From: Butyrivibrio sp. AC2005
GTDB lineage: Bacteria > Bacillota > Clostridia > Lachnospirales > Lachnospiraceae
DNA length: 64,000 nucleotides
Reading direction: 5' to 3'
Assembly (NCBI RefSeq): GCF_000424145.1
Contig: NZ_KE384137.1
Coordinates: forward strand, 624,361-688,360
The notes beneath the pieces are model-generated. The model saw only the letters and a program-made list of their open reading frames with translations, was not told the origin of the DNA and ran no database searches. The position numbers and the translations under genes were made by a program. Of the stretch, positions 1 through 64,000 are shown piece by piece; within the stretch, counting starts at the first letter, position 1, and each line of letters opens with the position of its first letter.

Positions 1-76
1 CTATTATGCAACCTCTCCCATAAATGGAAGGCTTTTATCTATTATGCAACCTCTCCCATAAATGGAAGGCTTTTAT
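1..76. repeat. 38-bp direct repeat, two exact tandem copies
   Basis: Positions 1-38 and 39-76 are identical. The unit starts CTATTATGCAACCTC and ends GGAAGGCTTTTAT. The second copy runs into the stop codon (TGA, minus strand, 76-78) of the aminotransferase gene. The 3' half resembles the GGGGAAGGCTTTTAT tail of the dispersed repeat found elsewhere in this window. More copies may lie to the left of the window edge. Confidence 0.85.
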
Positions 77-1383
77 CATTTATTCTCAGATTCATTCATC
101 TCTTTAAGGAGCTTGTCTGCGTAAACAAGACGTACACACACCGTGAATATTTCCATTGCTGTACGAAGATCTGACAGTGAAGGATATGTGGGGGCTATTC
201 TGATGTTACTGTCCTTAGGATCCTTCTTGTAGGGATAAGTAGCACCGGCACCTGTCATTGTAACGCCTGCCTTCTTAGCTCTGTCAACGATAGCCTTAGC
301 GCAGCCCTCGGGAGCATCAAAGCTGATAAAATAACCTCCCTTAGGTCTTGTCCACTCACCAATATTATAGGGAGCAAGGTCTCTGTCAAGTATCTCCAAA
401 ACTGCCTCAAACTTAGGTCTGATGATTGCAGCATGCTTTTTCATGTGAGCCTTCATTCCTTCAATGTCGCCAAAGAATCTTACATGACGAAGCTGGTTAA
501 CCTTGTCGTGACCGATAGTCTGATGTGAAAGCTGAGCCTTAATCTCCTCAAGGTTATTGAGTGATGTGGCTATAGCAGCGATACCACTTCCGGGGAAGGT
601 GATCTTTGAGGTTGAAGAAAACTTGTAAACCATATCAGGGCTTCCGGACTTCTTACACTCCTCGAGAATCTCAATCAGATAATCCTGATCATCGTCATAA
701 AGGTGGTGAATTCCGTATGCATTATCCCAAAAGATACGGAAATCTCTTGCTGCAGGGCGAAGTCTTGCAAATCTTCTTACTGTCTCATCCGAATAAGAAT
801 ATCCCTGCGGGTTAGAGTACTTGGGCACACACCAGATGCCCTTTATAGCCTCATCCTCAGAAACAAGCTTCTCAACTACGTCCATATCAGGACCCTCGGG
901 AGTCATCTGAACCGGAATCATCTCTATTCCAAAATACTCGGTTATTGCAAAATGTCTGTCATATCCGGGAACAGGGCAAAGGAACTTAACCTTATCAAGC
1001 TTACACCAGGGAGTATTGCCCATAATACCATGAGTATATGCTCTTGATACAGTATCGTACATAACATTAAGTGATGAATTGCCGTAAATAATAATATTTT
1101 CAGGCTTGTTCTCCATCATTGCACCGATCAGCACCTTAGCCTCATGAATGCCATCAAGTACACCATAGTTACGGCAGTCAGTTCCATCCTCACAGGAAAG
1201 ATCAGCCTCTGAATTAAGTGCATCCATCATTCCCATGGAAATATCAAGCTGTTCGTGGCACGGCTTACCTCTGGCCATGTTAAGAGTAAGATCCATGTCC
1301 TGGAATCTCTTGTACTCAGCTCTTAAATTTGCAAGCTCTTTCTCGAGCTCCTGCTTAGTCATCTCCTTGTAATCTTTGATCAT
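76..1383 (-). CDS. PLP-dependent aspartate aminotransferase-like protein
   Basis: 435 residues, a full-length fold-type I aminotransferase that would transfer an amino group between an amino acid and a 2-oxoacid in the cytoplasm. Visible motifs are an NPQG (residues 191-194), a DNAY (220-223) and the likely PLP lysine K260 in STSKITFPGSG. The N-terminal helical segment with LTLNMARGKP and the overall pattern match the MocR-like aspartate aminotransferase family (Pfam Asp_aminotransf, PF12897) better than classical AspC. The start is supported by GAGGAG eight bases upstream of ATG. The gene has its own extended -10 promoter, and its stop lies in a tandem repeat. Substrate specificity is inferred from the family. 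Confidence 0.85.
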   Translation of the reverse strand: MIKDYKEMTKQELEKELANLRAEYKRFQDMDLTLNMARGKPCHEQLDISMGMMDALNSEADLSCEDGTDCRNYGVLDGIHEAKVLIGAMMENKPENIIIYGNSSLNVMYDTVSRAYTHGIMGNTPWCKLDKVKFLCPVPGYDRHFAITEYFGIEMIPVQMTPEGPDMDVVEKLVSEDEAIKGIWCVPKYSNPQGYSYSDETVRRFARLRPAARDFRIFWDNAYGIHHLYDDDQDYLIEILEECKKSGSPDMVYKFSSTSKITFPGSGIAAIATSLNNLEEIKAQLSHQTIGHDKVNQLRHVRFFGDIEGMKAHMKKHAAIIRPKFEAVLEILDRDLAPYNIGEWTRPKGGYFISFDAPEGCAKAIVDRAKKAGVTMTGAGATYPYKKDPKDSNIRIAPTYPSLSDLRTAMEIFTVCVRLVYADKLLKEMNESENK

Positions 1384-1418
1384 AATAAGCTCCTCACTTC
1401 GTTTATAAACTGCTAAAG

Positions 1419-1429
1419 ATTATACCACA
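1419..1429 (-). promoter_or_regulatory. Extended -10 promoter of the aminotransferase gene
   Basis: The minus strand reads TGTGGTATAAT, a TGn-TATAAT extended -10 element 36 bases before the start codon. No good -35 box is visible. The same TGTGGTATA core occurs before threonine synthase (8232-8240) and before the 99-residue gene at 32379. Confidence 0.6.
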
Positions 1430-1461
1430 AAAAAAAAGCTGACGCATTATTATGCGTCAGC
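1428..1461 (-). terminator. Intrinsic terminator of the EAL/HDOD gene
   Basis: On the minus strand a perfect 9-bp stem, GCTGACGCA / TGCGTCAGC with a 6-base loop, is followed by a run of at least nine U. It lies 20 bases after the stop codon of the EAL/HDOD gene and just before the next promoter. Confidence 0.9.
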
Positions 1462-1480
1462 AATGAATAATTATTTGCAA

Positions 1481-2710
1481 TCACTTTATGGGATCAATCA
1501 GGTCTCTGTACCACTTAAGTGCATCTGTATATGCTTTATATACGTCATTCATCTCGATATTTTCAAGAATCATCAGGCGGGATACTTCCTGCCAGGAAGC
1601 ATTTTCATATTCATATACAAGCTGCATAATAGGCCACAAATCGCCCTTCTTGTTAAGAAGCACATCCTCAATTTTCTTGGATACGTGAACCAGCTTAAGG
1701 GCTTGTTCCATGGTCTGGTCAAGCATGATATCAAGAAGTGAAAACAGTCCGGCAAGGAAAAGCTCCGGTGCAAAGCCTTTAAGCTCAAAGCATGCTGCAA
1801 GATTCTCAGCAAATTTTGCTCTGACCATAGAGATACGCATGATCTCACTCGGCTTATCGGAACACAGTTCCTTTGTAACCGCTGTGTTTATCCATTTTTT
1901 AAGTTCTTTCTGTCCGAGCATGGCTGCTGCATGTCTTACAGAGGTAATCTCTGAATTAATTGTCAGATGATTTACCATCTCCAAAAGAGAAATTACAAGA
2001 GCCGGGTCTTTTCCTATTACATCTGCAGCATCCTGTAAATCGAAATCAGAATTGTTAACGACATTCAGAAGTTCTATGTAGGTCACCTTCAATGGTGCTA
2101 CAGTCTTCTCAGACTCCTCAACAGGTACGCGGAAGAAATTACCCTCATAGAGATCATAAGCGCCATCCGAAGTTAGTCTCTCATAATCCTCATTAGTATC
2201 CACGCCAACTGCGCAAAGTTTGATATCCGGATATGACTTTGTGAAATAAATTTTTGCGCTTCTGATATTAATTTTTCTATGGTCAAGGAGAATGTAATCG
2301 CACATCTCAAGAATAGGCTTGTATGTCTCAAACTGATTACCTGCAAGCTTACGGATTGCAATCTTATATCCCTGTCCATGAAGATCCCAAAGTCTCGACA
2401 GATATGGTTCCTCCGGAAGAACAGAAGTATCAAGAAGCAGAACTATAATCTTCTTGGGAGCTTTGCACTGCTCTTCTATGTTAGCAAAAAGCGAGATATT
2501 TGTTATCTCTACAAACACTTCCTTTCCGCCGGAAAGGACATTTGTACCTACGCTCTCCACGATATCAAGGCCTACAATATTTACAACATTATCGAGGAAG
2601 CCTGTACCCATGAGATGGGGATTCATTAGATGATTGTCTCTCTGCGCAAATACAGAATATGCGCATACTTTCATTTCATCATCAAAAAGCGGGATCAATG
2701 AAGCAAGCAT
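1481..2710 (-). CDS. Degenerate EAL plus HDOD signalling protein
   Basis: 409 residues. The N-terminal half (about 1-195) has the beta/alpha pattern of an EAL domain (VFAQRDNHL, VFVEITN, DYILLDH, GNFFRVP) but lacks the EAL signature and the metal and catalytic acidic residues, so phosphodiesterase activity is unlikely. The C-terminal half (about 200-390) is an HDOD domain (LLNVVNNSDFDLQDAADVI, ALVISLLEMVN, ITSVRHAAAMLG). This is the YuxH/CdgJ-type EAL-HDOD architecture, a c-di-GMP-era regulator that usually acts through protein contacts. AAAGGAG precedes the ATG by seven bases. It stands alone between the 6S-like RNA gene and its own terminator. The target is unknown. Confidence 0.85.
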   Translation of the reverse strand: MLASLIPLFDDEMKVCAYSVFAQRDNHLMNPHLMGTGFLDNVVNIVGLDIVESVGTNVLSGGKEVFVEITNISLFANIEEQCKAPKKIIVLLLDTSVLPEEPYLSRLWDLHGQGYKIAIRKLAGNQFETYKPILEMCDYILLDHRKINIRSAKIYFTKSYPDIKLCAVGVDTNEDYERLTSDGAYDLYEGNFFRVPVEESEKTVAPLKVTYIELLNVVNNSDFDLQDAADVIGKDPALVISLLEMVNHLTINSEITSVRHAAAMLGQKELKKWINTAVTKELCSDKPSEIMRISMVRAKFAENLAACFELKGFAPELFLAGLFSLLDIMLDQTMEQALKLVHVSKKIEDVLLNKKGDLWPIMQLVYEYENASWQEVSRLMILENIEMNDVYKAYTDALKWYRDLIDPIK

Positions 2711-2836
2711 TTCATTACTCCTTTCGAGCTCTTCCGAATTTCGTAAATATATGTCTGTTAATTTATTATATCATTACTAAATAGTATAGACAATATAATA
2801 CTTCATTTGTAGATTGTGCATAAAATTAAAAAAGTA

Positions 2837-2864
2837 TAAAAAAAACAGCCCACCAAGGCTGTTT
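2837..2864 (-). terminator. Intrinsic terminator of the structured RNA
   Basis: The minus strand has AAACAGCC, a six-base loop, GGCTGTTT and then a T-run of about eight bases. It ends the non-coding transcript upstream and insulates the EAL/HDOD gene. Confidence 0.85.
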
Positions 2865-3113
2865 AAATAATTCCCGAGAATGCCGGTTCCGGTTATTTGA
2901 CTCCTAGCGAACGCCAGGTGGGTTACCGCAGCCCTCTTCGCTGTCTTCCTCTCCCATAGCTTGTCTGCACATGTGCAGGGCCGGAGGCGTGACATTTGAA
3001 AATGCGATCTAGGTGTCCCGTTTAAAGTAACTGTAGGTTCAAATTACACCGGAGTTGTCGAACATCCCAGGCGAGCTCTTGGCTCGATATAAACCACTCT
3101 CTGGTGGTTCTTT
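2838..3113 (-). ncRNA. ssrS: Structured non-coding RNA, probable 6S RNA
   Basis: A stretch of about 275 nt with no plausible reading frame, a consensus-like promoter in front and a strong terminator behind. The minus-strand RNA contains ATTTGAACCTACA and CTTTAAACGGGACACC, and distally GGCTGCGGTAACCCACC. I associate this combination with Firmicute 6S RNA (Rfam RF00013). Distant arms can pair (CCGGTG with CACCTGG, GTTAC with GTAAC) into one long interrupted hairpin, as expected for 6S, which mimics an open promoter and binds RNA polymerase. Two small hairpins lie near the 5' end (ACCAC/GTGGT and CGAGC/GCTCG). The identification comes from memory of the family; exact mature ends are not visible. 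Confidence 0.65.
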
Positions 3114-3119
3114 AATTAC

Positions 3120-3147
3120 ATTATAATTCAAGAATTATCGAAATCAA
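3120..3147 (-). promoter_or_regulatory. Promoter of the 6S-like RNA
   Basis: On the minus strand, -35 TTGATT (3142-3147), a 16-bp spacer and -10 TATAAT (3120-3125). It places the transcription start near 3113. It is one of the best housekeeping-type promoters in the window, which fits an abundant non-coding RNA. Confidence 0.75.
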
Positions 3148-3263
3148 TAGATTTTCACTAAAAAATTCTTAATATTATATGAAGAAAGAGCATGAAAACT
3201 GCGCTTTTCAGAGGAATAAATGAAATAATATTTCTCCCCTTTTGTCACATTTTTTACACTCTG

Positions 3264-5081
3264 TCAAAGTGGCTTGGTTTCTTCCTTAAGCCACTCCTGA
3301 ATCTCGGGTTCTTCGATAAGGGGAAGAAGCGCTTTGCATACCATCTTATGATATTCATTGATAGCTTTTACTTCCCTTGGCTGTAAGTATTTCTTATCAA
3401 TAGCCTCACGGTCAAGCGGCACATAAGTCAGATGTCTGAACTCAAGGAACTGGCCATCACTGTTCTTTACCCCGTTAACAACTTCAAGGATATTCTCAAT
3501 TCGGATGCCATGCTTTCCCTCAATATAAACTCCGGGTTCATCTGACATAATCATACCAACCTTAAGTGCAGCCTCATCCTCGGAAGATCTGGATTTCCAT
3601 CTAATGCTGTGAGGTCCCTCATGAACATTTAGCATATAGCCAATGCCATGACCGGTTCCGCATTTGTAATCGACATCGATATTCCAAAGGGGCTGTCTTG
3701 CAAGAATATCAAGATTTCTTCCGTTGCATCCCTCAAGGAAATGTGCATTGGCAAGCTGAAGCATTCCAACTGCAGTAAGTGTATAATGCATTTTCTCTTC
3801 ATCCGTCACAGGTCCAAGGACAATTGTTCTGGTGACATCTGTAGTTCCGCCCATGTAGGTTCCGCCTGAATCAACAAGAAGGAAGCCCTCAGGCTTAAGC
3901 TCTGCATTTGAGTCCTCTGTAGCTTCGTAATGCATCATCGCTGCATTATCCTTGTAAGCACTGATTGTAGGGAAGGAAAGCTCTATAAAGCCGGGAAGCG
4001 CTGCTCTCATCTCATCAAGATGCATGGCTGCTGTGTATTCATTTAGCTTTGCACCGTTTTTAACTTCTTTCTTTACCCAGTAAATAAACTTTGTAAGAGC
4101 TGCAGAATCTCTAAGGTATACCTCACGAATATTCTTAATTTCCGTATCGTTCTTGCAAGCCTTCATCATCTCGGTGGGATCAAAAATATTCTTGATGCCT
4201 GCACCTGCTGAATCAGAGTTATCCTTGATGGTTCTGTAAACAGAATAGCTTACATTCCTCTCATCGTAGAGAGTTATTCCTTCATACTCATACTCATCAA
4301 GCCAGGAAATAATACGATTGTATGCTACAAGCTCAATGTTGTTATTTTCACAGTATGCACGCACCTCATCATTCAGCTCATCAAACTGAACAAACATGCT
4401 TACTGTCTTCTGTGTAATAAAAAGATAACTTAAAATAACAGGATTACACTCTACGTCGTTACCTCTAAGGTTTGTGAACCAGCAAATGTCGTCAAGCTTG
4501 CAAAGAAGATAAGCATTTGCCTTTTCCTTTTCCATTACTTCCCTGACATCTGCAAGTTTCTGTGCAAAAGATTTTCCGCAAAGCTCGTCCGAAAGAACAT
4601 ATATAGGATTGCAGGGAAGTGCCGGTCTGTCTGTCCAAACCTCTCCCGCGAGATCCTTATCAAATTTGATTTTTACCTGTTTTTTCCTGAGCTTGTTTTC
4701 ATAAGAAAGGCCTTCTCTTGCCGGAACTACCTTTCCGTCAAAGCCAAGTACCTGACCACTTTTCATGTTGTCATAAAGATACTCTGCGATTGTCGGAACG
4801 CCTTCCTCACCCATCCTGTAGAGTGTGACACCTGTTCCCTTCATCTCGCGCTCAGCCTGTATGAAATATCTTCCATCGGTCCACATTCCTGCCCAGTCCG
4901 CTGAAACAACAAGTGTTCCGTTAGAACCTGTGAATCCGCAGAAATACTCTCTTGCCTTGAAAAAATCAGCCGCATACTCAGAGTTGTGATAATCAGAAGT
5001 AGGCATGAGATAATAATCGATGCCGTTTTCTGCCATTTTCGCTCTAAGTGCTGAGAGTCTGTCCTGTATTATTTTGTTCAT
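3264..5081 (-). CDS. Xaa-Pro aminopeptidase (M24B)
   Basis: 605 residues, the long eukaryote-like aminopeptidase P form with two creatinase-type N-terminal domains (about 1-310) and a C-terminal M24 pita-bread domain (about 320-540). It removes N-terminal residues preceding proline. The dinuclear metal site is visible as the Asp residues in LLVDSGG and TTDVTRT, the His in CGTGHGIGYMLNVHEGP, and the Glu residues in SDEPGVYIEG and RIENILE. AGGAGG lies upstream of ATG. Only 25 bp separate it from the citrate synthase start upstream, so the two are probably co-transcribed. Cytoplasmic; no signal peptide. Confidence 0.92.
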   Translation of the reverse strand: MNKIIQDRLSALRAKMAENGIDYYLMPTSDYHNSEYAADFFKAREYFCGFTGSNGTLVVSADWAGMWTDGRYFIQAEREMKGTGVTLYRMGEEGVPTIAEYLYDNMKSGQVLGFDGKVVPAREGLSYENKLRKKQVKIKFDKDLAGEVWTDRPALPCNPIYVLSDELCGKSFAQKLADVREVMEKEKANAYLLCKLDDICWFTNLRGNDVECNPVILSYLFITQKTVSMFVQFDELNDEVRAYCENNNIELVAYNRIISWLDEYEYEGITLYDERNVSYSVYRTIKDNSDSAGAGIKNIFDPTEMMKACKNDTEIKNIREVYLRDSAALTKFIYWVKKEVKNGAKLNEYTAAMHLDEMRAALPGFIELSFPTISAYKDNAAMMHYEATEDSNAELKPEGFLLVDSGGTYMGGTTDVTRTIVLGPVTDEEKMHYTLTAVGMLQLANAHFLEGCNGRNLDILARQPLWNIDVDYKCGTGHGIGYMLNVHEGPHSIRWKSRSSEDEAALKVGMIMSDEPGVYIEGKHGIRIENILEVVNGVKNSDGQFLEFRHLTYVPLDREAIDKKYLQPREVKAINEYHKMVCKALLPLIEEPEIQEWLKEETKPL

Positions 5082-5106
5082 TATAAATGTTTCCTCCTGA
5101 GACTAT

Positions 5107-6486
5107 TCATCTTTTATCCATTGGTACATAGTCGTGAGTGTCGCTCACTGCCATGTACGCTGGACGAATAATCTTGCTGTTATTTGCAAGCTCTTCCATT
5201 CTATGAGCACTCCAACCGACAATACGCGCTATGGCGAACATCGGTGTAAAGAGTTCCTCGGGAAGCGCAAGCATTTTGTATACAAATCCGGAATAGAAAT
5301 CGACGTTTATACTAACACCTTTATACATCTTGCGCTCATCACTGATAACTTCAGGAGCAAGGCGCTCAACCATTTCGTAAAGTGCAAGTTCTTTTTCCAT
5401 TCCCTTTTCCTTAGCGAGCTTAATAGTATATTCCTTAAGCAGCACCGCTCTTGGATCTGACTTTGAATAAATAGCATGGCCTACACCATAAATAAGACCT
5501 GCCTTATCAAAGGCTTCCTTGTGAAGAAGCTTTCTAAGATATCCCTTTACTTCTTCCTCATCCGACCAATCCTTAAGTTCCTTCTCCATGCAATCAAACA
5601 TGTGAATAACCTTGATATTGGCTCCACCGTGCCTGGGTCCTTTAAGTGAACCGATAGCTGCGGCGATTACCGAATAGGTATCGGTCATTGATGAGCTCAC
5701 AACATGCGTTGTAAAGGATGAGTTGTTACCACCACCATGCTCCATGTGAAGTATAAGGCAGATATCAAGAAGTCTGGCCTCGAGTTCAGTATATTTACTG
5801 TCAGGACGAAGAAGATACAGAATGTGTTCTGCGGTTGAAAGCTCTGCCTTCGGAGGATGTATGAAAAGGCTGTTTCCCTCGTGGTAATGGTTATATGCCT
5901 GATATCCGTAAATCGCCAAAAGCGGGAACAGACTTATCATCTGCAAGCTCTGTCTAAGTACGTTAGGCATGGAAACATCGTCTGCGTGATTGTCATATGA
6001 ATATAAGGTGAGCACGCTTCTTGAAAGGGTGTTCATCATATCACGACTCGGTGCCTTCATAATGATATCTCTTACGAAACCTGTAGGAAGAGATCTGTAA
6101 AAACCAAGCAGCTGGGTAAAGCCCTGAAGCTCCTCCTTATTAGGAAGCTTGCCAAAAAGAAGCAGGTATGCTGCCTCTTCAAATCCAAATTTTGAAGAAC
6201 TTGCAGTTCCGTGAACAATATCTCTTACATTTATGCCACGATAGAACAGCTCTCCATCTGCAGGAACTCTTTCCCCATTTATTTCTTTTGTAGCATTTAT
6301 AGTGGAGATATTTGTAAGTCCGGTAAGGACACCCTTACCATTCAGGTCACGGAGCCCTCTTTTTACATCATATTTTGTAAAAAGTGCAGGTTCAATTTTG
6401 TCTGCCCTCTCAACAACCTTCGCGAGATCTTCTAATTGTGGTGTGCTATCTGAGTAAATGTTTCTCTCGTTATCTTTGTTTCCCAT
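5107..6486 (-). CDS. gltA: Citrate synthase
   Basis: 459 residues, condensing oxaloacetate and acetyl-CoA to citrate. The catalytic triad known from the family can be placed: H250 in LHMEHGGGN, H337 in YGVGHAIYSK and D396 in INVDFYSG. The CoA-binding stretch KGPRHGGAN is at 282-290. It is a long citrate synthase with a charged N-terminal extension of about 50 residues, typical of anaerobic Clostridia, where it feeds glutamate synthesis. AGGAGG is five bases before ATG. It lies between threonine synthase upstream, separated by a dispersed repeat, and the aminopeptidase downstream. Confidence 0.93.
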   Translation of the reverse strand: MGNKDNERNIYSDSTPQLEDLAKVVERADKIEPALFTKYDVKRGLRDLNGKGVLTGLTNISTINATKEINGERVPADGELFYRGINVRDIVHGTASSSKFGFEEAAYLLLFGKLPNKEELQGFTQLLGFYRSLPTGFVRDIIMKAPSRDMMNTLSRSVLTLYSYDNHADDVSMPNVLRQSLQMISLFPLLAIYGYQAYNHYHEGNSLFIHPPKAELSTAEHILYLLRPDSKYTELEARLLDICLILHMEHGGGNNSSFTTHVVSSSMTDTYSVIAAAIGSLKGPRHGGANIKVIHMFDCMEKELKDWSDEEEVKGYLRKLLHKEAFDKAGLIYGVGHAIYSKSDPRAVLLKEYTIKLAKEKGMEKELALYEMVERLAPEVISDERKMYKGVSINVDFYSGFVYKMLALPEELFTPMFAIARIVGWSAHRMEELANNSKIIRPAYMAVSDTHDYVPMDKR

Positions 6487-6500
6487 ACTACCTCCTGTGT

Positions 6501-6604
6501 CCCCTCATCCGGCACTTCGTGCCACCTTCCCCCAAGGGGAAGGCTTTTATTTTTTGCCTTCCCCCTTTGGGGGAAGGTGGCAGCGAAGCTGACAGATGAG
6601 GGGG
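6501..6604. repeat. Dispersed repeat copy A, near-complete palindrome
   Basis: The left arm CCCCTCATCCGGCACTTC... and the right arm ...GCTGACAGATGAGGGG are inverted copies joined by a short AT spacer, so a transcript could fold into a hairpin of about 45 bp. It occupies the gap between thrC (stop 6610) and the citrate synthase start (6486). Copies B (11259-11361) and C (35620-35718) share its CCCCTCATCCG end and its GGGGAAGGCTTTAT-like end. It resembles a small non-autonomous palindromic element. Confidence 0.8.
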
Positions 6605-6609
6605 TTATA

Positions 6610-8094
6610 TTATTTCAAGAACTCTCTGACTGCGTCAGCAAGTCCATCCTTTCCGACAATCTTAGTATGTCTTACAGCTGCATCACGAATAGATGTAACT
6701 GCCTCCGGAATCTCTACCCCTGAAACCTCGGAGAGCTTGTCTGCAAGCTGGAAGTCATCGAGATCTGCCTCATCTTTTCCAAGAGCCTGCATAACGCTTC
6801 TTGTAAATTTATACGGGCTTGCGGTTGATGCAATAACCGTAACTGTCTTATCGCCTGTATCCTTTACATATTTGTTGTATACACTTGACGCAACCGCTGT
6901 ATGTGTATCGATAAGATATCCTGTCTTTTCAAAAAGCTCTCTTATAGCTGTGGCAGTCTCTTCCTCTGTAGCATAACCGCCCTTAAAGCAATCCAACGCT
7001 TTTCTCATGGAATCGGAAATCTCGTATTTACCTTCCTCAGTAAGCTGTTTCATATATGATGCATCCTTAGCAGCATCATCACCTGCGATGTGATAAATAA
7101 GTCTCTCCAGGTTAGATGAAATAAGAATGTCCATTGAAGGTGATGTGGTAAGGATGAAATCACGGTTTCTGTCGTACTCACCTGTCTGAAAGAAATCATA
7201 CAAAACCTTGTTTGAGTTTGAAGCACAGATAAAGGTCTTGATCGGAAGTCCCATTTTTCCTGCATAATATGCTGCAAGAATATTACCGAAGTTACCTGTG
7301 GGAACTACAACATTTATCTCGTCTCCCTCGGCAATTCTGCCCTCCTTAAGAAGACGTGTGTAAGCATAAACATAATATACAATCTGAGGAACAAGTCTTC
7401 CTATGTTGATTGAGTTAGCTGATGAGAATTGGAAGCCCTTGGCATCAAGTTCCTTTGCAAATTCAGGATCAGTGAATATCTTCTTAACACCGGTCTGAGC
7501 ATCATCAAAATTACCCTCGATACCGATAACGCAGGTGTTATCTCCCTCCTGGGTTACCATCTGCTGTTTCTGAATCGGTGATACACCATCCTTAGGATAA
7601 AATACTATGATTCTTGTTCCGGGAACATCAGCAAATCCTGCAAGTGCTGCCTTTCCGGTGTCTCCACTTGTTGCTGTAAGAATGACGATCTCATTCTTAA
7701 TCTGGTTCTTCTTGGCAGCTGTTGTCATCAAATATGGAAGAATAGAAAGAGCCATATCCTTAAACGCAATGGTTTTTCCATGATAGAGTTCTAAGTAAAA
7801 AGCTCCGTCAGCCTCAGTCATAGGAGCCATCTCCTCAGTATCGAACTTGGAGTCATAGGCATGATCAATACAATAACGAAGTTCTTCCTCCGTAAAGTCA
7901 GAAAGCAAAAGCTTCATAACCTGGTAAGCTGTCTCACGGTAATCCATCTCCTTAAGCTCAGAAAAGCTCTTATCAAGCTTCGGAAAGCTGTCCGGAACAA
8001 AAAGTCCTCCGTCCGACGCAAGTCCCTGCAATATTGCCTGTGATGCAGTTACTTTCTGCTTATCCCCTCTGGTACTTGAATACATAACGTTCAT
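6610..8094 (-). CDS. thrC: Threonine synthase
   Basis: 494 residues from the chosen start. It converts O-phosphohomoserine to threonine using PLP. The cofactor lysine is in HGKTIAFKDMAL, and the phosphate-binding SGDTGKAAL and VPTGNFGNILAAYYA motifs follow. The reading frame is open for 58 more codons upstream, but that stretch is hydrophobic and low complexity. The ATG at 8092-8094 (MNVMYSSTRGDK) has GGAGGAG nine bases upstream and matches the usual N-terminus, so I use it. The long-form threonine synthase of this type is common in Clostridia. No T-box or threonine leader peptide was seen in front. Confidence 0.92.
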   Translation of the reverse strand: MNVMYSSTRGDKQKVTASQAILQGLASDGGLFVPDSFPKLDKSFSELKEMDYRETAYQVMKLLLSDFTEEELRYCIDHAYDSKFDTEEMAPMTEADGAFYLELYHGKTIAFKDMALSILPYLMTTAAKKNQIKNEIVILTATSGDTGKAALAGFADVPGTRIIVFYPKDGVSPIQKQQMVTQEGDNTCVIGIEGNFDDAQTGVKKIFTDPEFAKELDAKGFQFSSANSINIGRLVPQIVYYVYAYTRLLKEGRIAEGDEINVVVPTGNFGNILAAYYAGKMGLPIKTFICASNSNKVLYDFFQTGEYDRNRDFILTTSPSMDILISSNLERLIYHIAGDDAAKDASYMKQLTEEGKYEISDSMRKALDCFKGGYATEEETATAIRELFEKTGYLIDTHTAVASSVYNKYVKDTGDKTVTVIASTASPYKFTRSVMQALGKDEADLDDFQLADKLSEVSGVEIPEAVTSIRDAAVRHTKIVGKDGLADAVREFLK

Positions 8095-8338
8095 GGTGCT
8101 ACGCTCCTCCATTTTCTTATTCTCGGTTTGTTGTAGATATGATAAAATAAAAGTAATAAAAAGATGACTCTTCACTTGTGAGTCTTCAGAAGATTTTCTT
8201 ATGAAAAGATACTTTTTTACTTTGAGTAAAAAGTATACCACAAAAATGCATATAAATACATAGTGCATAATTAATGTTTTGATTGTTTTAATAGTGCTCA
8301 GTGACTACTGGCTTTAAGCTTATGGGGGTAAACTTAAA
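8095..8338. promoter_or_regulatory. Divergent intergenic region thrC / AP2-HNH gene
   Basis: This 244-bp region carries the thrC extended -10 TGGTATACT (minus strand, 8232-8240). Between it and thrC are small hairpins (for example GACTC...GAGTC followed by ATCTTTTT) that could act as a weak attenuator. For the rightward gene the only clear signal is a GGGGG ribosome site at about 8326-8330. No T-box sequence is present. Confidence 0.5.
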
Positions 8339-9169
8339 ATGACTGGTAAGGTTACGGGGGTGTATGAAACTTGTTTAAAGGACGGAACAAAGTCCTACAG
8401 GGCGTCGATAACATTCAGGGGAAAGCACATAGCGCTTGGCTCTTTTTCCAATGCAAGATCAGCGGGAAGGGCTTATTCACAGGCGCAAAAAATTCTGACT
8501 GACAATTCCTATGTATTATCTTCCTACAGGAAAGGCCAGTCTCTTCCATTCGAAAAATGCGTGGTTCTTATTAATTTCAGGGATAAAGGGCTCTATATTC
8601 CTACGCCCATTTACCTTGAGAAGAAATATTTCTTTTACTATCTTTCACCGCAACACACGCTAATTTTCGATATTGATGATTTGTTTTACTATTCATCTCA
8701 TAAAATCATGAAAAGAGGATCACATCTTTTCGTAGCTGACTATGGTTCGCAGATAAGCATCCTCAGCAGGTATGGTATAAGGAGCTACGCAGTAGAAGGC
8801 CGTGACTATCGCTTTGCCAACGGCAACTCCAACGATCTTCGCTATGAAAATATCGAGGTTTTAAACCGATATCATGGAGTCAGACAATATGCTGAGCGCG
8901 GTTTTCAGAAGTACAAGGCGGTCATTCATATAAACGGTGATTTTGTGGTTGGAAAATACAACACCGAAAACGAAGCTGCCATCGCTTATAACAAAGCCGC
9001 TGATATATTGAAAAAGAACGGCTATGACAAAAATTATATGCTCAACTACATAGAGGATTTATCCGCATCAGAATACGCAGAGCTATATACAAAAATCCGC
9101 ATCTCGCCCAAAATAACAAAGCTCGCGTCAGCAGGCATAAATGAAGAACGTATGGCGCAGGATGCATAA
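8339..9169 (+). CDS. AP2-like / degenerate HNH DNA-binding protein
   Basis: 276 residues. Two AP2-like modules frame the protein: residues 19-55 (YRASITFRGKHIALGSF..AGRAYSQA) and 191-226 (YKAVIHINGDFVVGKYNTENEAAIAYNKAA). Both follow the AP2/ERF pattern of a three-stranded sheet plus helix. Between them, residues about 125-180 resemble the core of HNH homing endonucleases (YRFANGNSNDLRYENIEVL), but the expected catalytic histidine before NGN is replaced by RFA. It is therefore probably a domesticated homing-endonuclease derivative that binds DNA without cutting. It is transcribed away from thrC, with ApbE 29 bp downstream. The function is not known. Confidence 0.7.
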   Translation: MTGKVTGVYETCLKDGTKSYRASITFRGKHIALGSFSNARSAGRAYSQAQKILTDNSYVLSSYRKGQSLPFEKCVVLINFRDKGLYIPTPIYLEKKYFFYYLSPQHTLIFDIDDLFYYSSHKIMKRGSHLFVADYGSQISILSRYGIRSYAVEGRDYRFANGNSNDLRYENIEVLNRYHGVRQYAERGFQKYKAVIHINGDFVVGKYNTENEAAIAYNKAADILKKNGYDKNYMLNYIEDLSASEYAELYTKIRISPKITKLASAGINEERMAQDA

Positions 9170-9198
9170 TACTTATTTTCTAAAGGACTTAACGATTC

Positions 9199-10314
9199 AT
9201 GCAATTACTATACGCAGCAATAAAAAGAAAATCATTTTATAACAATACCCGCACATTACTGCGGGTATTACTTATGTTTGTGTTAATAACCGTATGCTCT
9301 GTTTCCTCCGGATGCGGCACCGTAAGCACCGAATCCTGTGAAAGTGTTGGCTTTTTCTTTGATACAGTCATAACTCTCACCGCTTATGAAAAGGATTTTA
9401 TTTCTGAAGATTCATCCTTTTTCACAAGAAACTCAGATGCAAATAAAAAGTGCAGAGATTTTCTAGATAAGTGTTCAGATATCTGCACAAGATACGAATT
9501 TCTCTTATCCACCACCAAAGAAGGCGGTGATGTCTGGAATATAAACCATGCCAAAGGCCAGGAAGTAGAAGTAGATAAAGACACCTATGACCTCATAAAA
9601 ATAGCACTGGATTATGCGAAACTCTCAGAAGGAGCCTTCGATCCCACAATAGGTACAGTTACGGATCTCTGGAATTTCCATGCAGATACGGATAAAGCGG
9701 TTCCCGATGAAGAAGCCATGCAGGAAGCCCTCTCTCATGTTGACTACAATAAGGTTGTTCTCTCAGAGGAATCAGGAAAATATACTGTGCAGCTCCTGGA
9801 TAAGGATGCACGCCTTGATCTTGGCGGAATAGCAAAGGGCTATATCGCTGACAAGCTAAAGAATCTGTATACAGAAAGCGGTGCTACAAGCGGAATCATT
9901 AATTTGGGAGGAAATGTTCTTTTAATCGGAAATAAGCCCGTTAAAAGCGGCGTATCGCCTTATACCACAGGTGTACAAAAGCCCTTTGGAGAAGCTAATG
10001 AAACAATCGTTACTCTTTCACTGGAGGACAGCTCCCTTGTAACCTCCGGAATCTATGATCGCTTTTTTGAAAAGGATGGTGAAATCTATCATCATATTCT
10101 TGATTCCAATACAGGTATGCCGGTTCGGAATAATATTTACAGCACTACTATTGTCTCCTCATCCTCTGCGGACGGAGACGCCCTTTCCACCATTTGCTAC
10201 TGTCTTGGCATGGAAAAGGGGATGAAACTCATAGAGTCCATCCCCGATACTTACGTTCTGTATGTAACAGACAAATATGAAATTGTAACCTCAGACGGTT
10301 TCCCGGGGATGTAA
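9199..10314 (+). CDS. apbE: FAD:protein FMN transferase, lipoprotein
   Basis: 371 residues. It attaches FMN from FAD to Thr/Ser of target proteins (for example Rnf/Nqr subunits) outside the membrane. Family motifs are LDLGGIAKGYIADKL, GIINLGGNVLLIG, HHILDSNTGMPV and SSADGDALSTICYCLGMEKG, which carries the Mg-binding Asp residues. The N-terminus has a positively charged start, a hydrophobic stretch and a lipobox SSGC with the cysteine near residue 39, so it should be a membrane-anchored lipoprotein. AAAGGA lies about 11 bases before ATG. A perfect 10-bp inverted repeat (AATACCCGCA / TGCGGGTATT, near 9245-9270) lies inside the signal-peptide coding region. Confidence 0.92.
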   Translation: MQLLYAAIKRKSFYNNTRTLLRVLLMFVLITVCSVSSGCGTVSTESCESVGFFFDTVITLTAYEKDFISEDSSFFTRNSDANKKCRDFLDKCSDICTRYEFLLSTTKEGGDVWNINHAKGQEVEVDKDTYDLIKIALDYAKLSEGAFDPTIGTVTDLWNFHADTDKAVPDEEAMQEALSHVDYNKVVLSEESGKYTVQLLDKDARLDLGGIAKGYIADKLKNLYTESGATSGIINLGGNVLLIGNKPVKSGVSPYTTGVQKPFGEANETIVTLSLEDSSLVTSGIYDRFFEKDGEIYHHILDSNTGMPVRNNIYSTTIVSSSSADGDALSTICYCLGMEKGMKLIESIPDTYVLYVTDKYEIVTSDGFPGM

Positions 10315-10338
10315 TTATCCTTCCGGTCAAACCATGCA

Positions 10339-10998
10339 TTAAAGCATCACATTCATGTTGTTCTTCTGAGCATCATCTTCCTGCTGCTTTTTCTGCATCT
10401 GCATACGATATGCATCAAGCGTCTGATTCTTCTTTAGCTCTGTGATTTCCTGTGCAATATCCGTATCGGCAATACTACTCTCAGCACTTAGAAGGTTCTC
10501 TCTTGCTATTGAATTATAGCTTACATTGTGCTCAAGGCCATTCGTAACTGCACCGACACTGCCTCTGGCATCATCAACACTCTTAAGTGCGCTGTCGATA
10601 GAATCGATATCATTAACATCAATCTTATCAAGTCCAAGAGACTTCATCTGTGATGAAGTAAGCTCCTGACCAACGCCCTTCATCAGCTGTGAATTGGCAT
10701 TAGCAATATCTTCTCTCTCACTGTCAGACAATGTGCCGTTTTTAGCATAAACTGCGTTCTCACGCATGCTCTGCAGATAATCTTTAACGCCATCAAGGAC
10801 ACCATCCTTAATGTTCATCTGATTGATGTTGTCACGGCCGTTTCTAATCTGTACACTGTCTGTTCTCTGCTCTTTTTCAAGCTTCTGGCTAATAGCAAGC
10901 TCGGCTGCTCCGTCAGCTGCTCTTGGAAGCTTGTTTCCACTGGCGATTTTGCCATAGGAATAATCATTACTGTAACTGTTTCCTATGCCTCCTATCAT
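10339..10998 (-). CDS. Short flagellin-like protein
   Basis: 219 residues from the ATG at 10996-10998, which has AAAGGAG seven bases upstream; the ATG 14 codons earlier lacks such a site. The N-terminal part matches the flagellin D0/D1 pattern (SGNKLPRAADGAAELAISQKL versus the classical SG-x-RIN-x-AxDDAAGLAIS) and the C-terminal part matches the closing helix (NGLEHNV, ENLLSAESSIADTDIAQEI). It differs from a filament flagellin by a short N-terminus, no variable D2/D3 domain and a charged Gln/Lys-rich tail ending KNNMNVML instead of the hydrophobic D0 helix. It may be a minor filament component or a non-polymerising homologue. No other flagellar gene is in the window. Confidence 0.7.
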   Translation of the reverse strand: MIGGIGNSYSNDYSYGKIASGNKLPRAADGAAELAISQKLEKEQRTDSVQIRNGRDNINQMNIKDGVLDGVKDYLQSMRENAVYAKNGTLSDSEREDIANANSQLMKGVGQELTSSQMKSLGLDKIDVNDIDSIDSALKSVDDARGSVGAVTNGLEHNVSYNSIARENLLSAESSIADTDIAQEITELKKNQTLDAYRMQMQKKQQEDDAQKNNMNVML

Positions 10999-11160
10999 AT
11001 GTGCGCTCCTTTCTTCCTCCATGAAAAAGGATAAATCCATTTTTGCGCCGCAGCCACTCTCCGGTCCCCACCATTAAAGGCTGCTCGGCATGCCATCTGC
11101 AGAATGACGACACGCTTAGGATCCTTCCTAAACCTTCTACCACTCAGGGCAGAATAACCT
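10999..11160 (-). promoter_or_regulatory. 5' leader with CsrA-like site
   Basis: The leader RNA has a hairpin TTAGGA-[AGGA]-TCCTAA at 11115-11132 that presents GGA in its loop. A second AAAGGAGC forms the ribosome site. This two-site layout resembles the hag leader of Bacillus subtilis bound by CsrA. Further GGA triplets lie between them. The csrA gene is not in the window; regulation is inferred. Confidence 0.45.
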
Positions 11161-11258
11161 ATAGTTAAATACTATAATAATATATTTTATTATTTTTGTA
11201 AATGTTAGTTTGTATGTGATTTTTGATAAAAATACGTTGTGTAATTTGGTTGTTTTAT

Positions 11259-11361
11259 CCCCTCATCCGTCAGCTTCGCTGACACCTGTCTTCGCTCCGC
11301 TTCGGTCCGCGCAGAACAATCGTCCCCTGGACGATTTGCGCCCCAAAAAAGGGGGAAGGCT
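11259..11361. repeat. Dispersed repeat copy B
   Basis: It begins CCCCTCATCCGTCAGCTTCG and ends GGGGGAAGGC, flanked by TTTTAT / TTTATAT. Inside are small palindromes (CAGCTTCGCTG, ATCGTCCCCTGGACGAT). Its middle is nearly identical to copy C at 35620-35718 but unlike copy A, which carries an inverted arm instead. Confidence 0.8.
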
Positions 11362-11391
11362 TTATATATATGCTTCGTTTAATCTTCTTTT

Positions 11392-13863
11392 CTATTGATC
11401 TTTATCAACCTCGCCAAGCACCTTCTGGAAGATATTATCATCCGAAGTACCTTCGTCCGTTCTATGAGCACAGGAGGTTCTTACCCTCACAGTTACGCTG
11501 TTTCCGTCAACCTCAGTGATCTGTTCTACAGATTCCTTTATTATTTGTGCCAAATACTCAAGCGCTTCATGAGTTTTTACAAAGGTCATTACTACAAAAT
11601 AGCTTTCTTTCAGCCTTCCCACTGCACATGTCTGACTTGTGACCGCTGTAATCTGTTTACTCATTGATACTAAGAATTTTTCAGCAATTACCTTGCCATA
11701 GTCTTCCAATATTCTCGAATATTTTTCATTTCGAATCATTATGAGGCCATAACCTCTGCCTTTATCCGCAAACTCCTCTGCATAATCCAAAAGGCATATC
11801 ATAATCGCCCTTGCATTCATAAGCCCGGTGATATTGTCACAGTTATTGGGAATTGCAATATTTTCAAGCCTGTACAATTCCTCATCCTTGTCCTCGAAAA
11901 ATCCTACAAGACCAATTATCTCGCCATTTCTGTATATTGGCATCTTCTGGCATCTGATATCATGTATAACTCCGTTAACTATGCATTGACCGGACGCATC
12001 TATAATACGTTCTCCGGTGGTAAGAACTCTTATCTCGTCATTCTTATAAGGATCCTCGCTCACATGCCAACCCATATCCTCATCATTTTTCCCCAGAATA
12101 TCCTCCAGAGATTTAAATCCGTAAAAATCAAGGAATGACTGGCTCGCGCCAAGGAATCTTCTATCCTTATCCTTCCAGAAAAACTTGATTGAGGAATCCC
12201 AAATCATGTTTTCCCAAATCTCTGTATATGTAATCTGTCCACTGTCTGCCAAATATTTATCTACAAGTGACCTTGCCGAAGCAGTAAGCCCGTCAAGAAC
12301 TCTCGAAATTTCATCCGGTATTGATTTGTAGCAAATTAAAAATTCATTGCCGGCAGTCCCCGGGATCATCATCATTATTATGTTCTTTCTCTTGTAGGTT
12401 CCATCAGGCTGCTTTACTCTGAATATTTTTTCAATGTAACCCTTTTTACTGTCTGTGATTCTCTCCACGGCAGTATCCACATTCATATATTCCAAAAAAT
12501 CCAGCGCTTCCGGAGGATATATAGTCTCTCTTGCCGCAATCTTTATGGCATTTCTCATATCCGAATAGACATAGGATTCATTGGTAATATATTTAAATCT
12601 TCCAAGAAGCGGAGCTATAACATTATTCCCGACATTTACCAGATCAACCACGTCAAACAAAAGGTTCAGTTCCCTTAATTTGTTATCAAGCATAGTTCTC
12701 TCATTAGTATTCTGGTCCATGGTGATATTGATGATTGAACCTTTGATGATATAATGTCCTTCATGCGCAGCAATGCATTTAGCTCTGAATCTTAAGTAAT
12801 TACCACTATCCGTATAGTAGAAGGTCTCAATATTAGAGCTTCCTTCAATTATATTTGCGAATTCTCTGTATTTTTCTATAAGTGGCGAACCCGTATGATA
12901 AATGCGCCTGTCAATCTCTGAATAATCGATGTCATAGATATGAAGAATCTGCTCCATATAGGCTCTGTTCATGAAAAGAGTATGGAAATCCTTTCCGTCA
13001 TCCTCGATTATTTCAAGAGGTACATCCACATCTCTTACATGGAAACCTGCCACATCATAGAAATGTCTCCACTGTCTTTCTTCTATCTTTATGCCTTTTT
13101 CTTCCATCTGTGAAAGCATAATATCAATTGGTTCAGGCTTTCCAAAATAGAATCCCTGTATCCGTTCACATCCTATATTCTTAAGGAATTCCAGTTGTTC
13201 CTTTGTCTCAACACCTTCCGTCAGTGTCTTTATTCCGATATCTTTGGCCATGGATATGGTAGAACGCATGATAGATTTTGACTTTTCCGTAAATGTAGTA
13301 AGGAAATTCATGTCCATTTTGAGCATATCAAAGTCATAATCCTTAAGGAGGTTCAAGGATGAATAACCACTTCCGAAATCATCCATCCAAATCTCATAGC
13401 CCTTGGACCTGAATTTATCAATAACATCCTTAATAAAGCCTTCGTCAGTCACGAAGATGCTCTCAGTAATCTCTATATGTATGTAATCTCTGGGAATATC
13501 GTATTTAGCGACCTCTGTTTCAACAATTTCAAAAATGTCGCATTTTAAGAAATCAAGTCGTGAAAAATTAATAGAAGCAGGTATCATAGGACGCCCCTTC
13601 TCCACTAATTCATGAAGGGTCCTGCAAACTGCCTTAACCACATAGCAGTCCAATTTATAGATGAGGTCTTTTTCCTCAAGAGGTTTGACGAACTTATAGG
13701 GCGCAAGCATGCCCCAATGCGGATCATCCCACCTTGCAAGTGCTTCCATGCCGCACAGTTTCTCAGTCATAGCACGAACAACAGGCTGGAAATACACCTT
13801 TATCCAGCCCTGTTCGACAGCTTCGTCTATTTTGTTAATGACATACTCATACAGCTCATCCAT
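11392..13863 (-). CDS. EAL-PAS-PAS-GGDEF-like c-di-GMP protein
   Basis: 823 residues, no membrane segments. An N-terminal EAL domain (about 1-260) keeps all recognisable catalytic residues: EAL in GMEALARW, N in ASINFSR, E in IHIEITES, DD in MDDFGSGYSS, K in LKMDMNF, E in EGVETKEQL, and QGFYFGKP. It should hydrolyse c-di-GMP. PAS-like sensor regions follow (about 280-400 and 560-670; FFWKDKDRRFLGASQSFLDFYG is typical). The C-terminal region (about 680-815) has the fold pattern of a GGDEF domain, but the signature is replaced by GRLKESYFVV, so it cannot be a cyclase. EAL first and GGDEF last is the reverse of the common order. No strong ribosome site is visible before ATG. Confidence 0.88.
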   Translation of the reverse strand: MDELYEYVINKIDEAVEQGWIKVYFQPVVRAMTEKLCGMEALARWDDPHWGMLAPYKFVKPLEEKDLIYKLDCYVVKAVCRTLHELVEKGRPMIPASINFSRLDFLKCDIFEIVETEVAKYDIPRDYIHIEITESIFVTDEGFIKDVIDKFRSKGYEIWMDDFGSGYSSLNLLKDYDFDMLKMDMNFLTTFTEKSKSIMRSTISMAKDIGIKTLTEGVETKEQLEFLKNIGCERIQGFYFGKPEPIDIMLSQMEEKGIKIEERQWRHFYDVAGFHVRDVDVPLEIIEDDGKDFHTLFMNRAYMEQILHIYDIDYSEIDRRIYHTGSPLIEKYREFANIIEGSSNIETFYYTDSGNYLRFRAKCIAAHEGHYIIKGSIINITMDQNTNERTMLDNKLRELNLLFDVVDLVNVGNNVIAPLLGRFKYITNESYVYSDMRNAIKIAARETIYPPEALDFLEYMNVDTAVERITDSKKGYIEKIFRVKQPDGTYKRKNIIMMMIPGTAGNEFLICYKSIPDEISRVLDGLTASARSLVDKYLADSGQITYTEIWENMIWDSSIKFFWKDKDRRFLGASQSFLDFYGFKSLEDILGKNDEDMGWHVSEDPYKNDEIRVLTTGERIIDASGQCIVNGVIHDIRCQKMPIYRNGEIIGLVGFFEDKDEELYRLENIAIPNNCDNITGLMNARAIMICLLDYAEEFADKGRGYGLIMIRNEKYSRILEDYGKVIAEKFLVSMSKQITAVTSQTCAVGRLKESYFVVMTFVKTHEALEYLAQIIKESVEQITEVDGNSVTVRVRTSCAHRTDEGTSDDNIFQKVLGEVDKDQ

Positions 13864-13986
13864 AGTACTTTTATTGTAGTCCGATTTATCGGTAAAAAGT
13901 ATGGACTTTACGGAATATTACTAAAATTTAGAGTTTTTTTATAAACGAAAAGAAAGTAAATTATTTTTAAACTTTCCCACAATACA

Positions 13987-16257
13987 TCAACCGTTAGTTA
14001 CACATTTCACCCACCCATATTTGCCATCAGAGGATACTGAGGCATCGGTGTCATCTTCCTCCGAAAAGCACATGGTCTTAAGCTTTTCGGGAAGATTGTC
14101 ATTATTTATAAGATATACATAATCCTGCATTGTAGATAATTTGCTCGTAACAGTAAACTCAACATTTTTCCAACTGTTTACACCATCATCATATATGAGA
14201 TTAATACCTGTTGCCTGATACAGTTCAGAGGGAATTACATTTTTAACAACCTCCTGAATTTCGTTTTTGTCTCTGCTCTGCCATTCAGTGTATTGTAATT
14301 CACCATTTCCATTCCATCTGTCAGCTTTAATGCTGACACTGTATATTTTATCGCTTCCATCCCACCAGGTTACAGGCATTTCATGCTTTTCAAGGAAAGC
14401 AATTGTTTTGGTAAAAGAAGGAAAAACATAAAAGTTATACCTGTCTGTGGACGAATAGTAGTCGTTGCCATCCCTGCCGTCAGCACCATAAATCACCAAA
14501 ACAGGCTCATCATTTTTTAGATCGTCAAAACTCTGGTTCTTAAGCTCTTCTGAATAAATTTTCACAAATTCATCCATATCAGCTTCGCTGAGGTTTTTAT
14601 AAAACTCTCCCTGTATTGTCTGTCCTTTAAGAGCATTTATTTCACCGGGTTCAATTCCAAGTACGGGGAATTTGCCATATTTGAACTCTTCACTGTTGTA
14701 GATATCCTTATAGGCAGCAAAGAGCTCCTGATCATTTATATCAACCTTATATCTTCTCTTTACCTTTTTACCATTTTTTAAATTCCACTGAATGCTGAAA
14801 TATGCATAATTAGGACTTGTTCCTTCAGCATATTCATTGTAATCATAGTTGATGTAATCAGGTGAAAACAGCTTATACTTAATAGCATCCTTGTGGGCAT
14901 TCTTGGCCTGTATTGCTCCGAGCCTTGTAATCTTCTCAGCCATTTCAAGATCAGTAATCTTCATATTTGCAAGAGCATAGCTGGCTCCGGTTGTAATCGA
15001 ATTATAAAAGTTTGTATCATGGGTTGTCTTTTCATAGGGTGCGATGAGATCGCTGTAGATAAAGTCATCTGAGATGGCAATACTCTCCACCCTTGATGGC
15101 ATAGGCTGCCAGGATTCATAGCCCACGATATCAAATACAAACCCGCAGAAAATAAATACGGATATTACAGCACTGGCTATAAGTGTGCCATAGTGCTTAA
15201 GAGATGCCTTGAAGTCAAATTCGTATATGGTCTCTATGACAATATGTACAATTATAAGACCGCACAGCATTCCGAAAATAAACATTCCAAAACTTCTGGT
15301 GCTTCCCACAAAATACATCAGAAGGCCTGCTCCAAGAGCAGCAATAACAGATATGAAAATCTTGAAAACAGGCTTTATAACTGAAAAGGCCATAGCCTTA
15401 CCGGCTGCTTCTGCAGCTCTTCTTTTCACAAGGATTCTTGAAGTTAAAAATGCACCTGCTGCTAGAACCAGAATTTCCAACATACATCCTGCTGCGTCAA
15501 AGGTGTAAAATGCTATCTCATGATCTGCATCTCCCTGAAATCCGAAAATAGTTTCAAGCATAAGGTTGATAGGAGAACCTGTAAAGGTAAATGTTCCTAT
15601 ATATGAATAGTCATTACAGTAGCTTGAAAAAAAGGTTTCCATATATAGTAAATAAATCGCATTTATAACAGGTCCGAGGAAAAAGAAAACGCCACATCCA
15701 AGCACTGCAACAACTATATGTCCCGTTAATACCGCTGCAAGTACGCACAGTTCATAGCACATGATAAACATAAGAAGGACAACCAGAGCATTTGCAGGAT
15801 ACAGAAGAATTGCATTTATCGCCACATATCCGCGTGAAATCCCCATGATGAGAGTAATCAGATTACAGATTAAGTAAGGAATTGCAAAAACAAGTATTCC
15901 ACATAAATTATTCGCGTCGAAGATTTTGTCTCTTTTTACAGGAAGTGAATAATACAGATCCGTCTGCCTTGAATCAAAAAGGTAATAATATCCCTGGAGT
16001 GCGAGAATAAATGCCAGGCCGAGTACTGTAAGAATTACAGGCATATTCCCCATACCAACAATATTATTATAAAAATGTATTCTGATATCCTCTATGTTTG
16101 TGCGCTTATCTTCAAGTCTTTCCGCATAGTGTCCGAACATAAGCATGGCATAGACAATCTGTGCAAAGAAATTGGCTGCGATAGACAGTGCTATTGTCCA
16201 GAGGCGTCTTTTAGAATTTTCCTTAAGCAAATTAGCAAATAATCTTTTTGATGTCAT
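13987..16257 (-). CDS. ABC transporter permease of a YtrA-type operon
   Basis: About 756 residues. It has several membrane segments in the N-terminal half (residues about 30-60, 90-110, 130-275, 315-390) and a large hydrophilic C-terminal part (about 400-750) probably outside the membrane. It follows a GntR regulator and an ABC ATPase and overlaps the ATPase stop by 26 bases, so translation is coupled. An in-frame GTG lies seven codons upstream; the ATG at 16257 is preferred because GGGGG/AGGG lies before it. Related operons respond to cell-wall-active antibiotics, but the substrate here cannot be told from sequence. Confidence 0.8.
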   Translation of the reverse strand: MTSKRLFANLLKENSKRRLWTIALSIAANFFAQIVYAMLMFGHYAERLEDKRTNIEDIRIHFYNNIVGMGNMPVILTVLGLAFILALQGYYYLFDSRQTDLYYSLPVKRDKIFDANNLCGILVFAIPYLICNLITLIMGISRGYVAINAILLYPANALVVLLMFIMCYELCVLAAVLTGHIVVAVLGCGVFFFLGPVINAIYLLYMETFFSSYCNDYSYIGTFTFTGSPINLMLETIFGFQGDADHEIAFYTFDAAGCMLEILVLAAGAFLTSRILVKRRAAEAAGKAMAFSVIKPVFKIFISVIAALGAGLLMYFVGSTRSFGMFIFGMLCGLIIVHIVIETIYEFDFKASLKHYGTLIASAVISVFIFCGFVFDIVGYESWQPMPSRVESIAISDDFIYSDLIAPYEKTTHDTNFYNSITTGASYALANMKITDLEMAEKITRLGAIQAKNAHKDAIKYKLFSPDYINYDYNEYAEGTSPNYAYFSIQWNLKNGKKVKRRYKVDINDQELFAAYKDIYNSEEFKYGKFPVLGIEPGEINALKGQTIQGEFYKNLSEADMDEFVKIYSEELKNQSFDDLKNDEPVLVIYGADGRDGNDYYSSTDRYNFYVFPSFTKTIAFLEKHEMPVTWWDGSDKIYSVSIKADRWNGNGELQYTEWQSRDKNEIQEVVKNVIPSELYQATGINLIYDDGVNSWKNVEFTVTSKLSTMQDYVYLINNDNLPEKLKTMCFSEEDDTDASVSSDGKYGWVKCVTNG

Positions 16258-17134
16258 ATCCCTGTACCCCCGTTTCACTTATGAATATCTCCTCAAGAGA
16301 CAGCGGCAGGATTTCCATAAAAATCGGACTCTCTGCCCTAAGTGCATCACTTATTTCATCCTCCTGACCCCGAATGGTCATAGTAACCAGTTTTCCCCTG
16401 CTCTCGGTAGTCAGCACATTAAGCTGATCTTCTATTCTCTTCCTACTCATCTCGTCCCTGAATACGCACTGGAGCTTGTGTATATCTGTCTTGGCGTCAT
16501 CGAGATTCTTGGATAAAAGGATTCCTCCCTGATGGAGAAGTCCAACTGTGTCACATATATCCTCCAGTTCCCTAAGATTATGCGAAGCAATTATCGGTGT
16601 AAATTTTCTCGATGCCATATCACCTATAAAAAGACTCTTCACCGCCTGTCTCATAACAGGATCAAGTCCATCAAATGTCTCGTCACAGTATAGATATCTT
16701 GTATTTGCGGCTATACCAAGGATTATGGACAGCTGTTTTTTCATTCCCTTTGAAAAGGTCTTAATCTTTCTGTTTTTATCGAGCCCGAAGTTTTTCATCA
16801 TATAATCAAACCTGTCCATGTTAAAGCTCTCATAGACGTGGTTATAGAATGTAGCCATCTCCTTCGGTGTAGTATTTGAAAAGAATGCGGTATCATCAGA
16901 AATATAGAATATATCCCGTTTAACATTTGGATTTTCATAGACCGGTTTTCCATCGATGGTAACTGACCCGGAATCCGGCTGCAGAATCCCTGCTGCAAGA
17001 CGTAAGAATGTGCTCTTACCGGCTCCGTTTGTCCCCACAAGCCCGAAGACCTGTCCGTCCCCGATAGTGAGATCAACACCGGCAATCGCTTGTATATCGT
17101 CAAATCTTTTAGAAAGATTGGTTGCCTGTATCAT
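16232..17134 (-). CDS. ABC transporter ATP-binding protein
   Basis: 300 residues from the ATG at 17134, preceded by AAAAGGAGGAAAAGT. Walker A is GTNGAGKST, the signature is FSKGMKKQLSI, Walker B is YLYCDETFDGLD and the switch His is in ASHNLREL. The Walker B has CDET rather than LDEP, with the catalytic Glu kept. It starts inside the end of the GntR gene (26-base overlap), and its own end overlaps the permease start. It should energise the neighbouring permease. A C-terminal domain of about 80 residues follows the ATPase core. Confidence 0.9.
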   Translation of the reverse strand: MIQATNLSKRFDDIQAIAGVDLTIGDGQVFGLVGTNGAGKSTFLRLAAGILQPDSGSVTIDGKPVYENPNVKRDIFYISDDTAFFSNTTPKEMATFYNHVYESFNMDRFDYMMKNFGLDKNRKIKTFSKGMKKQLSIILGIAANTRYLYCDETFDGLDPVMRQAVKSLFIGDMASRKFTPIIASHNLRELEDICDTVGLLHQGGILLSKNLDDAKTDIHKLQCVFRDEMSRKRIEDQLNVLTTESRGKLVTMTIRGQEDEISDALRAESPIFMEILPLSLEEIFISETGVQGYDIKKIIC

Positions 17135-17501
17135 ACTTTTCCTCCTTTTCCCCATTGATGTAACTGGTAAGTTCCTCTCTGGTAAGTCCAACCTTCAATG
17201 CCTTATCTACAACCTTCCCCAGTTCATCCAGTATTTCTCTTTTCTTTGCAGGAAGTACCTCGTCAGCTGCCGCAGCGAATCTCCCCCGTCCCGCCACGGA
17301 ATAACACATGCCCTTCTGCTCCAGCGCATCATACGCCTTCTGAATGGTGTTAGGATTTATTGATAAGTCTATTGCCAGAGATCTCACCGAAGGAAGTGCC
17401 TCATCTGCGCTTATAACACCGCACAATATCAGCTCCTCCAGCTTCCCCGAAATCTGTTCATATAGGGGCCGCTTGTCTCTATAGTCAATTTCGATCAGCA
17501 T
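17109..17501 (-). CDS. GntR-family regulator, YtrA subfamily
   Basis: 130 residues. An N-terminal winged helix (about 8-75: PLYEQISGKLEELILCG, LPSVRSLAIDLSINPNTIQKAYDALEQKG) is joined to a short helical dimerisation tail, the size and shape of the YtrA subfamily. It is the first gene of the regulator/ATPase/permease operon, and a matching operator lies at its promoter, so it is expected to repress its own operon until a cell-envelope signal releases it. AGGAGG precedes ATG. Confidence 0.9.
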   Translation of the reverse strand: MLIEIDYRDKRPLYEQISGKLEELILCGVISADEALPSVRSLAIDLSINPNTIQKAYDALEQKGMCYSVAGRGRFAAAADEVLPAKKREILDELGKVVDKALKVGLTREELTSYINGEKEEKYDTGNQSF

Positions 17502-17520
17502 GATGTCCCTCCTGTTTGTT

Positions 17521-17584
17521 GTGTACTATCATATCTAGTACACTTAGGATAATAATATAGGTGCTGACGTCTGTCAACACCTAT
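17521..17584 (-). promoter_or_regulatory. Promoter and operator of the GntR/ABC operon
   Basis: On the minus strand, -35 TTGACA (17572-17577), 17-bp spacer, -10 TATTAT (17549-17554). Just downstream lies a perfect 8-bp inverted repeat GTGTACTA / TAGTACAC (17521-17543, 7-bp spacer), matching the GTGTA...TACAC form reported for YtrA-type operators. A second dyad, ATAGGTG...CACCTAT (17557-17584), covers the -35 box. The operator sits where a bound repressor would block polymerase. Confidence 0.85.
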
Positions 17585-17868
17585 TTCATTGTTTTTGCAT
17601 CATTGGAATTAATTAGTCAGTCACGAATCACATTATTGTATTCTATTGTATATAGTTTGTGTATTTGTTATTGATATCACGTTTTTATTATGGTAGCATT
17701 TCGTCTGTTCAAGAGACCATATATGGTATCAGGGTGTATCATCCACTTTTTTCCACAGATTGTTTATATAATCGATGTAGGATATAATTATAGTAACCAC
17801 ACAGTTGGTTTGATTCTATTTTCCTGCTTTTATGGTCTGAAGAACAAATACCATACAAGGAGGATAAA
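17585..17868. other. Intergenic region before the Rpn gene
   Basis: 284 bp, AT-rich, with no reading frame I can support. The last 20 bases contain the AGGAGG ribosome site of the Rpn-family gene. No clear promoter was identified. Confidence 0.5.
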
Positions 17869-18750
17869 TTGAAAAAAGTAACAATTAACCAAAAGTACAA
17901 GGACTCAGTTTTCAGAATGCTATTCAATAATAAACTAGAACTGCTTTCTTTGTACAATGCCGTAAATGGCACAAACTATGAAAATGCGGATGATCTTGAG
18001 ATTAACACTTTAGATGATGGCGTGTTTCTGAAGATGAAAAACGACATCTCTTTTGTCTTCGGCTTTGAACTCAACCTTTATGAGCACCAATCAACCAAGT
18101 GTGGAAATATAGCTTTAAGGTTTTTATTCTATGTATCAGATCTGTTCTCCGGAATGATAATCAGGGATGATCTGTACAAAACCAAGGTTATCGAGATACC
18201 CGCACCAAGATTTGTTGTTTTTTATAACGGGCAGGAAATTGCAGAAGATCGGGTAATATACAAGCTTTCCGATCAATATGCCACGAAGCTCTCTGCCCCG
18301 GAACTTGAGCTTACGGTAACTCTGATCAACATCAATGAAAATCATAATCCGGAACTTATGAATGCTTGCAGGACACTTAAGGATTATTCTATTTTCGTTG
18401 GTCGTATAAGAAAGTACGCTCTGACAATGGTTCTGGAAAAGGCCGTAAAAAAAGCAATTAGTGAATGTATAGCCGAGGATATTCTTGCTGATTTTCTATC
18501 CAAGAATCGAGCGGAGGTGATTCGAATGAGCGTATTAGAATACAATGAAGAACTTCATCTAAAAAATGTATATCAGGATGGTTACGATGACTGCGCTGCT
18601 CAGAAGGACGCTGTTATCCTTGAAAAAGATGCCGCTATAGCTGCCAAAGATGCTGTTATAGCTGAAAAAGATGCTGCTTTGACTGAAATGAATGCCAGAA
18701 TATCCGAACTTGAAGCACTATTGGCAAATCTTATCAATAAAGATAATTAA
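17869..18750 (+). CDS. Rpn-family PD-(D/E)XK nuclease / transposase-like protein
   Basis: 293 residues, starting with TTG (AGGAGG six bases upstream). The N-terminal 200 residues match the Rpn/YhgA-like family: KYKDSVFRMLFNNKLELLSLYNAVNG, then DISFVFGFELNLYEHQST with the E-x-x-x-x-EHQS core, then RFLFYVSDLF. Rpn proteins are nucleases that promote recombination and behave as selfish or defence-linked genes. The C-terminus (about 240-285) is a short coiled coil built from five imperfect repeats of a seven-residue unit such as EKDAAIA, AKDAVIA, EKDAALT. The gene stands alone with its own terminator. Confidence 0.85.
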   Translation: MKKVTINQKYKDSVFRMLFNNKLELLSLYNAVNGTNYENADDLEINTLDDGVFLKMKNDISFVFGFELNLYEHQSTKCGNIALRFLFYVSDLFSGMIIRDDLYKTKVIEIPAPRFVVFYNGQEIAEDRVIYKLSDQYATKLSAPELELTVTLININENHNPELMNACRTLKDYSIFVGRIRKYALTMVLEKAVKKAISECIAEDILADFLSKNRAEVIRMSVLEYNEELHLKNVYQDGYDDCAAQKDAVILEKDAAIAAKDAVIAEKDAALTEMNARISELEALLANLINKDN

Positions 18751-18772
18751 GCACCTACCATAGGAAATAATT

Positions 18773-18809
18773 GGAGCGTCCCCTTTGATCATTGGAGACG
18801 CTCCTTTTC
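18773..18809 (+). terminator. Intrinsic terminator of the Rpn gene
   Basis: GGAGCGTC and GACGCTCC form a perfect 8-bp stem around a 16-base loop, followed by TTTTCT. It lies 22 bases after the stop codon. Confidence 0.8.
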
Positions 18810-18827
18810 TATAATGAGAATCCGTTA

Positions 18828-21800
18828 TCAGTTTACAGTTACTGCCACTTTCTTGGCACAACCATTTTTAGCATATACATAAATAGTACATGTTCCTGAA
18901 TTAACACCTGTCACTTTGCCTTTCTTATCAACCGTTGCCACATTAGTATTAGTTGTTTTGTATCGAAACTTAGGTGCATGATTGTCAGAAAGTTCTTTCC
19001 CTTTGCCCTTCTCCATCTTTACAGATGCCTTAATCTTGGATGTTTGTTCCTTATCAATTGTTATACTCTTTGTCTTCAGCTTTATGTCTTTTGGATTTTT
19101 ATACTCTTTACTGTCCTTTCCTGCAAAGTGGGCATTTACAGATTTTCCTATGATATTCCCGTTGCCGTCATAGGCTGCCTCATACAGCTTAAAGTTCTTG
19201 GTAAAGTCTATCTTCTTATCCTTTATCTTCTTGATCGTTACAGAATTGGAAGTCGTTGACTTAGTTGGCTTTTTAGGATATTTCTTTCCACAGTAGGTAA
19301 CATAAGCCTCATACTTAGCTACACCTTCCGTCTTATCCCAGGATATCTTTATCTTGTCGTTTTTCTGAGTTATCTTAAGGCCTGAATAGAAGCCGACCTT
19401 CTCTGCCGGTTCGTCAACATATGCAAGAGCATATGTTGAAAAATCACTAATAACTAACGGGATATTTATTGCTGTTGTTCTTGCAATTATATTTGAAGCA
19501 TTATTATGTACCTGGATAACCAAGAATGTTCTGATCATTCCGGCAGGTGCACGTTTATCCTCAGGAACCTCCAATTCTACTCCTATTTTATGCTCTCCCG
19601 TGCTTTCTATCTGTCTTGAATAATTCTGTCCTATGGAGAGCCAGAGCGAAAGGTCAAGAAACATTGCTACATTTGCATTATTACTTACCTTTTTGATTTC
19701 TTCCTCAGTAAGATTTTTATCCTGCTGAGGTACTGAAGCATCAATATTTTTCATAATTAGTTTCAGTATTGAGTTCTGTCCAGAATTTACCATAGCCTTT
19801 TCCTGAGGCGTCATAATATTATTAGTGAGATTATTATCAAGACCCGAGACACTGGCCTTAGGCGTATTATCCTCCTGGATTACCTCTTCATTGGTAGTGC
19901 CCTGAGTACCACTTTTATCCTGGGTATACGTGTAAGTAAATGTCTTGTCTGTAGTTATAACCATGGAAGTAGTAGGTACGACATCCCAGTTTCCGGCCTT
20001 GTAATTATCATTTGGTTTTGATCCAACTGCCGGTATCTGATTCTCAGTTAGTTTTAATGTATCTCCTTCATAACCTGAAAGCACTACGTTTTTGTCTTCT
20101 GTCGTTCCATCATTCCATGCACCGTTTACTACCTTGAAGGTAACTGTGTAGGATACCGAAACTTTCTCTCCAATCACAACAACTATACATGTAGCTGTAC
20201 TATCATTGTGATTTGCATCTCCCTTTGCTTTATACCATACGTAATAGGTTCCGGCGTCGGTTTTTGTCGGGATGGATGTGGTATAAGGTTGTGTGGCTCC
20301 GTTTGCATCGCCGAGGGCGTACTGCATTTCGCCGCCAGTGGCCGTTCCTGCTGTCACAAGCGCCTGTGCGGAACCGGTGTAGGTCAGCGTCTTGGCCGTC
20401 GGGACTTTGGTAACGGTTGCTGGTTGTTTCTCGCTGATCGTCAGCGTGCCGTTTGCATAGGTGATGGTGTAGTTGTCACTCGCGGTTGCGCCGGAGGCAA
20501 CGATGTCATAGGTACCTGCCACATTATTGTCCGGGGTGGCTGCACTGCCATTCTTCTGATAGGCCAGCGTCGGAGCAGTCGTCAATGTATCTGTGCCTAC
20601 AAGTCCGGTAACGGTATAGAAATCTGCGCCGGAGAGCGTAGGAACCGTACCACCTACATAGATGCTCTGATCCTTCGCGGTGATCGTAAGCGTCTTTGTA
20701 TTGACCGTAATTGTAGCAGTAGTTTCTGTATCAATTGTTGTGTCAGACTCATATTTTGCCGTAACCGTAGCGGAGCCTGCCTTCAAAATCTTAACAGTCG
20801 CAGTTGCCCCGTTAGGTGTGATCTGGAACACCGTCTCATCGCTGGTACTCCAAGTCCAGTTGCCTGTTCCAGTTCCTTCGTCTGTCACGCTACCTATAAG
20901 TGTGAAATCCGCATCGCCGTAGGTCTTAGAAGCGGGAACACCTGTGATGTCCACCCCTGCGTCAGACTTTGCCGTGAGCGTTATTTTGACATTAACCGTG
21001 GAATCGGCATAGTTGGTAGAACCGATGGTCACAGGCAGGGTGACGGTATCTCCCGCCGCGCCGCCAGAGAGCGTGGCTGTTACAGCGCCGCTTGTTGCAT
21101 TCACAACGAAGTTTGAAACCGTAACGCTGCCGGTCTTGCTCGCGGACCCCGCCGAATAAGTCAGCGTTCCAGCGTCATCGGACATTTTGCCCGCCACGGA
21201 CTCAGAAACGGAGGTCGCTGTATACAGCAGTGTGTCCGTCATGTCCGCGATGGTCTGTGCCTCCGCCTTGTAGATATTAACTGTGGCAGTCGTGGTATTC
21301 GACGCAAGGCTGTAATTTGCGTTTTTGAGCGTCACGGTGACATTGACGGTCTTGCCGTCGCCCGCATTCGCATCGGACATTGCGCCGGTAACGGTGTAAT
21401 CTTTATCTTCGCCCACCGTAAGTGCCACGGCTTGTTGACTGCTGTCCTTGAACGTAACGGCGCTGATTGTGACCGCTGTGCTGTCCTTATCGTAAGTGCG
21501 GTTCGTCGCCGTCGCGCCAGTAATAGTCAGAGCTATGGGGGTGATCGTGAAATCCGCCGTTGCGGTCTTGTTCGTGTCCACTGTGATGCTGGCGGTATAA
21601 GTACCTGCATTAGTCGGCGCGGTTGTGCTCTCTGTGTAGTTCGTGCTGCCGCGTCCTTCATATTCAATCGTTGGCATGGTCAGTCCAGCATTCATCCATG
21701 CAATGGAATCGGAAAAGCTAGCTCCTTCATAAGCGCTGCCAGAATAGCTCGCATCAGCGGCACTCAGAGTCAGTGTTGCGGGAGAGTTATGCAGCTCACA

Positions 21801-23366
21801 ACTAGTATCATCGCAAATCGCCGTAATGGTTGCTCCACTGGCAGAGTAAGCAAAGTTATGAGTGTGAACTGGAGTAAATCTGACTGCTTTAAACTTTGAA
21901 TCAATGTTTTTATAATATGTGGAAGAAGTACCTACATCAACAGCAGATCCTGTCATATTAACATTTTCCCACCCCTCACTCATTGCACCAGTTCTGACCA
22001 TTGCATTAATTGCGGCGGTTGTACCTGTAACCATTACTCTTGATGAATTATCTATTTCAATATTTCCAAGATTTTTGCAGAGTATTCCATATCCGATTCC
22101 ATGTGCTGTTACATCCGCACTAACTATACTTATATCATTAGTCGCATATATTCCATAACAATATTGTGCAGCAGTGCTAGTTCCAACATTTGCATTAACC
22201 TCTATTGTACAGTTTTCTATACTAATGTTTTTTCCGGTAGCAGCATTCATTACTCCGCAACTTGTGTAAGCTCCACTAACCTCGGCATTATTTATTGTCA
22301 GCTTATCAGACTTGGAAGAACCTTCTATCGAAATATCACCCCCGGAATAGTTATAAATTCCCCTCTTAGTAGTATCACTTGATAAGTTGCTAATTGTGAT
22401 TATATTGGTGCCATTTAAATGAATCAGCGTATCTTGATCTGCACCTATATAAATCCCATTATATCCATTTTGTTGATTACTTCCTTTTCCACTATACTGA
22501 TAATTTGTCAGTGTTAAGACTTTCGTTTCAGGATTATAACTTGCTGTTCCTGTTTTCGTTCCGTCTGTTGCCGGAATATCATTCTTATTTGCACTCGTCA
22601 CCTGTGTACCGCCGACGTAGAGGGGGTACTGTGTTGGCACAGAGAACGTGTTGCTCCCAGAATCAAACGTCACCTTTGACAGATTCAGTTTTAAAGCGGG
22701 ACGCACTCCGAAAGCATATTCCTCCGCCCCGGCATCGTAACGGACACCGCCATCGCCGCCCACATACGCCGCAAGGAGGTCATTGCCGCCGGGCGAGCGG
22801 AGCCACCATTGCTTATCGCTGCAGTTTCCTCCTGTAAATTCTGCCTTACGAACATTCACAGGAAGAGATCCCGCTTCCTCCGTACTTAATAGATACAGTT
22901 TTACTCCATTTACAGTCTCAAATACCTCATTACTATTATATTTATTGATTGTCAAATTGACTGTCTCAATGGCATCCGCCACACCTGCGAAGGCACCACC
23001 TGTCCCTGTCATGCTATCAAGATAAGCCTTCACTTGAGAAGTGCTGTATATGTTGCTGAAACTCTCATGAAATGTTTTTGTGCCAAAGCTTGTATCTGCA
23101 GAAAGCAGCGTAACTGTTCTACTCGTGGCACTTGAGGAATTATCCTCAATTATATACCATTGTCTTCCATTGAAAGTAACCTGTAATGCCGTAAGGTCAT
23201 CACCGTTCTTGGTCTTGTTCGTCTCTGTAGTCACATCATAGTCGGCGTACGCCTTCTCAACCGTCGCCAGCGCCGTCACCCCCATCCCCGGCATCAGACC
23301 GACGACCATCGCCAGCGTAAGCAAAAAGCTCAGCAGCTTTCTTCCTAATTTTCTTTTTTTCTTCAT
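18828..23366 (-). CDS. Large secreted mosaic protein (DUF6273, MBG/YDG, Big_2)
   Basis: 1512 residues with a signal peptide (LGRKLLSFLLTLAMVVGLMP ... VTALA, about 1-35). Regions in order: DUF6273-like domain about 45-245 (WWLRSPGGNDLL, GVRPALKLNL); a beta-helix-like stretch about 260-490; MBG/YDG-type repeats about 500-1050 (LTITGATATNRTYDKDST and later related units); an InlB/Cna-like beta module about 1055-1125 (YTVTFKVVNGAWNDGT); a middle domain; an Fn3-like segment; and a C-terminal Big_2 domain (VATVDKKGKVTGV ... YAKNGCAKKVAVTV). There is no LPxTG motif or membrane anchor, so it is released or bound non-covalently. Base composition changes sharply within the gene: about 20.2-21.9 kb and 22.6-23.4 kb are clearly GC-richer than the rest, suggesting assembly from foreign modules. 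Confidence 0.85.
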   Translation of the reverse strand: MKKKRKLGRKLLSFLLTLAMVVGLMPGMGVTALATVEKAYADYDVTTETNKTKNGDDLTALQVTFNGRQWYIIEDNSSSATSRTVTLLSADTSFGTKTFHESFSNIYSTSQVKAYLDSMTGTGGAFAGVADAIETVNLTINKYNSNEVFETVNGVKLYLLSTEEAGSLPVNVRKAEFTGGNCSDKQWWLRSPGGNDLLAAYVGGDGGVRYDAGAEEYAFGVRPALKLNLSKVTFDSGSNTFSVPTQYPLYVGGTQVTSANKNDIPATDGTKTGTASYNPETKVLTLTNYQYSGKGSNQQNGYNGIYIGADQDTLIHLNGTNIITISNLSSDTTKRGIYNYSGGDISIEGSSKSDKLTINNAEVSGAYTSCGVMNAATGKNISIENCTIEVNANVGTSTAAQYCYGIYATNDISIVSADVTAHGIGYGILCKNLGNIEIDNSSRVMVTGTTAAINAMVRTGAMSEGWENVNMTGSAVDVGTSSTYYKNIDSKFKAVRFTPVHTHNFAYSASGATITAICDDTSCELHNSPATLTLSAADASYSGSAYEGASFSDSIAWMNAGLTMPTIEYEGRGSTNYTESTTAPTNAGTYTASITVDTNKTATADFTITPIALTITGATATNRTYDKDSTAVTISAVTFKDSSQQAVALTVGEDKDYTVTGAMSDANAGDGKTVNVTVTLKNANYSLASNTTTATVNIYKAEAQTIADMTDTLLYTATSVSESVAGKMSDDAGTLTYSAGSASKTGSVTVSNFVVNATSGAVTATLSGGAAGDTVTLPVTIGSTNYADSTVNVKITLTAKSDAGVDITGVPASKTYGDADFTLIGSVTDEGTGTGNWTWSTSDETVFQITPNGATATVKILKAGSATVTAKYESDTTIDTETTATITVNTKTLTITAKDQSIYVGGTVPTLSGADFYTVTGLVGTDTLTTAPTLAYQKNGSAATPDNNVAGTYDIVASGATASDNYTITYANGTLTISEKQPATVTKVPTAKTLTYTGSAQALVTAGTATGGEMQYALGDANGATQPYTTSIPTKTDAGTYYVWYKAKGDANHNDSTATCIVVVIGEKVSVSYTVTFKVVNGAWNDGTTEDKNVVLSGYEGDTLKLTENQIPAVGSKPNDNYKAGNWDVVPTTSMVITTDKTFTYTYTQDKSGTQGTTNEEVIQEDNTPKASVSGLDNNLTNNIMTPQEKAMVNSGQNSILKLIMKNIDASVPQQDKNLTEEEIKKVSNNANVAMFLDLSLWLSIGQNYSRQIESTGEHKIGVELEVPEDKRAPAGMIRTFLVIQVHNNASNIIARTTAINIPLVISDFSTYALAYVDEPAEKVGFYSGLKITQKNDKIKISWDKTEGVAKYEAYVTYCGKKYPKKPTKSTTSNSVTIKKIKDKKIDFTKNFKLYEAAYDGNGNIIGKSVNAHFAGKDSKEYKNPKDIKLKTKSITIDKEQTSKIKASVKMEKGKGKELSDNHAPKFRYKTTNTNVATVDKKGKVTGVNSGTCTIYVYAKNGCAKKVAVTVN

Positions 23367-23397
23367 TCAAAATTCCTCCTTGAAATTATTTTTATAT

Positions 23398-23448
23398 AAA
23401 AAGACCGCCGAACCTGACAGGGTATACTTACCCCGTCAAATCCGACGG
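23398..23448 (-). terminator. Strong terminator inside the leader of the mosaic gene
   Basis: The leader RNA can form a 20-bp stem (allowing G-U pairs) between CCGTCGGATTTGACGGGGTA and TACCCTGTCAGGTTCGGCGG with a 4-base loop, followed by UCUUUUU. It ends about 30 bases before the start codon of the mosaic gene, so transcription must read through it for expression. This points to conditional termination by a riboswitch, a protein or translation, but I recognise no known aptamer upstream. Confidence 0.75.
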
Positions 23449-23539
23449 TTATCCATCACAAATGTAGTATTCAGTTTCAAGTGCCTCGCTGCCACAAGAC
23501 GCAAAAAGAGCGCAGTTAGCCTGTGTTGTGCTGTTAACA

Positions 23540-23567
23540 AGCTATGTTTATTACACATAGCTGTCAA
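23540..23567 (-). promoter_or_regulatory. -35 box with perfect dyad before the mosaic gene
   Basis: On the minus strand TTGACA (23562-23567) is immediately followed by an 8-bp perfect inverted repeat AGCTATGT / ACATAGCT with 7 bases between. This occupies the -35/-10 spacer, the position used by MerR-type activators. No good -10 is visible; TAGCTT at 17-bp spacing is the best candidate. Confidence 0.5.
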
Positions 23568-23736
23568 GTGCTTTTTAATATTCAAAATCATCCCCCTCAT
23601 ACCAACAAATTAATTGTCTCATATACAATTTTATATAATTAATTCTAAAAATAGTATTAATTTTGCGTAAATATTTATCAAACAATCTTTTAGATTGCAA
23701 TTAAAGTAAAAAATAATTAGAACCTCTTTCATTATA

Positions 23737-23774
23737 AAAATCCCTCATACCACGCAAGTGATATGAGGGATTTT
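23737..23774 (-). terminator. Intrinsic terminator after GH115
   Basis: AAAATCCCTCATA / TATGAGGGATTTT is a perfect 13-bp inverted repeat with a 12-base loop, ten bases past the GH115 stop. Its symmetric A/T flanks could end transcription from either side. Confidence 0.85.
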
Positions 23775-23783
23775 AGCTACTTA

Positions 23784-26753
23784 TTACATTGGTCCAAGGA
23801 AGCTCTCAGGCAATTCCTCGCCTGTCCTGTAGAGGACAAACTTATCAAAAACTACTCCGGCATCACCGGCATAAATTGTGATTGCATTAACTCCTTTATT
23901 TAGGGTTACCTGCGTACTTGCTACATGCTCATGTAAAAGCACATCTTCGCACCACTGTCTGCAGGGGAAGTCTGTAAAATATCCTTCTGCTACCCCGGTT
24001 TCGATATTGATTTTTCCATCATTTACAGCATAACCAAACTTCAGTATTCCACCCTTAACTATGGGATTGGTCATGGTCAGATGAAAATCAAGAACATATT
24101 CCCCGTCATTTTCAGCAAACACATTATACTTCACGCATGGAACATTTCCGCTCTGTATATCTTTCTCACTAAAATTTGAGATTGAAGGAAGTACCTTTAT
24201 GGCAGGCTTCCCGGTTTTTCCGAGGTAGTCTATTTTCTCAAAGCCTGCTACCGACACATTCTTTTTCTCATTATATTTCTCGGCATTTACAAGTATTATT
24301 CCGTTATTTTCCATGCAGAGATTTTCACTGCTGTAGCCGTCCGGATATACTTTCTTGTCTGCTTTGAAGATAATATCAACTTCAGTGAATGTGCCGTTAT
24401 CAAAGCTGATCTTTACCTTCCCTGTTGCCTCGGTCTTTCCCGTGATCAGTTCCCTATTTACTCCAAATGAAACTGTTGATCTTCCTGTCTTTTCTGTTAT
24501 TACATTAGCCTCATATGGTACAGGAACCTCTACTCTTCCCTTAGGTTCTTTGCATATAATCCAATCAGTGTCGTTTACAATTTCATATGAGTAACTCACA
24601 TCTCCTCTGCTGTCGAGGTCAAGAAGCACCTCTTTCGTCTCCGGTCTTGTGAAACCGTAGCTTACAGGAGATGGAGGGCATTGCCAGTGTGCACCGTAGT
24701 TAACTGTTTTCTCGCCTCTGAAGGATACTGCAACCTTCGGTCCGTGAATCGGAGTCACAACCGACACCGTAGGATAAGTCCAGTCATACGCATCCCAGGA
24801 CCTGAAATTAGTGTGATCAGAGCTCATCATGTGATTCCATTTGCCATCGTTAAACTTATGGAATTCTTCTACATAACGAATGTCTTCAGCTATCCTTTTT
24901 CTTACAGACTCCGCATATTTATTGGCATAAACACAGCCTCGCAGCGCAAGCTCTCTGTTCATTCCTGCCTCTACGTTCATAAGTACATTGTTAAGGCTGG
25001 CTGCTGCCTGATAATAAATCATACTCCTGTAAGCTGTGAGTGCCTCAGCTTCAAGTTCCTCATTCAGTCTGTCCGCAGTATCAAGTATATCCCCGGCATC
25101 CTGCAATACTCTGTCGCCCTCCATGAAATTCACAGGATTATATACATCAGCACTCATAGTCTCGGGAGTTCTCTGAGCATTAAATCTGGTATATCCCTCG
25201 ATTACCTTTGCTATGTCTTTTTTCTGCTCGTCTGTCACCCCTGGGAACTGTCTGTCTATCCAGCCATGAACATACTCTTCTATCCTGTTTACAGACTTCT
25301 CACCGTACTTTTCATAGTCATATGCAAGATCCATGAAAAATGAAAGCGGATATTCATTGAGTTTCAGATCCCCAACATTTACAATCCACATCTGCCTTAC
25401 ACCTGATTCGTAAGCAAGACTCATCTGCTCCCAGGTCTTGGTAAGTCTCGTGCAGTTAACCCATTCATAACTTATGGGTGCACCGTGATAATCGAAGTGA
25501 TAATACATGCCAAAGCCGCCGGGATGATTTCTCGTATCATCTGTAGGAAGTGCTCTTACATGACCATGATTATCATCGCTTAATAAAAAGATCACATCCT
25601 TAAGATCATCCCAATCCTTAAGTCCTTCAGCTGTTTCATCACCAAAATAATAGTCCTCAACCTCTTTGTAGATTGCCAGCATTCTGGGAACCTTCTGAAG
25701 TTCCTCGTTAACATTCTTTTTTATAAGCTCGTTCTGAACTCTTATTGCCTTCTTTATGACCTCAATATTGTCCTTTAAGGTAGCATCCTCGGGCATAAGC
25801 TTGGAATCAGCCTCTCCGCGCATGCCTATGGTTATTACATTTTCAAAATCCTTATTTCTCTTTACGCCATCCTCCCAGAACTTTGTTATGCCTTCCGCAT
25901 TGGATAAAAAGCTCCAGGTATTGTCAGTACTATACTTCCTATACTGCTGCTGCCACTCATTACCGGCTCTGCACATGGGTTCATGATGGGACAAGCCCAT
26001 TACCACGCCAAGCTTATCCGCAAGCTCTGCACTTTGAAGCCCCGGACCATCCTCTGAAAAATTAGAATTCCACATGGCAGGCCACATGTAATTGCCTTTA
26101 AGTCTTAGTAAAAGCTCAAATATCTTTCTGTAGCACCTGGCATTAACATCTCCGAATTTCTCTGTAGCCCAGTTTCCAAAGGCCGGCCACTCATCATTTA
26201 TGAAAAAGCCACGATATCTTACAGAGGGTTCCTTTGAAATGATTTCTTTATCATTTTTTATAATAATCTCATTCTTTTTAAGCGGAGCTACGTCTCCAAA
26301 GTATATAAGCGGGGATACTCCGCACATCTCAGATAATCTAAACATACCGTAGATAGTTCCGCGCTTGTCACTGCCTGCAATAACAAGTACTTCTTTTAGT
26401 GATTCATTCTCTGAGAATGGTGTTTCAACGCAGGTTATCTTATATACCTCTCGCTTTCCATTGATATCATCGAGATTTATTTTTCCTTCTTTGCATAATC
26501 TGTCCAGCATCGGGCTGCTGCCTATTGTAGCCATTAGGACGGCACCGCTGCCTAAGGACCTGCCTCCCCCATCATCTGCAGGCTCTGATTCCAATATTTT
26601 TTTCGCATCTTCAAAAATCTCCGGCTTTACTCCCGTGACAGCCTCTATGTCCTCAGCCACAGTTTCGCCAATCATTTTTATACCTTCAAAGCTTTCACTC
26701 TCTATAATGAATGGTGCACATATATTATCCTTAAACAAATTAAAATCATGCAT
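23784..26753 (-). CDS. GH115 xylan alpha-1,2-glucuronidase
   Basis: 989 residues, the usual size of glycoside hydrolase family 115, which removes (4-O-methyl)-glucuronic acid from xylan. Family stretches are clear: EPSVRYRGFFINDEWPAFGN, NARCYRKIFELLLRLKGNYM, MWNSNFSEDGPG, GVVMGLSHHEPMCRAGNEW, LLSDDNHGHVRALPT and YYHFDYHGAPISYEW. A C-terminal beta-sandwich domain (about 790-985) follows. No signal peptide is visible, so it probably acts inside the cell on imported aldouronic oligosaccharides. The ribosome site is buried in a hairpin. No xylanase or sugar transporter lies beside it; the upstream neighbour is an ABC exporter 90 bp away. Confidence 0.93.
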   Translation of the reverse strand: MHDFNLFKDNICAPFIIESESFEGIKMIGETVAEDIEAVTGVKPEIFEDAKKILESEPADDGGGRSLGSGAVLMATIGSSPMLDRLCKEGKINLDDINGKREVYKITCVETPFSENESLKEVLVIAGSDKRGTIYGMFRLSEMCGVSPLIYFGDVAPLKKNEIIIKNDKEIISKEPSVRYRGFFINDEWPAFGNWATEKFGDVNARCYRKIFELLLRLKGNYMWPAMWNSNFSEDGPGLQSAELADKLGVVMGLSHHEPMCRAGNEWQQQYRKYSTDNTWSFLSNAEGITKFWEDGVKRNKDFENVITIGMRGEADSKLMPEDATLKDNIEVIKKAIRVQNELIKKNVNEELQKVPRMLAIYKEVEDYYFGDETAEGLKDWDDLKDVIFLLSDDNHGHVRALPTDDTRNHPGGFGMYYHFDYHGAPISYEWVNCTRLTKTWEQMSLAYESGVRQMWIVNVGDLKLNEYPLSFFMDLAYDYEKYGEKSVNRIEEYVHGWIDRQFPGVTDEQKKDIAKVIEGYTRFNAQRTPETMSADVYNPVNFMEGDRVLQDAGDILDTADRLNEELEAEALTAYRSMIYYQAAASLNNVLMNVEAGMNRELALRGCVYANKYAESVRKRIAEDIRYVEEFHKFNDGKWNHMMSSDHTNFRSWDAYDWTYPTVSVVTPIHGPKVAVSFRGEKTVNYGAHWQCPPSPVSYGFTRPETKEVLLDLDSRGDVSYSYEIVNDTDWIICKEPKGRVEVPVPYEANVITEKTGRSTVSFGVNRELITGKTEATGKVKISFDNGTFTEVDIIFKADKKVYPDGYSSENLCMENNGIILVNAEKYNEKKNVSVAGFEKIDYLGKTGKPAIKVLPSISNFSEKDIQSGNVPCVKYNVFAENDGEYVLDFHLTMTNPIVKGGILKFGYAVNDGKINIETGVAEGYFTDFPCRQWCEDVLLHEHVASTQVTLNKGVNAITIYAGDAGVVFDKFVLYRTGEELPESFLGPM

Positions 26754-26761
26754 AAAAATTA

Positions 26762-26802
26762 CCTCCGTACTTTCAAAGTATTACACATAGAAAGTACGAA
26801 GG
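26762..26802 (-). promoter_or_regulatory. Hairpin sequestering the GH115 ribosome site
   Basis: In the minus-strand RNA, CCTTCGTACTTTC pairs with GAAAGTACGGAGG over 13 consecutive base pairs (one G-U) with a 15-base loop. The 3' arm is the GGAGG ribosome site, nine bases before ATG. Translation would be low until the stem opens, as in an RNA thermometer or a translational switch. The trigger is unknown. Confidence 0.65.
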
Positions 26803-26843
26803 CTTGCAATTTGTTGCTATTATTCTATTTGCTTTTTGCTGTT

Positions 26844-28670
26844 TTAGATTGCTGCAGCTTCCATCTCCTCAAACTGCCTTGAGAAAAGCTGATGATAATA
26901 GCCGCCCACATTTTTCATAAGTTCCCTGTGAGTTCCGCGCTCAATTATCTTGCCGTCTCTTACAACCAGTATCACATCTGCATCCACTACGGTTGATAAT
27001 CTGTGGGCAATCATAAATGAGGTTCTGCCCTTTATCACAACGGATATGGCATCCTGAATTGCTTTCTCCGTAACCGTATCAATGGATGAAGTTGCTTCGT
27101 CAAGAACAAGGATTCTCGGATCAGCAAGAATAGCTCTTGCAAATGACAGGAGCTGTTTTTCACCGGTTGAGAGCATATCTCCTCCCTCACCAACATCACT
27201 GTCAAGTCCATTATCCATTCTCTCAACAATTCTGTCTGCCGACACAAGTTTTAATGCGTCCCATATTTCCTTATCAGTCGCATCGGGATTACCGTATTTT
27301 AGATTCTCCCTTACACTTCCCGAAAACAGATGCGGTGTCTGTAATACATATCCGATGTTGCTGTGAAGCCAGAGCTGTGATCTCTCCCTGGCATTTTTCC
27401 CATCAATAAGGACCTCTCCGCTTGTAGGTTCAAAGAATCTGCAAACAAGGTTTACCAGAGTAGACTTACCTGCCCCTGTCTCTCCAACGATAGCAACATT
27501 GGTACCCTGTGGAACCTTAAGGTTAAAGTGTTCAAGCACGTATTCTGTACCGTCAGGATAGTGAAAAGATACATCCTTAAACTCAACATCTCCGATAAGC
27601 GGTTCCCAGTTTTCCTTCTTAGGATTGAAGGTATCACCATATTTCGCAATGACCTCAGGTGTATCTGCCACATCAGATTGTGTGCCAAGTAGTCTTGTAA
27701 GTCTCTCAACATTGACCTGCACTGCTATAAGTTCGGAGATTGTAACAATAATGTTCTGGATGGGTTCAAGAATTCCAAGTGCATATGACAGGAATACCGA
27801 AAGTGTTCCTATCTCCATAACTCCCTCCATCGTTATCATTCCGCCTCTCCAAAGGACCAACGCAAGAGCGCAGGAAGAAAGCATTGTCACTGACGCTGAA
27901 AACATTGCGGAATAATGTGTGGCATGTACTGCATTTTTCCTGTAGTTTTCAGTATCTTCCCTGAAGTCACTCTGAATTCTGTCCTCGACAACCAGTGTCT
28001 TTATAGCCTTTGCACCGGTTATGCCCTCGTTAAAATTGCCTGTGATGGTAGAGTTCAGTTCCCTGATATGCCTGTTCAGGAGTATCAGGTGTTTCTGAAA
28101 ATAGATTACAAGGAATACAGCTATCGGAATCAATACCAGTATGTACATGGCAAGTCTCACATTTATTGCAAGCATGACAATCAGCACAAACAGAATGTAG
28201 CTCCCATTCCAGACGATGTCCATCATTCTCCAGGCACACATAACACCTATTTTTCCGGTGTCACTCATAACTCTGGCGTGGATATATCCCACATTGTTCT
28301 GGTTAAAATATGAAAAGGACAGCTCCTGTAGATGGTTAAAAGCAGCATTTCTTAAGTCTCTGTCAATTGACATCTCGATTTCTCCGCACATATTCGCGCT
28401 GATAAAATCCATTACAAGCTTCGCGAGAAGTGTCAGAGCATACGCAATTGCAAAAACACCTATTCCTTTAATCGTGCCCCTGGCAACAAAATTATTCAGT
28501 GCATATCTGTTAAAGAGCGGCACAAAGGAATCCACCATGCTGACCATACTGCCCAGGAATATCATAACCGCCATCTTAGGAAGATAGGGCTTTAAAAAGG
28601 GCATAATTCTGGGGATTCCAAACCAGGGGAGCGAAACAGTCTTATTTCTTTCAGTCTTCTTCTCAGGCAA
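26844..28670 (-). CDS. ABC exporter subunit B (permease-ATPase fusion)
   Basis: 608 residues from a TTG start at 28668-28670, which has a very strong GGGAGGAGGGG and overlaps the stop of the upstream exporter gene. An in-frame ATG at 28703 lacks such a site. There are six transmembrane segments (about 40-320), then a nucleotide-binding domain: Walker A GETGAGKST, Walker B ILVLDEATSSID with catalytic Glu, H-loop IAHRLST. The signature is LSTGEKQ, a departure from LSGGQ. Together with subunit A this forms a typical heterodimeric type IV exporter (BmrC/D, TM287/288 kind) for drugs, lipids or peptides. The cargo is unknown. Confidence 0.9.
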   Translation of the reverse strand: MPEKKTERNKTVSLPWFGIPRIMPFLKPYLPKMAVMIFLGSMVSMVDSFVPLFNRYALNNFVARGTIKGIGVFAIAYALTLLAKLVMDFISANMCGEIEMSIDRDLRNAAFNHLQELSFSYFNQNNVGYIHARVMSDTGKIGVMCAWRMMDIVWNGSYILFVLIVMLAINVRLAMYILVLIPIAVFLVIYFQKHLILLNRHIRELNSTITGNFNEGITGAKAIKTLVVEDRIQSDFREDTENYRKNAVHATHYSAMFSASVTMLSSCALALVLWRGGMITMEGVMEIGTLSVFLSYALGILEPIQNIIVTISELIAVQVNVERLTRLLGTQSDVADTPEVIAKYGDTFNPKKENWEPLIGDVEFKDVSFHYPDGTEYVLEHFNLKVPQGTNVAIVGETGAGKSTLVNLVCRFFEPTSGEVLIDGKNARERSQLWLHSNIGYVLQTPHLFSGSVRENLKYGNPDATDKEIWDALKLVSADRIVERMDNGLDSDVGEGGDMLSTGEKQLLSFARAILADPRILVLDEATSSIDTVTEKAIQDAISVVIKGRTSFMIAHRLSTVVDADVILVVRDGKIIERGTHRELMKNVGGYYHQLFSRQFEEMEAAAI

Positions 28671-30489
28671 TGTCTTCCCCTCCTCCCTGAATTTGAATAT
28701 CATAAATTTTGCGGTACAGACCATTTTTCGAAAGAAGCTCCGAGTGAGCTCCCTCTTCAGCAACTTTTCCATGACTAAGAACAATTATGTGGTCTGCATG
28801 CATAAGCGTAGTTATTCTGTGTGAAATTATAATAGTCGTCGCCTGCCCTACATGCTTATCAAGAGCAGCACGTATCTTAGCATCTGTCTCAGTATCAACC
28901 GCAGAAAGAGAATCATCGAATATCATGATAGGAGGCTCTGAAACAAGCATCTGAGCGATAGCCGTCCTCTGCTTTTGACCACCTGAGAGAGTAACTCCCC
29001 TCTCACCTACAAAGGTATTGTATCCATCGTCAAAGTTTTTGATTGTCTCATCAAGAGAAGCCATTTTTGCAGCTCTCCTGATATCCTCCATGCCTGCAGA
29101 TTTATTGGTTATACCGATGTTTTCATATAATGTTCTTGAAAAGAGAAAGGGCTCCTGAAGTACAAGTCCGATGTTCTCTCTTAAGTAGTGCATCTTTATA
29201 TCTCTGATATCCACACCGCCTATGGTTATGGTTCCGCCATCTTCCGGAAGGCTATAAAGTCTGTCCAGAAGATACATCAGAGTTGATTTTCCGGAGCCTG
29301 TACCTCCGAGTACGCCCACTGTCTCCCCGGCTTTTACAGTAAAACTGACGTTTTTCAGAATCTCTGCTGTCCCGTTATCATAGGAAAAGCTTACCTTCTT
29401 AAACTCGATGTCCTTATCAAGAGGTGGCTCTCCTGCACCCTCCCTGTCACTCTCAACCTCTGAGTTCATGATATATCTCAATCTGTCTATTGAAACTCCC
29501 GCCTTACTCATTTCGGAAATAACTCTTCCGAGGATACGTACCGGCCAGGAAATCATGGCATTGTAGGAAATGAATGCAATAAGTTCTCCGACGGTAATAT
29601 TTCCCTGAACACAGAAAACAGAGCCTGCTACAAGCACCGCCATTCCCTGCATTCCCGAGATCATATCATTGGATGTCCAGAAGGCAGCCAGTAGTCTCAT
29701 AAGGTTAATCCACATCCTGGTATAATCCCTGTTTTTAGCCTCAAAGCGCTCACGTTCAAATTTTTCTCTTCCAAAAGCACGGACGACTCTGACACCTGTA
29801 AGATTTTCCTGCGCTATGGCTGAAAGCTTACCCTCTTCCACGTCTGCATGCTCGAAGGCGCTTCCTATCTTATTATGAAAAAATAAAGAATACAGAACTA
29901 TAATTGGAATAAATGCAGCAGATATAAGTGACAGCTTTACATCAATCTGAAGCATAAAATACATTCCGAGAGCAATCATTATCACTATTCTAAATAGGGC
30001 TGTAAGCTGCTCTGAGAGAAACATTTTTATAGTCTCAACGTCTGAGGTGCAACGCTGGATGATATCTCCCGTATGGTTCTCACCATGCCACGAAAAAGGC
30101 AGATGGCATATATGCTCAAACAGAATATCTCTCATCCTGCATATCAGCTTCTCAGCAGCCATGGAATTAAACAGCTTGTTAAAATAACGGCAAGCTGCGC
30201 CCAAAAGCGCTATAGCAACCACCACAAGCGCTATTATGAAAATATGTCCTCTCAGGTAGTCCTTACCACCTGTAATATTTACTATTATCTGCATATAAAA
30301 GGGCATAACCGACTCGGAATCTCCGATCAGGTAGTCTACTGTATACTGGATAATCTTGGGATTTACCATATCCAGAAAAGCAACTGCCATGGAAAAAATT
30401 ATGCCTATAATGAATAACAGAGTACTCCCCTTAAGGAAGAACAGGACCAGTGATGCTTTAGTAGGAAATTGTTCTTTAGTAGTTTTCAT
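28663..30489 (-). CDS. ABC exporter subunit A (permease-ATPase fusion)
   Basis: 608 residues from the ATG with TTGGAGGACT directly upstream; the reading frame extends further but without a ribosome site. Six membrane segments are followed by Walker A GGTGSGKST, a normal LSGGQKQR signature, Walker B IMIFDDSLSAVD and H-loop ISHRITT. The catalytic Glu of Walker B is Asp here, while the partner protein has the aberrant signature motif. The two changes together predict one degenerate and one active ATP site, the hallmark of heterodimeric exporters. The end overlaps the partner start by eight bases, so translation is coupled. Confidence 0.9.
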   Translation of the reverse strand: MKTTKEQFPTKASLVLFFLKGSTLLFIIGIIFSMAVAFLDMVNPKIIQYTVDYLIGDSESVMPFYMQIIVNITGGKDYLRGHIFIIALVVVAIALLGAACRYFNKLFNSMAAEKLICRMRDILFEHICHLPFSWHGENHTGDIIQRCTSDVETIKMFLSEQLTALFRIVIMIALGMYFMLQIDVKLSLISAAFIPIIVLYSLFFHNKIGSAFEHADVEEGKLSAIAQENLTGVRVVRAFGREKFERERFEAKNRDYTRMWINLMRLLAAFWTSNDMISGMQGMAVLVAGSVFCVQGNITVGELIAFISYNAMISWPVRILGRVISEMSKAGVSIDRLRYIMNSEVESDREGAGEPPLDKDIEFKKVSFSYDNGTAEILKNVSFTVKAGETVGVLGGTGSGKSTLMYLLDRLYSLPEDGGTITIGGVDIRDIKMHYLRENIGLVLQEPFLFSRTLYENIGITNKSAGMEDIRRAAKMASLDETIKNFDDGYNTFVGERGVTLSGGQKQRTAIAQMLVSEPPIMIFDDSLSAVDTETDAKIRAALDKHVGQATTIIISHRITTLMHADHIIVLSHGKVAEEGAHSELLSKNGLYRKIYDIQIQGGGEDIA

Positions 30490-30505
30490 AGTCCTCCAAT
30501 CGTTG

Positions 30506-31213
30506 TTAAAGTATAGCGACAGTAACCAGTGGTACAGCATTTTCGCCTACGCCCGCTACGGCATCTCCCAGGGTTCTATATGCCCCCTTTCTTACATAGG
30601 CTCCACCTTCTGCCCTACAATAGTTATTATGAATATAGAAGCCGTCCGATTCCTTGGAAATGCAGACCGTGTGGAGCTGTTCCCTGATATTCTCACGGTT
30701 CCAGTAAAAGGTCACAATAAAAGTATGAAACTCCTGACCAAGCCTGTCTATTACCAGTTTTTTTCTGGTGGTAACTTTTTTTACCTTATATCCTCTTTTT
30801 TTTAAATAATTGGCGGGTGCTGAGGGCGTAATTCCAAAACCGCCTTTAAGCGCAGCGCCTTTTTGTTCGAAATATCTGATAAGCTCTGATATTGTTGTAT
30901 TCCTGTCCCCAAGGCACAAAAGAGCATTGTAGGTAGCAATTATCTCACAACCGGAATACGACATATTTGCATTTTTATGACTTCCAAATAAAACACTCCC
31001 CCATTGCATTTGATTTTCAATGAGTCTCCCCGAATGAAAAAAAGCATCCCCCTTCTCCTTCAGAAACCGCTCATTTTCCTCGAAATGCCTCTCTCTCAGC
31101 TCTCTCTTAACGGGGCCGCTGAAGAATGCAATTATTGAAAAAAAGGCTAAAACTACCCTATTGGGAATATATTTTGGAATTATTTTTTCATATAGTTTTG
31201 GTTTATTTGACAT
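30506..31213 (-). CDS. Membrane-anchored C39-like cysteine protease homologue
   Basis: 235 residues. A single hydrophobic segment (about 19-33) near the N-terminus is followed by a domain with the order Cys89 (MSYSGCEIIATYNALLCLG), His181 (LHTVCISK) and Asn196 (GFYIHNNY). This is the pattern of papain-fold C39-type peptidases. It lies 16 bp upstream of the two-subunit ABC exporter and is probably co-transcribed, so it may process exported peptides or modify an exported product. The similarity is modest, and peptidase activity and orientation are inferred. The ribosome site is weak (GGTGAAAG). Confidence 0.6.
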   Translation of the reverse strand: MSNKPKLYEKIIPKYIPNRVVLAFFSIIAFFSGPVKRELRERHFEENERFLKEKGDAFFHSGRLIENQMQWGSVLFGSHKNANMSYSGCEIIATYNALLCLGDRNTTISELIRYFEQKGAALKGGFGITPSAPANYLKKRGYKVKKVTTRKKLVIDRLGQEFHTFIVTFYWNRENIREQLHTVCISKESDGFYIHNNYCRAEGGAYVRKGAYRTLGDAVAGVGENAVPLVTVAIL

Positions 31214-31337
31214 TTTCTTTCACCACGTTTTAATTTTTAGCGAAACCAACTTTACAAAACCTGGTTTCCTATGTTTTAATTTATAAGGTTAAAAAAGTTC
31301 AGGTACAAATAAACAAATAAAAACATGAGAGGGAACA
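31214..31337. promoter_or_regulatory. Divergent promoter region, exporter cluster / PilZ gene
   Basis: 124 bp of AT-rich DNA between divergent genes. It must hold promoters for both directions, but I cannot pick out convincing boxes. GAGAGGG seven bases before the PilZ ATG is the only clear signal. Confidence 0.4.
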
Positions 31338-32012
31338 ATGAATATCACAGCACTTGCTCAGGGGACAGAGCTTACTGTAAGTACACTAATCGATAATATG
31401 CCGGTCAACATTAAGACGCATGCCATATCCGTGATGGATGATGCTCTTTTGGTTACACCGCTAAAATATCATGGCAAGCCAATTCCTGCTGCTACTCAGG
31501 CAACAGCGATCGCAGTGCTGCCTCCAAGAAATATGAAGGTAAGCTACCATCTACATTCGATTGTTCCTTATAAAAACTGGAATGATACCTATTATCTTAT
31601 AAAAGGGTCTGAGATCATAACCGAAATTGATAATCAGAGAAAAGCAGAGCGCTATGTTGTAAACGCTCTGGGTAAAGCTGTTATCAATCATGTAAACACC
31701 ACAAGCGCAATTATTTACGATATGTCAATTCGTGGTATGTCACTTCTTCTTGGCAAAAATGCTTATGCCAATGAAGGAGATATGATAAGACTTACATTTA
31801 AGCCTGAAGGTTATACAAAAGCCTTTGAAATAACACTTAAAGTAGTCAGGAACTTCAAAATAGGAACCTATGAAGCTGTCGGATGTAAGATGCGCGGAAT
31901 CGACAGTCAACTCATGACCTATATCATGTACATAAAAAAACAAAAAGATGAGATCAGGCGTGTTCAATCCCAGTCCAGGGTGCTGGTACGCGATGAATCT
32001 GAATCGGCATGA
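31338..32012 (+). CDS. PilZ-domain c-di-GMP receptor
   Basis: 224 residues, two domains in YcgR-like order. The N-terminal barrel (about 1-95) resembles the YcgR N-domain. The PilZ domain (about 98-210) has both c-di-GMP contacts: R101-x-x-x-R105 in NQRKAERY and D128-M-S-x-x-G133 in YDMSIRGMS. It is cytosolic, with no enzyme domain attached, so it probably acts by binding a partner, as YcgR does at the flagellar motor. A monocistronic unit with its own terminator. Confidence 0.9.
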   Translation: MNITALAQGTELTVSTLIDNMPVNIKTHAISVMDDALLVTPLKYHGKPIPAATQATAIAVLPPRNMKVSYHLHSIVPYKNWNDTYYLIKGSEIITEIDNQRKAERYVVNALGKAVINHVNTTSAIIYDMSIRGMSLLLGKNAYANEGDMIRLTFKPEGYTKAFEITLKVVRNFKIGTYEAVGCKMRGIDSQLMTYIMYIKKQKDEIRRVQSQSRVLVRDESESA

Positions 32013-32040
32013 GAATTACATAATAATAATTTACTATAAA

Positions 32041-32076
32041 AAAAGGAGCTGTGTTAAACAACTCCTTTATTTTTTA
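32041..32076 (+). terminator. Intrinsic terminator of the PilZ gene
   Basis: AAAGGAG and CTCCTTT form a 7-bp stem with a 13-base loop, followed by ATTTTTT. The A-run on the left lets it also serve the convergent 99-residue gene. Confidence 0.75.
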
Positions 32077-32079
32077 TCA

Positions 32080-32379
32080 TCAGCCTGCTGCCGGTACCAT
32101 CTCATCCATTACGTCTGAGTTATCCATATTTTCATTTGTAACCATCTCATCCGTCTTACGCGGAGCGCGAACACCGAAGCTTCCCTCGTATCGCTGTTCC
32201 TTAAGTATCTTACGGATAGCTGCCAAATCCTTACTCATGTCCTCGCGTCTCTTACAAACCACTGTAGGTACGCTTCCGTTCCCCATCTCTACAATGTATC
32301 CGGCCTCACCGAGAATCTTCTGAATCTTAAGCTTATCTGTGGTACGAATCTCTGCAGGTGTCTTATCTTCTCTCCCCAC
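32080..32379 (-). CDS. Small uncharacterised protein
   Basis: 99 residues starting at GTG, supported by AGGAGG seven bases upstream; the first ATG inside the frame has none. It is charged, with a helix-rich N-terminal half (TPAEIRTTDKLKIQKILGEA), a Cys in VVCKRRED and a disordered acidic C-terminus (NENMDNSDVMDEMV). No family recognised. It has its own extended -10 promoter and is convergent with the PilZ gene. It is a real gene by start signals and codon pattern; the function is unknown. Confidence 0.6.
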   Translation of the reverse strand: MGREDKTPAEIRTTDKLKIQKILGEAGYIVEMGNGSVPTVVCKRREDMSKDLAAIRKILKEQRYEGSFGVRAPRKTDEMVTNENMDNSDVMDEMVPAAG

Positions 32380-32742
32380 TACAAACCTCCTATTACATCT
32401 ACAATTAGCAGAATTTGTGTTTCAAGTTTCTTATACCACAAAATATAGCACATCCAAAATCACTTTGCAATAATTGGTATTACTTTAACAATGTAACATC
32501 CGCATAGAATCTACACTTCTTAGGATATCTGCAACGGAAATTCGTTAATTTTTATTTTTGCTTCATATTTGGCCTATTTTATGTTTATAAACATAATATT
32601 TTTACTTTATAAAACAGTCATATTTTGGCAACAAATTTATCCTAACATATACCTATCAGAGATGAACAACATCTTCTGAACCCCAAAAAACTTTTTTCAT
32701 ACAACATGGCCATGCGACTCCCCATCGCATGGCCACCTCCCA
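32380..32742. other. AT-rich intergenic region with terminal hairpins
   Basis: 363 bp without a gene. The left end holds the promoter of the 99-residue gene. The right end has a perfect 11-bp hairpin TGGCCATGCGA / TCGCATGGCCA (32707-32735), downstream of the protease gene on the minus strand and lacking a clean U-tract, and a second palindrome CCCATTAATGGG (32739-32750) that overlaps the protease stop codon. I see nothing in the middle. Confidence 0.6.
32430..32443 (-). promoter_or_regulatory. Extended -10 promoter of the 99-residue gene
   Basis: The minus strand reads TTTTGTGGTATAAG, with TGG-TATAAG as an extended -10. The same TTTTGTGGTATA core precedes the aminotransferase and threonine synthase genes. 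Confidence 0.5.
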
Positions 32743-34476
32743 TTAATGGGGATTTTTTTGTTTATCTTTTGTGTAAGCTTTGATAAAGAAATCCTTGTCA
32801 GTCTGTCTGATCATGGCAGTGCCGCTGACATCCTGCAGGTAGCTGTGTCCACTGGCCGTATTCACGGTATGAATAGCTCCGAGATTGATTTTCCATTCGT
32901 CCATGTGTTCATCTGTTGTGTAATTCATGGCCTTTTCGTATACAAGCTTTGTCTTTTTACCGGGACGTATCACAATTAGGTATTCCCGCCCGGCTTTAAT
33001 GTCAAACGGTTGCTTCAAAGAGAACGTATGGTATCCTCCGGTGATGGATTTACATCCCATTGTTATTTTGGGTTTTCCCAGCTCATCCAAATCGACATAC
33101 TGAGGCTCATCAGGCATTTCAAAAAAGCCGTTTTCATCCAACATATTTATAGTATCAGCAAACTCCTTGGCATCGATATCAGGCGCATTTTTTTCAGGCA
33201 GCTCATAGATGTATAGCTTATCATCCATGGCCGTACTCATGGAAAAGTAACCTAACGCCATAAGAGTCTCATCCTTGGAAGGCGTAATTGTAATACCATA
33301 GCGAGCGTCATTATTGTCATACATATAAACAACATTTTTCTGATCAACCATGGGATCCATAACGTGCGTGATAAATCCGGCATACTGGTAATTATTATCA
33401 TACCAGTTGCTATCTCCGGGCATGGCTGAGTCATATGCCACCACGTTGTTATTGATGAGAATTTTATCCTCATAAGATAAATAAAAATATCCCGATGCTC
33501 CCTTTTCGGTGCCCCAGCTGTTTCTGCATATAAAGGCTCCATCCGTGGAAGGCTTTGTAATAAAATTCTGAGCGGGATAATCATCATTCCATCCCACAAT
33601 CAGAATCTCATGATCTGCATAGTTGCCCTCTCCGTACTTTTTATAATCGTAAAGAGCCACCTTTTTTCCTGTCCAAAATTCCTTCTCAGTATTCACGCTG
33701 GCAGTGACACTTCCATGTTCCATTATCATCCTCTTAATAATGTCTCTGTTCTTTTCGGAGGCAGGAATTTCATATACATTTTGTACATGACAAAATGTAT
33801 TTTCGTAAGGCGCAGTCGGAATATCAGCGTTTCTTGTATAAAGGTCATTTACTCCCTTAAGTACATGAATGGAATTACTGCCTGTATCGACCATCGGTCC
33901 CTTCCAGGCAGTAAGGATTGAGAGGCAGTAATCTGTAACGCCTCCCACCGATAAATAGCTCGTGTCATATTCACTTAGATATTTGTCCTCGGGATTAAAA
34001 ACAAACTCTCTGTAATCATTATCAATTCCACCGTTTTGTGAGCCGGATGCGCGGTGCATATTGTAATAGGCGCTATGCTTCTCTGAAAGATTCAGTTCAT
34101 TCGGATCAAGCTCACTGTGATTTATAAGAAGATCACTCTCAACAGCCCCCAAGGCTGCATAATCCCAGCAAAGTGCCGTATACCCCTGATTCCTCACATC
34201 TGTTATGTAGTCCTTGCCGTCAGCCTGGTCAGAAGAATAGAAGGAAGGCAAATCATCTCCTGTCACAATGGAGTAGTCTACTTCAGAGCCTCTTGCGACG
34301 CTTTGAAGGTCCTCCTCTTCATCATCAATAACAATTGCTTCACTAATAACCAGCTCACTTAATTCAAGCGGAATGATTTCTTTTTCTTTTTTTAAGGAAT
34401 ATGCTGAATTTGTAATCATTAAAGATGTCGCCGCAAAAATACAAATTGCGGAGGCAGTCCGATTTTTTCTTATCAT
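32743..34476 (-). CDS. Secreted papain-like (C1) cysteine protease
   Basis: 577 residues. An N-terminal signal (about 1-27, SAICIFAATSLMITNSAYS) predicts export. The catalytic residues of the C1 family can be placed: Gln97 and Cys103 in RNQGYTALCWDYA, His289 in NYADHEILIVGW, and Asn319 in ICRNSWGTEKGASGYF. A C-terminal beta-rich region (about 345-570) resembles the lectin-like domain often joined to such clostridial surface proteases. About 60 acidic residues after the signal may be a propeptide. The start has AGAGAGAA upstream. It is monocistronic. Confidence 0.88.
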   Translation of the reverse strand: MIRKNRTASAICIFAATSLMITNSAYSLKKEKEIIPLELSELVISEAIVIDDEEEDLQSVARGSEVDYSIVTGDDLPSFYSSDQADGKDYITDVRNQGYTALCWDYAALGAVESDLLINHSELDPNELNLSEKHSAYYNMHRASGSQNGGIDNDYREFVFNPEDKYLSEYDTSYLSVGGVTDYCLSILTAWKGPMVDTGSNSIHVLKGVNDLYTRNADIPTAPYENTFCHVQNVYEIPASEKNRDIIKRMIMEHGSVTASVNTEKEFWTGKKVALYDYKKYGEGNYADHEILIVGWNDDYPAQNFITKPSTDGAFICRNSWGTEKGASGYFYLSYEDKILINNNVVAYDSAMPGDSNWYDNNYQYAGFITHVMDPMVDQKNVVYMYDNNDARYGITITPSKDETLMALGYFSMSTAMDDKLYIYELPEKNAPDIDAKEFADTINMLDENGFFEMPDEPQYVDLDELGKPKITMGCKSITGGYHTFSLKQPFDIKAGREYLIVIRPGKKTKLVYEKAMNYTTDEHMDEWKINLGAIHTVNTASGHSYLQDVSGTAMIRQTDKDFFIKAYTKDKQKNPH

Positions 34477-34515
34477 TCGTTCTCTCTGTTTTTATTAAGG
34501 TTACAAGTGTTTTTA

Positions 34516-35595
34516 CTATATAGAAAAAGTTCTAAGGCTTCCCATTTTTCCTGAAACAAATTTAGCCACAGGTTTTGCCACTACTGAATATGCAAAATAA
34601 CAAATGGTACATGCAAGGTAAAGTCCGATAACACACGCTATCAGGTGCAGAATCAGTATGGCAGGATTACGGGCTGCAAACTCGCTGATTTTGAAAAAGC
34701 CTATAAATCTCAGGTGCAAAACATAAACAGTAAAGGATGCGCCGGCAAAAATATTTATCAGTCTGCCATTTTTTACCTTTATCTCTCTAAAGAGCATAAA
34801 CAAAAGGGCTGCCTCAGCAATAACAAACGGATTGCTATAGTTCCAGGCAACAGTATCATAGATATTCTTACCCTGGCGTATGCCATCAGCATAAGCCCAG
34901 GCCATATTCAGACACAGGCAGATAAAATATGCTGAAAGGGTCTTGTTTTTATCTGTTTTTTTATCATTGTCGCGAATATATGCGCCAATGAGATACAATA
35001 CTACAAAATTCACTATTGTGTATCCTGCCTGAGATCCCTCAAGTCCAATTGTACTGCTACCATTGAGCTGTCTTCCGGACCAGTATTTTAAAATATCAAT
35101 CAGTGTCGGATATATGGAAAACAGAATCATAACAAAAGCAAGCAGTATTCTCTTCCCGCTTGGATTAAGCTTATCCCACATCACATTGATAAAGGGCGAT
35201 ATTAAATACAGTGCAAAAAAGATATATACATACCAGTTGGAAGAAAAAAGGTACTCAAAAAGCGTATCGATATTTGCATTCTGAGGAACAAAAATGCGTC
35301 CAATAGCAAAGGTTATGACTGCAAAAACAATTACCTGAGCCACCAGTCCGAGAGGCTTCATGAAATCCCTGACATTTGTTTTGCAAAGGAAATATCCCGT
35401 TATAATAACAAAGATATTTACCGCAGGAATACTTATTGATTCAAGCGCAACCAAAATAAACTGATTGGGACTTCCGTCCTGCACAGTAAAAAATCCTCCG
35501 CCTGTAACGCTGTTGTAGTGAAGGATGATCACCATGCAGGTTGCCAGGATTCTTAAGAGTTCAATATTTGATTGGCGCTGGGTTCGTGTTGTCAT
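34516..35595 (-). CDS. Membrane acyltransferase, family 3 (OafA/WecH type)
   Basis: 359 residues from the ATG at 35593-35595 with TTGGAGG six bases upstream; an alternative start 17 codons earlier lacks one. It has about ten membrane segments. The N-terminal signature NIELLRILATCMVIILHYNS includes the family's membrane histidine, and SSNWYVYIFFALYLISPFIN follows. Such enzymes O-acetylate or otherwise acylate surface polysaccharides or lipids; the acceptor is unknown. It is followed by the secreted protease 40 bp downstream on the same strand. Confidence 0.88.
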   Translation of the reverse strand: MTTRTQRQSNIELLRILATCMVIILHYNSVTGGGFFTVQDGSPNQFILVALESISIPAVNIFVIITGYFLCKTNVRDFMKPLGLVAQVIVFAVITFAIGRIFVPQNANIDTLFEYLFSSNWYVYIFFALYLISPFINVMWDKLNPSGKRILLAFVMILFSIYPTLIDILKYWSGRQLNGSSTIGLEGSQAGYTIVNFVVLYLIGAYIRDNDKKTDKNKTLSAYFICLCLNMAWAYADGIRQGKNIYDTVAWNYSNPFVIAEAALLFMLFREIKVKNGRLINIFAGASFTVYVLHLRFIGFFKISEFAARNPAILILHLIACVIGLYLACTICYFAYSVVAKPVAKFVSGKMGSLRTFSI

Positions 35596-35619
35596 ATGGC
35601 CTCCAAGTAAAGAATTTAT

Positions 35620-35718
35620 CCCCTCATCCGTCAGCTTCGCTGACACCTTCTCCGCTCCGCTTCGGTCCGCGCATAGCCATCGTCCCCCGGACGATGTGCG
35701 CCCCCAGAGGGGGAAGGC
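35620..35718. repeat. Dispersed repeat copy C
   Basis: It begins CCCCTCATCCGTCAGCTTCG and ends GGGGGAAGGC. The centre matches copy B (CGCTCCGCTTCGGTCCGCGC, then ATCGTCC...GGACGAT). It lies immediately upstream of the acyltransferase start and merges into the 66-bp tandem repeat. Confidence 0.8.
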
Positions 35719-35858
35719 TATAAATGTTTTTCCTTCGCTGAAGTTTATTTTTTCTTACTAAAAAATATTTCCCAAGCTGAAGGCTTTAAATGTTTTTTCT
35801 TCGCTGAAGTTTATTTTTTCTTACTAAAAAATATTTCCCAAGCTGAAGGCTATAGATG
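35713..35858. repeat. 66-bp tandem repeat, two copies plus a partial third
   Basis: Units start at 35713, 35779 and 35845, each opening GAAGGCT(A/T)TA(A/G)ATG. The first two full units differ at only a few bases. The third is cut off after about 14 bases inside the stop codon of the AMMECR1 gene (TAG, minus strand, 35850-35852). The unit begins with the tail of the dispersed repeat, suggesting it arose by local duplication next to that element. Confidence 0.85.
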
Positions 35859-37322
35859 TCTTACAACTTCAAATCGCTCAAGGCTTATCTCCTCGCCGGC
35901 GGGGATTCCTGCTTTCTGGCAGGCGATATTGATCTGCTGATTAACGCTGTCCACACCATCAAGGTTAGGCAGTAAGAGTCCCCGCTTGTGACCGCTTGTT
36001 ACGATAACACCGTATCTCTTAACGTCAAGCATATCCGTAGATGATATGGGTTCCGGTTCTGCAAGGACATCCACACTCATCTCAAGCCAGGGAAGCTCAT
36101 CGGTAGTTATCATAGGAAATCTCGGGTCATTTGTGCCTGCGCTTATGGCATTTTGCAGTATCTCCTCGGCTACACAGCCACAGGTTGGAGAAATCGTGCC
36201 GATACAGCCTCTGAGAGCGCCATTTTTATGAATGGATACGAAAGCTCCTGCTGCTTCACTAAGCATCTCATCCGGCAGATTCTCAAATTCGGTTCCCTTT
36301 AAATCCTTAAGATGAAGTGTTTTGCCGCCGCTCACATAGCTTTCAAGTGAAAATCTGGCGAGCTTTACATAAATATCCTCATCCCGCTGTTTTCCCTTAA
36401 GTTCAGAAAGTTTTTCTTTTCTCCACTCATCAAGGAAATGTCTGCTCTCGTCAGGGCATCCTACTTCGAAAGTACAGATGCCATAGCCGACACCAAAGGT
36501 CGCCTCATGAACAAGCTTCTTGGCCTTTACGGAAAGACCGTCCAGTGCTCCTGCCATCATAACAAAAGATCTGTGGCCACATTCCGCTGCCTTTTCACAG
36601 AAGCTGTCCTCAAATTCAAACAGTCTCTTGAAGTCGCCGCTTCCGCAGACTTCCATTATCTTCTCATCATATTCGGGTCCCTCGGGCGCAAAACCATAAG
36701 GTCCGTCCTCCTTCATCTTGTGTGAAAGGTCTCCGCTTGCAACGAACACAACCCGTCTTCCGGTCCTGTTCACAGCAGCCTGAATAATCTGTCCCATCTG
36801 ATAGTGAAGAGCAAGAGGAAGTCCTGACAGACCTATCCTCACAAGCTTAAAATCGGTGTATTTTTGACAGATATAATAGAGCGGAATCAGGGTTCCATGA
36901 TCCAAAGAGGGATCCCTCTCTCCCAGGGTACCTGCAGGAAATTCATGAAGAGCCAGTCCTCCCTGCCCCTTACCGCTGCCATTATCCGGATCGTCAAAGG
37001 CTTCCGGACCACCTTTTTCAGCAATACGGCATATTTCATCCACCAACTCTTCATCGTATTCTGCATCAAAGCTGACTTCTTCTGCATTAAATCTCCCCAT
37101 ATCTCCTGACGCACTGTTCCCCGGTGAAATGTGGAAATAATCCGCATACATTATGCTGTGAGGACTTGATATTATTACAGTTTCCGGTTTAAGTGCGGCA
37201 ATTGTGTCAGCCACCTTTTCATAAGCTTCAGTAACATCACTTATCTTCTTTTCTTCTCCTCGTCCCACCTCAGGAAGCATTATCGGCGGATGCGGTACCA
37301 TGAAAGCTCCTAGAATCGGCAT
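35850..37322 (-). CDS. Fused MEMO-like (LigB-fold) and AMMECR1 protein
   Basis: 490 residues joining parts A and B of the AmmeMemoRadiSam system. Residues about 1-270 are a MEMO/class III extradiol dioxygenase-like domain (FMVPHPPIMLPEVGRGEE, ETVIISSPHSIMY, VFVASGDLSHKMKEDGPYG). Residues about 305-488 are AMMECR1, with the hallmark GALRGCIGTISPT and DPRFPMI. A radical SAM protein is the third partner in this system and is absent from this window. It is thought to take part in some co- or post-translational modification; no reaction is established to my knowledge. AAAGGGGG precedes ATG. The stop lies in a tandem repeat. Confidence 0.9.
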   Translation of the reverse strand: MPILGAFMVPHPPIMLPEVGRGEEKKISDVTEAYEKVADTIAALKPETVIISSPHSIMYADYFHISPGNSASGDMGRFNAEEVSFDAEYDEELVDEICRIAEKGGPEAFDDPDNGSGKGQGGLALHEFPAGTLGERDPSLDHGTLIPLYYICQKYTDFKLVRIGLSGLPLALHYQMGQIIQAAVNRTGRRVVFVASGDLSHKMKEDGPYGFAPEGPEYDEKIMEVCGSGDFKRLFEFEDSFCEKAAECGHRSFVMMAGALDGLSVKAKKLVHEATFGVGYGICTFEVGCPDESRHFLDEWRKEKLSELKGKQRDEDIYVKLARFSLESYVSGGKTLHLKDLKGTEFENLPDEMLSEAAGAFVSIHKNGALRGCIGTISPTCGCVAEEILQNAISAGTNDPRFPMITTDELPWLEMSVDVLAEPEPISSTDMLDVKRYGVIVTSGHKRGLLLPNLDGVDSVNQQINIACQKAGIPAGEEISLERFEVVRHL

Positions 37323-37435
37323 AAGATTTCCCCCTTTTAAAAAAATATCTGCTTTTTAGATAATTATCTGAAATAAATAAGTTTATTATCAAATTTTTTT
37401 ATTTTTTCCGCTTGCTCTGATTATACACCAAATTG

Positions 37436-37444
37436 TGATATAAT
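37436..37444 (+). promoter_or_regulatory. Extended -10 promoter of the zinc-ribbon/macro operon
   Basis: TGATATAAT, a TGn-TATAAT element, lies 38 bases before the ATG of the zinc-ribbon gene. No clear -35 is visible. Confidence 0.6.
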
Positions 37445-37482
37445 CAGAGAGAACAATTATATAATAGAGAGGAGATTAAAAA

Positions 37483-38079
37483 ATGTTTTGTCCAAATTGC
37501 GGAGCTGAAAATTCAGATTCCACTAAATTCTGCACCAATTGTGGCGCACCTTTGGGAGCACAGAATCAGGGAGGCGCAACACAGCAGCCTAATCCTACTC
37601 CGGCACCTAATGGCTTTGATCCTTCTAATACAGGCTTTGATCCTTCAGGCAATCCTTCAGGCTTCAATCCTCAAGGCGGCTCTAACGGCTATGATTTCCA
37701 GCAGCCTCAGCAGCCTAATCCCTACTACGGCGGCGCAGGAATAACAGGTAGAAATATTGCGGTTGCAATCATTTTGTCTCTTGTAACCTGTGGTATCTAT
37801 GGTATTTACTGGTTCATTGTCGTTACAGATGAAACAAATCAGCTGAGTGGACGTCCTAATGACACTTCAGGAATAATATCATTCCTTCTTACCCTCGTAA
37901 CATGTGGTATCTATGGATGGTACTGGGCTTACAAGCTTGGTGAGAAGACAGATGCTATTAAGAACGATCCTAACGGAAGTTCTGCTGTCATCTTCATCAT
38001 TCTTCAGATTTTCGGTCTTCAAATTGTAAACTTTGCACTTGCACAGGACGCAATCAATAAGGCTGTTAACTATCAGTAA
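37483..38079 (+). CDS. Zinc-ribbon plus DUF4234-type membrane protein
   Basis: 198 residues. The N-terminus is a zinc ribbon with two CPNC/CTNC pairs (MFCPNCGAENSD, KFCTNCGAPLG). A Gly/Pro/Gln/Asn-rich linker (about 30-85) leads to three or four membrane segments (about 88-195) containing an internal duplication: SLVTCGIYGIYWF and TLVTCGIYGWYWAY. This is the DUF4234 pattern; the role is unknown. AGGAG is eight bases before ATG. The macro-NADAR gene starts 23 bp downstream, so the two are very likely co-transcribed. Confidence 0.85.
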   Translation: MFCPNCGAENSDSTKFCTNCGAPLGAQNQGGATQQPNPTPAPNGFDPSNTGFDPSGNPSGFNPQGGSNGYDFQQPQQPNPYYGGAGITGRNIAVAIILSLVTCGIYGIYWFIVVTDETNQLSGRPNDTSGIISFLLTLVTCGIYGWYWAYKLGEKTDAIKNDPNGSSAVIFIILQIFGLQIVNFALAQDAINKAVNYQ

Positions 38080-38102
38080 TTATAAGCTTTAAGGGGGACG
38101 AC

Positions 38103-39368
38103 ATGATTCACGTAATTCAGGGTGACATTACAAAGGTTACAGGCTTTGACGCTATAGTTAATCCGGCAAACAATTCTCTTCTGGGCGGAGGCGGACTTGA
38201 TGGTGTAATCCATCGAGCTGCCGGACCTCAGCTGAAAACCGAATGCCGAAGACTAAACGGTTGCGAGACCGGCGATTCCAAGCTGACTCTTGGTTATGAG
38301 CTGCCCTGCAAATACGTGATTCATTCTGTCGGACCTGTCTGGATGGGCGGCACTGCCGGTGAGGAGAAGCTTCTTGCCTCCTGCTACTCCAGTGCCATGA
38401 AAATTGCCCACTCGAACGGAATCAGAAAAATCGCATTTTCTTCCATTTCTACAGGTGAATACGGTTATCCTTTAGATAAGGCTGCTAAGCTTGCGCTTTC
38501 AACAGTCTCTGCTTTTATTGCAGCAAATCCGGATTCTTTTGATGATATCTGCTGGGTAGTCGCAGATGATCTTGCTTATTCTGCATATTCTGAAGCTATT
38601 GAAAATTTTGTTCCACCTACTGAGGAAGAAAAGAAAAAGCCTGCGAAAAAGACAAAGTCCAAAGGCAAAAAAACAGATAAAACAGAAAAGGCAGATAATG
38701 CCGAAGATGAGAAAATAACAGAAGAAATATCTGATGACATTCCCGAATTAAAGGCACCTAAGGTTCCACCTGTTTTCACAAATGCGCCTTACAACAAGTA
38801 TCACATCGACTGGCTTATTGAAGAAGTCGGAAATGGAAATCCGCACACCTATACATGCTTTTATCTGGCTGAAAAGAACAGCGATTTCTGCCAGTTTTCA
38901 CTATGGCATAAAGGGAAACCCGTTTTCATAAACGGCCGCTGCTATCAAACTGCCATTCAGTACATCATGTCTGAAAAGGCACTTCTTTTTAATGATTTCA
39001 ATTCATACAAAAAAATAATGAATGAGTCAGATCCTGCCATCTGCCAGAAGCTCGGTGACAGTGTTGAAAATTATGATGATGCTGTATGGAAAAACAGCTA
39101 TAGAGAAATTCTTTTCAATGCAAATATCGGAAAATTCTTATCAGACAAAACTTTCGCCAATGCTCTTCTATCCACAGGCGATTCAGTACTGTTAAATGCC
39201 AATCCGAATGATGATATCTATGGAACAGGTATAGAAAAAGAAGAATTGACCGATGACCATGGCGAATTAAAAATTCCGCCTCAGAACTGGCATAAAGAGG
39301 AATCCGATTTCCAGGCTAAGAACGAACTTGGCTTTGTTCTTATGGCTGTCAGAGATCATTTTTCTTAA
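38103..39368 (+). CDS. Macrodomain-NADAR fusion, ADP-ribose hydrolase
   Basis: 421 residues. Residues 1-170 are a MacroD-type macrodomain: IVNPANNSLLGGGGLDGVIH, RAAGPQLKTECR, and SISTGEYGYPLDKAA for the phosphate loop. A Lys/Glu-rich linker (about 175-225) follows. Residues about 235-420 are a NADAR (YbiA-like) domain: FCQFSLWHKGKPVFINGRCY, QYIMSEKALLFNDF, SVENYDDAVWKNSYREILF, ANIGKFLS and DDIYGTGI. MacroD enzymes release ADP-ribose from acidic residues and NADAR enzymes from guanine in DNA/RNA, so one polypeptide may erase two kinds of ADP-ribosylation. No DarT-like transferase is nearby. The last 20 bases overlap the convergent gene. Confidence 0.9.
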   Translation: MIHVIQGDITKVTGFDAIVNPANNSLLGGGGLDGVIHRAAGPQLKTECRRLNGCETGDSKLTLGYELPCKYVIHSVGPVWMGGTAGEEKLLASCYSSAMKIAHSNGIRKIAFSSISTGEYGYPLDKAAKLALSTVSAFIAANPDSFDDICWVVADDLAYSAYSEAIENFVPPTEEEKKKPAKKTKSKGKKTDKTEKADNAEDEKITEEISDDIPELKAPKVPPVFTNAPYNKYHIDWLIEEVGNGNPHTYTCFYLAEKNSDFCQFSLWHKGKPVFINGRCYQTAIQYIMSEKALLFNDFNSYKKIMNESDPAICQKLGDSVENYDDAVWKNSYREILFNANIGKFLSDKTFANALLSTGDSVLLNANPNDDIYGTGIEKEELTDDHGELKIPPQNWHKEESDFQAKNELGFVLMAVRDHFS

Positions 39369-39708
39369 GGCCATCCTTTATGGCATTTTGAACTTTTTCA
39401 TCCATATCATTGTTCATCTGATCTGTAAGCATATCCATAATATGACTATGCCCTTTTGAGAAGGATAAGGCAGAATGAGAAGTTTTCATTCTATCGTTTT
39501 TATCATCATTTTTGTGGTTCATCTCATAGCTCTGGCGCATGGTTTTATCAAGGGTTCTCATTGCCTGAAGCGAATCATAGACTTCTGCAAACTCTGAGCC
39601 CATCTTTTCCTTTGCCTTATTATCCTGTTGCATAATCTCGCCGGTTTTAATCTTATCCAGGTAGAGATCCGTCATTTTGTTTATTGAAGATGATAAATCA
39701 TAACTCAT
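39349..39708 (-). CDS. Small helical protein of unknown function
   Basis: 119 residues, highly charged and predicted helical, with an N-terminal amphipathic stretch (MSYDLSSSINKMTDLYLDKI), a Met-rich middle and no membrane segment. GAGGAAAG is seven bases before ATG. It converges on the macro-NADAR gene with a 20-base overlap of coding sequence. I do not recognise the family. Confidence 0.6.
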   Translation of the reverse strand: MSYDLSSSINKMTDLYLDKIKTGEIMQQDNKAKEKMGSEFAEVYDSLQAMRTLDKTMRQSYEMNHKNDDKNDRMKTSHSALSFSKGHSHIMDMLTDQMNNDMDEKVQNAIKDGLKKNDL

Positions 39709-39877
39709 AGTCTTTCCTCATTCTATCCCCACATTTTCATTATATATATCGGAATTATATGGCTTATCTTTTAGACTATTTTTATTTATAATGAGTATAT
39801 TACTTTCGCTTATATTATATATCACAGATTAAACGATTATTATTTAGCATAAAAAACATAAGGACTTTTTATAAAAA

Positions 39878-41203
39878 ATGAGTATATCAAAGACAATAGA
39901 AACAATTGAAGAAAACACTACCCCCAAGGCTATCCTTGTGGGCTTAAATCATACAGACAGAGACGATAATAAATTCGAACACTCAATGGATGAACTGCGT
40001 GCTCTTACCAAGGCATGTGACTTAGAGCCTGCAATGACCATCACTCAGACACTTCCTCACCCTGATCATGCTACATTCATCGGAAGCGGTAAGGTGGAGG
40101 AATTAAAAAATCTCATTGGCATGGTTGACGCAGATATCGTCATTTTCGGTGACACACTCTCTCCCATTCAGATTAGAAATCTGGAGAGAATCCTTGATAC
40201 AGAGGTCATAGACAGAACAGGTCTGATACTGCAGATTTTCGCAAAAAGGGCCCGTACCAGAGAATCGCGCATGCAGGTTGAGTACGCTCAGCTTCAGTTT
40301 ATGCTGCCAAGGCTTGCAGGTATGAGAACAGAACTCAGCCGTCAGGGCGGAGGAAGTGGCCGCCTTTCCAACAAGGGTGCAGGTGAAAAGAAGTTAGAGC
40401 TTGACCGCAGGCGTATTGAGCAGCGCTGCGCTGAGCTTAGACGTGAGCTTGGAAATGTTGAACGCGAGCGCGATACCCAGCGTGCAAAGCGCATGAACTC
40501 GGATATTCCGCGTGTATCCCTCGTTGGTTACACCAATGCAGGCAAATCCACGCTCCTTAACTCCTTTATCGATGCAAGCCATATTGAGGAAAAAGATAAC
40601 AAAAAGGTGATGCAAAAGGATATGCTTTTTGCAACCCTCGATACTACCGTAAGAAGAATAGAGCTCCCGGGGCACAGACCCTTCCTACTCTCTGACACAG
40701 TAGGATTTATTGACGAGCTTCCCACCACCCTCGTAAAGGCTTTTCGCTCCACTCTTTCGGAGGCTGTATACGCTGACCTTCTACTTGAGGTTATCGATTT
40801 TTCAGATCCGGATTATATGACTCATATCGAAGTTACCGAGAAAACCCTTCAGGATATCGGTGCATCAAAGATACCGATTATCTACGTTTTCAACAAAGCG
40901 GATCTTGTAATCGGAAACTCGGAGCACCGCTCCATGACCATTCCTCACGTGAGAGACGACAGGATATACATGTCTGCTGAGGATGGAATCGGACTTGATG
41001 ACCTTGTTTCCATGATTGAAAAAACTCTTGAGGGCGAAAAGGTTGACTGTGAATTTGTAATCCCCTACTCAGACGGAGCAGCTCTCCATGATATTACATC
41101 ACGAGCTGAGGTCTCAGATACGCAGTATGAGGAGGCCGGCACTCATCTCGTACTTAAGTGCAGTAAGAAAATGGCGCTGAAGTACATGAAATATGCAGTC
41201 TGA
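39878..41203 (+). CDS. hflX: Ribosome-associated GTPase HflX
   Basis: 441 residues. An N-terminal HflX domain (about 15-120) is followed by the coiled linker with GGGSGRLSNKGAGEKKLELD, then a TRAFAC GTPase domain: G1 GYTNAGKSTLLN, G3 DTVGFIDELP, G4 NKAD, G5 MSAEDGIGL. A C-terminal HflX extension follows. HflX binds stalled 70S ribosomes and splits them after stress. A weak AAGGA lies upstream in AT-rich DNA. It stands alone. Confidence 0.95.
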   Translation: MSISKTIETIEENTTPKAILVGLNHTDRDDNKFEHSMDELRALTKACDLEPAMTITQTLPHPDHATFIGSGKVEELKNLIGMVDADIVIFGDTLSPIQIRNLERILDTEVIDRTGLILQIFAKRARTRESRMQVEYAQLQFMLPRLAGMRTELSRQGGGSGRLSNKGAGEKKLELDRRRIEQRCAELRRELGNVERERDTQRAKRMNSDIPRVSLVGYTNAGKSTLLNSFIDASHIEEKDNKKVMQKDMLFATLDTTVRRIELPGHRPFLLSDTVGFIDELPTTLVKAFRSTLSEAVYADLLLEVIDFSDPDYMTHIEVTEKTLQDIGASKIPIIYVFNKADLVIGNSEHRSMTIPHVRDDRIYMSAEDGIGLDDLVSMIEKTLEGEKVDCEFVIPYSDGAALHDITSRAEVSDTQYEEAGTHLVLKCSKKMALKYMKYAV

Positions 41204-41230
41204 TATATCCTATCCCATAAAATAGCCAGA

Positions 41231-41250
41231 CAAATTCATTTGTTTTTTTA
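41231..41250 (+). terminator. Terminator of hflX
   Basis: ACAAAT / ATTTGT, a 6-bp stem with a 2-base gap (loop of about four after fraying), followed by seven T. It is AT-only and so rather weak, but well placed 28 bases after the stop. Confidence 0.5.
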
Positions 41251-41352
41251 TTATCAATTTTTTATCGGAATTTTATAAAGTCATGATTGGATAATAGTAT
41301 AATGAGATTAGAACTATGTACTTTTATTCGTTATTATGTTTAGGTATTCCGG

Positions 41353-42843
41353 ATGAAAAAACTTGTGAAGATTATCCTGGATCACTTCCAATACCAGGAC
41401 ACAAATGAATTTGTCTACTTTAACAAGTTTTCTCAGAGCATACAGGATGAAAATTCAAAACACCTGTATGTGTCTTTTTTCATGTTTCCTGTGGTTTATA
41501 TCCTGCTCATTGCTATCTCTGCACATATTCAAGGGTCGATTAACAGCATAGCAACCGTTCTTCTCTTTATTCCGGAACAGCTTCTTTATCACCTGTATAT
41601 TTTCCTGCACAAAAAGTTTAATCCTCAAAAGGATATGGGTAGTCTTGATGCAATTATTTACTACACCATTTTTGCTTTGCAGCTTATTCTTGTTGACACC
41701 ATTGCCTTCAATCATACTGAAGCAATGTGGTTTACTTCACTAATAGTAATTCTGCCCGCAATTTACATAGACAGATTATCCGGATATGTCCTTACAGACT
41801 CAGCTCTCTGCATCTTTTATTGTATTGCTGTTTTCATGTTAAAGGATAAACGTTTTATTGAGCGTGATATGTTTGAAGGAATAATCACTCTTCCGATTGC
41901 TATTTTTATAGCCATGATGGTCAGCACCATAAGAAATGCCCAGGCGATGCAGAATCAGTTTCTCCGCGAGGAAAGCTCCTACGATAAGCTCACCGGTCTC
42001 TTAAATAAGGGCGCTGCCAAAAAGGAGGTTGAGGAGTATTTTTCCCACAGACCACTTGGAGAAAATACTGTTGTAATCTCAATAGATGCCGATAATTTCA
42101 AGCAGATAAACGATAAACTCGGACATTCAGCAGGTGATGTCGTCCTTTCAAATATGGGTCTGATATTAAAAAAGCATTTCCGCGTTGATGATATCGTTGC
42201 AAGAAATGGCGGTGATGAATTTCTTGTTGTAATGAAGGGCGTTGTTCCTCCTTTTCATATTGACCAGATATGTCGCAGAGTCCAAAAAAGCATATCCGAA
42301 ATATCCATAGAAGGCGGTTGGACTTTCACCTGCAGCCTCGGAGTTGTCATCGATACTCACCAGAAAGATTTCGCATCCATTTTTTCAATGGCTGACGATG
42401 CCCTCTATGAATGTAAGATTCGAGGAAGAGACTGCTTCTCAGAGTGGTATACCTATGACAAGATTATTCCGCCTGACAGACCGCTCGTCATCCTCAGCGC
42501 CTCCAGAATGCATCCGAATGTTGAGGAGATAGATGATCTCTTACGAAAAGAGTTCAGTATACTGTATGCTGAAAACGGAAATGAAGTGCTTAACCTTGCA
42601 AGTCAGTATTGTGCTCAGCTCCGCGTAATCGTCCTCGATATGTCCATTGAAAAGATTCCGCCGGATCAGGTACTAAGCTATATCAAACAGCGGCCTAACT
42701 TTTCTCATATAAAAGTCGTTGCCGCCTGCCCAAACCCGACGCAGATAGCTATTGCAAAGGAAGGAAACGCAGATGTAATAATACCTGTTCCAAATTATCC
42801 GGACAAAGTTCTGGCAGCAGTAAAAAAATGCCTCGGCGAATGA
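41353..42843 (+). CDS. Membrane diguanylate cyclase with C-terminal receiver-like domain
   Basis: 496 residues. Five or six membrane segments occupy about 40-195. The GGDEF domain (about 215-365) is complete: YDKLTGLLNKGA, SIDADNFKQINDKLGH, and GGDEF in VARNGGDEFLVVM. The inhibitory I-site RVDD lies exactly five residues before GGDEF, so it should make c-di-GMP under product inhibition. The last 120 residues look like a receiver domain (VIVLDMS as the phospho-Asp strand), but the acidic pair and the conserved Lys are not obvious, so it may not be phosphorylated. A receiver at the C-terminus of a membrane cyclase is unusual. Confidence 0.88.
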   Translation: MKKLVKIILDHFQYQDTNEFVYFNKFSQSIQDENSKHLYVSFFMFPVVYILLIAISAHIQGSINSIATVLLFIPEQLLYHLYIFLHKKFNPQKDMGSLDAIIYYTIFALQLILVDTIAFNHTEAMWFTSLIVILPAIYIDRLSGYVLTDSALCIFYCIAVFMLKDKRFIERDMFEGIITLPIAIFIAMMVSTIRNAQAMQNQFLREESSYDKLTGLLNKGAAKKEVEEYFSHRPLGENTVVISIDADNFKQINDKLGHSAGDVVLSNMGLILKKHFRVDDIVARNGGDEFLVVMKGVVPPFHIDQICRRVQKSISEISIEGGWTFTCSLGVVIDTHQKDFASIFSMADDALYECKIRGRDCFSEWYTYDKIIPPDRPLVILSASRMHPNVEEIDDLLRKEFSILYAENGNEVLNLASQYCAQLRVIVLDMSIEKIPPDQVLSYIKQRPNFSHIKVVAACPNPTQIAIAKEGNADVIIPVPNYPDKVLAAVKKCLGE

Positions 42844-42890
42844 TGTATCATCGTAAAACATCCCCCGCCGGGCATTTTTATTTTGCTCTA

Positions 42891-44423
42891 TTACTTTTTG
42901 ATATTTTGTTCAGGTTCATCAGCAGGTGCTTTAATCTCCGGAACCCTGCTATAAGTCTCGGTCATAAGTCTTATGCTGCGCGCAAGGTCTTCTGAAAGGT
43001 AGTTTGGAGTAAGTCTCCACTGCCAGTTACCCTCTGCTGTTCCGGGAGTGTTAATTCTCGCCTCTCTTCCTTTGCACAGATAATCCTGAATCGGTATTAT
43101 GCAAAGATCAGCTACAGACCTGTAAGCTTCACGTATAATATCCCATACGAAAGCACCATAATCAGTATTTATTGAATTTACATAACGCCTTGTAAAGTCG
43201 CGCTCGCCCTCACTTATCTCCTGTACCCAGGCAAAGGTCGGAGTATTGTCGTGAGTTCCTGTATAAACAACGCTGTTCCTGGTATGTCTGTGGTTCACAT
43301 AAATGCTGTCCCAACTTGTAAATCCATACTGAAGCACCTTCATTCCCGGGAATCCGGAATCCTCAAGCAGTTTTATATTCTCCTCAGTTGTTGTTCCAAG
43401 ATCCTCGGCAATCATGTTAAGCTTTCCAAGCTTCTTCTCCAAAGCCTTGAAAAGATCCATTCCTGGTCCCTTAAGCTGCTTACCCTTCTCGGCAGTCTCC
43501 TCACCATATGGTACTTCATAGTACTCAGCAAAGCCGTGGAAATGGTCTATTCTGATAACATCAAACCATTCGTAATTTCTCCTGATTCTCTCTACCCACC
43601 AGGAATAGCCGTCTTTTTTCAGAGCGTCCCAGTCATAAACAGGATTTCCCCACAGCTGTCCCGTAGGTGAAAATGCATCCGGCGGACATCCTGCAACAGC
43701 CTTAGGCATAAGATCCTTATCCATCTGGAATGCCTCAGGATGCGCCCAGGTATCACTACTGTCCATGGCAACATAAAATGGCAGATCTCCAATAATCTTT
43801 ACATTATGCTCGCCTGCATATTCATGGAGCTTTGACCACTGCTCATCAAATTTAAACTGTTCAAAGTATATAAACTCTATCTCGTCCTTAAAATCCTTTC
43901 TTGCTTTTTCAATAGCTTTAGGATTTCTTTTTCTAAGGTCATCCGGCCAGTCCAACCATGACTTACCTTCCTGGTCAGACTTGATTGCAACATAAAGCGC
44001 ATAATCAGGAAGCCAGTATTTATTTTCTTCAAGATACTTTTTGTATTCCTTGGTCTTTTCTTTTTTCGAAAATCTCTCATAAGCCTTCTTGAGAATGGTA
44101 GTACGATTCTCATACAGCTTTCCGTAATCAACCTTCTCAATATCTGCGCCAAAGTCTGCGCCATTAACTTCATCCCAGGTTAAAAGCTCCTCTTCAACGA
44201 GATCCTCAAGTGAAATAAAATAGGGATTCCCCGCAAAAGCTGAAACCGGCTGATATGGAGAATTTCCAAAGCCTGTCGGTCCTATAGGCAGCATCTGCCA
44301 GTATCCCTGGTATGACTTTTCCAAAAAGTCCACAAATTCATATGCTTCTTTTGAAAAACATCCGATTCCGAATCTGGAAGCCAGCGAAAACACCGGCATA
44401 AGAATTCCGCTTTCTCTGTGCAT
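42891..44423 (-). CDS. malQ: 4-alpha-glucanotransferase (GH77)
   Basis: 510 residues from the ATG at 44423 with GAGGGGAGTG upstream; another ATG six codons earlier lies ahead of that site. It transfers alpha-1,4-glucan chains in maltodextrin/glycogen metabolism. Family motifs: SPYQPVSAFAGNPYFISLEDL, GDLPFYVAMDSSDTWAHPE, nucleophile Asp in VIRIDHFHGF, acid/base Glu in MIAEDLGT, and Asp in YTGTHDNTPT. Cytoplasmic, monocistronic. Confidence 0.95.
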   Translation of the reverse strand: MHRESGILMPVFSLASRFGIGCFSKEAYEFVDFLEKSYQGYWQMLPIGPTGFGNSPYQPVSAFAGNPYFISLEDLVEEELLTWDEVNGADFGADIEKVDYGKLYENRTTILKKAYERFSKKEKTKEYKKYLEENKYWLPDYALYVAIKSDQEGKSWLDWPDDLRKRNPKAIEKARKDFKDEIEFIYFEQFKFDEQWSKLHEYAGEHNVKIIGDLPFYVAMDSSDTWAHPEAFQMDKDLMPKAVAGCPPDAFSPTGQLWGNPVYDWDALKKDGYSWWVERIRRNYEWFDVIRIDHFHGFAEYYEVPYGEETAEKGKQLKGPGMDLFKALEKKLGKLNMIAEDLGTTTEENIKLLEDSGFPGMKVLQYGFTSWDSIYVNHRHTRNSVVYTGTHDNTPTFAWVQEISEGERDFTRRYVNSINTDYGAFVWDIIREAYRSVADLCIIPIQDYLCKGREARINTPGTAEGNWQWRLTPNYLSEDLARSIRLMTETYSRVPEIKAPADEPEQNIKK

Positions 44424-44507
44424 GATAATCACTCCCCTCATTGTTTTTTCGGATTTGCTCCTCTGTAGAGCCTTGCAGATCTACAAATATATTATAACGC
44501 TATAACG

Positions 44508-44533
44508 CAAAGAGCGCCACCGAAGTGACGCTC
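44508..44533 (-). terminator. Terminator of the 1325-residue surface-protein gene
   Basis: The minus strand has GAGCGTCAC-TTCG-GTGGCGCTC followed by TTTGCG: a UUCG tetraloop on a 9-bp stem with a short U-tract, about 50 bases past the stop codon. Confidence 0.7.
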
Positions 44534-44582
44534 CTGAAATACTTTGTCTAATCCATCTCCCTTAGCTTATAAAGTATGTTTT

Positions 44583-47500
44583 TTATTTATCTTTCTTCTT
44601 TCTCTTTGTCCCTGCAGTTACTCCTGCACCAGCTGCTATAGCTGCAAATAATCCTAATAGCCAATATGGCTTAGAATCCTTTTTGGGTGCATCAGCAGTT
44701 GCAGTCTCTCCATCGGCTATTGTTACACCTGTAGTATCTGCATCAACAACTGTCTCAGCCTTATTCTCATCGTTTTGGCTGTCTGCATTTACAGTGTTTT
44801 CCTCAGCAGTATTATCAGTAGAATCCGATACATTATCGGTTACTTTTGCATTATTGGCTTCTTCTGCATTTTCTGCATCACTGTCAGCTGCTTTTGCAGT
44901 AACCATCTCATCAGGCTTTTCTCTCTTTGCTCCAAGAACTGCCGGTTTATCCTGCTCATTAGCCTGGGCCTTATCTCCTACTGTAGTTTTATTATCTGCT
45001 TCGGATTTTTTGTTGTTATCTGTAGCACTGGCAATAGCATTTGCCTCTTTATTTGATGTCTGAGAATTTAAGCTCTGATCATTCGATCCCTGACTATCTG
45101 ATCCCTGATCATTTGACTCCTGCTTTGCTGCCTCTGAATTTTTATTGGAATTATTTGTCTTCTTTTTCTTTCTCTTTTTCTTATCCTTCTTGTCGTCTGA
45201 ATTATTGTTTTCCGTGCTATTATCGTTGCTATTCTTTTCAGTACTTTCGTTAGTAACGTTTTCAGGATGATTATTATTTGAAGTGTTATCAGTATCAGCG
45301 CTATTGTTACTATTAGCATTATCAGTATTGGCGTTATTGTTGCTATCAGCGTTATCAGTATTAGCGTTATTGTTACTATTAGTATTATCCGTATTGGCAT
45401 TATTGTTGTTATTAGCGTTGTTGTTTATACCGTTATCAGTTGTAGCCTGATCCTGATTTGTCTGATTATCGGCCTGATTCTTTTCCTGCTTCTTTGCCTC
45501 TTCTTTCTTCTTTATTTCTTCCGTTTTCTTTGCAAGATCGACTTCTGCAGACTTAAGTTCATCCTCTACAGCCTTCTTGTTGTCCTTCGCTTTCTCAAGG
45601 GCTTCTTCTGCCTTGGCAAGTTTTTCGTTCAACTCCTCAATCTTGTCCTTATCCGGATCTGAAACAAAATTTCCTACTGTAGTCTTTCTGTCAAGTTTTT
45701 CAATAGCAGACTTAAGATCGTCAACAGTTTTCTGTGAACTTTCTACCTTCTCAACAGCCTTTGCTGATGCCTCTCTAAGCTCAAGATATGCCTTTTGTTT
45801 ATTAGCATTCTCAAGCATAGCGGATATTTCTTTTGCATTATTTGAAGCCTTAGCTGCTTCCTTTGCATCTTGTTCTGCCTTAACCTTAAGTTCATCCGCT
45901 GTAGTATTAGCTCTGTCTGCAGTTGCTCTGCTACTTTCAGATATTTCTTTAAGTTCATCTGCTGTTGACTGTGATTTATCAGCTAAGCTCTTTGCCTTAT
46001 CAGCCTCGCCATGTTTTTTATCATAATCATTCTGCAAATCCTTCACTTGCTTCGAATAGTTTTCACCATATGTTTCTTTATTTGCTTGAGCTGTGGCTAA
46101 TTCTTTCTTGCTATCTTCATAATTCTTCTCAGGATCTACAAGAGTAGATGCAATATCCTTCATTGCTTTCAAAGTGCTGTCGTTGTCTATATCTTTATGT
46201 TTATTGTTAGCAATTTCTGATTCAGAGGTTGCTTTCTCAGAAGCTTGCCTTACATTATCAATACTGCCCTTTGCAGCCTCTCCATCAGTGATAGCCTTTT
46301 CTTCATCTTTACTGACTGTTTTATAAGCATTCTGAGCATCAGTAATATCCTCCTGCAGTTTCTTAAAGTCGCTACGGAGGTCTTCTATGGTGCCGAATCT
46401 CTGTATTTCTTCACCATACTTTCCCATATAACCATCTTTTTCATAAACAAGGATAGAATCTTCATAAGTATAAAAATTGTAATAGTGAGTTTTACCATTT
46501 ATTTCATATTTTATGAAGTGCATATAAAGCTCAAAATTATCATATTTATGTATAATGTTGGCATTTACATCCTGTTTTTTTAGGTAGTACTCAATAACAT
46601 ACCTAGCTAATACTGCATTATGATAAGGATCTTTAGTTACCTTTGCATTTTTAAGCTCTTTTACACAATCCTCCATATTATTATTTACTTTTTCCTTAGC
46701 TGCGGTAAGCTTATCTTCCGCTTCTTTTACTCTTGCATTTGCTTTTTCACCTTCCTCTATGGCATTCTCAAGCTCCGTCAGGTCATTTTTAAGCTTCTCT
46801 GCAGCCTCAGCCTTTTTATCTGCATCATCTTTTGCAGCTTTCTTTATGTTTTCTATTGTTGTATTAATCTCATCAACAGTTACATCTTCAGCTCTAGCGA
46901 AGGCAAAATCTCCAAGTTCAAGTTTGTCTAAATCTTCCTTTGCTTTATTCTGGGCTTTCCCTAATTCATTTTTAGCATTCTCCGTAGCTAAGTTTGAATC
47001 GGAAACTGCATCATCAAGACTTTTAACCTTTGCCTTAGCCTCATCTAATTCAGTTTTAGCTGCATCAGCAACTTCTTGTGCATTTTCTGCCTTCTTTTTA
47101 AGCTCTGTTGCGGTTTTCTGAGCATTCTTAGCTGTTGTCTCGTCATCTGTGGCAGTCTGATCTAAAGCTTTTGCGCTTTCAGCCGCTTTATCAGCATCTT
47201 CCTTGGCTTTATCTGCCGCCTTCTGAGCATCAGCAGCTTCCTTATCTGCTTCTTCTTTAGCCTTCTTTGCAGCTTCTACCTGTTTTTCAGCAAGCTCTTC
47301 TGTCAGATTTTCCATTGCTTCAAGATCTTTAAGAGCCTCCTCTGACTTTGCCTTCAAAGCATCTGCAGCCTGCTTTGCAGCCTCGAGATTGCTCTTTGCT
47401 GTCTCAAGGTCAGCTCCTGCTTTTGAGCTGGCTTCTTCATATGCTTTCTTTGCTTCCTCTACCTTCTGAACAGCCTCTTCATATTCAGCCTTTTTCTCAG

Positions 47501-48545
47501 CGTAGTTCTTCTCAGCCTCAGCACATGTAGCATTTGCTTCTTCTACTGCCTTTGAAGCCTTATCAAAAGCTTCTTCAGCTTCTTTTATAGTTGAAGCATT
47601 CTTGATATTTTCTTTTTGTTCTTTAACATCCTTCTCAGCCTTTTCAATTGCATCTGAAAAATCATTTACGGCATCTGAAACAGATTGCTGTGTATTTTCA
47701 GCATTATCAAGTGCTTTGTCCACATTTGATGACTCTGTTTCAATTGAATCAACATTTTCCTTTACAGCTTCTCCAGTGGGAAGTTCCTTAACTGCCTTAT
47801 CAAAATTATCCATTAAAGAATGAATATCCTGATTTTCAGATTCTTTATTTGCAGATTCCTGGTTTTCAGACTCAGCAGAAGGCGCTGCTTCTCCATTTGC
47901 CACAGTTTCCTCATTTTGCTGATTATCGTTTGCTGAACCAGGCTGCTGTGAATTGTTATTCTCCTGCTGTGAAGTGTTTTCCTGGTCAACAAGCTCGTTA
48001 TTAGAGTTATCTGTATCAGCATTATTATCTGTGGAAGAATTATTATCCACAGAAGCATTATTATCTGACTGGCCATTAGCTTCCTGAGTATTTGTTTCCT
48101 GCACATCAGGTCCCGGATTAGTTGTTTCCTGATTAGCTGTCTCCTGATTAACTGGTTCCTGTGAGCTTAATTCCTGAGAATTATCGCCACTATTATTGGC
48201 TTCCTGATTGTTTTCTCCCTGATTAATCTCTTGCTGATTATTCTCTTCCTGGTTATTCTCTTCCTGGTTATTTTCTTCCTGCTTGCTTTCGTTCTCTACC
48301 GCTTCAACATTCTGTACAGCAGCATCAACTTTTTCGGTAATCTCATTTACATCTGAAACAGAACTATTATAATCATCGGCTTTTTTCTCAGCTGACTCAT
48401 CAACTACCTCACCATTCTGCTGCTCAGGTTCCATAGCCTGATCTATCTCAGCAGCAAGAGCTGCTACCGGCTGCATTACCATAGCAGCACTGAGTCCGAA
48501 TGTTGCAGTTTTCAAAATGCACTTGTTAATAGTTTTGTTCTTCAT
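44583..48545 (-). CDS. Giant coiled-coil cell-surface protein with C-terminal anchor
   Basis: About 1320 residues. The ATG at 48545 is chosen for AGAGG six bases upstream. Signal peptide (about 1-32, ending VAALAAE). Residues about 45-235 are Asn/Gln/Glu-rich with short repeats (NNQEENNQEENNQ). Residues about 240-1020 are long Ala/Glu/Lys-rich coiled coil interrupted by a globular island near 660-750 (DPYHNAVLARYVIEYYLKK). Residues about 1040-1140 contain a repeated NNNANTDN unit, then a Lys-rich patch. A VLGAKREK motif precedes an acidic spacer, and the protein ends with a hydrophobic segment (WLLGLFAAIAAGAGV) and KRKKK. No LPxTG is visible, so it is either membrane-anchored or uses a non-standard sorting signal. 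Long stretches in other frames here are artefacts of repeats. Confidence 0.85.
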   Translation of the reverse strand: MKNKTINKCILKTATFGLSAAMVMQPVAALAAEIDQAMEPEQQNGEVVDESAEKKADDYNSSVSDVNEITEKVDAAVQNVEAVENESKQEENNQEENNQEENNQQEINQGENNQEANNSGDNSQELSSQEPVNQETANQETTNPGPDVQETNTQEANGQSDNNASVDNNSSTDNNADTDNSNNELVDQENTSQQENNNSQQPGSANDNQQNEETVANGEAAPSAESENQESANKESENQDIHSLMDNFDKAVKELPTGEAVKENVDSIETESSNVDKALDNAENTQQSVSDAVNDFSDAIEKAEKDVKEQKENIKNASTIKEAEEAFDKASKAVEEANATCAEAEKNYAEKKAEYEEAVQKVEEAKKAYEEASSKAGADLETAKSNLEAAKQAADALKAKSEEALKDLEAMENLTEELAEKQVEAAKKAKEEADKEAADAQKAADKAKEDADKAAESAKALDQTATDDETTAKNAQKTATELKKKAENAQEVADAAKTELDEAKAKVKSLDDAVSDSNLATENAKNELGKAQNKAKEDLDKLELGDFAFARAEDVTVDEINTTIENIKKAAKDDADKKAEAAEKLKNDLTELENAIEEGEKANARVKEAEDKLTAAKEKVNNNMEDCVKELKNAKVTKDPYHNAVLARYVIEYYLKKQDVNANIIHKYDNFELYMHFIKYEINGKTHYYNFYTYEDSILVYEKDGYMGKYGEEIQRFGTIEDLRSDFKKLQEDITDAQNAYKTVSKDEEKAITDGEAAKGSIDNVRQASEKATSESEIANNKHKDIDNDSTLKAMKDIASTLVDPEKNYEDSKKELATAQANKETYGENYSKQVKDLQNDYDKKHGEADKAKSLADKSQSTADELKEISESSRATADRANTTADELKVKAEQDAKEAAKASNNAKEISAMLENANKQKAYLELREASAKAVEKVESSQKTVDDLKSAIEKLDRKTTVGNFVSDPDKDKIEELNEKLAKAEEALEKAKDNKKAVEDELKSAEVDLAKKTEEIKKKEEAKKQEKNQADNQTNQDQATTDNGINNNANNNNNANTDNTNSNNNANTDNADSNNNANTDNANSNNSADTDNTSNNNHPENVTNESTEKNSNDNSTENNNSDDKKDKKKRKKKKTNNSNKNSEAAKQESNDQGSDSQGSNDQSLNSQTSNKEANAIASATDNNKKSEADNKTTVGDKAQANEQDKPAVLGAKREKPDEMVTAKAADSDAENAEEANNAKVTDNVSDSTDNTAEENTVNADSQNDENKAETVVDADTTGVTIADGETATADAPKKDSKPYWLLGLFAAIAAGAGVTAGTKRKKKDK

Positions 48546-48611
48546 AGTATACCTCTTCATAAAACATTATATTTAACGGCTTTTTGCCATTTGTTAACTT
48601 TTGCATGTAAA

Positions 48612-48678
48612 AGTATATAATATTTTCTTTCAAAAACAAGTACAAAAAATGAAAGAATGTTTTCATTTTTCGTACTTG
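48612..48678 (-). promoter_or_regulatory. Promoter with 18-bp inverted-repeat operator
   Basis: -10 TATACT at 48612-48617 (minus strand) and -35 TTGTTT at 16-bp spacing. Directly upstream are 18-bp arms at 48637-48654 and 48661-48678 (17 of 18 bases complementary, 6-bp centre). The dyad begins 19 bases from the -10 box. A dyad of the same 42-bp length at the same distance precedes the signal-peptidase gene at 61576-61642. Confidence 0.75.
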
Positions 48679-48807
48679 CAAAGCAATCGTTTCTATGAAC
48701 ATTAGTAAAATCGTACATGAATTTTTAGTTATTTTCTTAACGTTTATTATTCTGAATTTAAATTAAATTATCCATGAATAATATGTTATATCCCAGATTA
48801 TGACGAC

Positions 48808-48843
48808 AAAAAAGGCATTGTCAATCAAATCGACAATGCCTTT
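48808..48843 (-). terminator. Intrinsic terminator of pepD
   Basis: AAAGGCATTGTC / GACAATGCCTTT (12-bp perfect stem, 9-base loop), with the minus strand ending in TTTTTT. It lies 24 bases past the pepD stop. Confidence 0.9.
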
Positions 48844-48866
48844 GCTATTACGATATATTATTGTTA

Positions 48867-50519
48867 TTACAGTTCCTTCAATACTGCACATAAGTATTCC
48901 CAAGTTCTTTTTGTGGAAGCAACGCTGAGCTTCTCTCCTGTGGAATGAATGTCCTGCATATCAGGTCCTATGGATACACAGTCAAGTCCGGGAATCTTTT
49001 CAGAGAAAAGACCACATTCAAGACCTGCATGTATAGCCTCAATCCTGATGTCCTTTTGGTAAAGCTTCTTAAATACCTCAGCCATCTTGTCACGAAGCGG
49101 TGACTGTTCTGCATAAGCCCATCCTGGATACTCTCCGGTCGTCTCATAAATTCCATCAAAACTCTCTATCAAGATTTCAAGCTTTTTAAGGAGCATTTCC
49201 TTAGCAGGAGCAACTGAGCTTCTTACGGAATAGTCGAGAAGGAAAGCCTCCTCCACGGTTCCTGAACTCTGACTTGCAGCGCCTTTCCCCTCAATAGCAC
49301 CCATATTGCTGTTAACAATTTTCAAAATTCCAAGGTTCAAAGAAGTCTCAACCAGTCCCTCTATAGATGCACTCATGGTCTGAACTCCGTTTGGCATAGC
49401 ACAGATACATCTTGCCAGCTCAATAACATCCGCACAGGGAATTACACCTGATACAACTTCTCTCTTCTCATGAGTTTCAGTAAATGCATCAACACTTGAG
49501 TCGAGATTCACGGATGCCATATTTGAAATATCGTTTTCCTCTGGCGGAAGACTTGTCTCAACAACTTCCTCCACAACAATTGAAAGGTCAGGATCCCTGC
49601 TTCCAAGCTCAGCCTTAAGCTCTGACTCAACTTTGTATGCAATTGATGAGAGCTTTCCAAACAGTGAGAAGAAGGATACATCGGGTCCCTTAATGTTTCC
49701 ATGCATCTGAGACGCAAGTCCCATAAGAAGAAGCTCAGCTTCGCAGTCAGAAGCAATTGCATTATCTGCAACACCACCGTTAAGGGATATAATTCCTACT
49801 TCAAGAGCATCTGTGATTTCAAGAAGAAGTCTTCCCATAATCACATTGGCATTTCCTCTGCCCTTAACAATCATTTCTCCTGAGTGGCCACCCTGTAAGC
49901 CCTTAACATGAATCTTAACCTTGATACCGCTCTTGTTCTCTCTTGTGATAGGAAGATATCCATGGAAACGTGCTCCACCTGCGCAACTGACTATCATTGC
50001 GCCTTCTTCCTCATTATCGATGTTGATCATTCTCTTAGCCGTAATATCATCACACTTAAGAGCCATAGCACCGCACATACCGGTTTCTTCATCCGTGGTG
50101 ATAATTACTTCAAGCGGAGGATGGGGAATATCTTTACTATCCAAAAGCGCCAACGCATAAGCTACTGCTATGCCATCATCACCGCCAAGACTTGTCTTAT
50201 CAGCCCATATGAACTCTCCGTCTGTCTGTACCTTAAGCGGATCCTTCTCCATGTTGATCTTAGCGCCCTTTTCACTTACAGCGACCATATCCATGTGTCC
50301 CTGCAAAATGACAGGCTCATGATCCTCATAACCCTTAGTACCGGGCTTCTTGATTATTACATTAAGTTCCTTATCCTGTCTCACATAGAGATCTCTTTCC
50401 TTGGCGAATTTTACAAGGAAATTGCTGATCTTTTTTACATTTCCGGAGCCGTGAGGAATATTACAAATCTCCTCAAACCATCTAAAAACTTCCGTGGGTT
50501 GTAGTTTTTCAAGTGCCAT
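48867..50519 (-). CDS. pepD: Aminoacyl-histidine dipeptidase PepD (M20)
   Basis: 550 residues, a zinc-dependent cytosolic dipeptidase (carnosinase-like Xaa-His dipeptidase). The metal and catalytic sites of M20 are visible: H and D in LQGHMDMVAV, D in SLGGDDGIAVAY, EE in TTDEETGMCGA, D in NIDNEEEGA and the late His in IHAGLECGLF. The lid domain with the dimer-interface His (GGHSGEM) is in the middle. GCGAGG precedes ATG. It stands between the two surface-protein blocks and is not clearly part of either. Confidence 0.93.
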   Translation of the reverse strand: MALEKLQPTEVFRWFEEICNIPHGSGNVKKISNFLVKFAKERDLYVRQDKELNVIIKKPGTKGYEDHEPVILQGHMDMVAVSEKGAKINMEKDPLKVQTDGEFIWADKTSLGGDDGIAVAYALALLDSKDIPHPPLEVIITTDEETGMCGAMALKCDDITAKRMINIDNEEEGAMIVSCAGGARFHGYLPITRENKSGIKVKIHVKGLQGGHSGEMIVKGRGNANVIMGRLLLEITDALEVGIISLNGGVADNAIASDCEAELLLMGLASQMHGNIKGPDVSFFSLFGKLSSIAYKVESELKAELGSRDPDLSIVVEEVVETSLPPEENDISNMASVNLDSSVDAFTETHEKREVVSGVIPCADVIELARCICAMPNGVQTMSASIEGLVETSLNLGILKIVNSNMGAIEGKGAASQSSGTVEEAFLLDYSVRSSVAPAKEMLLKKLEILIESFDGIYETTGEYPGWAYAEQSPLRDKMAEVFKKLYQKDIRIEAIHAGLECGLFSEKIPGLDCVSIGPDMQDIHSTGEKLSVASTKRTWEYLCAVLKEL

Positions 50520-50618
50520 ATCTATATCCTCGCTTTACAAATATTACTTATTAAAATATATTAGTAAGGCTGTAAAAACCTACCAATAGTATATTACCAC
50601 TAAACCAATGCGCATAGC

Positions 50619-50655
50619 AAAACCTCCCCGGAACATTTCTGATCCGAGGAGGCTT
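50619..50655 (-). terminator. Intrinsic terminator ending the pilus operon
   Basis: The minus-strand RNA has CCTCCTCGGA / TCCGGGGAGG (10 bp with one G-U) followed by TTTT. It is about 35 bases downstream of the last sortase gene. Confidence 0.8.
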
Positions 50656-50689
50656 TTTATGTAAACTTTTTTATTATATTTATCTGATT

Positions 50690-51331
50690 TCAATCTCCCG
50701 AAACCGCATTCTCGATTTCCTTGGTTACGGACTCACCGGAACCGGGTGCTACCATCTGAACGAAATCACAGCGAACAGTTACACGACTTGCACCACCAAT
50801 GGTACATGTAAATACTGTAAAGTCCCATTCGCCTTCATCCATGGCATCCACATCATATGTGCCTATCTCTTCTATATAGGTCACCTGATAATAATACTGA
50901 CGACCATCGATATCAGTTATGATAATGGTATCTCCTGCAACAAGATTCTTAAGATTGCCAAAATGTCTCTGATAGTTATGTCCTGCGACTATCAGATTAT
51001 TTTCGTACACAGATCCCTTATATCGGCAGGGAGAAGTCTTAGCATTTGTACTGGACCACTCCTGCTGAATCGGAAGTCTGATATCAATTGCAGGTATTGT
51101 TATTATTCCGATAAAGGACTGACCGTTAACATCAACGGATTTCATGTCTCCGGTCGGGGTAGCCTCAATCGGTGTATTGGTGATCTGAGCCTCAACCCCT
51201 TCAAGAACAGTCGCTGCGCTCACACCCGCTGCCAGATCCTCCTGCTGGTTATGTACCACAATATTTGCAGCAATACCAATACAGATGAATCCCAGCAGAA
51301 TCATTATCCTACCTTTGGTAATTATTTTCAT
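50690..51331 (-). CDS. Sortase, housekeeping/class D-like
   Basis: 213 residues. An N-terminal membrane anchor (about 8-26) and a sortase barrel with His in NLIVAGHNYQRHFG, catalytic Cys in TVFTCTIGG and Arg in SRVTVRC. The TLxTC motif reads TVFTC. It lacks the C-terminal membrane segment of pilin-polymerising sortases, so it more likely anchors the finished fibre or other LPxTG proteins to the wall. Last gene of the pilus cluster; AAGGTGG before ATG. Class assignment is inferred from size and motif only. Confidence 0.85.
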   Translation of the reverse strand: MKIITKGRIMILLGFICIGIAANIVVHNQQEDLAAGVSAATVLEGVEAQITNTPIEATPTGDMKSVDVNGQSFIGIITIPAIDIRLPIQQEWSSTNAKTSPCRYKGSVYENNLIVAGHNYQRHFGNLKNLVAGDTIIITDIDGRQYYYQVTYIEEIGTYDVDAMDEGEWDFTVFTCTIGGASRVTVRCDFVQMVAPGSGESVTKEIENAVSGD

Positions 51332-51438
51332 GTTAAGCCCACCTTATGCGTTGATATGCCGGAATGCATAATCCCAAGCAATATCATTCAGTTAATAAGT
51401 AAGCCCCATTTTTACTTTAATCTACCTGTCGTCCTCTT

Positions 51439-51453
51439 GTCAGCTGAGCTGAC
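51439..51453 (-). other. Short palindrome at a pilus gene junction
   Basis: GTCAGCTGAGCTGAC, a 7-bp arm palindrome with one central base, between the minor pilin and the last sortase. No U-tract follows, so it is more likely an mRNA processing or stabilising structure, or a protein site, than a terminator. Confidence 0.4.
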
Positions 51454-51463
51454 TTTATGAAAA

Positions 51464-52711
51464 TTATTTCCTTTTTCTCTCGCTTCTAAATCCAAGGAAT
51501 ATAAGTATTATTCCCAAGATAGCAAGTATCGGAATAGGCCACCAGAGCTGACCTGTTTGAGGAAGTCTTCTTGCACCCAAAACTTCAGGAAGCTCATCTA
51601 TGGCTTTTCTGATAGCACCAAGAACTCCACTGTCATCACTCGGAGGATTGCTAGGTGTATCTACCTTATCAGGTGTCTTTGGTGTGTCTGGTGTATCAGG
51701 TGTGTCCGGATTGCTCGGATTTTTAGGATTATTAGTTTTTCTCGGTTTATCAGGCTCATCCGGATTGTTAGGTGTTTCAGGTTGTTTTGGTTCCTCCGGA
51801 TTCACAGGAGTCTTTGTGTTTGTAATAACAAATGTGTTATCTTTTCTTTCAACGCCGGAGGTATAACCACTAAAATCCATCACCTCTTCTACTGTATATG
51901 TATGTCCTTTTTCAGACTTCCACTTATACTGCCAGTTATTCTCACTTGAAAGAGTTATTGTCTCTACAAGAGAGCCGTCACAATAAATATTTACCTTGAT
52001 GGAAGCTGGTCTGGTAGAAGAATCATCATTTTTCCACTGCTTGAAAAGCTGAAACTCTTCAGGATCTCCCGAAAGCTTGGTCGCTTCTCTCTTCGGAATA
52101 GCAATAACATCATAAATAGCATTTGCCCATGTTCCGTCCCAACCATTGCCCAGATTCTCATCAAGGTTATTGGGCCCCGGAACTACTGAAAGGAAATCCC
52201 AGTATTTATACTGAATTCCATCTAATACAATAGGCTCATTAATTCCCAGGTAAAGACCCTTATCTACTTTTCCAAGCTTTGCAAAACCTTCTGAATCTGA
52301 TGTTCCGCTATAGCTTGGCTGAACATTGTTTTCATTGACAAGTATTGTAGCATCGGTAATAATGCTGTTCCATTTGTCCTGATCAGCAATTGAGTACATA
52401 TCTGTAATCTCGCTGCCTATCTGATCAAAAGGAGCTACAACAGTGAACTTACCATCTTCAGATATAGATGCAAGCTTGTAGACCTTAACATTGACTCCGG
52501 CCATCTTACCGTACTCAGGAATATCACCATCACTGCTGCCATCGAAAGAATAATAAACTGACAATGTAGCATCACGGTTCATATCGATTTTGCCAAGGTC
52601 ATTGTTATCAGCTGCGCTGGCGCTTACCGCAACAGGAAGCATCAACGCTGAGAGCATGCCGGCTATCGCCCCTCCCATAATCAATTTTTTCACTTTTTCA
52701 AACATCTTCAT
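51464..52711 (-). CDS. LPQTG minor/anchor pilin
   Basis: 415 residues. A signal peptide (about 1-33), a pilin-like N-terminal domain (about 35-215), a Cna_B domain (about 220-305: FKQWKNDDSSTRPASIKVNI ... YTVEEVMDFSGY), a Pro-rich wall-spanning linker (about 308-365, repeated PDTPDTP), then VLGARR and the sorting signal LPQTG, a hydrophobic segment and RKRK. The Pro-rich stalk is typical of the base pilin that is attached to peptidoglycan. Its start is only six bases past the class C sortase stop, and GAGG overlaps that stop, so translation is coupled. Confidence 0.88.
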   Translation of the reverse strand: MKMFEKVKKLIMGGAIAGMLSALMLPVAVSASAADNNDLGKIDMNRDATLSVYYSFDGSSDGDIPEYGKMAGVNVKVYKLASISEDGKFTVVAPFDQIGSEITDMYSIADQDKWNSIITDATILVNENNVQPSYSGTSDSEGFAKLGKVDKGLYLGINEPIVLDGIQYKYWDFLSVVPGPNNLDENLGNGWDGTWANAIYDVIAIPKREATKLSGDPEEFQLFKQWKNDDSSTRPASIKVNIYCDGSLVETITLSSENNWQYKWKSEKGHTYTVEEVMDFSGYTSGVERKDNTFVITNTKTPVNPEEPKQPETPNNPDEPDKPRKTNNPKNPSNPDTPDTPDTPKTPDKVDTPSNPPSDDSGVLGAIRKAIDELPEVLGARRLPQTGQLWWPIPILAILGIILIFLGFRSERKRK

Positions 52712-52717
52712 AAAAAC

Positions 52718-53608
52718 TTACCTCGAGGGTCTATGCAAATCATCAACTGTTGCAGACCTTTTCTTCTTCCCATGGTTTGATGTACTAAACACAAACCAAA
52801 TAAACAGAACTAATATGATCGGTCCTGCTATAAATGGCGCAACCATAAGATTATTAAACTTAGTTGCATCAGCAGGTACTATAAGTCTGGTTTCTTCATT
52901 ATAATCAACACGCCTGCCCCTAACGAGCATTCTGTGGGTGTTAACACCATAAGGTGTACACGTCACAAGCGTGACATAGTCTTTGTCAGGATAAATCGTC
53001 AACCCCTGTGTCTCCTCAGGAAGAACAATCTGTATGTTATCAACCTGATATGCAAAGGTCTGATTCATTATATGTAATAAGAAGGTATCCCCTTCTATCA
53101 TTTGATCAAGCTCTGAAAAAAGCTTAGCGGACGGAAGTCCTCTGTGTCCGGACAAAATCGCATGCGATCCGGCAGTTCCGGCAGGAAGCGATGATCCCGG
53201 TATATGACCTATTCCAACCTGTAAAACAGATTCTGTTACATCGTGATAAATCGGCAGGTCAACTCCGATCTTCTCGATTTCAATGTGTCCCATTACTCCG
53301 GTTCCGGTGGGATCAAGTGTTGCATGATACTCTGCAAGTTCTTCATCCGAGAGGTTAAAATTCATACCTCTGGAAGCAAGCTTCTCATTATACTCAGTAG
53401 CAGCTTTCCAAATTTTCTCATAATCTTCTTCAGCTAATTGTGCCAAAGCCTCATCATAAGTCGATATCGCTCTACTTTGATTTTTGGTATTTATATAGTT
53501 ACTTACAGACGGATACAGAAAAATACCAAGGCCGACAATAAAAATCGCGGCAAATATGAGGTTTGGTAATTGCTTTGCAAATCCCTTACTCTTCATCCAA
53601 GTATCCAT
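52718..53608 (-). CDS. Class C (pilin-polymerising) sortase
   Basis: 296 residues. Membrane segments at both ends (about 14-32 and 252-275), as in class C. The catalytic core has His in HAILSGHRGLPSAKLF, Cys in VTLVTCTPYGVNTHRMLVRG with the class C TLVTCTPYG form, and Arg in the same stretch. I could not see the DPF/DPW lid motif; DPTG near residue 98 is in a comparable place. It should join backbone pilins covalently at their LPxTG threonine. The start codon is uncertain (no strong ribosome site). Confidence 0.92.
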   Translation of the reverse strand: MDTWMKSKGFAKQLPNLIFAAIFIVGLGIFLYPSVSNYINTKNQSRAISTYDEALAQLAEEDYEKIWKAATEYNEKLASRGMNFNLSDEELAEYHATLDPTGTGVMGHIEIEKIGVDLPIYHDVTESVLQVGIGHIPGSSLPAGTAGSHAILSGHRGLPSAKLFSELDQMIEGDTFLLHIMNQTFAYQVDNIQIVLPEETQGLTIYPDKDYVTLVTCTPYGVNTHRMLVRGRRVDYNEETRLIVPADATKFNNLMVAPFIAGPIILVLFIWFVFSTSNHGKKKRSATVDDLHRPSR

Positions 53609-53659
53609 CCATTAAATGTAAATACATTTTGTTACCCAAATAATTATCCTGAAATCTGT

Positions 53660-53692
53660 ATTCCGGAGCGAGCAAATGAGCTCGCCCGGAAT
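53660..53692 (-). other. Stable hairpin between backbone pilin and sortase C
   Basis: ATTCCGG-(A)-GCGAGC / GCTCGC-CCGGAAT: 13 paired bases with one bulge and loop AAATGA, no following U-tract. It could protect the 3' end of the pilin message or reduce downstream expression. Confidence 0.65.
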
Positions 53693-53803
53693 CACAGCAT
53701 GTTTCTATATATGTTGTCTACAGAAACAAGATTCAATATTCCAGTAATTATATTTTGTTAAAAATCTCTACCTGATAATTATATTATTTGATTGCCTAAA
53801 TAA

Positions 53804-55192
53804 TTATTCAGCATCGCTCTTTCTGCGTACTACGAAGAATACAACAGCAGCTACGATGAGAAGTCCACCGATGATGTAGAAAATAGTTGTACCTATTCCA
53901 CCAGTTGAAGGAAGCATAGCACCTGCATTATTTATAACTGGTACTTCCTGTACAAGCTTTGTAAGCTCATTTTCAGAGAAATTACCACCGGAGATAGTAA
54001 CTTTCTCGTCTGCTGCCTTGTTGTAACCAGCAGGTACTGTTGACTCTGTCAATGTATATTCACCATTCTTAAGTCCTTCGAATGCAGGAACTGTACCATC
54101 TGCAATTGACATATGCTCATCTGCATCAGTTGCTTCATCAACCCATGTTACATTTCCATTAACAAGCTTAAAGTACTTACCCTCAGAATTCATGAGTTTA
54201 AATCCTGCACCTGCAAGAGGATTCCCACTACCATCTTTCTTAAGAACCTTGATTGTAGCATTGTATACTGTAGCAACTGAGTGCTCTGTATGATAATTAT
54301 CACCATATGTAAGGTAAGCATCGTTAGGAAGACCTGTAGCAGTAGCAGCACTAGCATTTACTGTTGCTGAATAAGTTACTGTGTATGTACCCTCAGGAAT
54401 GTCATCATTAAATGTAATTGTAAGTGTATCGCCCTGAGCAGGAGTTTCTTCTACATTATACCAATCTGTACCTGTCACAGCTGCTCCTGCCTTAGTTGTA
54501 CCTGTCACAGCTGCATCATTATTATATGTAAGGCCTACACTCATAGTATCATGAAATTTCAGATTCTTTGCACCATTACCTACATTAACTGTTGCAGTAT
54601 AAGTAACACTCTGTCCAATCTGTTCAAGCGCCTTTTTACCATCAGGACTGATTTCGCTAGCGCCTGTAATAGTCTTATCTACAGTATGTGTTGAATTCTT
54701 ATCTTGCACTGCTGCATTAGGATGAGCAGTATCAATAGAAACAGCTGTACCAAGTCCAGTAGTTATGTAGTAGTAACCATTTGGAAGAGTCTTGGATGTA
54801 GCTACATTTTGACCTGTAGATGTAGCTGTATCAACCAGATCAGCCTCTGTTACATACGCTGCGATAGCTGTGATATCCGCCTCTGTGAGCTGTCCATTCT
54901 CACCTTCACCTGTATAACTAACGTTGCCCTGAGCATCTACTGTAAAACCTGCAGGAGCTGTAGTCTTACCCGAAACGAGCTTGTAGCTGACTTTATCACC
55001 ATCTGCTACAGCATCAAATACCTTATAAATCTTATAAGTATTTGTTTCATCTGCTGTTACTCCTTCAGCGGGTGTAATTGTAATATTTCCCGTCTCTGCC
55101 TTTGCGTCCATTGCGGTTCCTGCTGAAAGTGTAATGGTAAGAGCCATAGCACCAGCAAGGATTCCAGTTAAAATTTTCTTGAGTCCTTTCAT
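53804..55192 (-). CDS. LPSTG backbone (major) pilin
   Basis: 462 residues. A signal peptide (about 1-32), N-terminal D1 pilin domain (about 33-165), isopeptide-type middle domains (about 170-315) and a Cna_B/SpaA-like domain (about 318-425) with the E-box NGEYTLTESTVPAGY. The sorting signal MLPSTGG, a hydrophobic segment and RRKSDAE close the protein. A lysine in the segment HTVDKTITG is the best candidate for a pilin-motif lysine. Strong AAGGAGAGAGG site. It is flanked by hairpins on both sides and is followed by its sortase. This is most likely the polymerised shaft subunit. Confidence 0.9.
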   Translation of the reverse strand: MKGLKKILTGILAGAMALTITLSAGTAMDAKAETGNITITPAEGVTADETNTYKIYKVFDAVADGDKVSYKLVSGKTTAPAGFTVDAQGNVSYTGEGENGQLTEADITAIAAYVTEADLVDTATSTGQNVATSKTLPNGYYYITTGLGTAVSIDTAHPNAAVQDKNSTHTVDKTITGASEISPDGKKALEQIGQSVTYTATVNVGNGAKNLKFHDTMSVGLTYNNDAAVTGTTKAGAAVTGTDWYNVEETPAQGDTLTITFNDDIPEGTYTVTYSATVNASAATATGLPNDAYLTYGDNYHTEHSVATVYNATIKVLKKDGSGNPLAGAGFKLMNSEGKYFKLVNGNVTWVDEATDADEHMSIADGTVPAFEGLKNGEYTLTESTVPAGYNKAADEKVTISGGNFSENELTKLVQEVPVINNAGAMLPSTGGIGTTIFYIIGGLLIVAAVVFFVVRRKSDAE

Positions 55193-55266
55193 TTAACCCT
55201 CTCTCCTTTTTGTTTGAATCTTGTCTGTTTTAGACGTTTTTTAGTTTCTTTTTGTTACTTATATGA

Positions 55267-55307
55267 GGTGCAAATGAGCACCTTTCTAAAATGCCAGAGG
55301 CATTTTA
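55267..55307 (-). other. Two hairpins between adhesin and backbone pilin
   Basis: GGTGC-AAATGA-GCACC (55267-55282) and TAAAATGCC-AGA-GGCATTTTA (55287-55307, 9-bp perfect stem). The first has the same GCAAATGAGC core as the hairpin at 53660. No U-tract follows on the minus strand. Confidence 0.6.
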
Positions 55308-55317
55308 AAACATATTC

Positions 55318-58300
55318 TTAGTTTTCCTTTTTCTTTCTGAAAAGGATGACACCGGATATTCCGATAGCCAATAAACCTAAACCAAACACTATGAACGGCA
55401 TATTACCTGCACCACCGGTTGACGGCAATACATATCCAAATAAATACTTGTTTGTAATAACAACTTCCCCATAGTTCTTGTCCTGAGCAGTCATCTTGTA
55501 CGCTGCCATTTCATCTTTATTAGGAGCATTGTACGTATTACCATTATATGTGTATGTAACTGCATAATTATTCATGTAGTCATCAGATTCCTTCACGCAG
55601 TACTCATAGTTATTACCATTTTCATCCATGATAGGAAGATCGCCTATTTCTTTAGTCCAGCCATTATCCTTTGAAAGCTGCGCAGTACCATATTCCTCCC
55701 AATTACCACCTTCAATTCTTCGATTGATATAAATAGTTAATGGTGAATGATCTCTTGTATCTACAGTTCCATCGGAATCCAGCCAAACCTTTTTAGCGGT
55801 AAGCTTACCAGCAATACTATTGTTGAATACCACATCATCTATTGAGCCCTTTAATTCCTTAACCAGGAATTCACTTGGGAACTTCTCTCCAACTGTTTCA
55901 AGTTCGGGCAAATAGAGTTCATACTGTGCTTTTACTTCGCCTTTCACATCTGTATATGTAATGTTTGAATGAAGATAATAAAAATCATCCCTAAGAGGAA
56001 CTATCTCATCCTCGCCCTTATGCACTGCCAAGTCAGTCATCTTATCTGACGAATAACGCTTCATGGCTGTCGTACGCAACTTATCAACAACAATCTTTAC
56101 ATAATAAACATTTGTGTCATATTTAATACCATCTATTCCCGTATTCTCTTCAGTTATTTTATAGAAATAAGTACCTTCATACCTAAAGACAATTCCGCCA
56201 AAATTTGCTACAGCTGATGAAACTGATTTGTTCTCAACATTCGTTGGTGCGTCAAGCGTAACTGTTGTCGTTGCCGGCATTGGTACACTTACTCCGGGAA
56301 TCTCTTTACCTTCAGAATTTAAAGCAATACAACTTACAGGTTCAATTTTAAAGGTAAACTTCATGTCTTTTGTCCAAGTTCCACCTGTGAACTTTTTGGT
56401 TACCTTGATAGGACCTACGGGAATACTGTAGTAATTACATACCTGTACTGTCTGTGTATGAGAAATATTATCAACGGATTCATCCCCAACAACAGCCGTC
56501 GGACAAACATTCAAGTGATACTGATCTGGATCTCCTCCTGTCGGTGTAAGGTCAGCTGAGAACACTACTCTTTGGTTATTTCCACCTGTGCCATATAGCA
56601 TAGTAAAATAATCCAAAGTTTTACTTCGTTGTTCTATTATCTCTTTATCAACTGTCACATAGTATTTTGTAACTCGAGACCACTTGGAATCCGTTCTTAG
56701 ACTGCTTGTATTGCTCTCTTCATAATAATCAAATGAAATTCCATCACCAACCTCTTCAACAGTATAGGAACCGGCATCAAGTCCTACTATTGTCCACTGA
56801 GCACCCTGGTTGTAAATTACATCATATTTTTTTCCAGTTGCACTTCCATTACTAAGATACTCATATGCAGGCTCTTTACGTCCGGCCTTACCAGTGAACC
56901 CATGAACTATAATATATTTCTTTGTAGAAACATTAGTAACCCTGAATGTGACTTTACTTAGTATCGCATCATCACTATCTCTTACAAGATCCGATCCAAA
57001 GTCATTTATAACCATCTTATGGATTCTTAGCATTCCACCACCAGTAGTGTTATAGAAAGCAACGTTATGATATTTTATGTCGGTTTTAGAATTACTATCC
57101 TGAATTCTGTTAGGATCATTATAAAGTCCTGTTCCAGGATTTGACTCCATCGTCTTAACTTCGTCAGATGTAATTCTGTAGTAATTTACCTCTCCATTTA
57201 AATAATGTTTAATCTTTATCAGAATACCGGATGAATCCTTAGCATATCCATCTACATCCTTCTCAGTAAGCATGAAGTAATAGGTATGCTGTTTTTGATA
57301 GTCTTTATCACTGGCTTTTGTTGAGTCCCAACCATAGGTCATTCCCCATTCGGCAGGACTTATATCATAGGAAATTTCACTTCCTGTATTGGTTATTGTT
57401 GCAGTCTTTACATTTCCGTTTGCATCCTTCTTCCACGACTTTTCGTCTGAATCAAGCATGCGAAGTGTAAAACTAAACTTCCCTGTAGTGTCACTACCTG
57501 CAAGTGAACCATCAACATATTTCTCTGCTTTTATCTTTACAGGTTCTTCATTTATAGTATTGTTAAATACCACCTTATCAGCATCAATTTCGTTCCAGCC
57601 CTCTGTGCAATACTTTACAGAGTCAGCATAATAGATAGTCTTATTACCATCTTTCTTGCTTTTAATATCTATTATCGCAAGATACCTTGTTCCATCATAT
57701 CCTATGGATGTATCTGTACCCTTTTCCTCCGTAAGAAGAATATAGTATTGACCTTCCTTGTCATCTATAAGTTCTGATACATCTATTGAAATATCACTTC
57801 CTTTATTTGTGCCGGTAACAGTTTGTCCTGAAGAATAAAGTCTTTCAGCTTTAAAGGTATATACCTGATCAGCACTCGGCTCATTACCATTTACTGTCTT
57901 CTTAGCTTTTATTGATACAACAGCACCCTTCTCTGTAGTACCTATAAAATCTCTTCTGTGTGTCTCGCCTTTAATAGTTACAGTATCAGCAATAAAGTTA
58001 CCATTACCATTTGTAATAGTGACTTTTGCACCAAGTGCAATCACCTGACCAAAAATATCATTCAAGAAAAATTCTTTTCCGGAAGCATTGTAAAAGTTAT
58101 AAACAACACGTCCTGCCTTAACATCTTTTTCTTCTTTTGTTGAAAGCTCTTGGTTATTTACTTTAATAACATTTGCCTGATTAGGATGAAGAATTCCATC
58201 GTTCCCGGAACAATCAATGTTTATAATAATTGCCTGTTGCTCATAATCATTTGGGAAAACATAGTCCAGCCTATTACCTGAAGCAAAACTGTTCCACTGC

Positions 58301-60783
58301 GCACTTGTAAAATTCAAGTAGCCTGCTCCGCCTATTCCTGTATATGTTATTGTCTTATGACTACCATCCTCAGTAATAGAAACATCTACATTTTCTTTTA
58401 CTTCAGCCATCTTATTTGAAATAGCCTGTACTTCACTCTTAACACCCTCAAGATCAATATAGGGAGCACTAGCAGTATCAGCATCCTGAATGATATTGGA
58501 AGGATGAGCTACCTTTTTCCCTGAAATTGAAAAATAAGGCTCTACCTGTCCATTTTCATTCTTATAAAGATCCACATTAAGACTATTACCTACAGCAAGT
58601 GTATGAGACTCGCTCGATGCCATATTTTCATTCACTGTAGTAATATTTTGCGCATATGAGAGCTCATTCTCCATATTATTGGTTCCAAAATTAGAACCTG
58701 CATTAAGATTCTTTGCAAGCACATTACCATTAGTATGAGCATTAAGATTTGCAGTATCAAAAGCAACAATATGGAAATTACCTGCAACACCAAGTACTAA
58801 TGAATCATCAAAATATTTACTGTTTCTAAAGGCATCCTTCTCTCTATTTACTTTATATATTAATGTCTTATCACCTGATTTATATGTATATGTATCTTTG
58901 TCTTCTGCCGCAGGAGAAAAGCCAAATACTGAGAAATTGGTTACTGATATCTCAGCATTCTCTCCTGAAGAAGTATTAACTGTTCCAACCTTCTCTTTCT
59001 GAATATCAGTTGCGTCAATATTAGTTGCTTCTGATGTAGAATCTGTACTTTCCTTAACACTTTCGGATAGAGGAAGATGATTGATTTCAATCTCGCTCTC
59101 ACTTTCTGTGTTCTCACGAAGATTAGACATCTGGTTGTCAAGGAATTCAAACTTAACGTTTACGCTTCCTTCCTTAGGCTGATATTCAACCTTCTCGCCT
59201 TCAATAACGTTGCCTTCTTCGTCAGTCTTATTCACAAAGAATCCTACGTCATAAAGGATAGTATTCATAGCATTGTGATTCTTAATACTCTGCTCTTCAC
59301 CATCGTTAAGAGCCTTCATATAAGCATCATAATTGTAGCCTTCTGTTTCTGTTGTGATTTCCTTTACAATAAACTCAGCGTCATCCGGCACTGCATCAGC
59401 ATATTCAAGAGTAGCTGTTACTCGAACCTTTGCATCCTCATAAACATACTCTGTCTTTGTTGGCTTGTCAGACTTATATGTAAGAACTACTGTCTTGTTT
59501 TCTTTAATTACAACAACATCACCCTCAGCTGCCTCAGTTAAAGAAACTGTTGAAGAAGCCTCTTCTGAAGTTGTCTCGCTTGAAGTATCCTCTTCAGAAA
59601 CTGCGTCATTTGAACTATTTTCTTCTGTAGCTGTATTGTCTGAAGAACTATCCTCAGATGAAGCATCGCTTGAAGAGCTTTCTGAAGAAGCTGTCTCACT
59701 AGAAGAACTATCTTCTGAAGTTAACTCCTCTGCTGTATTCTCTGAAGGCTCACTTTCTGAACTTGTGCTTTCTGCAGCTGTATCCTCAGAAGCTGTAGTC
59801 TCAGAAAGTGTCTCATCTGTTGCACTTCTGTCTGTGAACTCACCATCTACTGTGTTCTCAGTAGAAGTAGTTTCTTCTGATTCTGTAACACTCCTGCCTA
59901 CAGTTACTTCATAATATTTATGTCCATTAGCATCCTGCTTAGCTGTGATCTTGTTGATCTCAACTCCATCGATCTCAGCCTTCTTAAACTCATAACCTTC
60001 CTGCTTGGGAGCCTCTGTTGTAAAATCAAGACTCTCGGAAAGATTGATCTCCTTTTCATCAGCGATCTTCTCGCCGTCCTCTGTTACATAGGAAACTGTA
60101 AGAACAACATCCTCTGTGAGCTCTACTTCGTTGCTATCCTTCTTGGAATCACCTTTAGTAGCAGCATCTGTATTTTCACCATCTTCTGTAGAGGTTTCTG
60201 TAGAAGCATCTGCAACATCTGTGGTCTCACCGGTAGTAGTCTGGTCTGTGGCACCTTCCTCTGAATTAGCGTTCTCAGCATTTGCCTCTGAACCCTCTGT
60301 AGATTCTGTGTTATTCTCAGCTGACTCTTCTGTTGATGCTTCTCCACTATTAGATTCTTCTGAAGTAGCTTCTGCATTAGCAGATTCCTCTGAATTCTCT
60401 GATCCGGAATTCTCAGTCTCAGAGTTTTCTGATTCAGCGTTTTCAGTTTCAGAATTCTCTGAGTTCTCTGATTCTGTGTTCTCTGACTCAGAGCTTTCCT
60501 CTTCAGAACCTTCAGTGCTTTCACTTTCTTCAGAATCCTGTATAGAGTCTGTATCTCCGGCTTCATCATTACCGGAAGCAAGTTCCTCAATATTCTCGCC
60601 CTCGAGCACCATTCCCACGTCTTCAGCTTCATCACCTGACAAAGCGTTTGCAGACTTATTCAATGAATACATGGTTGCTGTTGTAACCAGAAGTGCAACA
60701 ACAAGCATAATTGATACCCATTTCTTCAAGGAAACGTGCTTCTTTAAATATTCCTCTATACGTTTGTTATCTAATTTCCTCAT
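55318..60783 (-). CDS. Large LPSTG tip adhesin of the pilus
   Basis: 1821 residues. A long signal/anchor region (hydrophobic stretch about 22-42), two Ser/Glu/Thr/Asn-rich low-complexity regions (about 60-215 and 300-445) separated by a small beta module, a large N-terminal adhesin part (about 450-950), then a chain of beta-sandwich Cna_B-like modules. The last of these is at about 1685-1785 (AKKVWLDSDGTVDTRDHSPL). It ends YVLPSTGG, hydrophobic segment, RKKKEN. AAGGGAAAG before ATG. Its position ahead of backbone and sortase and its size suggest the tip adhesin. The ligand is unknown. The opposite-strand open frames here mirror the Ser/Glu repeats. Confidence 0.88.
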   Translation of the reverse strand: MRKLDNKRIEEYLKKHVSLKKWVSIMLVVALLVTTATMYSLNKSANALSGDEAEDVGMVLEGENIEELASGNDEAGDTDSIQDSEESESTEGSEEESSESENTESENSENSETENAESENSETENSGSENSEESANAEATSEESNSGEASTEESAENNTESTEGSEANAENANSEEGATDQTTTGETTDVADASTETSTEDGENTDAATKGDSKKDSNEVELTEDVVLTVSYVTEDGEKIADEKEINLSESLDFTTEAPKQEGYEFKKAEIDGVEINKITAKQDANGHKYYEVTVGRSVTESEETTSTENTVDGEFTDRSATDETLSETTASEDTAAESTSSESEPSENTAEELTSEDSSSSETASSESSSSDASSEDSSSDNTATEENSSNDAVSEEDTSSETTSEEASSTVSLTEAAEGDVVVIKENKTVVLTYKSDKPTKTEYVYEDAKVRVTATLEYADAVPDDAEFIVKEITTETEGYNYDAYMKALNDGEEQSIKNHNAMNTILYDVGFFVNKTDEEGNVIEGEKVEYQPKEGSVNVKFEFLDNQMSNLRENTESESEIEINHLPLSESVKESTDSTSEATNIDATDIQKEKVGTVNTSSGENAEISVTNFSVFGFSPAAEDKDTYTYKSGDKTLIYKVNREKDAFRNSKYFDDSLVLGVAGNFHIVAFDTANLNAHTNGNVLAKNLNAGSNFGTNNMENELSYAQNITTVNENMASSESHTLAVGNSLNVDLYKNENGQVEPYFSISGKKVAHPSNIIQDADTASAPYIDLEGVKSEVQAISNKMAEVKENVDVSITEDGSHKTITYTGIGGAGYLNFTSAQWNSFASGNRLDYVFPNDYEQQAIIINIDCSGNDGILHPNQANVIKVNNQELSTKEEKDVKAGRVVYNFYNASGKEFFLNDIFGQVIALGAKVTITNGNGNFIADTVTIKGETHRRDFIGTTEKGAVVSIKAKKTVNGNEPSADQVYTFKAERLYSSGQTVTGTNKGSDISIDVSELIDDKEGQYYILLTEEKGTDTSIGYDGTRYLAIIDIKSKKDGNKTIYYADSVKYCTEGWNEIDADKVVFNNTINEEPVKIKAEKYVDGSLAGSDTTGKFSFTLRMLDSDEKSWKKDANGNVKTATITNTGSEISYDISPAEWGMTYGWDSTKASDKDYQKQHTYYFMLTEKDVDGYAKDSSGILIKIKHYLNGEVNYYRITSDEVKTMESNPGTGLYNDPNRIQDSNSKTDIKYHNVAFYNTTGGGMLRIHKMVINDFGSDLVRDSDDAILSKVTFRVTNVSTKKYIIVHGFTGKAGRKEPAYEYLSNGSATGKKYDVIYNQGAQWTIVGLDAGSYTVEEVGDGISFDYYEESNTSSLRTDSKWSRVTKYYVTVDKEIIEQRSKTLDYFTMLYGTGGNNQRVVFSADLTPTGGDPDQYHLNVCPTAVVGDESVDNISHTQTVQVCNYYSIPVGPIKVTKKFTGGTWTKDMKFTFKIEPVSCIALNSEGKEIPGVSVPMPATTTVTLDAPTNVENKSVSSAVANFGGIVFRYEGTYFYKITEENTGIDGIKYDTNVYYVKIVVDKLRTTAMKRYSSDKMTDLAVHKGEDEIVPLRDDFYYLHSNITYTDVKGEVKAQYELYLPELETVGEKFPSEFLVKELKGSIDDVVFNNSIAGKLTAKKVWLDSDGTVDTRDHSPLTIYINRRIEGGNWEEYGTAQLSKDNGWTKEIGDLPIMDENGNNYEYCVKESDDYMNNYAVTYTYNGNTYNAPNKDEMAAYKMTAQDKNYGEVVITNKYLFGYVLPSTGGAGNMPFIVFGLGLLAIGISGVILFRKKKEN

Positions 60784-60819
60784 TCCTTTTCTTTCCCTTA
60801 TACTTTTCTCCGCCCAATT

Positions 60820-61497
60820 TTACTGTAAATCCGGCTCTTCCATACTTTCAGTTCCGGTGCTGACTTTACTCTCGATCCCCCCAAAATCTTTAAACGGGTA
60901 AAGTCTGAAGAATACTGCACCGATCAGCTGCTCTGCAGATACACAACCTACAGTAGTTGATCTCGAATCGATTGAAACCGATCTATGGTCACCCAGAACA
61001 AAATATCTCTTGTCCGGAACCTGATACGGAAATTCAATCTTATCGCCTTCTCCCATGCCTGCTGCATATTGACTCGGGTCAGATATGTAAGGTTCATCCA
61101 GCTCTACGCCGTTAACAAAAACCTTTCCTGACTCGTCAATGTTAATCCAGTCTCCTGGAGAACCTACAACTCGCTTTACCAAAACCTTGTTGTTGTAGTA
61201 AAAAGCGATCAGTTCTCCTGCTTCGAACTCCGAATAGTTATTAGCTATTACTATCTGTCCTGTCTCAAGAGTGGGTGTCATACTGTCACCCGTAACCTTA
61301 AGCACTGTGATAAAAAAGCTCGATATCAGCACTGAGACAGCGGCCACGACTATGATTACCACTATGGTATTTCTAAGTGTTCTCTTGTAGTCGTGCTTTC
61401 TGTATTCTCGTTTTAGCTCTTTTTTCAGTTCATCAAGCGACGGTCTATTAAGTTGTTCCTTTGGAGCTTCCTTTGATGGAATTTGCTTTTCTTCCAT
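60820..61497 (-). CDS. lepB: Signal peptidase I of the pilus locus
   Basis: 225 residues. One membrane segment (about 42-68) follows a charged cytoplasmic tail. Catalytic Ser in VTGDSMTPTL and Lys in NKVLVKRVVGSPGD are present, with the family box GDHRSVSIDSR, so the enzyme should be active, unlike some pilus-linked SipA homologues that lack the dyad. It would cleave the signal peptides of the pilins that follow. It is preceded by its own probable promoter and dyad and lies 36 bp before the adhesin gene. Confidence 0.92.
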   Translation of the reverse strand: MEEKQIPSKEAPKEQLNRPSLDELKKELKREYRKHDYKRTLRNTIVVIIVVAAVSVLISSFFITVLKVTGDSMTPTLETGQIVIANNYSEFEAGELIAFYYNNKVLVKRVVGSPGDWINIDESGKVFVNGVELDEPYISDPSQYAAGMGEGDKIEFPYQVPDKRYFVLGDHRSVSIDSRSTTVGCVSAEQLIGAVFFRLYPFKDFGGIESKVSTGTESMEEPDLQ

Positions 61498-61575
61498 GAT
61501 TCAAACCCCTTTATTTGAGCGCATTTGACAGTTTGTTAAATTACAACTATCAAATTTAAAGCGCGCAGCTCTCAT

Positions 61576-61642
61576 ATTATAAGTGATAACTTGTATTGTT
61601 TGGACACGAAATATGAACATTTTCATTCATAATCCGTACTTG
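61576..61642 (-). promoter_or_regulatory. Promoter and dyad in front of signal peptidase/pilus genes
   Basis: -10 TATAAT at 61576-61581 (minus strand) with a poor -35. Starting 19 bases upstream is a 42-bp imperfect dyad (61601-61642) containing ATGAA...TTCAT and ending, on the plus strand, CGTACTTG. It matches the dyad at 48637-48678 at about 25 of 42 positions and has the same length and distance from -10. It implies shared control of pilus genes and the 1325-residue surface protein. Confidence 0.6.
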
Positions 61643-61677
61643 ACAATATCAGTTTTTTATGCATCTGATATTAAGCT

Positions 61678-62847
61678 TTAGACTGCAGTTCCCTCTATTT
61701 CCACATTATCACTGTTTTCTACAGCTTTCTTTGTGGTACGTTTTCTTGTTGTTGTAGTTTTCTTTTCAGCTTCGGTTTCCTTAGCTTTTGCTGTCTTTTT
61801 TGCAGTTGTTGCTTTTTTAGTTGTTGTCTTTTTTTCAGTTGTTGTTTTCTTGGTTGTAGCTGCCTTCTTTGTGGTTGTTGTCTTTCTGGTTCTCTTCGCA
61901 GGCTTTTCCTCTGCAACTTCTTCTGTCTTCTCTTCCACAGCTACTTCTGCCGGTACTTCTTCTGTCACTTCTTCAGGCTTTTCTTCTTCAACTGCCTGTA
62001 CTACTTCTGTCTTTTCTTCTAAAGCCGGCTCTTCTGTGACCTCTGTCTGTGACTCTTCTGTTACTTCTGTCTGCGGCTCTTCTATTGCCTCATCTTCCGA
62101 TACATCCCAGGCAGTTACTGTCTTTTTCCTGGTTCCAGTCTTCTTAAGTCCGCCTGAGAGCTTCTTGATCTTCAGCATTGCTTCGGATTCACCCTTATCC
62201 TCAGGCTTAAAGCCTCTCTCGGCTTCTGCAATTTTCATAGCCTCTATCTTTTTAAGTGTTTCTTCGTATTGAACTGCTGCCTTCTGTGCAGCTTCGAAGA
62301 ACCCATTTATAGAAAGTATCGCTTCTGCAAGCGTACCTGCATTCTCAATCTGTTCGAGCTTTTTCTCTTCTTCAGCGTGCAGGGCATCCCTTTCCCTCTC
62401 AAGTCTTGCATGAAAGCCCTTGAATTCTCTCTCATGTCTTGCCCTAAGACCTGTAATATCCTTTTGGAAAAGTGCCTCAGCTTTTGCCTTTTGCTCGTTA
62501 AACTTCTCACGCATCTCGGCTTTTTCCTCATTAAAGCCATTAAGAAGCGCCGCTCTCTCCATGGCAGCCTGCTGCATATAAGCAGCCTTCTCCCTTGCGT
62601 GCTGTGCCTGAATTTCTGCCTTTTGCTGTGTGAACTTCTCACGCATCTCTGCTTTTTCAGCATCAAATTTCGCAAGAAGATCCGCTCTCTCATCAGCCAT
62701 CTGCTGAAGGAGCTGTTCCCGTTCCCTCTCGAACTGTGCCTGCATCTCCTTTTCATGAGCCCTGATAGCTTCAGCCTCTTCAGAAAACTCAACAAGCATC
62801 TGCAGGAGTTCTTTTCTATTTAGTTTTCTAAGTTCTTTCTGTGCCAT
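61678..62847 (-). CDS. Cytoplasmic coiled-coil protein heading the pilus locus
   Basis: 389 residues, no signal peptide. The N-terminus (KELRKLNRKELLQMLVEFS) is followed by an uninterrupted coiled coil (about 20-165) with an internal duplication (AEKAEMREKFTQQKAE and EEKAEMREKFNEQKAK), a short folded segment (about 170-240), an acidic Glu/Val/Thr stretch (about 250-315) and a very basic Lys/Thr tail (about 318-372, KKTTTEKKTTTKK). The basic tail resembles histone-like tails and could bind nucleic acid or membrane. It lies directly behind the c-di-GMP riboswitch; AAGGAG before ATG. No function is known to me; an assembly or scaffold role is a guess from position. Confidence 0.75.
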   Translation of the reverse strand: MAQKELRKLNRKELLQMLVEFSEEAEAIRAHEKEMQAQFEREREQLLQQMADERADLLAKFDAEKAEMREKFTQQKAEIQAQHAREKAAYMQQAAMERAALLNGFNEEKAEMREKFNEQKAKAEALFQKDITGLRARHEREFKGFHARLERERDALHAEEEKKLEQIENAGTLAEAILSINGFFEAAQKAAVQYEETLKKIEAMKIAEAERGFKPEDKGESEAMLKIKKLSGGLKKTGTRKKTVTAWDVSEDEAIEEPQTEVTEESQTEVTEEPALEEKTEVVQAVEEEKPEEVTEEVPAEVAVEEKTEEVAEEKPAKRTRKTTTTKKAATTKKTTTEKKTTTKKATTAKKTAKAKETEAEKKTTTTRKRTTKKAVENSDNVEIEGTAV

Positions 62848-62933
62848 GAATCTCCTTCAATTCATCCCCACATGAAATGTTTAAGAATAGTCCCCTCGTA
62901 CTATTATTAACAAGAACCTTGGTATTTTTAGGC

Positions 62934-62966
62934 AAAAAAATAGCCCGTTTGAGTTCAAACAAGGCT
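62934..62966 (-). terminator. Riboswitch-linked intrinsic terminator
   Basis: The minus-strand RNA has AGCCTTGTTTG-AACT-CAAACGGGCT (about 10 pairs, one bulge) followed by ATTTTTTT. It lies about 50 bases after the GEMM aptamer and 87 bases before the start codon, a typical transcriptional expression platform. Confidence 0.85.
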
Positions 62967-63014
62967 TTGCATCAAAAGAATATAATTGATGCGCTTCCTT
63001 AATACTACTAAGCG

Positions 63015-63100
63015 CACCAGCAACTGGCTGTCTATCCCCCACGAACAGACCCTCTAGCTTTGCGTCACTACCTTGCGGTAGTTTTGCCCTGAAATTCTTC
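63015..63100 (-). promoter_or_regulatory. c-di-GMP-I (GEMM-I) riboswitch aptamer
   Basis: The minus-strand RNA contains CAGGGCAAAACTACCGCAAG, GTAGTGACGCAAAGCTA and AGACAGCCAGTTGCTGG. These are the conserved GEMM-I blocks: a first hairpin with GCAA tetraloop in the GGCAAA...GACGCAAAGC frame, and a second hairpin closed by GTCT/AGAC with the GCC-x-GTTGC 3' edge. Rfam RF01051 is the expected match. It has its own promoter upstream and a terminator downstream, and heads the coiled-coil/pilus genes. Whether ligand turns expression on or off cannot be read with certainty. Confidence 0.88.
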
Positions 63101-63132
63101 ACTTAACTATATTTGATTTTTACAGCAAGACT

Positions 63133-63161
63133 ATAATAGACTAGCTGAAAATAAAAATCAA
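63133..63161 (-). promoter_or_regulatory. Promoter of the riboswitch transcript
   Basis: On the minus strand, -35 TTGATT (63156-63161), 17-bp spacer, -10 TATTAT (63133-63138). The start would be near 63126, about 25 bases before the aptamer. Confidence 0.75.
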
Positions 63162-63196
63162 TAGTTAATATGCAAGTTTTGAACTTTTTTTCAAAG

Positions 63197-63231
63197 CCTC
63201 TGGAAACGCATTTTTACTGCGTTTCCAAAGG
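63197..63231 (-). terminator. Hairpin after the LPxTG gene at the window edge
   Basis: TGGAAACGCA / TGCGTTTCCA, a 10-bp stem extended by CCT/AGG with a seven-base loop. The minus strand continues CTTTGAAAAAAAG without a proper U-tract, so termination may be incomplete and some transcripts could run into the riboswitch. Confidence 0.5.
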
Positions 63232-63267
63232 ATTCAATATTTATTTGTCTTTATATGGAAAACAGTA

Positions 63268-64000
63268 TTATTTACCTTTTCTCCGTTTCCTCCTTACATA
63301 TTCCTCGCCAATAAGTGCAAAGGTTGCAAGTGCAAGTCCGCCTATTGTAAATGGTATCCTTCCGGTACCTCCGGTGGATGGCAGAGCATAGGCTTCTACT
63401 TCGTTTCTATCATTGGTTATTGTTATGGTTCCTTCATTTATACCTTGCTTATTGTTATCTGAATATTCAGCTGTGTAATAAACACTTGCTACTTCAGATA
63501 CGTAGTAGAGCCATTCGTATGTTATACCGGATTTATCTGTATAGTATTTATCCAGTTTCGTTACATTAGCATTCCATAACTCACCTTCAGTTATTGTAAC
63601 TTCCCGCCTGAATTTCGCATCCTCAGCTCCAACCCTTGCTTCTCCTGAGTCTGTAGAATTCTTAGCAACGTCAATACCCACATCCGGAGAAGAAACCTCC
63701 GCACTAATTTGCGGTGCAGAATTGTTCTCAACCGCATTGGAATTCCTTATTTGTATTGTTGTATTTCCGGTTATGGTAAAGGTTTTTGTAACCTTCTGCA
63801 CTCCTGACGTGTTCAGTTCACCACTGTAATCAACTACTTTGCCATTTTCCGTAACTGTTGTAAGATCCGACCAGTCACCATTTTTATGACTATAAAATGT
63901 TACTGTTACCTTTGATCCACTCTTTACAGAAGGAAATCCAATGTACTTCTTTATAGTGTTGTTAGGATTTCTACTGTCTATATTTACTGTATAGTAGTTT
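63268..64000 (-). CDS. C-terminal part of an LPSTG surface protein (partial)
   Basis: At least 244 codons, open through the right edge of the window, so the start is missing. The visible part is beta-rich: KSGSKVTVTFYSHKNGDWSD, then VTKTFTITGNTTIQIRN, then a Cna_B-like or pilin-like module. It ends ALPSTGGTGRIPFTIGGLAL and RRKRRKGK, a standard sortase signal. It is probably another adhesin or pilin of the same surface locus, transcribed ahead of the riboswitch unit. The LPSTGG matches the other pilins here, so the same sortase may process it. Confidence 0.85.
   Translation of the reverse strand, partial: NYYTVNIDSRNPNNTIKKYIGFPSVKSGSKVTVTFYSHKNGDWSDLTTVTENGKVVDYSGELNTSGVQKVTKTFTITGNTTIQIRNSNAVENNSAPQISAEVSSPDVGIDVAKNSTDSGEARVGAEDAKFRREVTITEGELWNANVTKLDKYYTDKSGITYEWLYYVSEVASVYYTAEYSDNNKQGINEGTITITNDRNEVEAYALPSTGGTGRIPFTIGGLALATFALIGEEYVRRKRRKGK

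Follow-up and report, generated by a model that had tools for sequence, protein, structure and literature searches.

In the Bacillus cereus group, the class I c-di-GMP riboswitch Bc2 is reported to precede the gene for an LPXTG collagen adhesin, cbpA/cap (PMC7423583). In Clostridioides difficile, class II switches are reported before type IV pili and sortase-dependent proteins, and class I switches before flagella and a putative adhesin (PMC6200980). Closer to the organism studied here, the cluster Bpr_I0893-I0898 of Butyrivibrio proteoclasticus B316 has been noted as similar to pilus islands (PMC2914790); the words "riboswitch" and "c-di-GMP" are absent from the main text of that paper.

The locus that we describe lies on the minus strand of a 64,000-nucleotide stretch of the Butyrivibrio sp. 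AC2005 genome (hereafter the window). It shares with Bc2 a class I aptamer placed before a cell-wall-anchored surface adhesin, but a single adhesin gene follows the reported Bc2 switch, whereas in Butyrivibrio the aptamer is followed by a whole pilus locus that includes genes for dedicated sortases and a signal peptidase (PMC7423583). As in C. difficile, a c-di-GMP riboswitch is found at genes for a surface structure; there, however, type IV pili are described under class II switches, and here a sortase-assembled pilus stands behind class I (PMC6200980). The set of a signal peptidase, three LPxTG proteins and two sortases is the same as in the B316 cluster (PMC2914790). The preliminary description regarded such an arrangement as not well described. 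That is a fair statement for the riboswitch, but the gene cluster itself had already been noted in the B316 paper. Among the matches listed in a search of the open-licence literature, no title or abstract opening placed a c-di-GMP-I riboswitch ahead of an operon for a sortase pilus.

Pilus genes and riboswitch leader of the window

The claim of a complete sortase pilus locus was borne out: all seven genes are in place, with families assigned by Pfam and NCBIfam and the second sortase left without a class. Gene 1 (61678-62847; this and all following features are on the minus strand) is an open reading frame for a coiled-coil protein with a conserved N-terminus, LRKLNRKELLQM, and no recognised domain, as it matched nothing in Pfam or NCBIfam. 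It was found in 52 of 60 relative loci and in diverged form in three more; the remaining five contigs end before it. Gene 1 is followed by a signal peptidase I (60820-61497; PF10502, 8.5e-35; TIGR02227, 122.9 bits, over the cut-off) and by an 1821-residue LPSTG adhesin or tip pilin with FctA, Cna_B, MucBP and choice-of-anchor A domains (55318-60783). The next gene (53804-55192) encodes an LPSTG protein matching PF16569 (GramPos_pilinBB), PF17802 (SpaA) and TIGR04226, and because it scores 88.1 bits against the SpaH/EbpB family major pilin model NF033902, below the cut-off of 95, we file it only as a backbone pilin on the Pfam and TIGR04226 matches. A class C (pilus) sortase (52718-53608; NF033745, 258.9 bits against a cut-off of 160), a minor or anchor pilin assigned from its Cna_B domain match and LPQTG sequence (51464-52711) and a second sortase (50690-51331; PF04203, 2.3e-17) complete the set. 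The second sortase is given no class because it falls below the cut-off of every NCBIfam sortase model listed. The locus thus has the composition of a Spa-type pilus locus, namely an isopeptide-type backbone pilin with LPXTG minor or tip pilins (motifs LPSTG, LPSTG and LPQTG) and a dedicated class C sortase inside the cluster. The 3' end of a further LPSTG adhesin, of 2023 residues, occupies 63268-64000; it has its own c-di-GMP-I aptamer outside the window (contig 1:693780-693859).

The GEMM-I aptamer that had been proposed in the leader of the locus was recovered with the RF01051 covariance model at 63098-63016, over the full length of the model (1-87), with 58.9 bits against a gathering score of 35 and an E value, computed for the window, of 5.9e-9. 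From this match the aptamer would be expected to bind c-di-GMP. It is flanked by the 5' strand of a P1-like helix (63100-63107), whose possible pairing partners are the 5' arm and the loop of hairpin A. Hairpin A (62988-63018) lies directly 3' of the aptamer as part of the expression platform, and its 3' arm is overlapped by hairpin B (62969-62992), recognised from sequence and folding. An intrinsic terminator that the preliminary description had placed at 62934-62966 was found again at 62934-62965 by two scans (T1; stem 62963-62944 followed by a T-run, -10.1 kcal/mol in the second scan), 3' of the aptamer as expected for the expression platform of a c-di-GMP-I riboswitch. A possible weak hairpin at 62848-62863 carries an AAGGAG ribosome-binding site in its loop. 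The proposed promoter at 63133-63161 remains a candidate: its motif, TTGATT-17-TATTAT, is present (9/12 positions), but the region holds 36 sites of this kind where 37.3 would be expected by chance.

Linkage across Butyrivibrio and direction of the switch

Orthologues of the class C sortase were found in 64 genomes of the genus, with an aptamer upstream in 46 and none in 10. The other eight loci were not judgeable, so that linkage holds in 46 of 56 judgeable genomes, including that of the window. In the linked loci the aptamer shares strand and contig with the sortase and precedes it by 7.2-15.8 kb. It stands directly before gene 1 in 43 of them and solely before an extra adhesin in three (G014, G066 and G025). 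Where the aptamer was missing, nothing exceeded the gathering score in seven loci, and a Butyrivibrio-trained model with E values up to 1 found nothing in 15, five of which (L126-L130) stop short of the operon or within it; a search at the pilus locus of G034 was likewise negative. Applied to 78 of 80 named loci (L134 and L143 were left out as short contigs), the trained model gave 13 matches, all in Butyrivibrio records. No aptamer appeared within flanks of at most 10 kb at 60 loci from records not named Butyrivibrio (L151-L210, of which L166 possibly belongs to the same genus). Aptamers may have been missed outside Butyrivibrio because the model was trained on this genus and the flank was short; at L131 the aptamer is 15.4 kb away, beyond a 10-kb flank. 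Judged from sequence, these counts support a conserved association of aptamer and pilus within the genus.

We asked which helices of the leader co-vary by exchanging their arms among loci 2000 times, a low count of equally good swaps marking co-variation (L090 and L114, in which no terminator was recognised, were absent from the first such test). The arms of hairpin A were never matched in either the window clade or the main clade (0/2000 in each), and those of T1 were matched in 12/2000 swaps in the window clade and 0/2000 in the main clade. For the P1-like helix the count was 0/2000 in the main clade; in the window clade two tests gave 20/2000 and 393/2000, which is not clear. The antiterminator pairing reached 18/2000 in the window clade and 1213/2000, with no co-variation, in the main clade. 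A control pairing gave 33/2000, and an unplanned pairing in the second gate described below, between its middle stretch and the 3' arm of the second terminator, gave 2/2000, so that the test is not free of relatedness and low counts may come from relatedness alone.

On the folding models, the direction of the switch is evenly poised between ON and OFF. If it is ON, ligand-stabilised P1 would break hairpin A. That high c-di-GMP instead halts the transcript is a reading to which we give an even chance. In its favour, class I switches of C. difficile are reported to have acted as OFF switches, with one class I gene rising in RNA-seq (PMC6200980), and in the main clade the 3' strand of the aptamer is complementary to the 5' arm of the terminator (mean -8.55 kcal/mol against -8.33 for swapped arms, 55/2000). 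This pairing does not co-vary in the window clade, however (1502/2000 and 1292/2000), and would require helix P3 of the aptamer to open, and Bc2, a class I switch before an LPXTG adhesin, is reported to switch on (PMC7423583). When five leaders of the clade were folded with P1 or hairpin A forced, the outcomes did not agree: the terminator was nearly unchanged in three, and G024 formed a register-shifted terminator hairpin whatever was forced. In G017, the terminator was favoured by P1 (0.41 versus 0.03), which points to OFF, and for this reason we dropped an earlier lean to ON. A cruder fold of 44 leaders also tended towards OFF, the terminator having a mean probability of 0.76 without and 0.67 with the aptamer; it was not relied on because the upstream P1 strand had been cut off and the wrong T-run was used in the window clade.

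Proposed control of the pilus genes in the two clades

Whatever its direction, we consider it probable that the riboswitch acts by transcription attenuation before gene 1 of the pilus locus, that it gates the operon in the main clade, and that in the window clade read-through is joined by an internal promoter. In 35 of 37 main-clade loci gene 1 overlaps the signal peptidase gene or ends no more than 13 nt from it, so a single transcript of gene 1 and the pilus genes is likely in that clade. Such operon transcripts, predicted here from gene spacing, would continue from gene 1 through the genes for the signal peptidase, the adhesin, the pilins and the sortases, and if they run through the whole locus c-di-GMP would set transcription of the pilus operon.

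The window clade is organised differently at this point. A perfect TATAAT lies at 61576-61581, in the gap that separates gene 1 from the signal peptidase gene, 24 nt past an inverted repeat, ACGGATTATGAA-N8-TTCATATTTCGT (61606-61637), which is conserved in the clade, though not invariant, and may be the binding site of an activator. The TATAAT has no good -35 (three mismatches; it is absent from the promoter scan), yet together with the upstream dyad, which has diverged in some loci, it is present in 8 of the 10 loci of the clade that were aligned, and a ninth clade locus, G034, matches in dyad, spacing and TATAAT within two mismatches. The riboswitch of the window clade directly heads gene 1 alone, and it would have to act on the pilus by read-through. 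The preliminary description was right to caution that a second promoter seemed to exist at 61576 and that the riboswitch might directly control only the first gene. Its picture of a riboswitch-headed pilus holds for the aptamer, the complete locus and the linkage across the genus; for the window's genome, riboswitch control of the whole pilus is no more than a possibility.

One could go further and suppose that in the window's genome the riboswitch controls gene 1 alone and the internal activator-type promoter accounts for all transcription of the pilus genes, a possibility that we regard as real but rather doubtful. Besides the conservation of the TATAAT and dyad, this reading is favoured by the occurrence of five dyad-type sites in the window's genome, all with the same TATAAT promoter layout; three precede surface or secreted proteins, and one has a LytTR regulator (contig 3:184417-185136) on one side and a GGDEF (diguanylate cyclase) operon on the other. 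The combined pattern, with up to two mismatches, gave five matches in G000 against three for a reversed control, and outside the window clade its matches resemble noise. G014, G066, G025 and G034 moreover lack an aptamer before gene 1, so the pilus does not need one. Against complete separation, the scan of the window found no intrinsic terminator within the 180 nt that follow gene 1, gene order and strand are kept, and gene 1 of the main clade is nearly fused to the signal peptidase gene. We prefer a reading in which the pilus genes of the window clade would be reached from the riboswitch solely by read-through, the internal activator-type promoter providing them with a second input.

A second leader element and its meaning

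Main-clade leaders also appear to contain a second attenuator, with CsrA-like sites, downstream of the riboswitch. A second terminator is present in 36 of 37 of them, and the window lacks this second gate. A hairpin with an ANGGAN loop, resembling a CsrA site, occurs in 33 of the 37 leaders (mean 1.24 and at most 5 in 200 shuffles). The window leader has no such hexaloop hairpin, and the perfect form is found in one of six leaders of its clade, that of G024. The hexaloop letters A-N-G-G-A are conserved, N taking all four bases, and two-sided changes occur at one of four stem pairs, in 4 of 32 rows. A comparable arrangement is described for the flagellin leaders of B. subtilis and C. difficile, in which CsrA-site hairpins likewise precede the gene and csrA and fliW are likewise in the genome (PMC11898703); in Butyrivibrio, by contrast, the hairpin sits between two terminators, after a riboswitch and before pilus genes, and in the window's relatives only. 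Butyrivibrio flagellin leaders have ANGGAN hairpins of at least four pairs in 9 of the 15 read, out of 30 loci (shuffles: mean 0.21, at most 3). The csrA gene is present in all 47 good genomes (73 of 79 overall) and fliW in all 16 tested.

In swap tests on 32 leaders the second terminator was supported and the helix closing the element gave 0/2000; a second antiterminator was also proposed, and although it pairs strongly (-13.9 kcal/mol), 212/2000 swaps were as good. The consensus fold keeps only the four-pair hairpin because site 2 is out of register in some rows of the MAFFT alignment (L078, L080, L084, L088 and L112); L079 is absent from that alignment, its stem having been missed by the search expression. 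These features suggest that CsrA may bind the leader element of the main clade. It is unlikely, in our estimation, that the element is instead an aptamer for some small ligand, forming a tandem riboswitch. Its three-way-junction-like layout, its co-varying closing helix and the terminator that follows it would suit such a function, and four loci scanned against Rfam with E values up to 5 gave nothing over the cut-off (sub-threshold matches at leaders were ARRPOF, 26.0 against 127.2 bits, in L109, and SurA, 22.9 against 100, on the opposite strand in L082). The ANGGA hexaloop with a free N and a single compensated pair is, however, the pattern of a CsrA target, and both the distribution of csrA and fliW and the hairpins of the flagellin leaders argue in the same direction. 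Chance or shared descent is extremely improbable as the sole reason for the aptamer lying near the pilus. The genomes are related, so the 46 linked loci do not count as separate events, but linkage persists although the adhesins have diverged, with best BLAST segments of 28-45% identity for most main-clade loci, and T1 and hairpin A co-vary.

One tentative possibility is that across much of Butyrivibrio two serial attenuators, the riboswitch and then a three-way-junction-like RNA with CsrA sites, gate the pilus operon, and that the activator promoter has taken the place of the second gate in the window clade, so that two inputs would have been rewired at another level. If so, making the pilus would require c-di-GMP and the flagellar checkpoint (CsrA/FliW/flagellin) to agree, and the window-clade promoter would resemble one that stands before a diguanylate cyclase operon. 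More generally, the locus ties the sensing of c-di-GMP by RNA to a sortase-assembled pilus rather than to a type IV pilus or a lone adhesin, and it does so in a genus of gut bacteria in which related species have gained a second input by two different means. Should the two-gate leader prove true, c-di-GMP and flagellar state would be combined on one mRNA in the choice between swimming and sticking.

A riboswitch-headed pilus locus and its distribution in the genus

The preliminary description placed a c-di-GMP-I riboswitch and its terminator at the head of a sortase pilus locus, and this observation is real. A full-length aptamer lies at 63016-63098 on the minus strand (58.9 bits against the Rfam cut-off of 35), with a terminator 3' of it at 62934-62965. 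On the same strand follow a coiled-coil protein (gene 1, 61678-62847), signal peptidase I, an 1821-aa adhesin, a backbone pilin, a class C sortase, a minor pilin and a second sortase, so that every claimed pilus gene is present at the position first assigned to it. The second sortase matches Pfam Sortase, with a score below the NCBIfam class cut-offs. The genome (G000) is assembled as 5,126,371 bases in 74 contigs.

Gene 1 has no match in Pfam or NCBIfam and is single-copy in G000, and it regularly accompanies pilus loci of this kind. It is present in 52 of 60 fetched relative loci; three more (L123, L124, L125) have a diverged form ahead of the signal peptidase, and in the other five the contig stops short of gene 1. 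Its N-terminus reads LRKLNRKELLQM in the window and LKKLSRAELLEM or similar in most relatives, and a pattern search found a similar N-terminus in 6 of another 60 loci, those taken from records not titled Butyrivibrio.

Among the 79 genomes of the genus surveyed, at least 64 have RF01051 matches under filters that drop weak ones, and 64 encode an orthologue of the class C sortase. An aptamer lies upstream of the sortase, on the same strand and contig, in 46 of these 64, the nearest one being 7.2 to 15.8 kb away. It is immediately upstream of gene 1 in 43 of the 46, the window counted; in G014, G066 and G025 it is solely upstream of an extra giant adhesin. The fetched upstream DNA of ten sortase genomes yielded no aptamer, with either Rfam and a purpose-built aptamer model (G034, G031, G021, G001, G002, G077, G019) or the latter model (G039, G044, G048). 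The remaining eight fall outside the count, comprising seven whose contigs stop before the leader and G076, whose region was not fetched. In G001, G002 and G077 (L119, L120, L121), where the aptamer search was negative, tRNA genes lie a short way upstream of the pilus operon, which apparently occupies another chromosomal site.

G000 carries further aptamers. One, at contig 1:693780-693859 (L006 7781-7860), has its own terminator and stands before the gene of a 2023-aa LPSTG adhesin, the 3' end of which lies inside the window; this aptamer is 6.4 kb upstream of the pilus riboswitch. Several members of the window's clade, G000 among them, have two aptamers in a row, one before gene 1 and one before the adhesin. 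Two more precede genes for secreted DNA/RNA non-specific endonucleases (L007 3715-4791, assigned by PF13930; L008 3895-4523, assigned by eye, with a shorter frame of 148 aa). A fifth (L009 3862-7662) is upstream of a fibronectin-III protein; slightly further downstream a FIST-GGDEF protein is encoded, which might feed back on c-di-GMP. Elsewhere in the window, 44583-48560, downstream of the pilus locus and of an M20 peptidase, encodes a 1325-aa surface protein that is apparently mostly coiled-coil, with a C-terminal membrane stretch and no Pfam match; a 6S RNA at 2867-3076 scores 47.1 bits, barely above the Rfam gathering threshold of 46.4.

Direction and reach of the proposed riboswitch control

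Helices of the leader were examined by exchanging arms between leaders 2000 times; the resulting counts are not probabilities, an intended control pairing having scored 33/2000 and an unplanned pairing 2/2000. Hairpin A, immediately 3' of the aptamer, co-varies both in the window's clade and in the main clade of 37 loci, with no swap as good as the native arms. The P1-like helix, in which the 5' flank pairs with hairpin A along its 5' arm and loop, likewise gave 0/2000 in the main clade; its co-variation is not clear in the window's clade (20/2000, or 393/2000 under a stricter cut). The antiterminator pairing, which would connect these helices to the terminator, is weak, at 18/2000 in the window's clade and 1213/2000 in the main clade. 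Folding of five clade leaders was mutually inconsistent: in G000, G015 and G016 the terminator responded little or not at all to P1 or hairpin A, G024 formed a shifted terminator hairpin throughout, and G017 gave a terminator value of 0.41 with P1 forced versus 0.03, which points to an OFF switch. With the folding inconsistent, we regard ON and OFF as equally likely. Precedents exist for either direction: the class I riboswitches of Clostridioides difficile are reported as OFF switches (PMC6200980), and Bc2, upstream of an LPXTG adhesin, as switching on (PMC7423583).

In the main clade, gene 1 and the signal peptidase gene overlap or lie within 13 nt of each other in 35/37 loci (41 and 48 nt in the other two; start codons picked mechanically), which makes riboswitch control of the entire operon likely there. 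In the window's clade the two genes are 86-196 nt apart, and in the window 180 nt, where the preliminary description cautioned that a second promoter seemed to exist at 61576. That caution was right: a dyad lies at 61606-61637, and 24 nt further on TATAAT occurs in perfect form (61576-61581), with no good -35 box. The TATAAT recurs at this position in 8 of 10 aligned clade loci with the dyad upstream, the dyad having diverged in G025 and G018. Neither element is seen in the alignment for G024, and for G034, whose aligned stretch stops early, a pattern search recovered dyad, spacing and TATAAT within two mismatches.

The dyad, of the form ACGRAWTATGAA-N8-TTCATATTTCGT (L255 1918-11544; window 61576-61637 with its -10 box), occurs at five G000 sites with at most three mismatches (none for the reversed control pattern), and at all five a -10 box stands exactly 24 nt beyond it (TATAAT at four, TATACT at one); a longer pattern of dyad plus -10 box gave five matches versus three for its reversed control. 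One site heads an operon that includes a diguanylate cyclase of Cache-HAMP-GGDEF architecture; the gene of a LytTR response regulator diverges from this operon, and its product, as a guess from its position, might bind the dyad. The others are upstream of a giant List_Bact-repeat protein and of two secreted proteins, one of 96 aa, neither with a Pfam match. From this shared dyad and spacing, the pilus genes of G000 probably receive a second, activator-type input. A terminator scan of the window's gap found no intrinsic terminator, so read-through from gene 1 into the pilus genes is possible.

A second leader element in the main clade

In each of the 37 main-clade leaders a terminator lies over 95 nt upstream of the start codon, and 36 of them add another in the last 95 nt (2 to 8 of 37 in six rounds of shuffled ends), whose arms co-vary (native -20.7 kcal/mol, swapped -14.4; 0/2000 swaps as good across the 36). 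Between the two, 33/37 carry a hairpin with an ANGGAN hexaloop on a stem of at least four pairs (shuffles: mean 1.24, maximum 5). All four bases occur at N, and one stem pair is altered on both sides in 4/32 rows. A second site downstream, mostly GUAC-ANGGA, is present in 32 leaders, and the closing helix of the element also co-varies (0/2000). One example, at L082 12773-12856 on the minus strand, has two ANGGA sites between two terminators. The window's own leader, searched for both features, has neither second terminator nor hexaloop hairpin.

The CsrA consensus is RUACARGGAUGU, and by sequence the element fits it, making this a candidate CsrA site. The csrA gene is found in 73/79 genomes of the genus and in 47/47 good ones, and fliW in all 16 tested. 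An ANGGAN hairpin of at least four pairs also occurs in 9 of the 15 readable flagellin leaders among 30 (simple shuffles: mean 0.21, maximum 3).

A model of the element matches 35/79 genomes once each, always just downstream of an aptamer among the matches listed; 32 of these had been used to build it, and G075, G045 and G050 are new. G006 has aptamer and second element together upstream of its pilus. An Rfam scan of the element in four loci gave no match over the cut-off, and two sub-threshold matches touch the leaders.

The cluster resembles that of B. proteoclasticus B316, which was likened to pilus islands in a paper (PMC2914790) whose main text, in the part available, contains neither “riboswitch” nor “c-di-GMP”. 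In Bc2, as reported (PMC7423583), a class I switch precedes an LPXTG adhesin, whereas here one precedes a whole sortase-pilus locus, an arrangement not found described among the matches listed in a literature search. Both the riboswitch class and the pilus type are known, and their pairing is kept across much of one genus; the most novel part is the uncatalogued second element, which lies in many relatives and outside the window.
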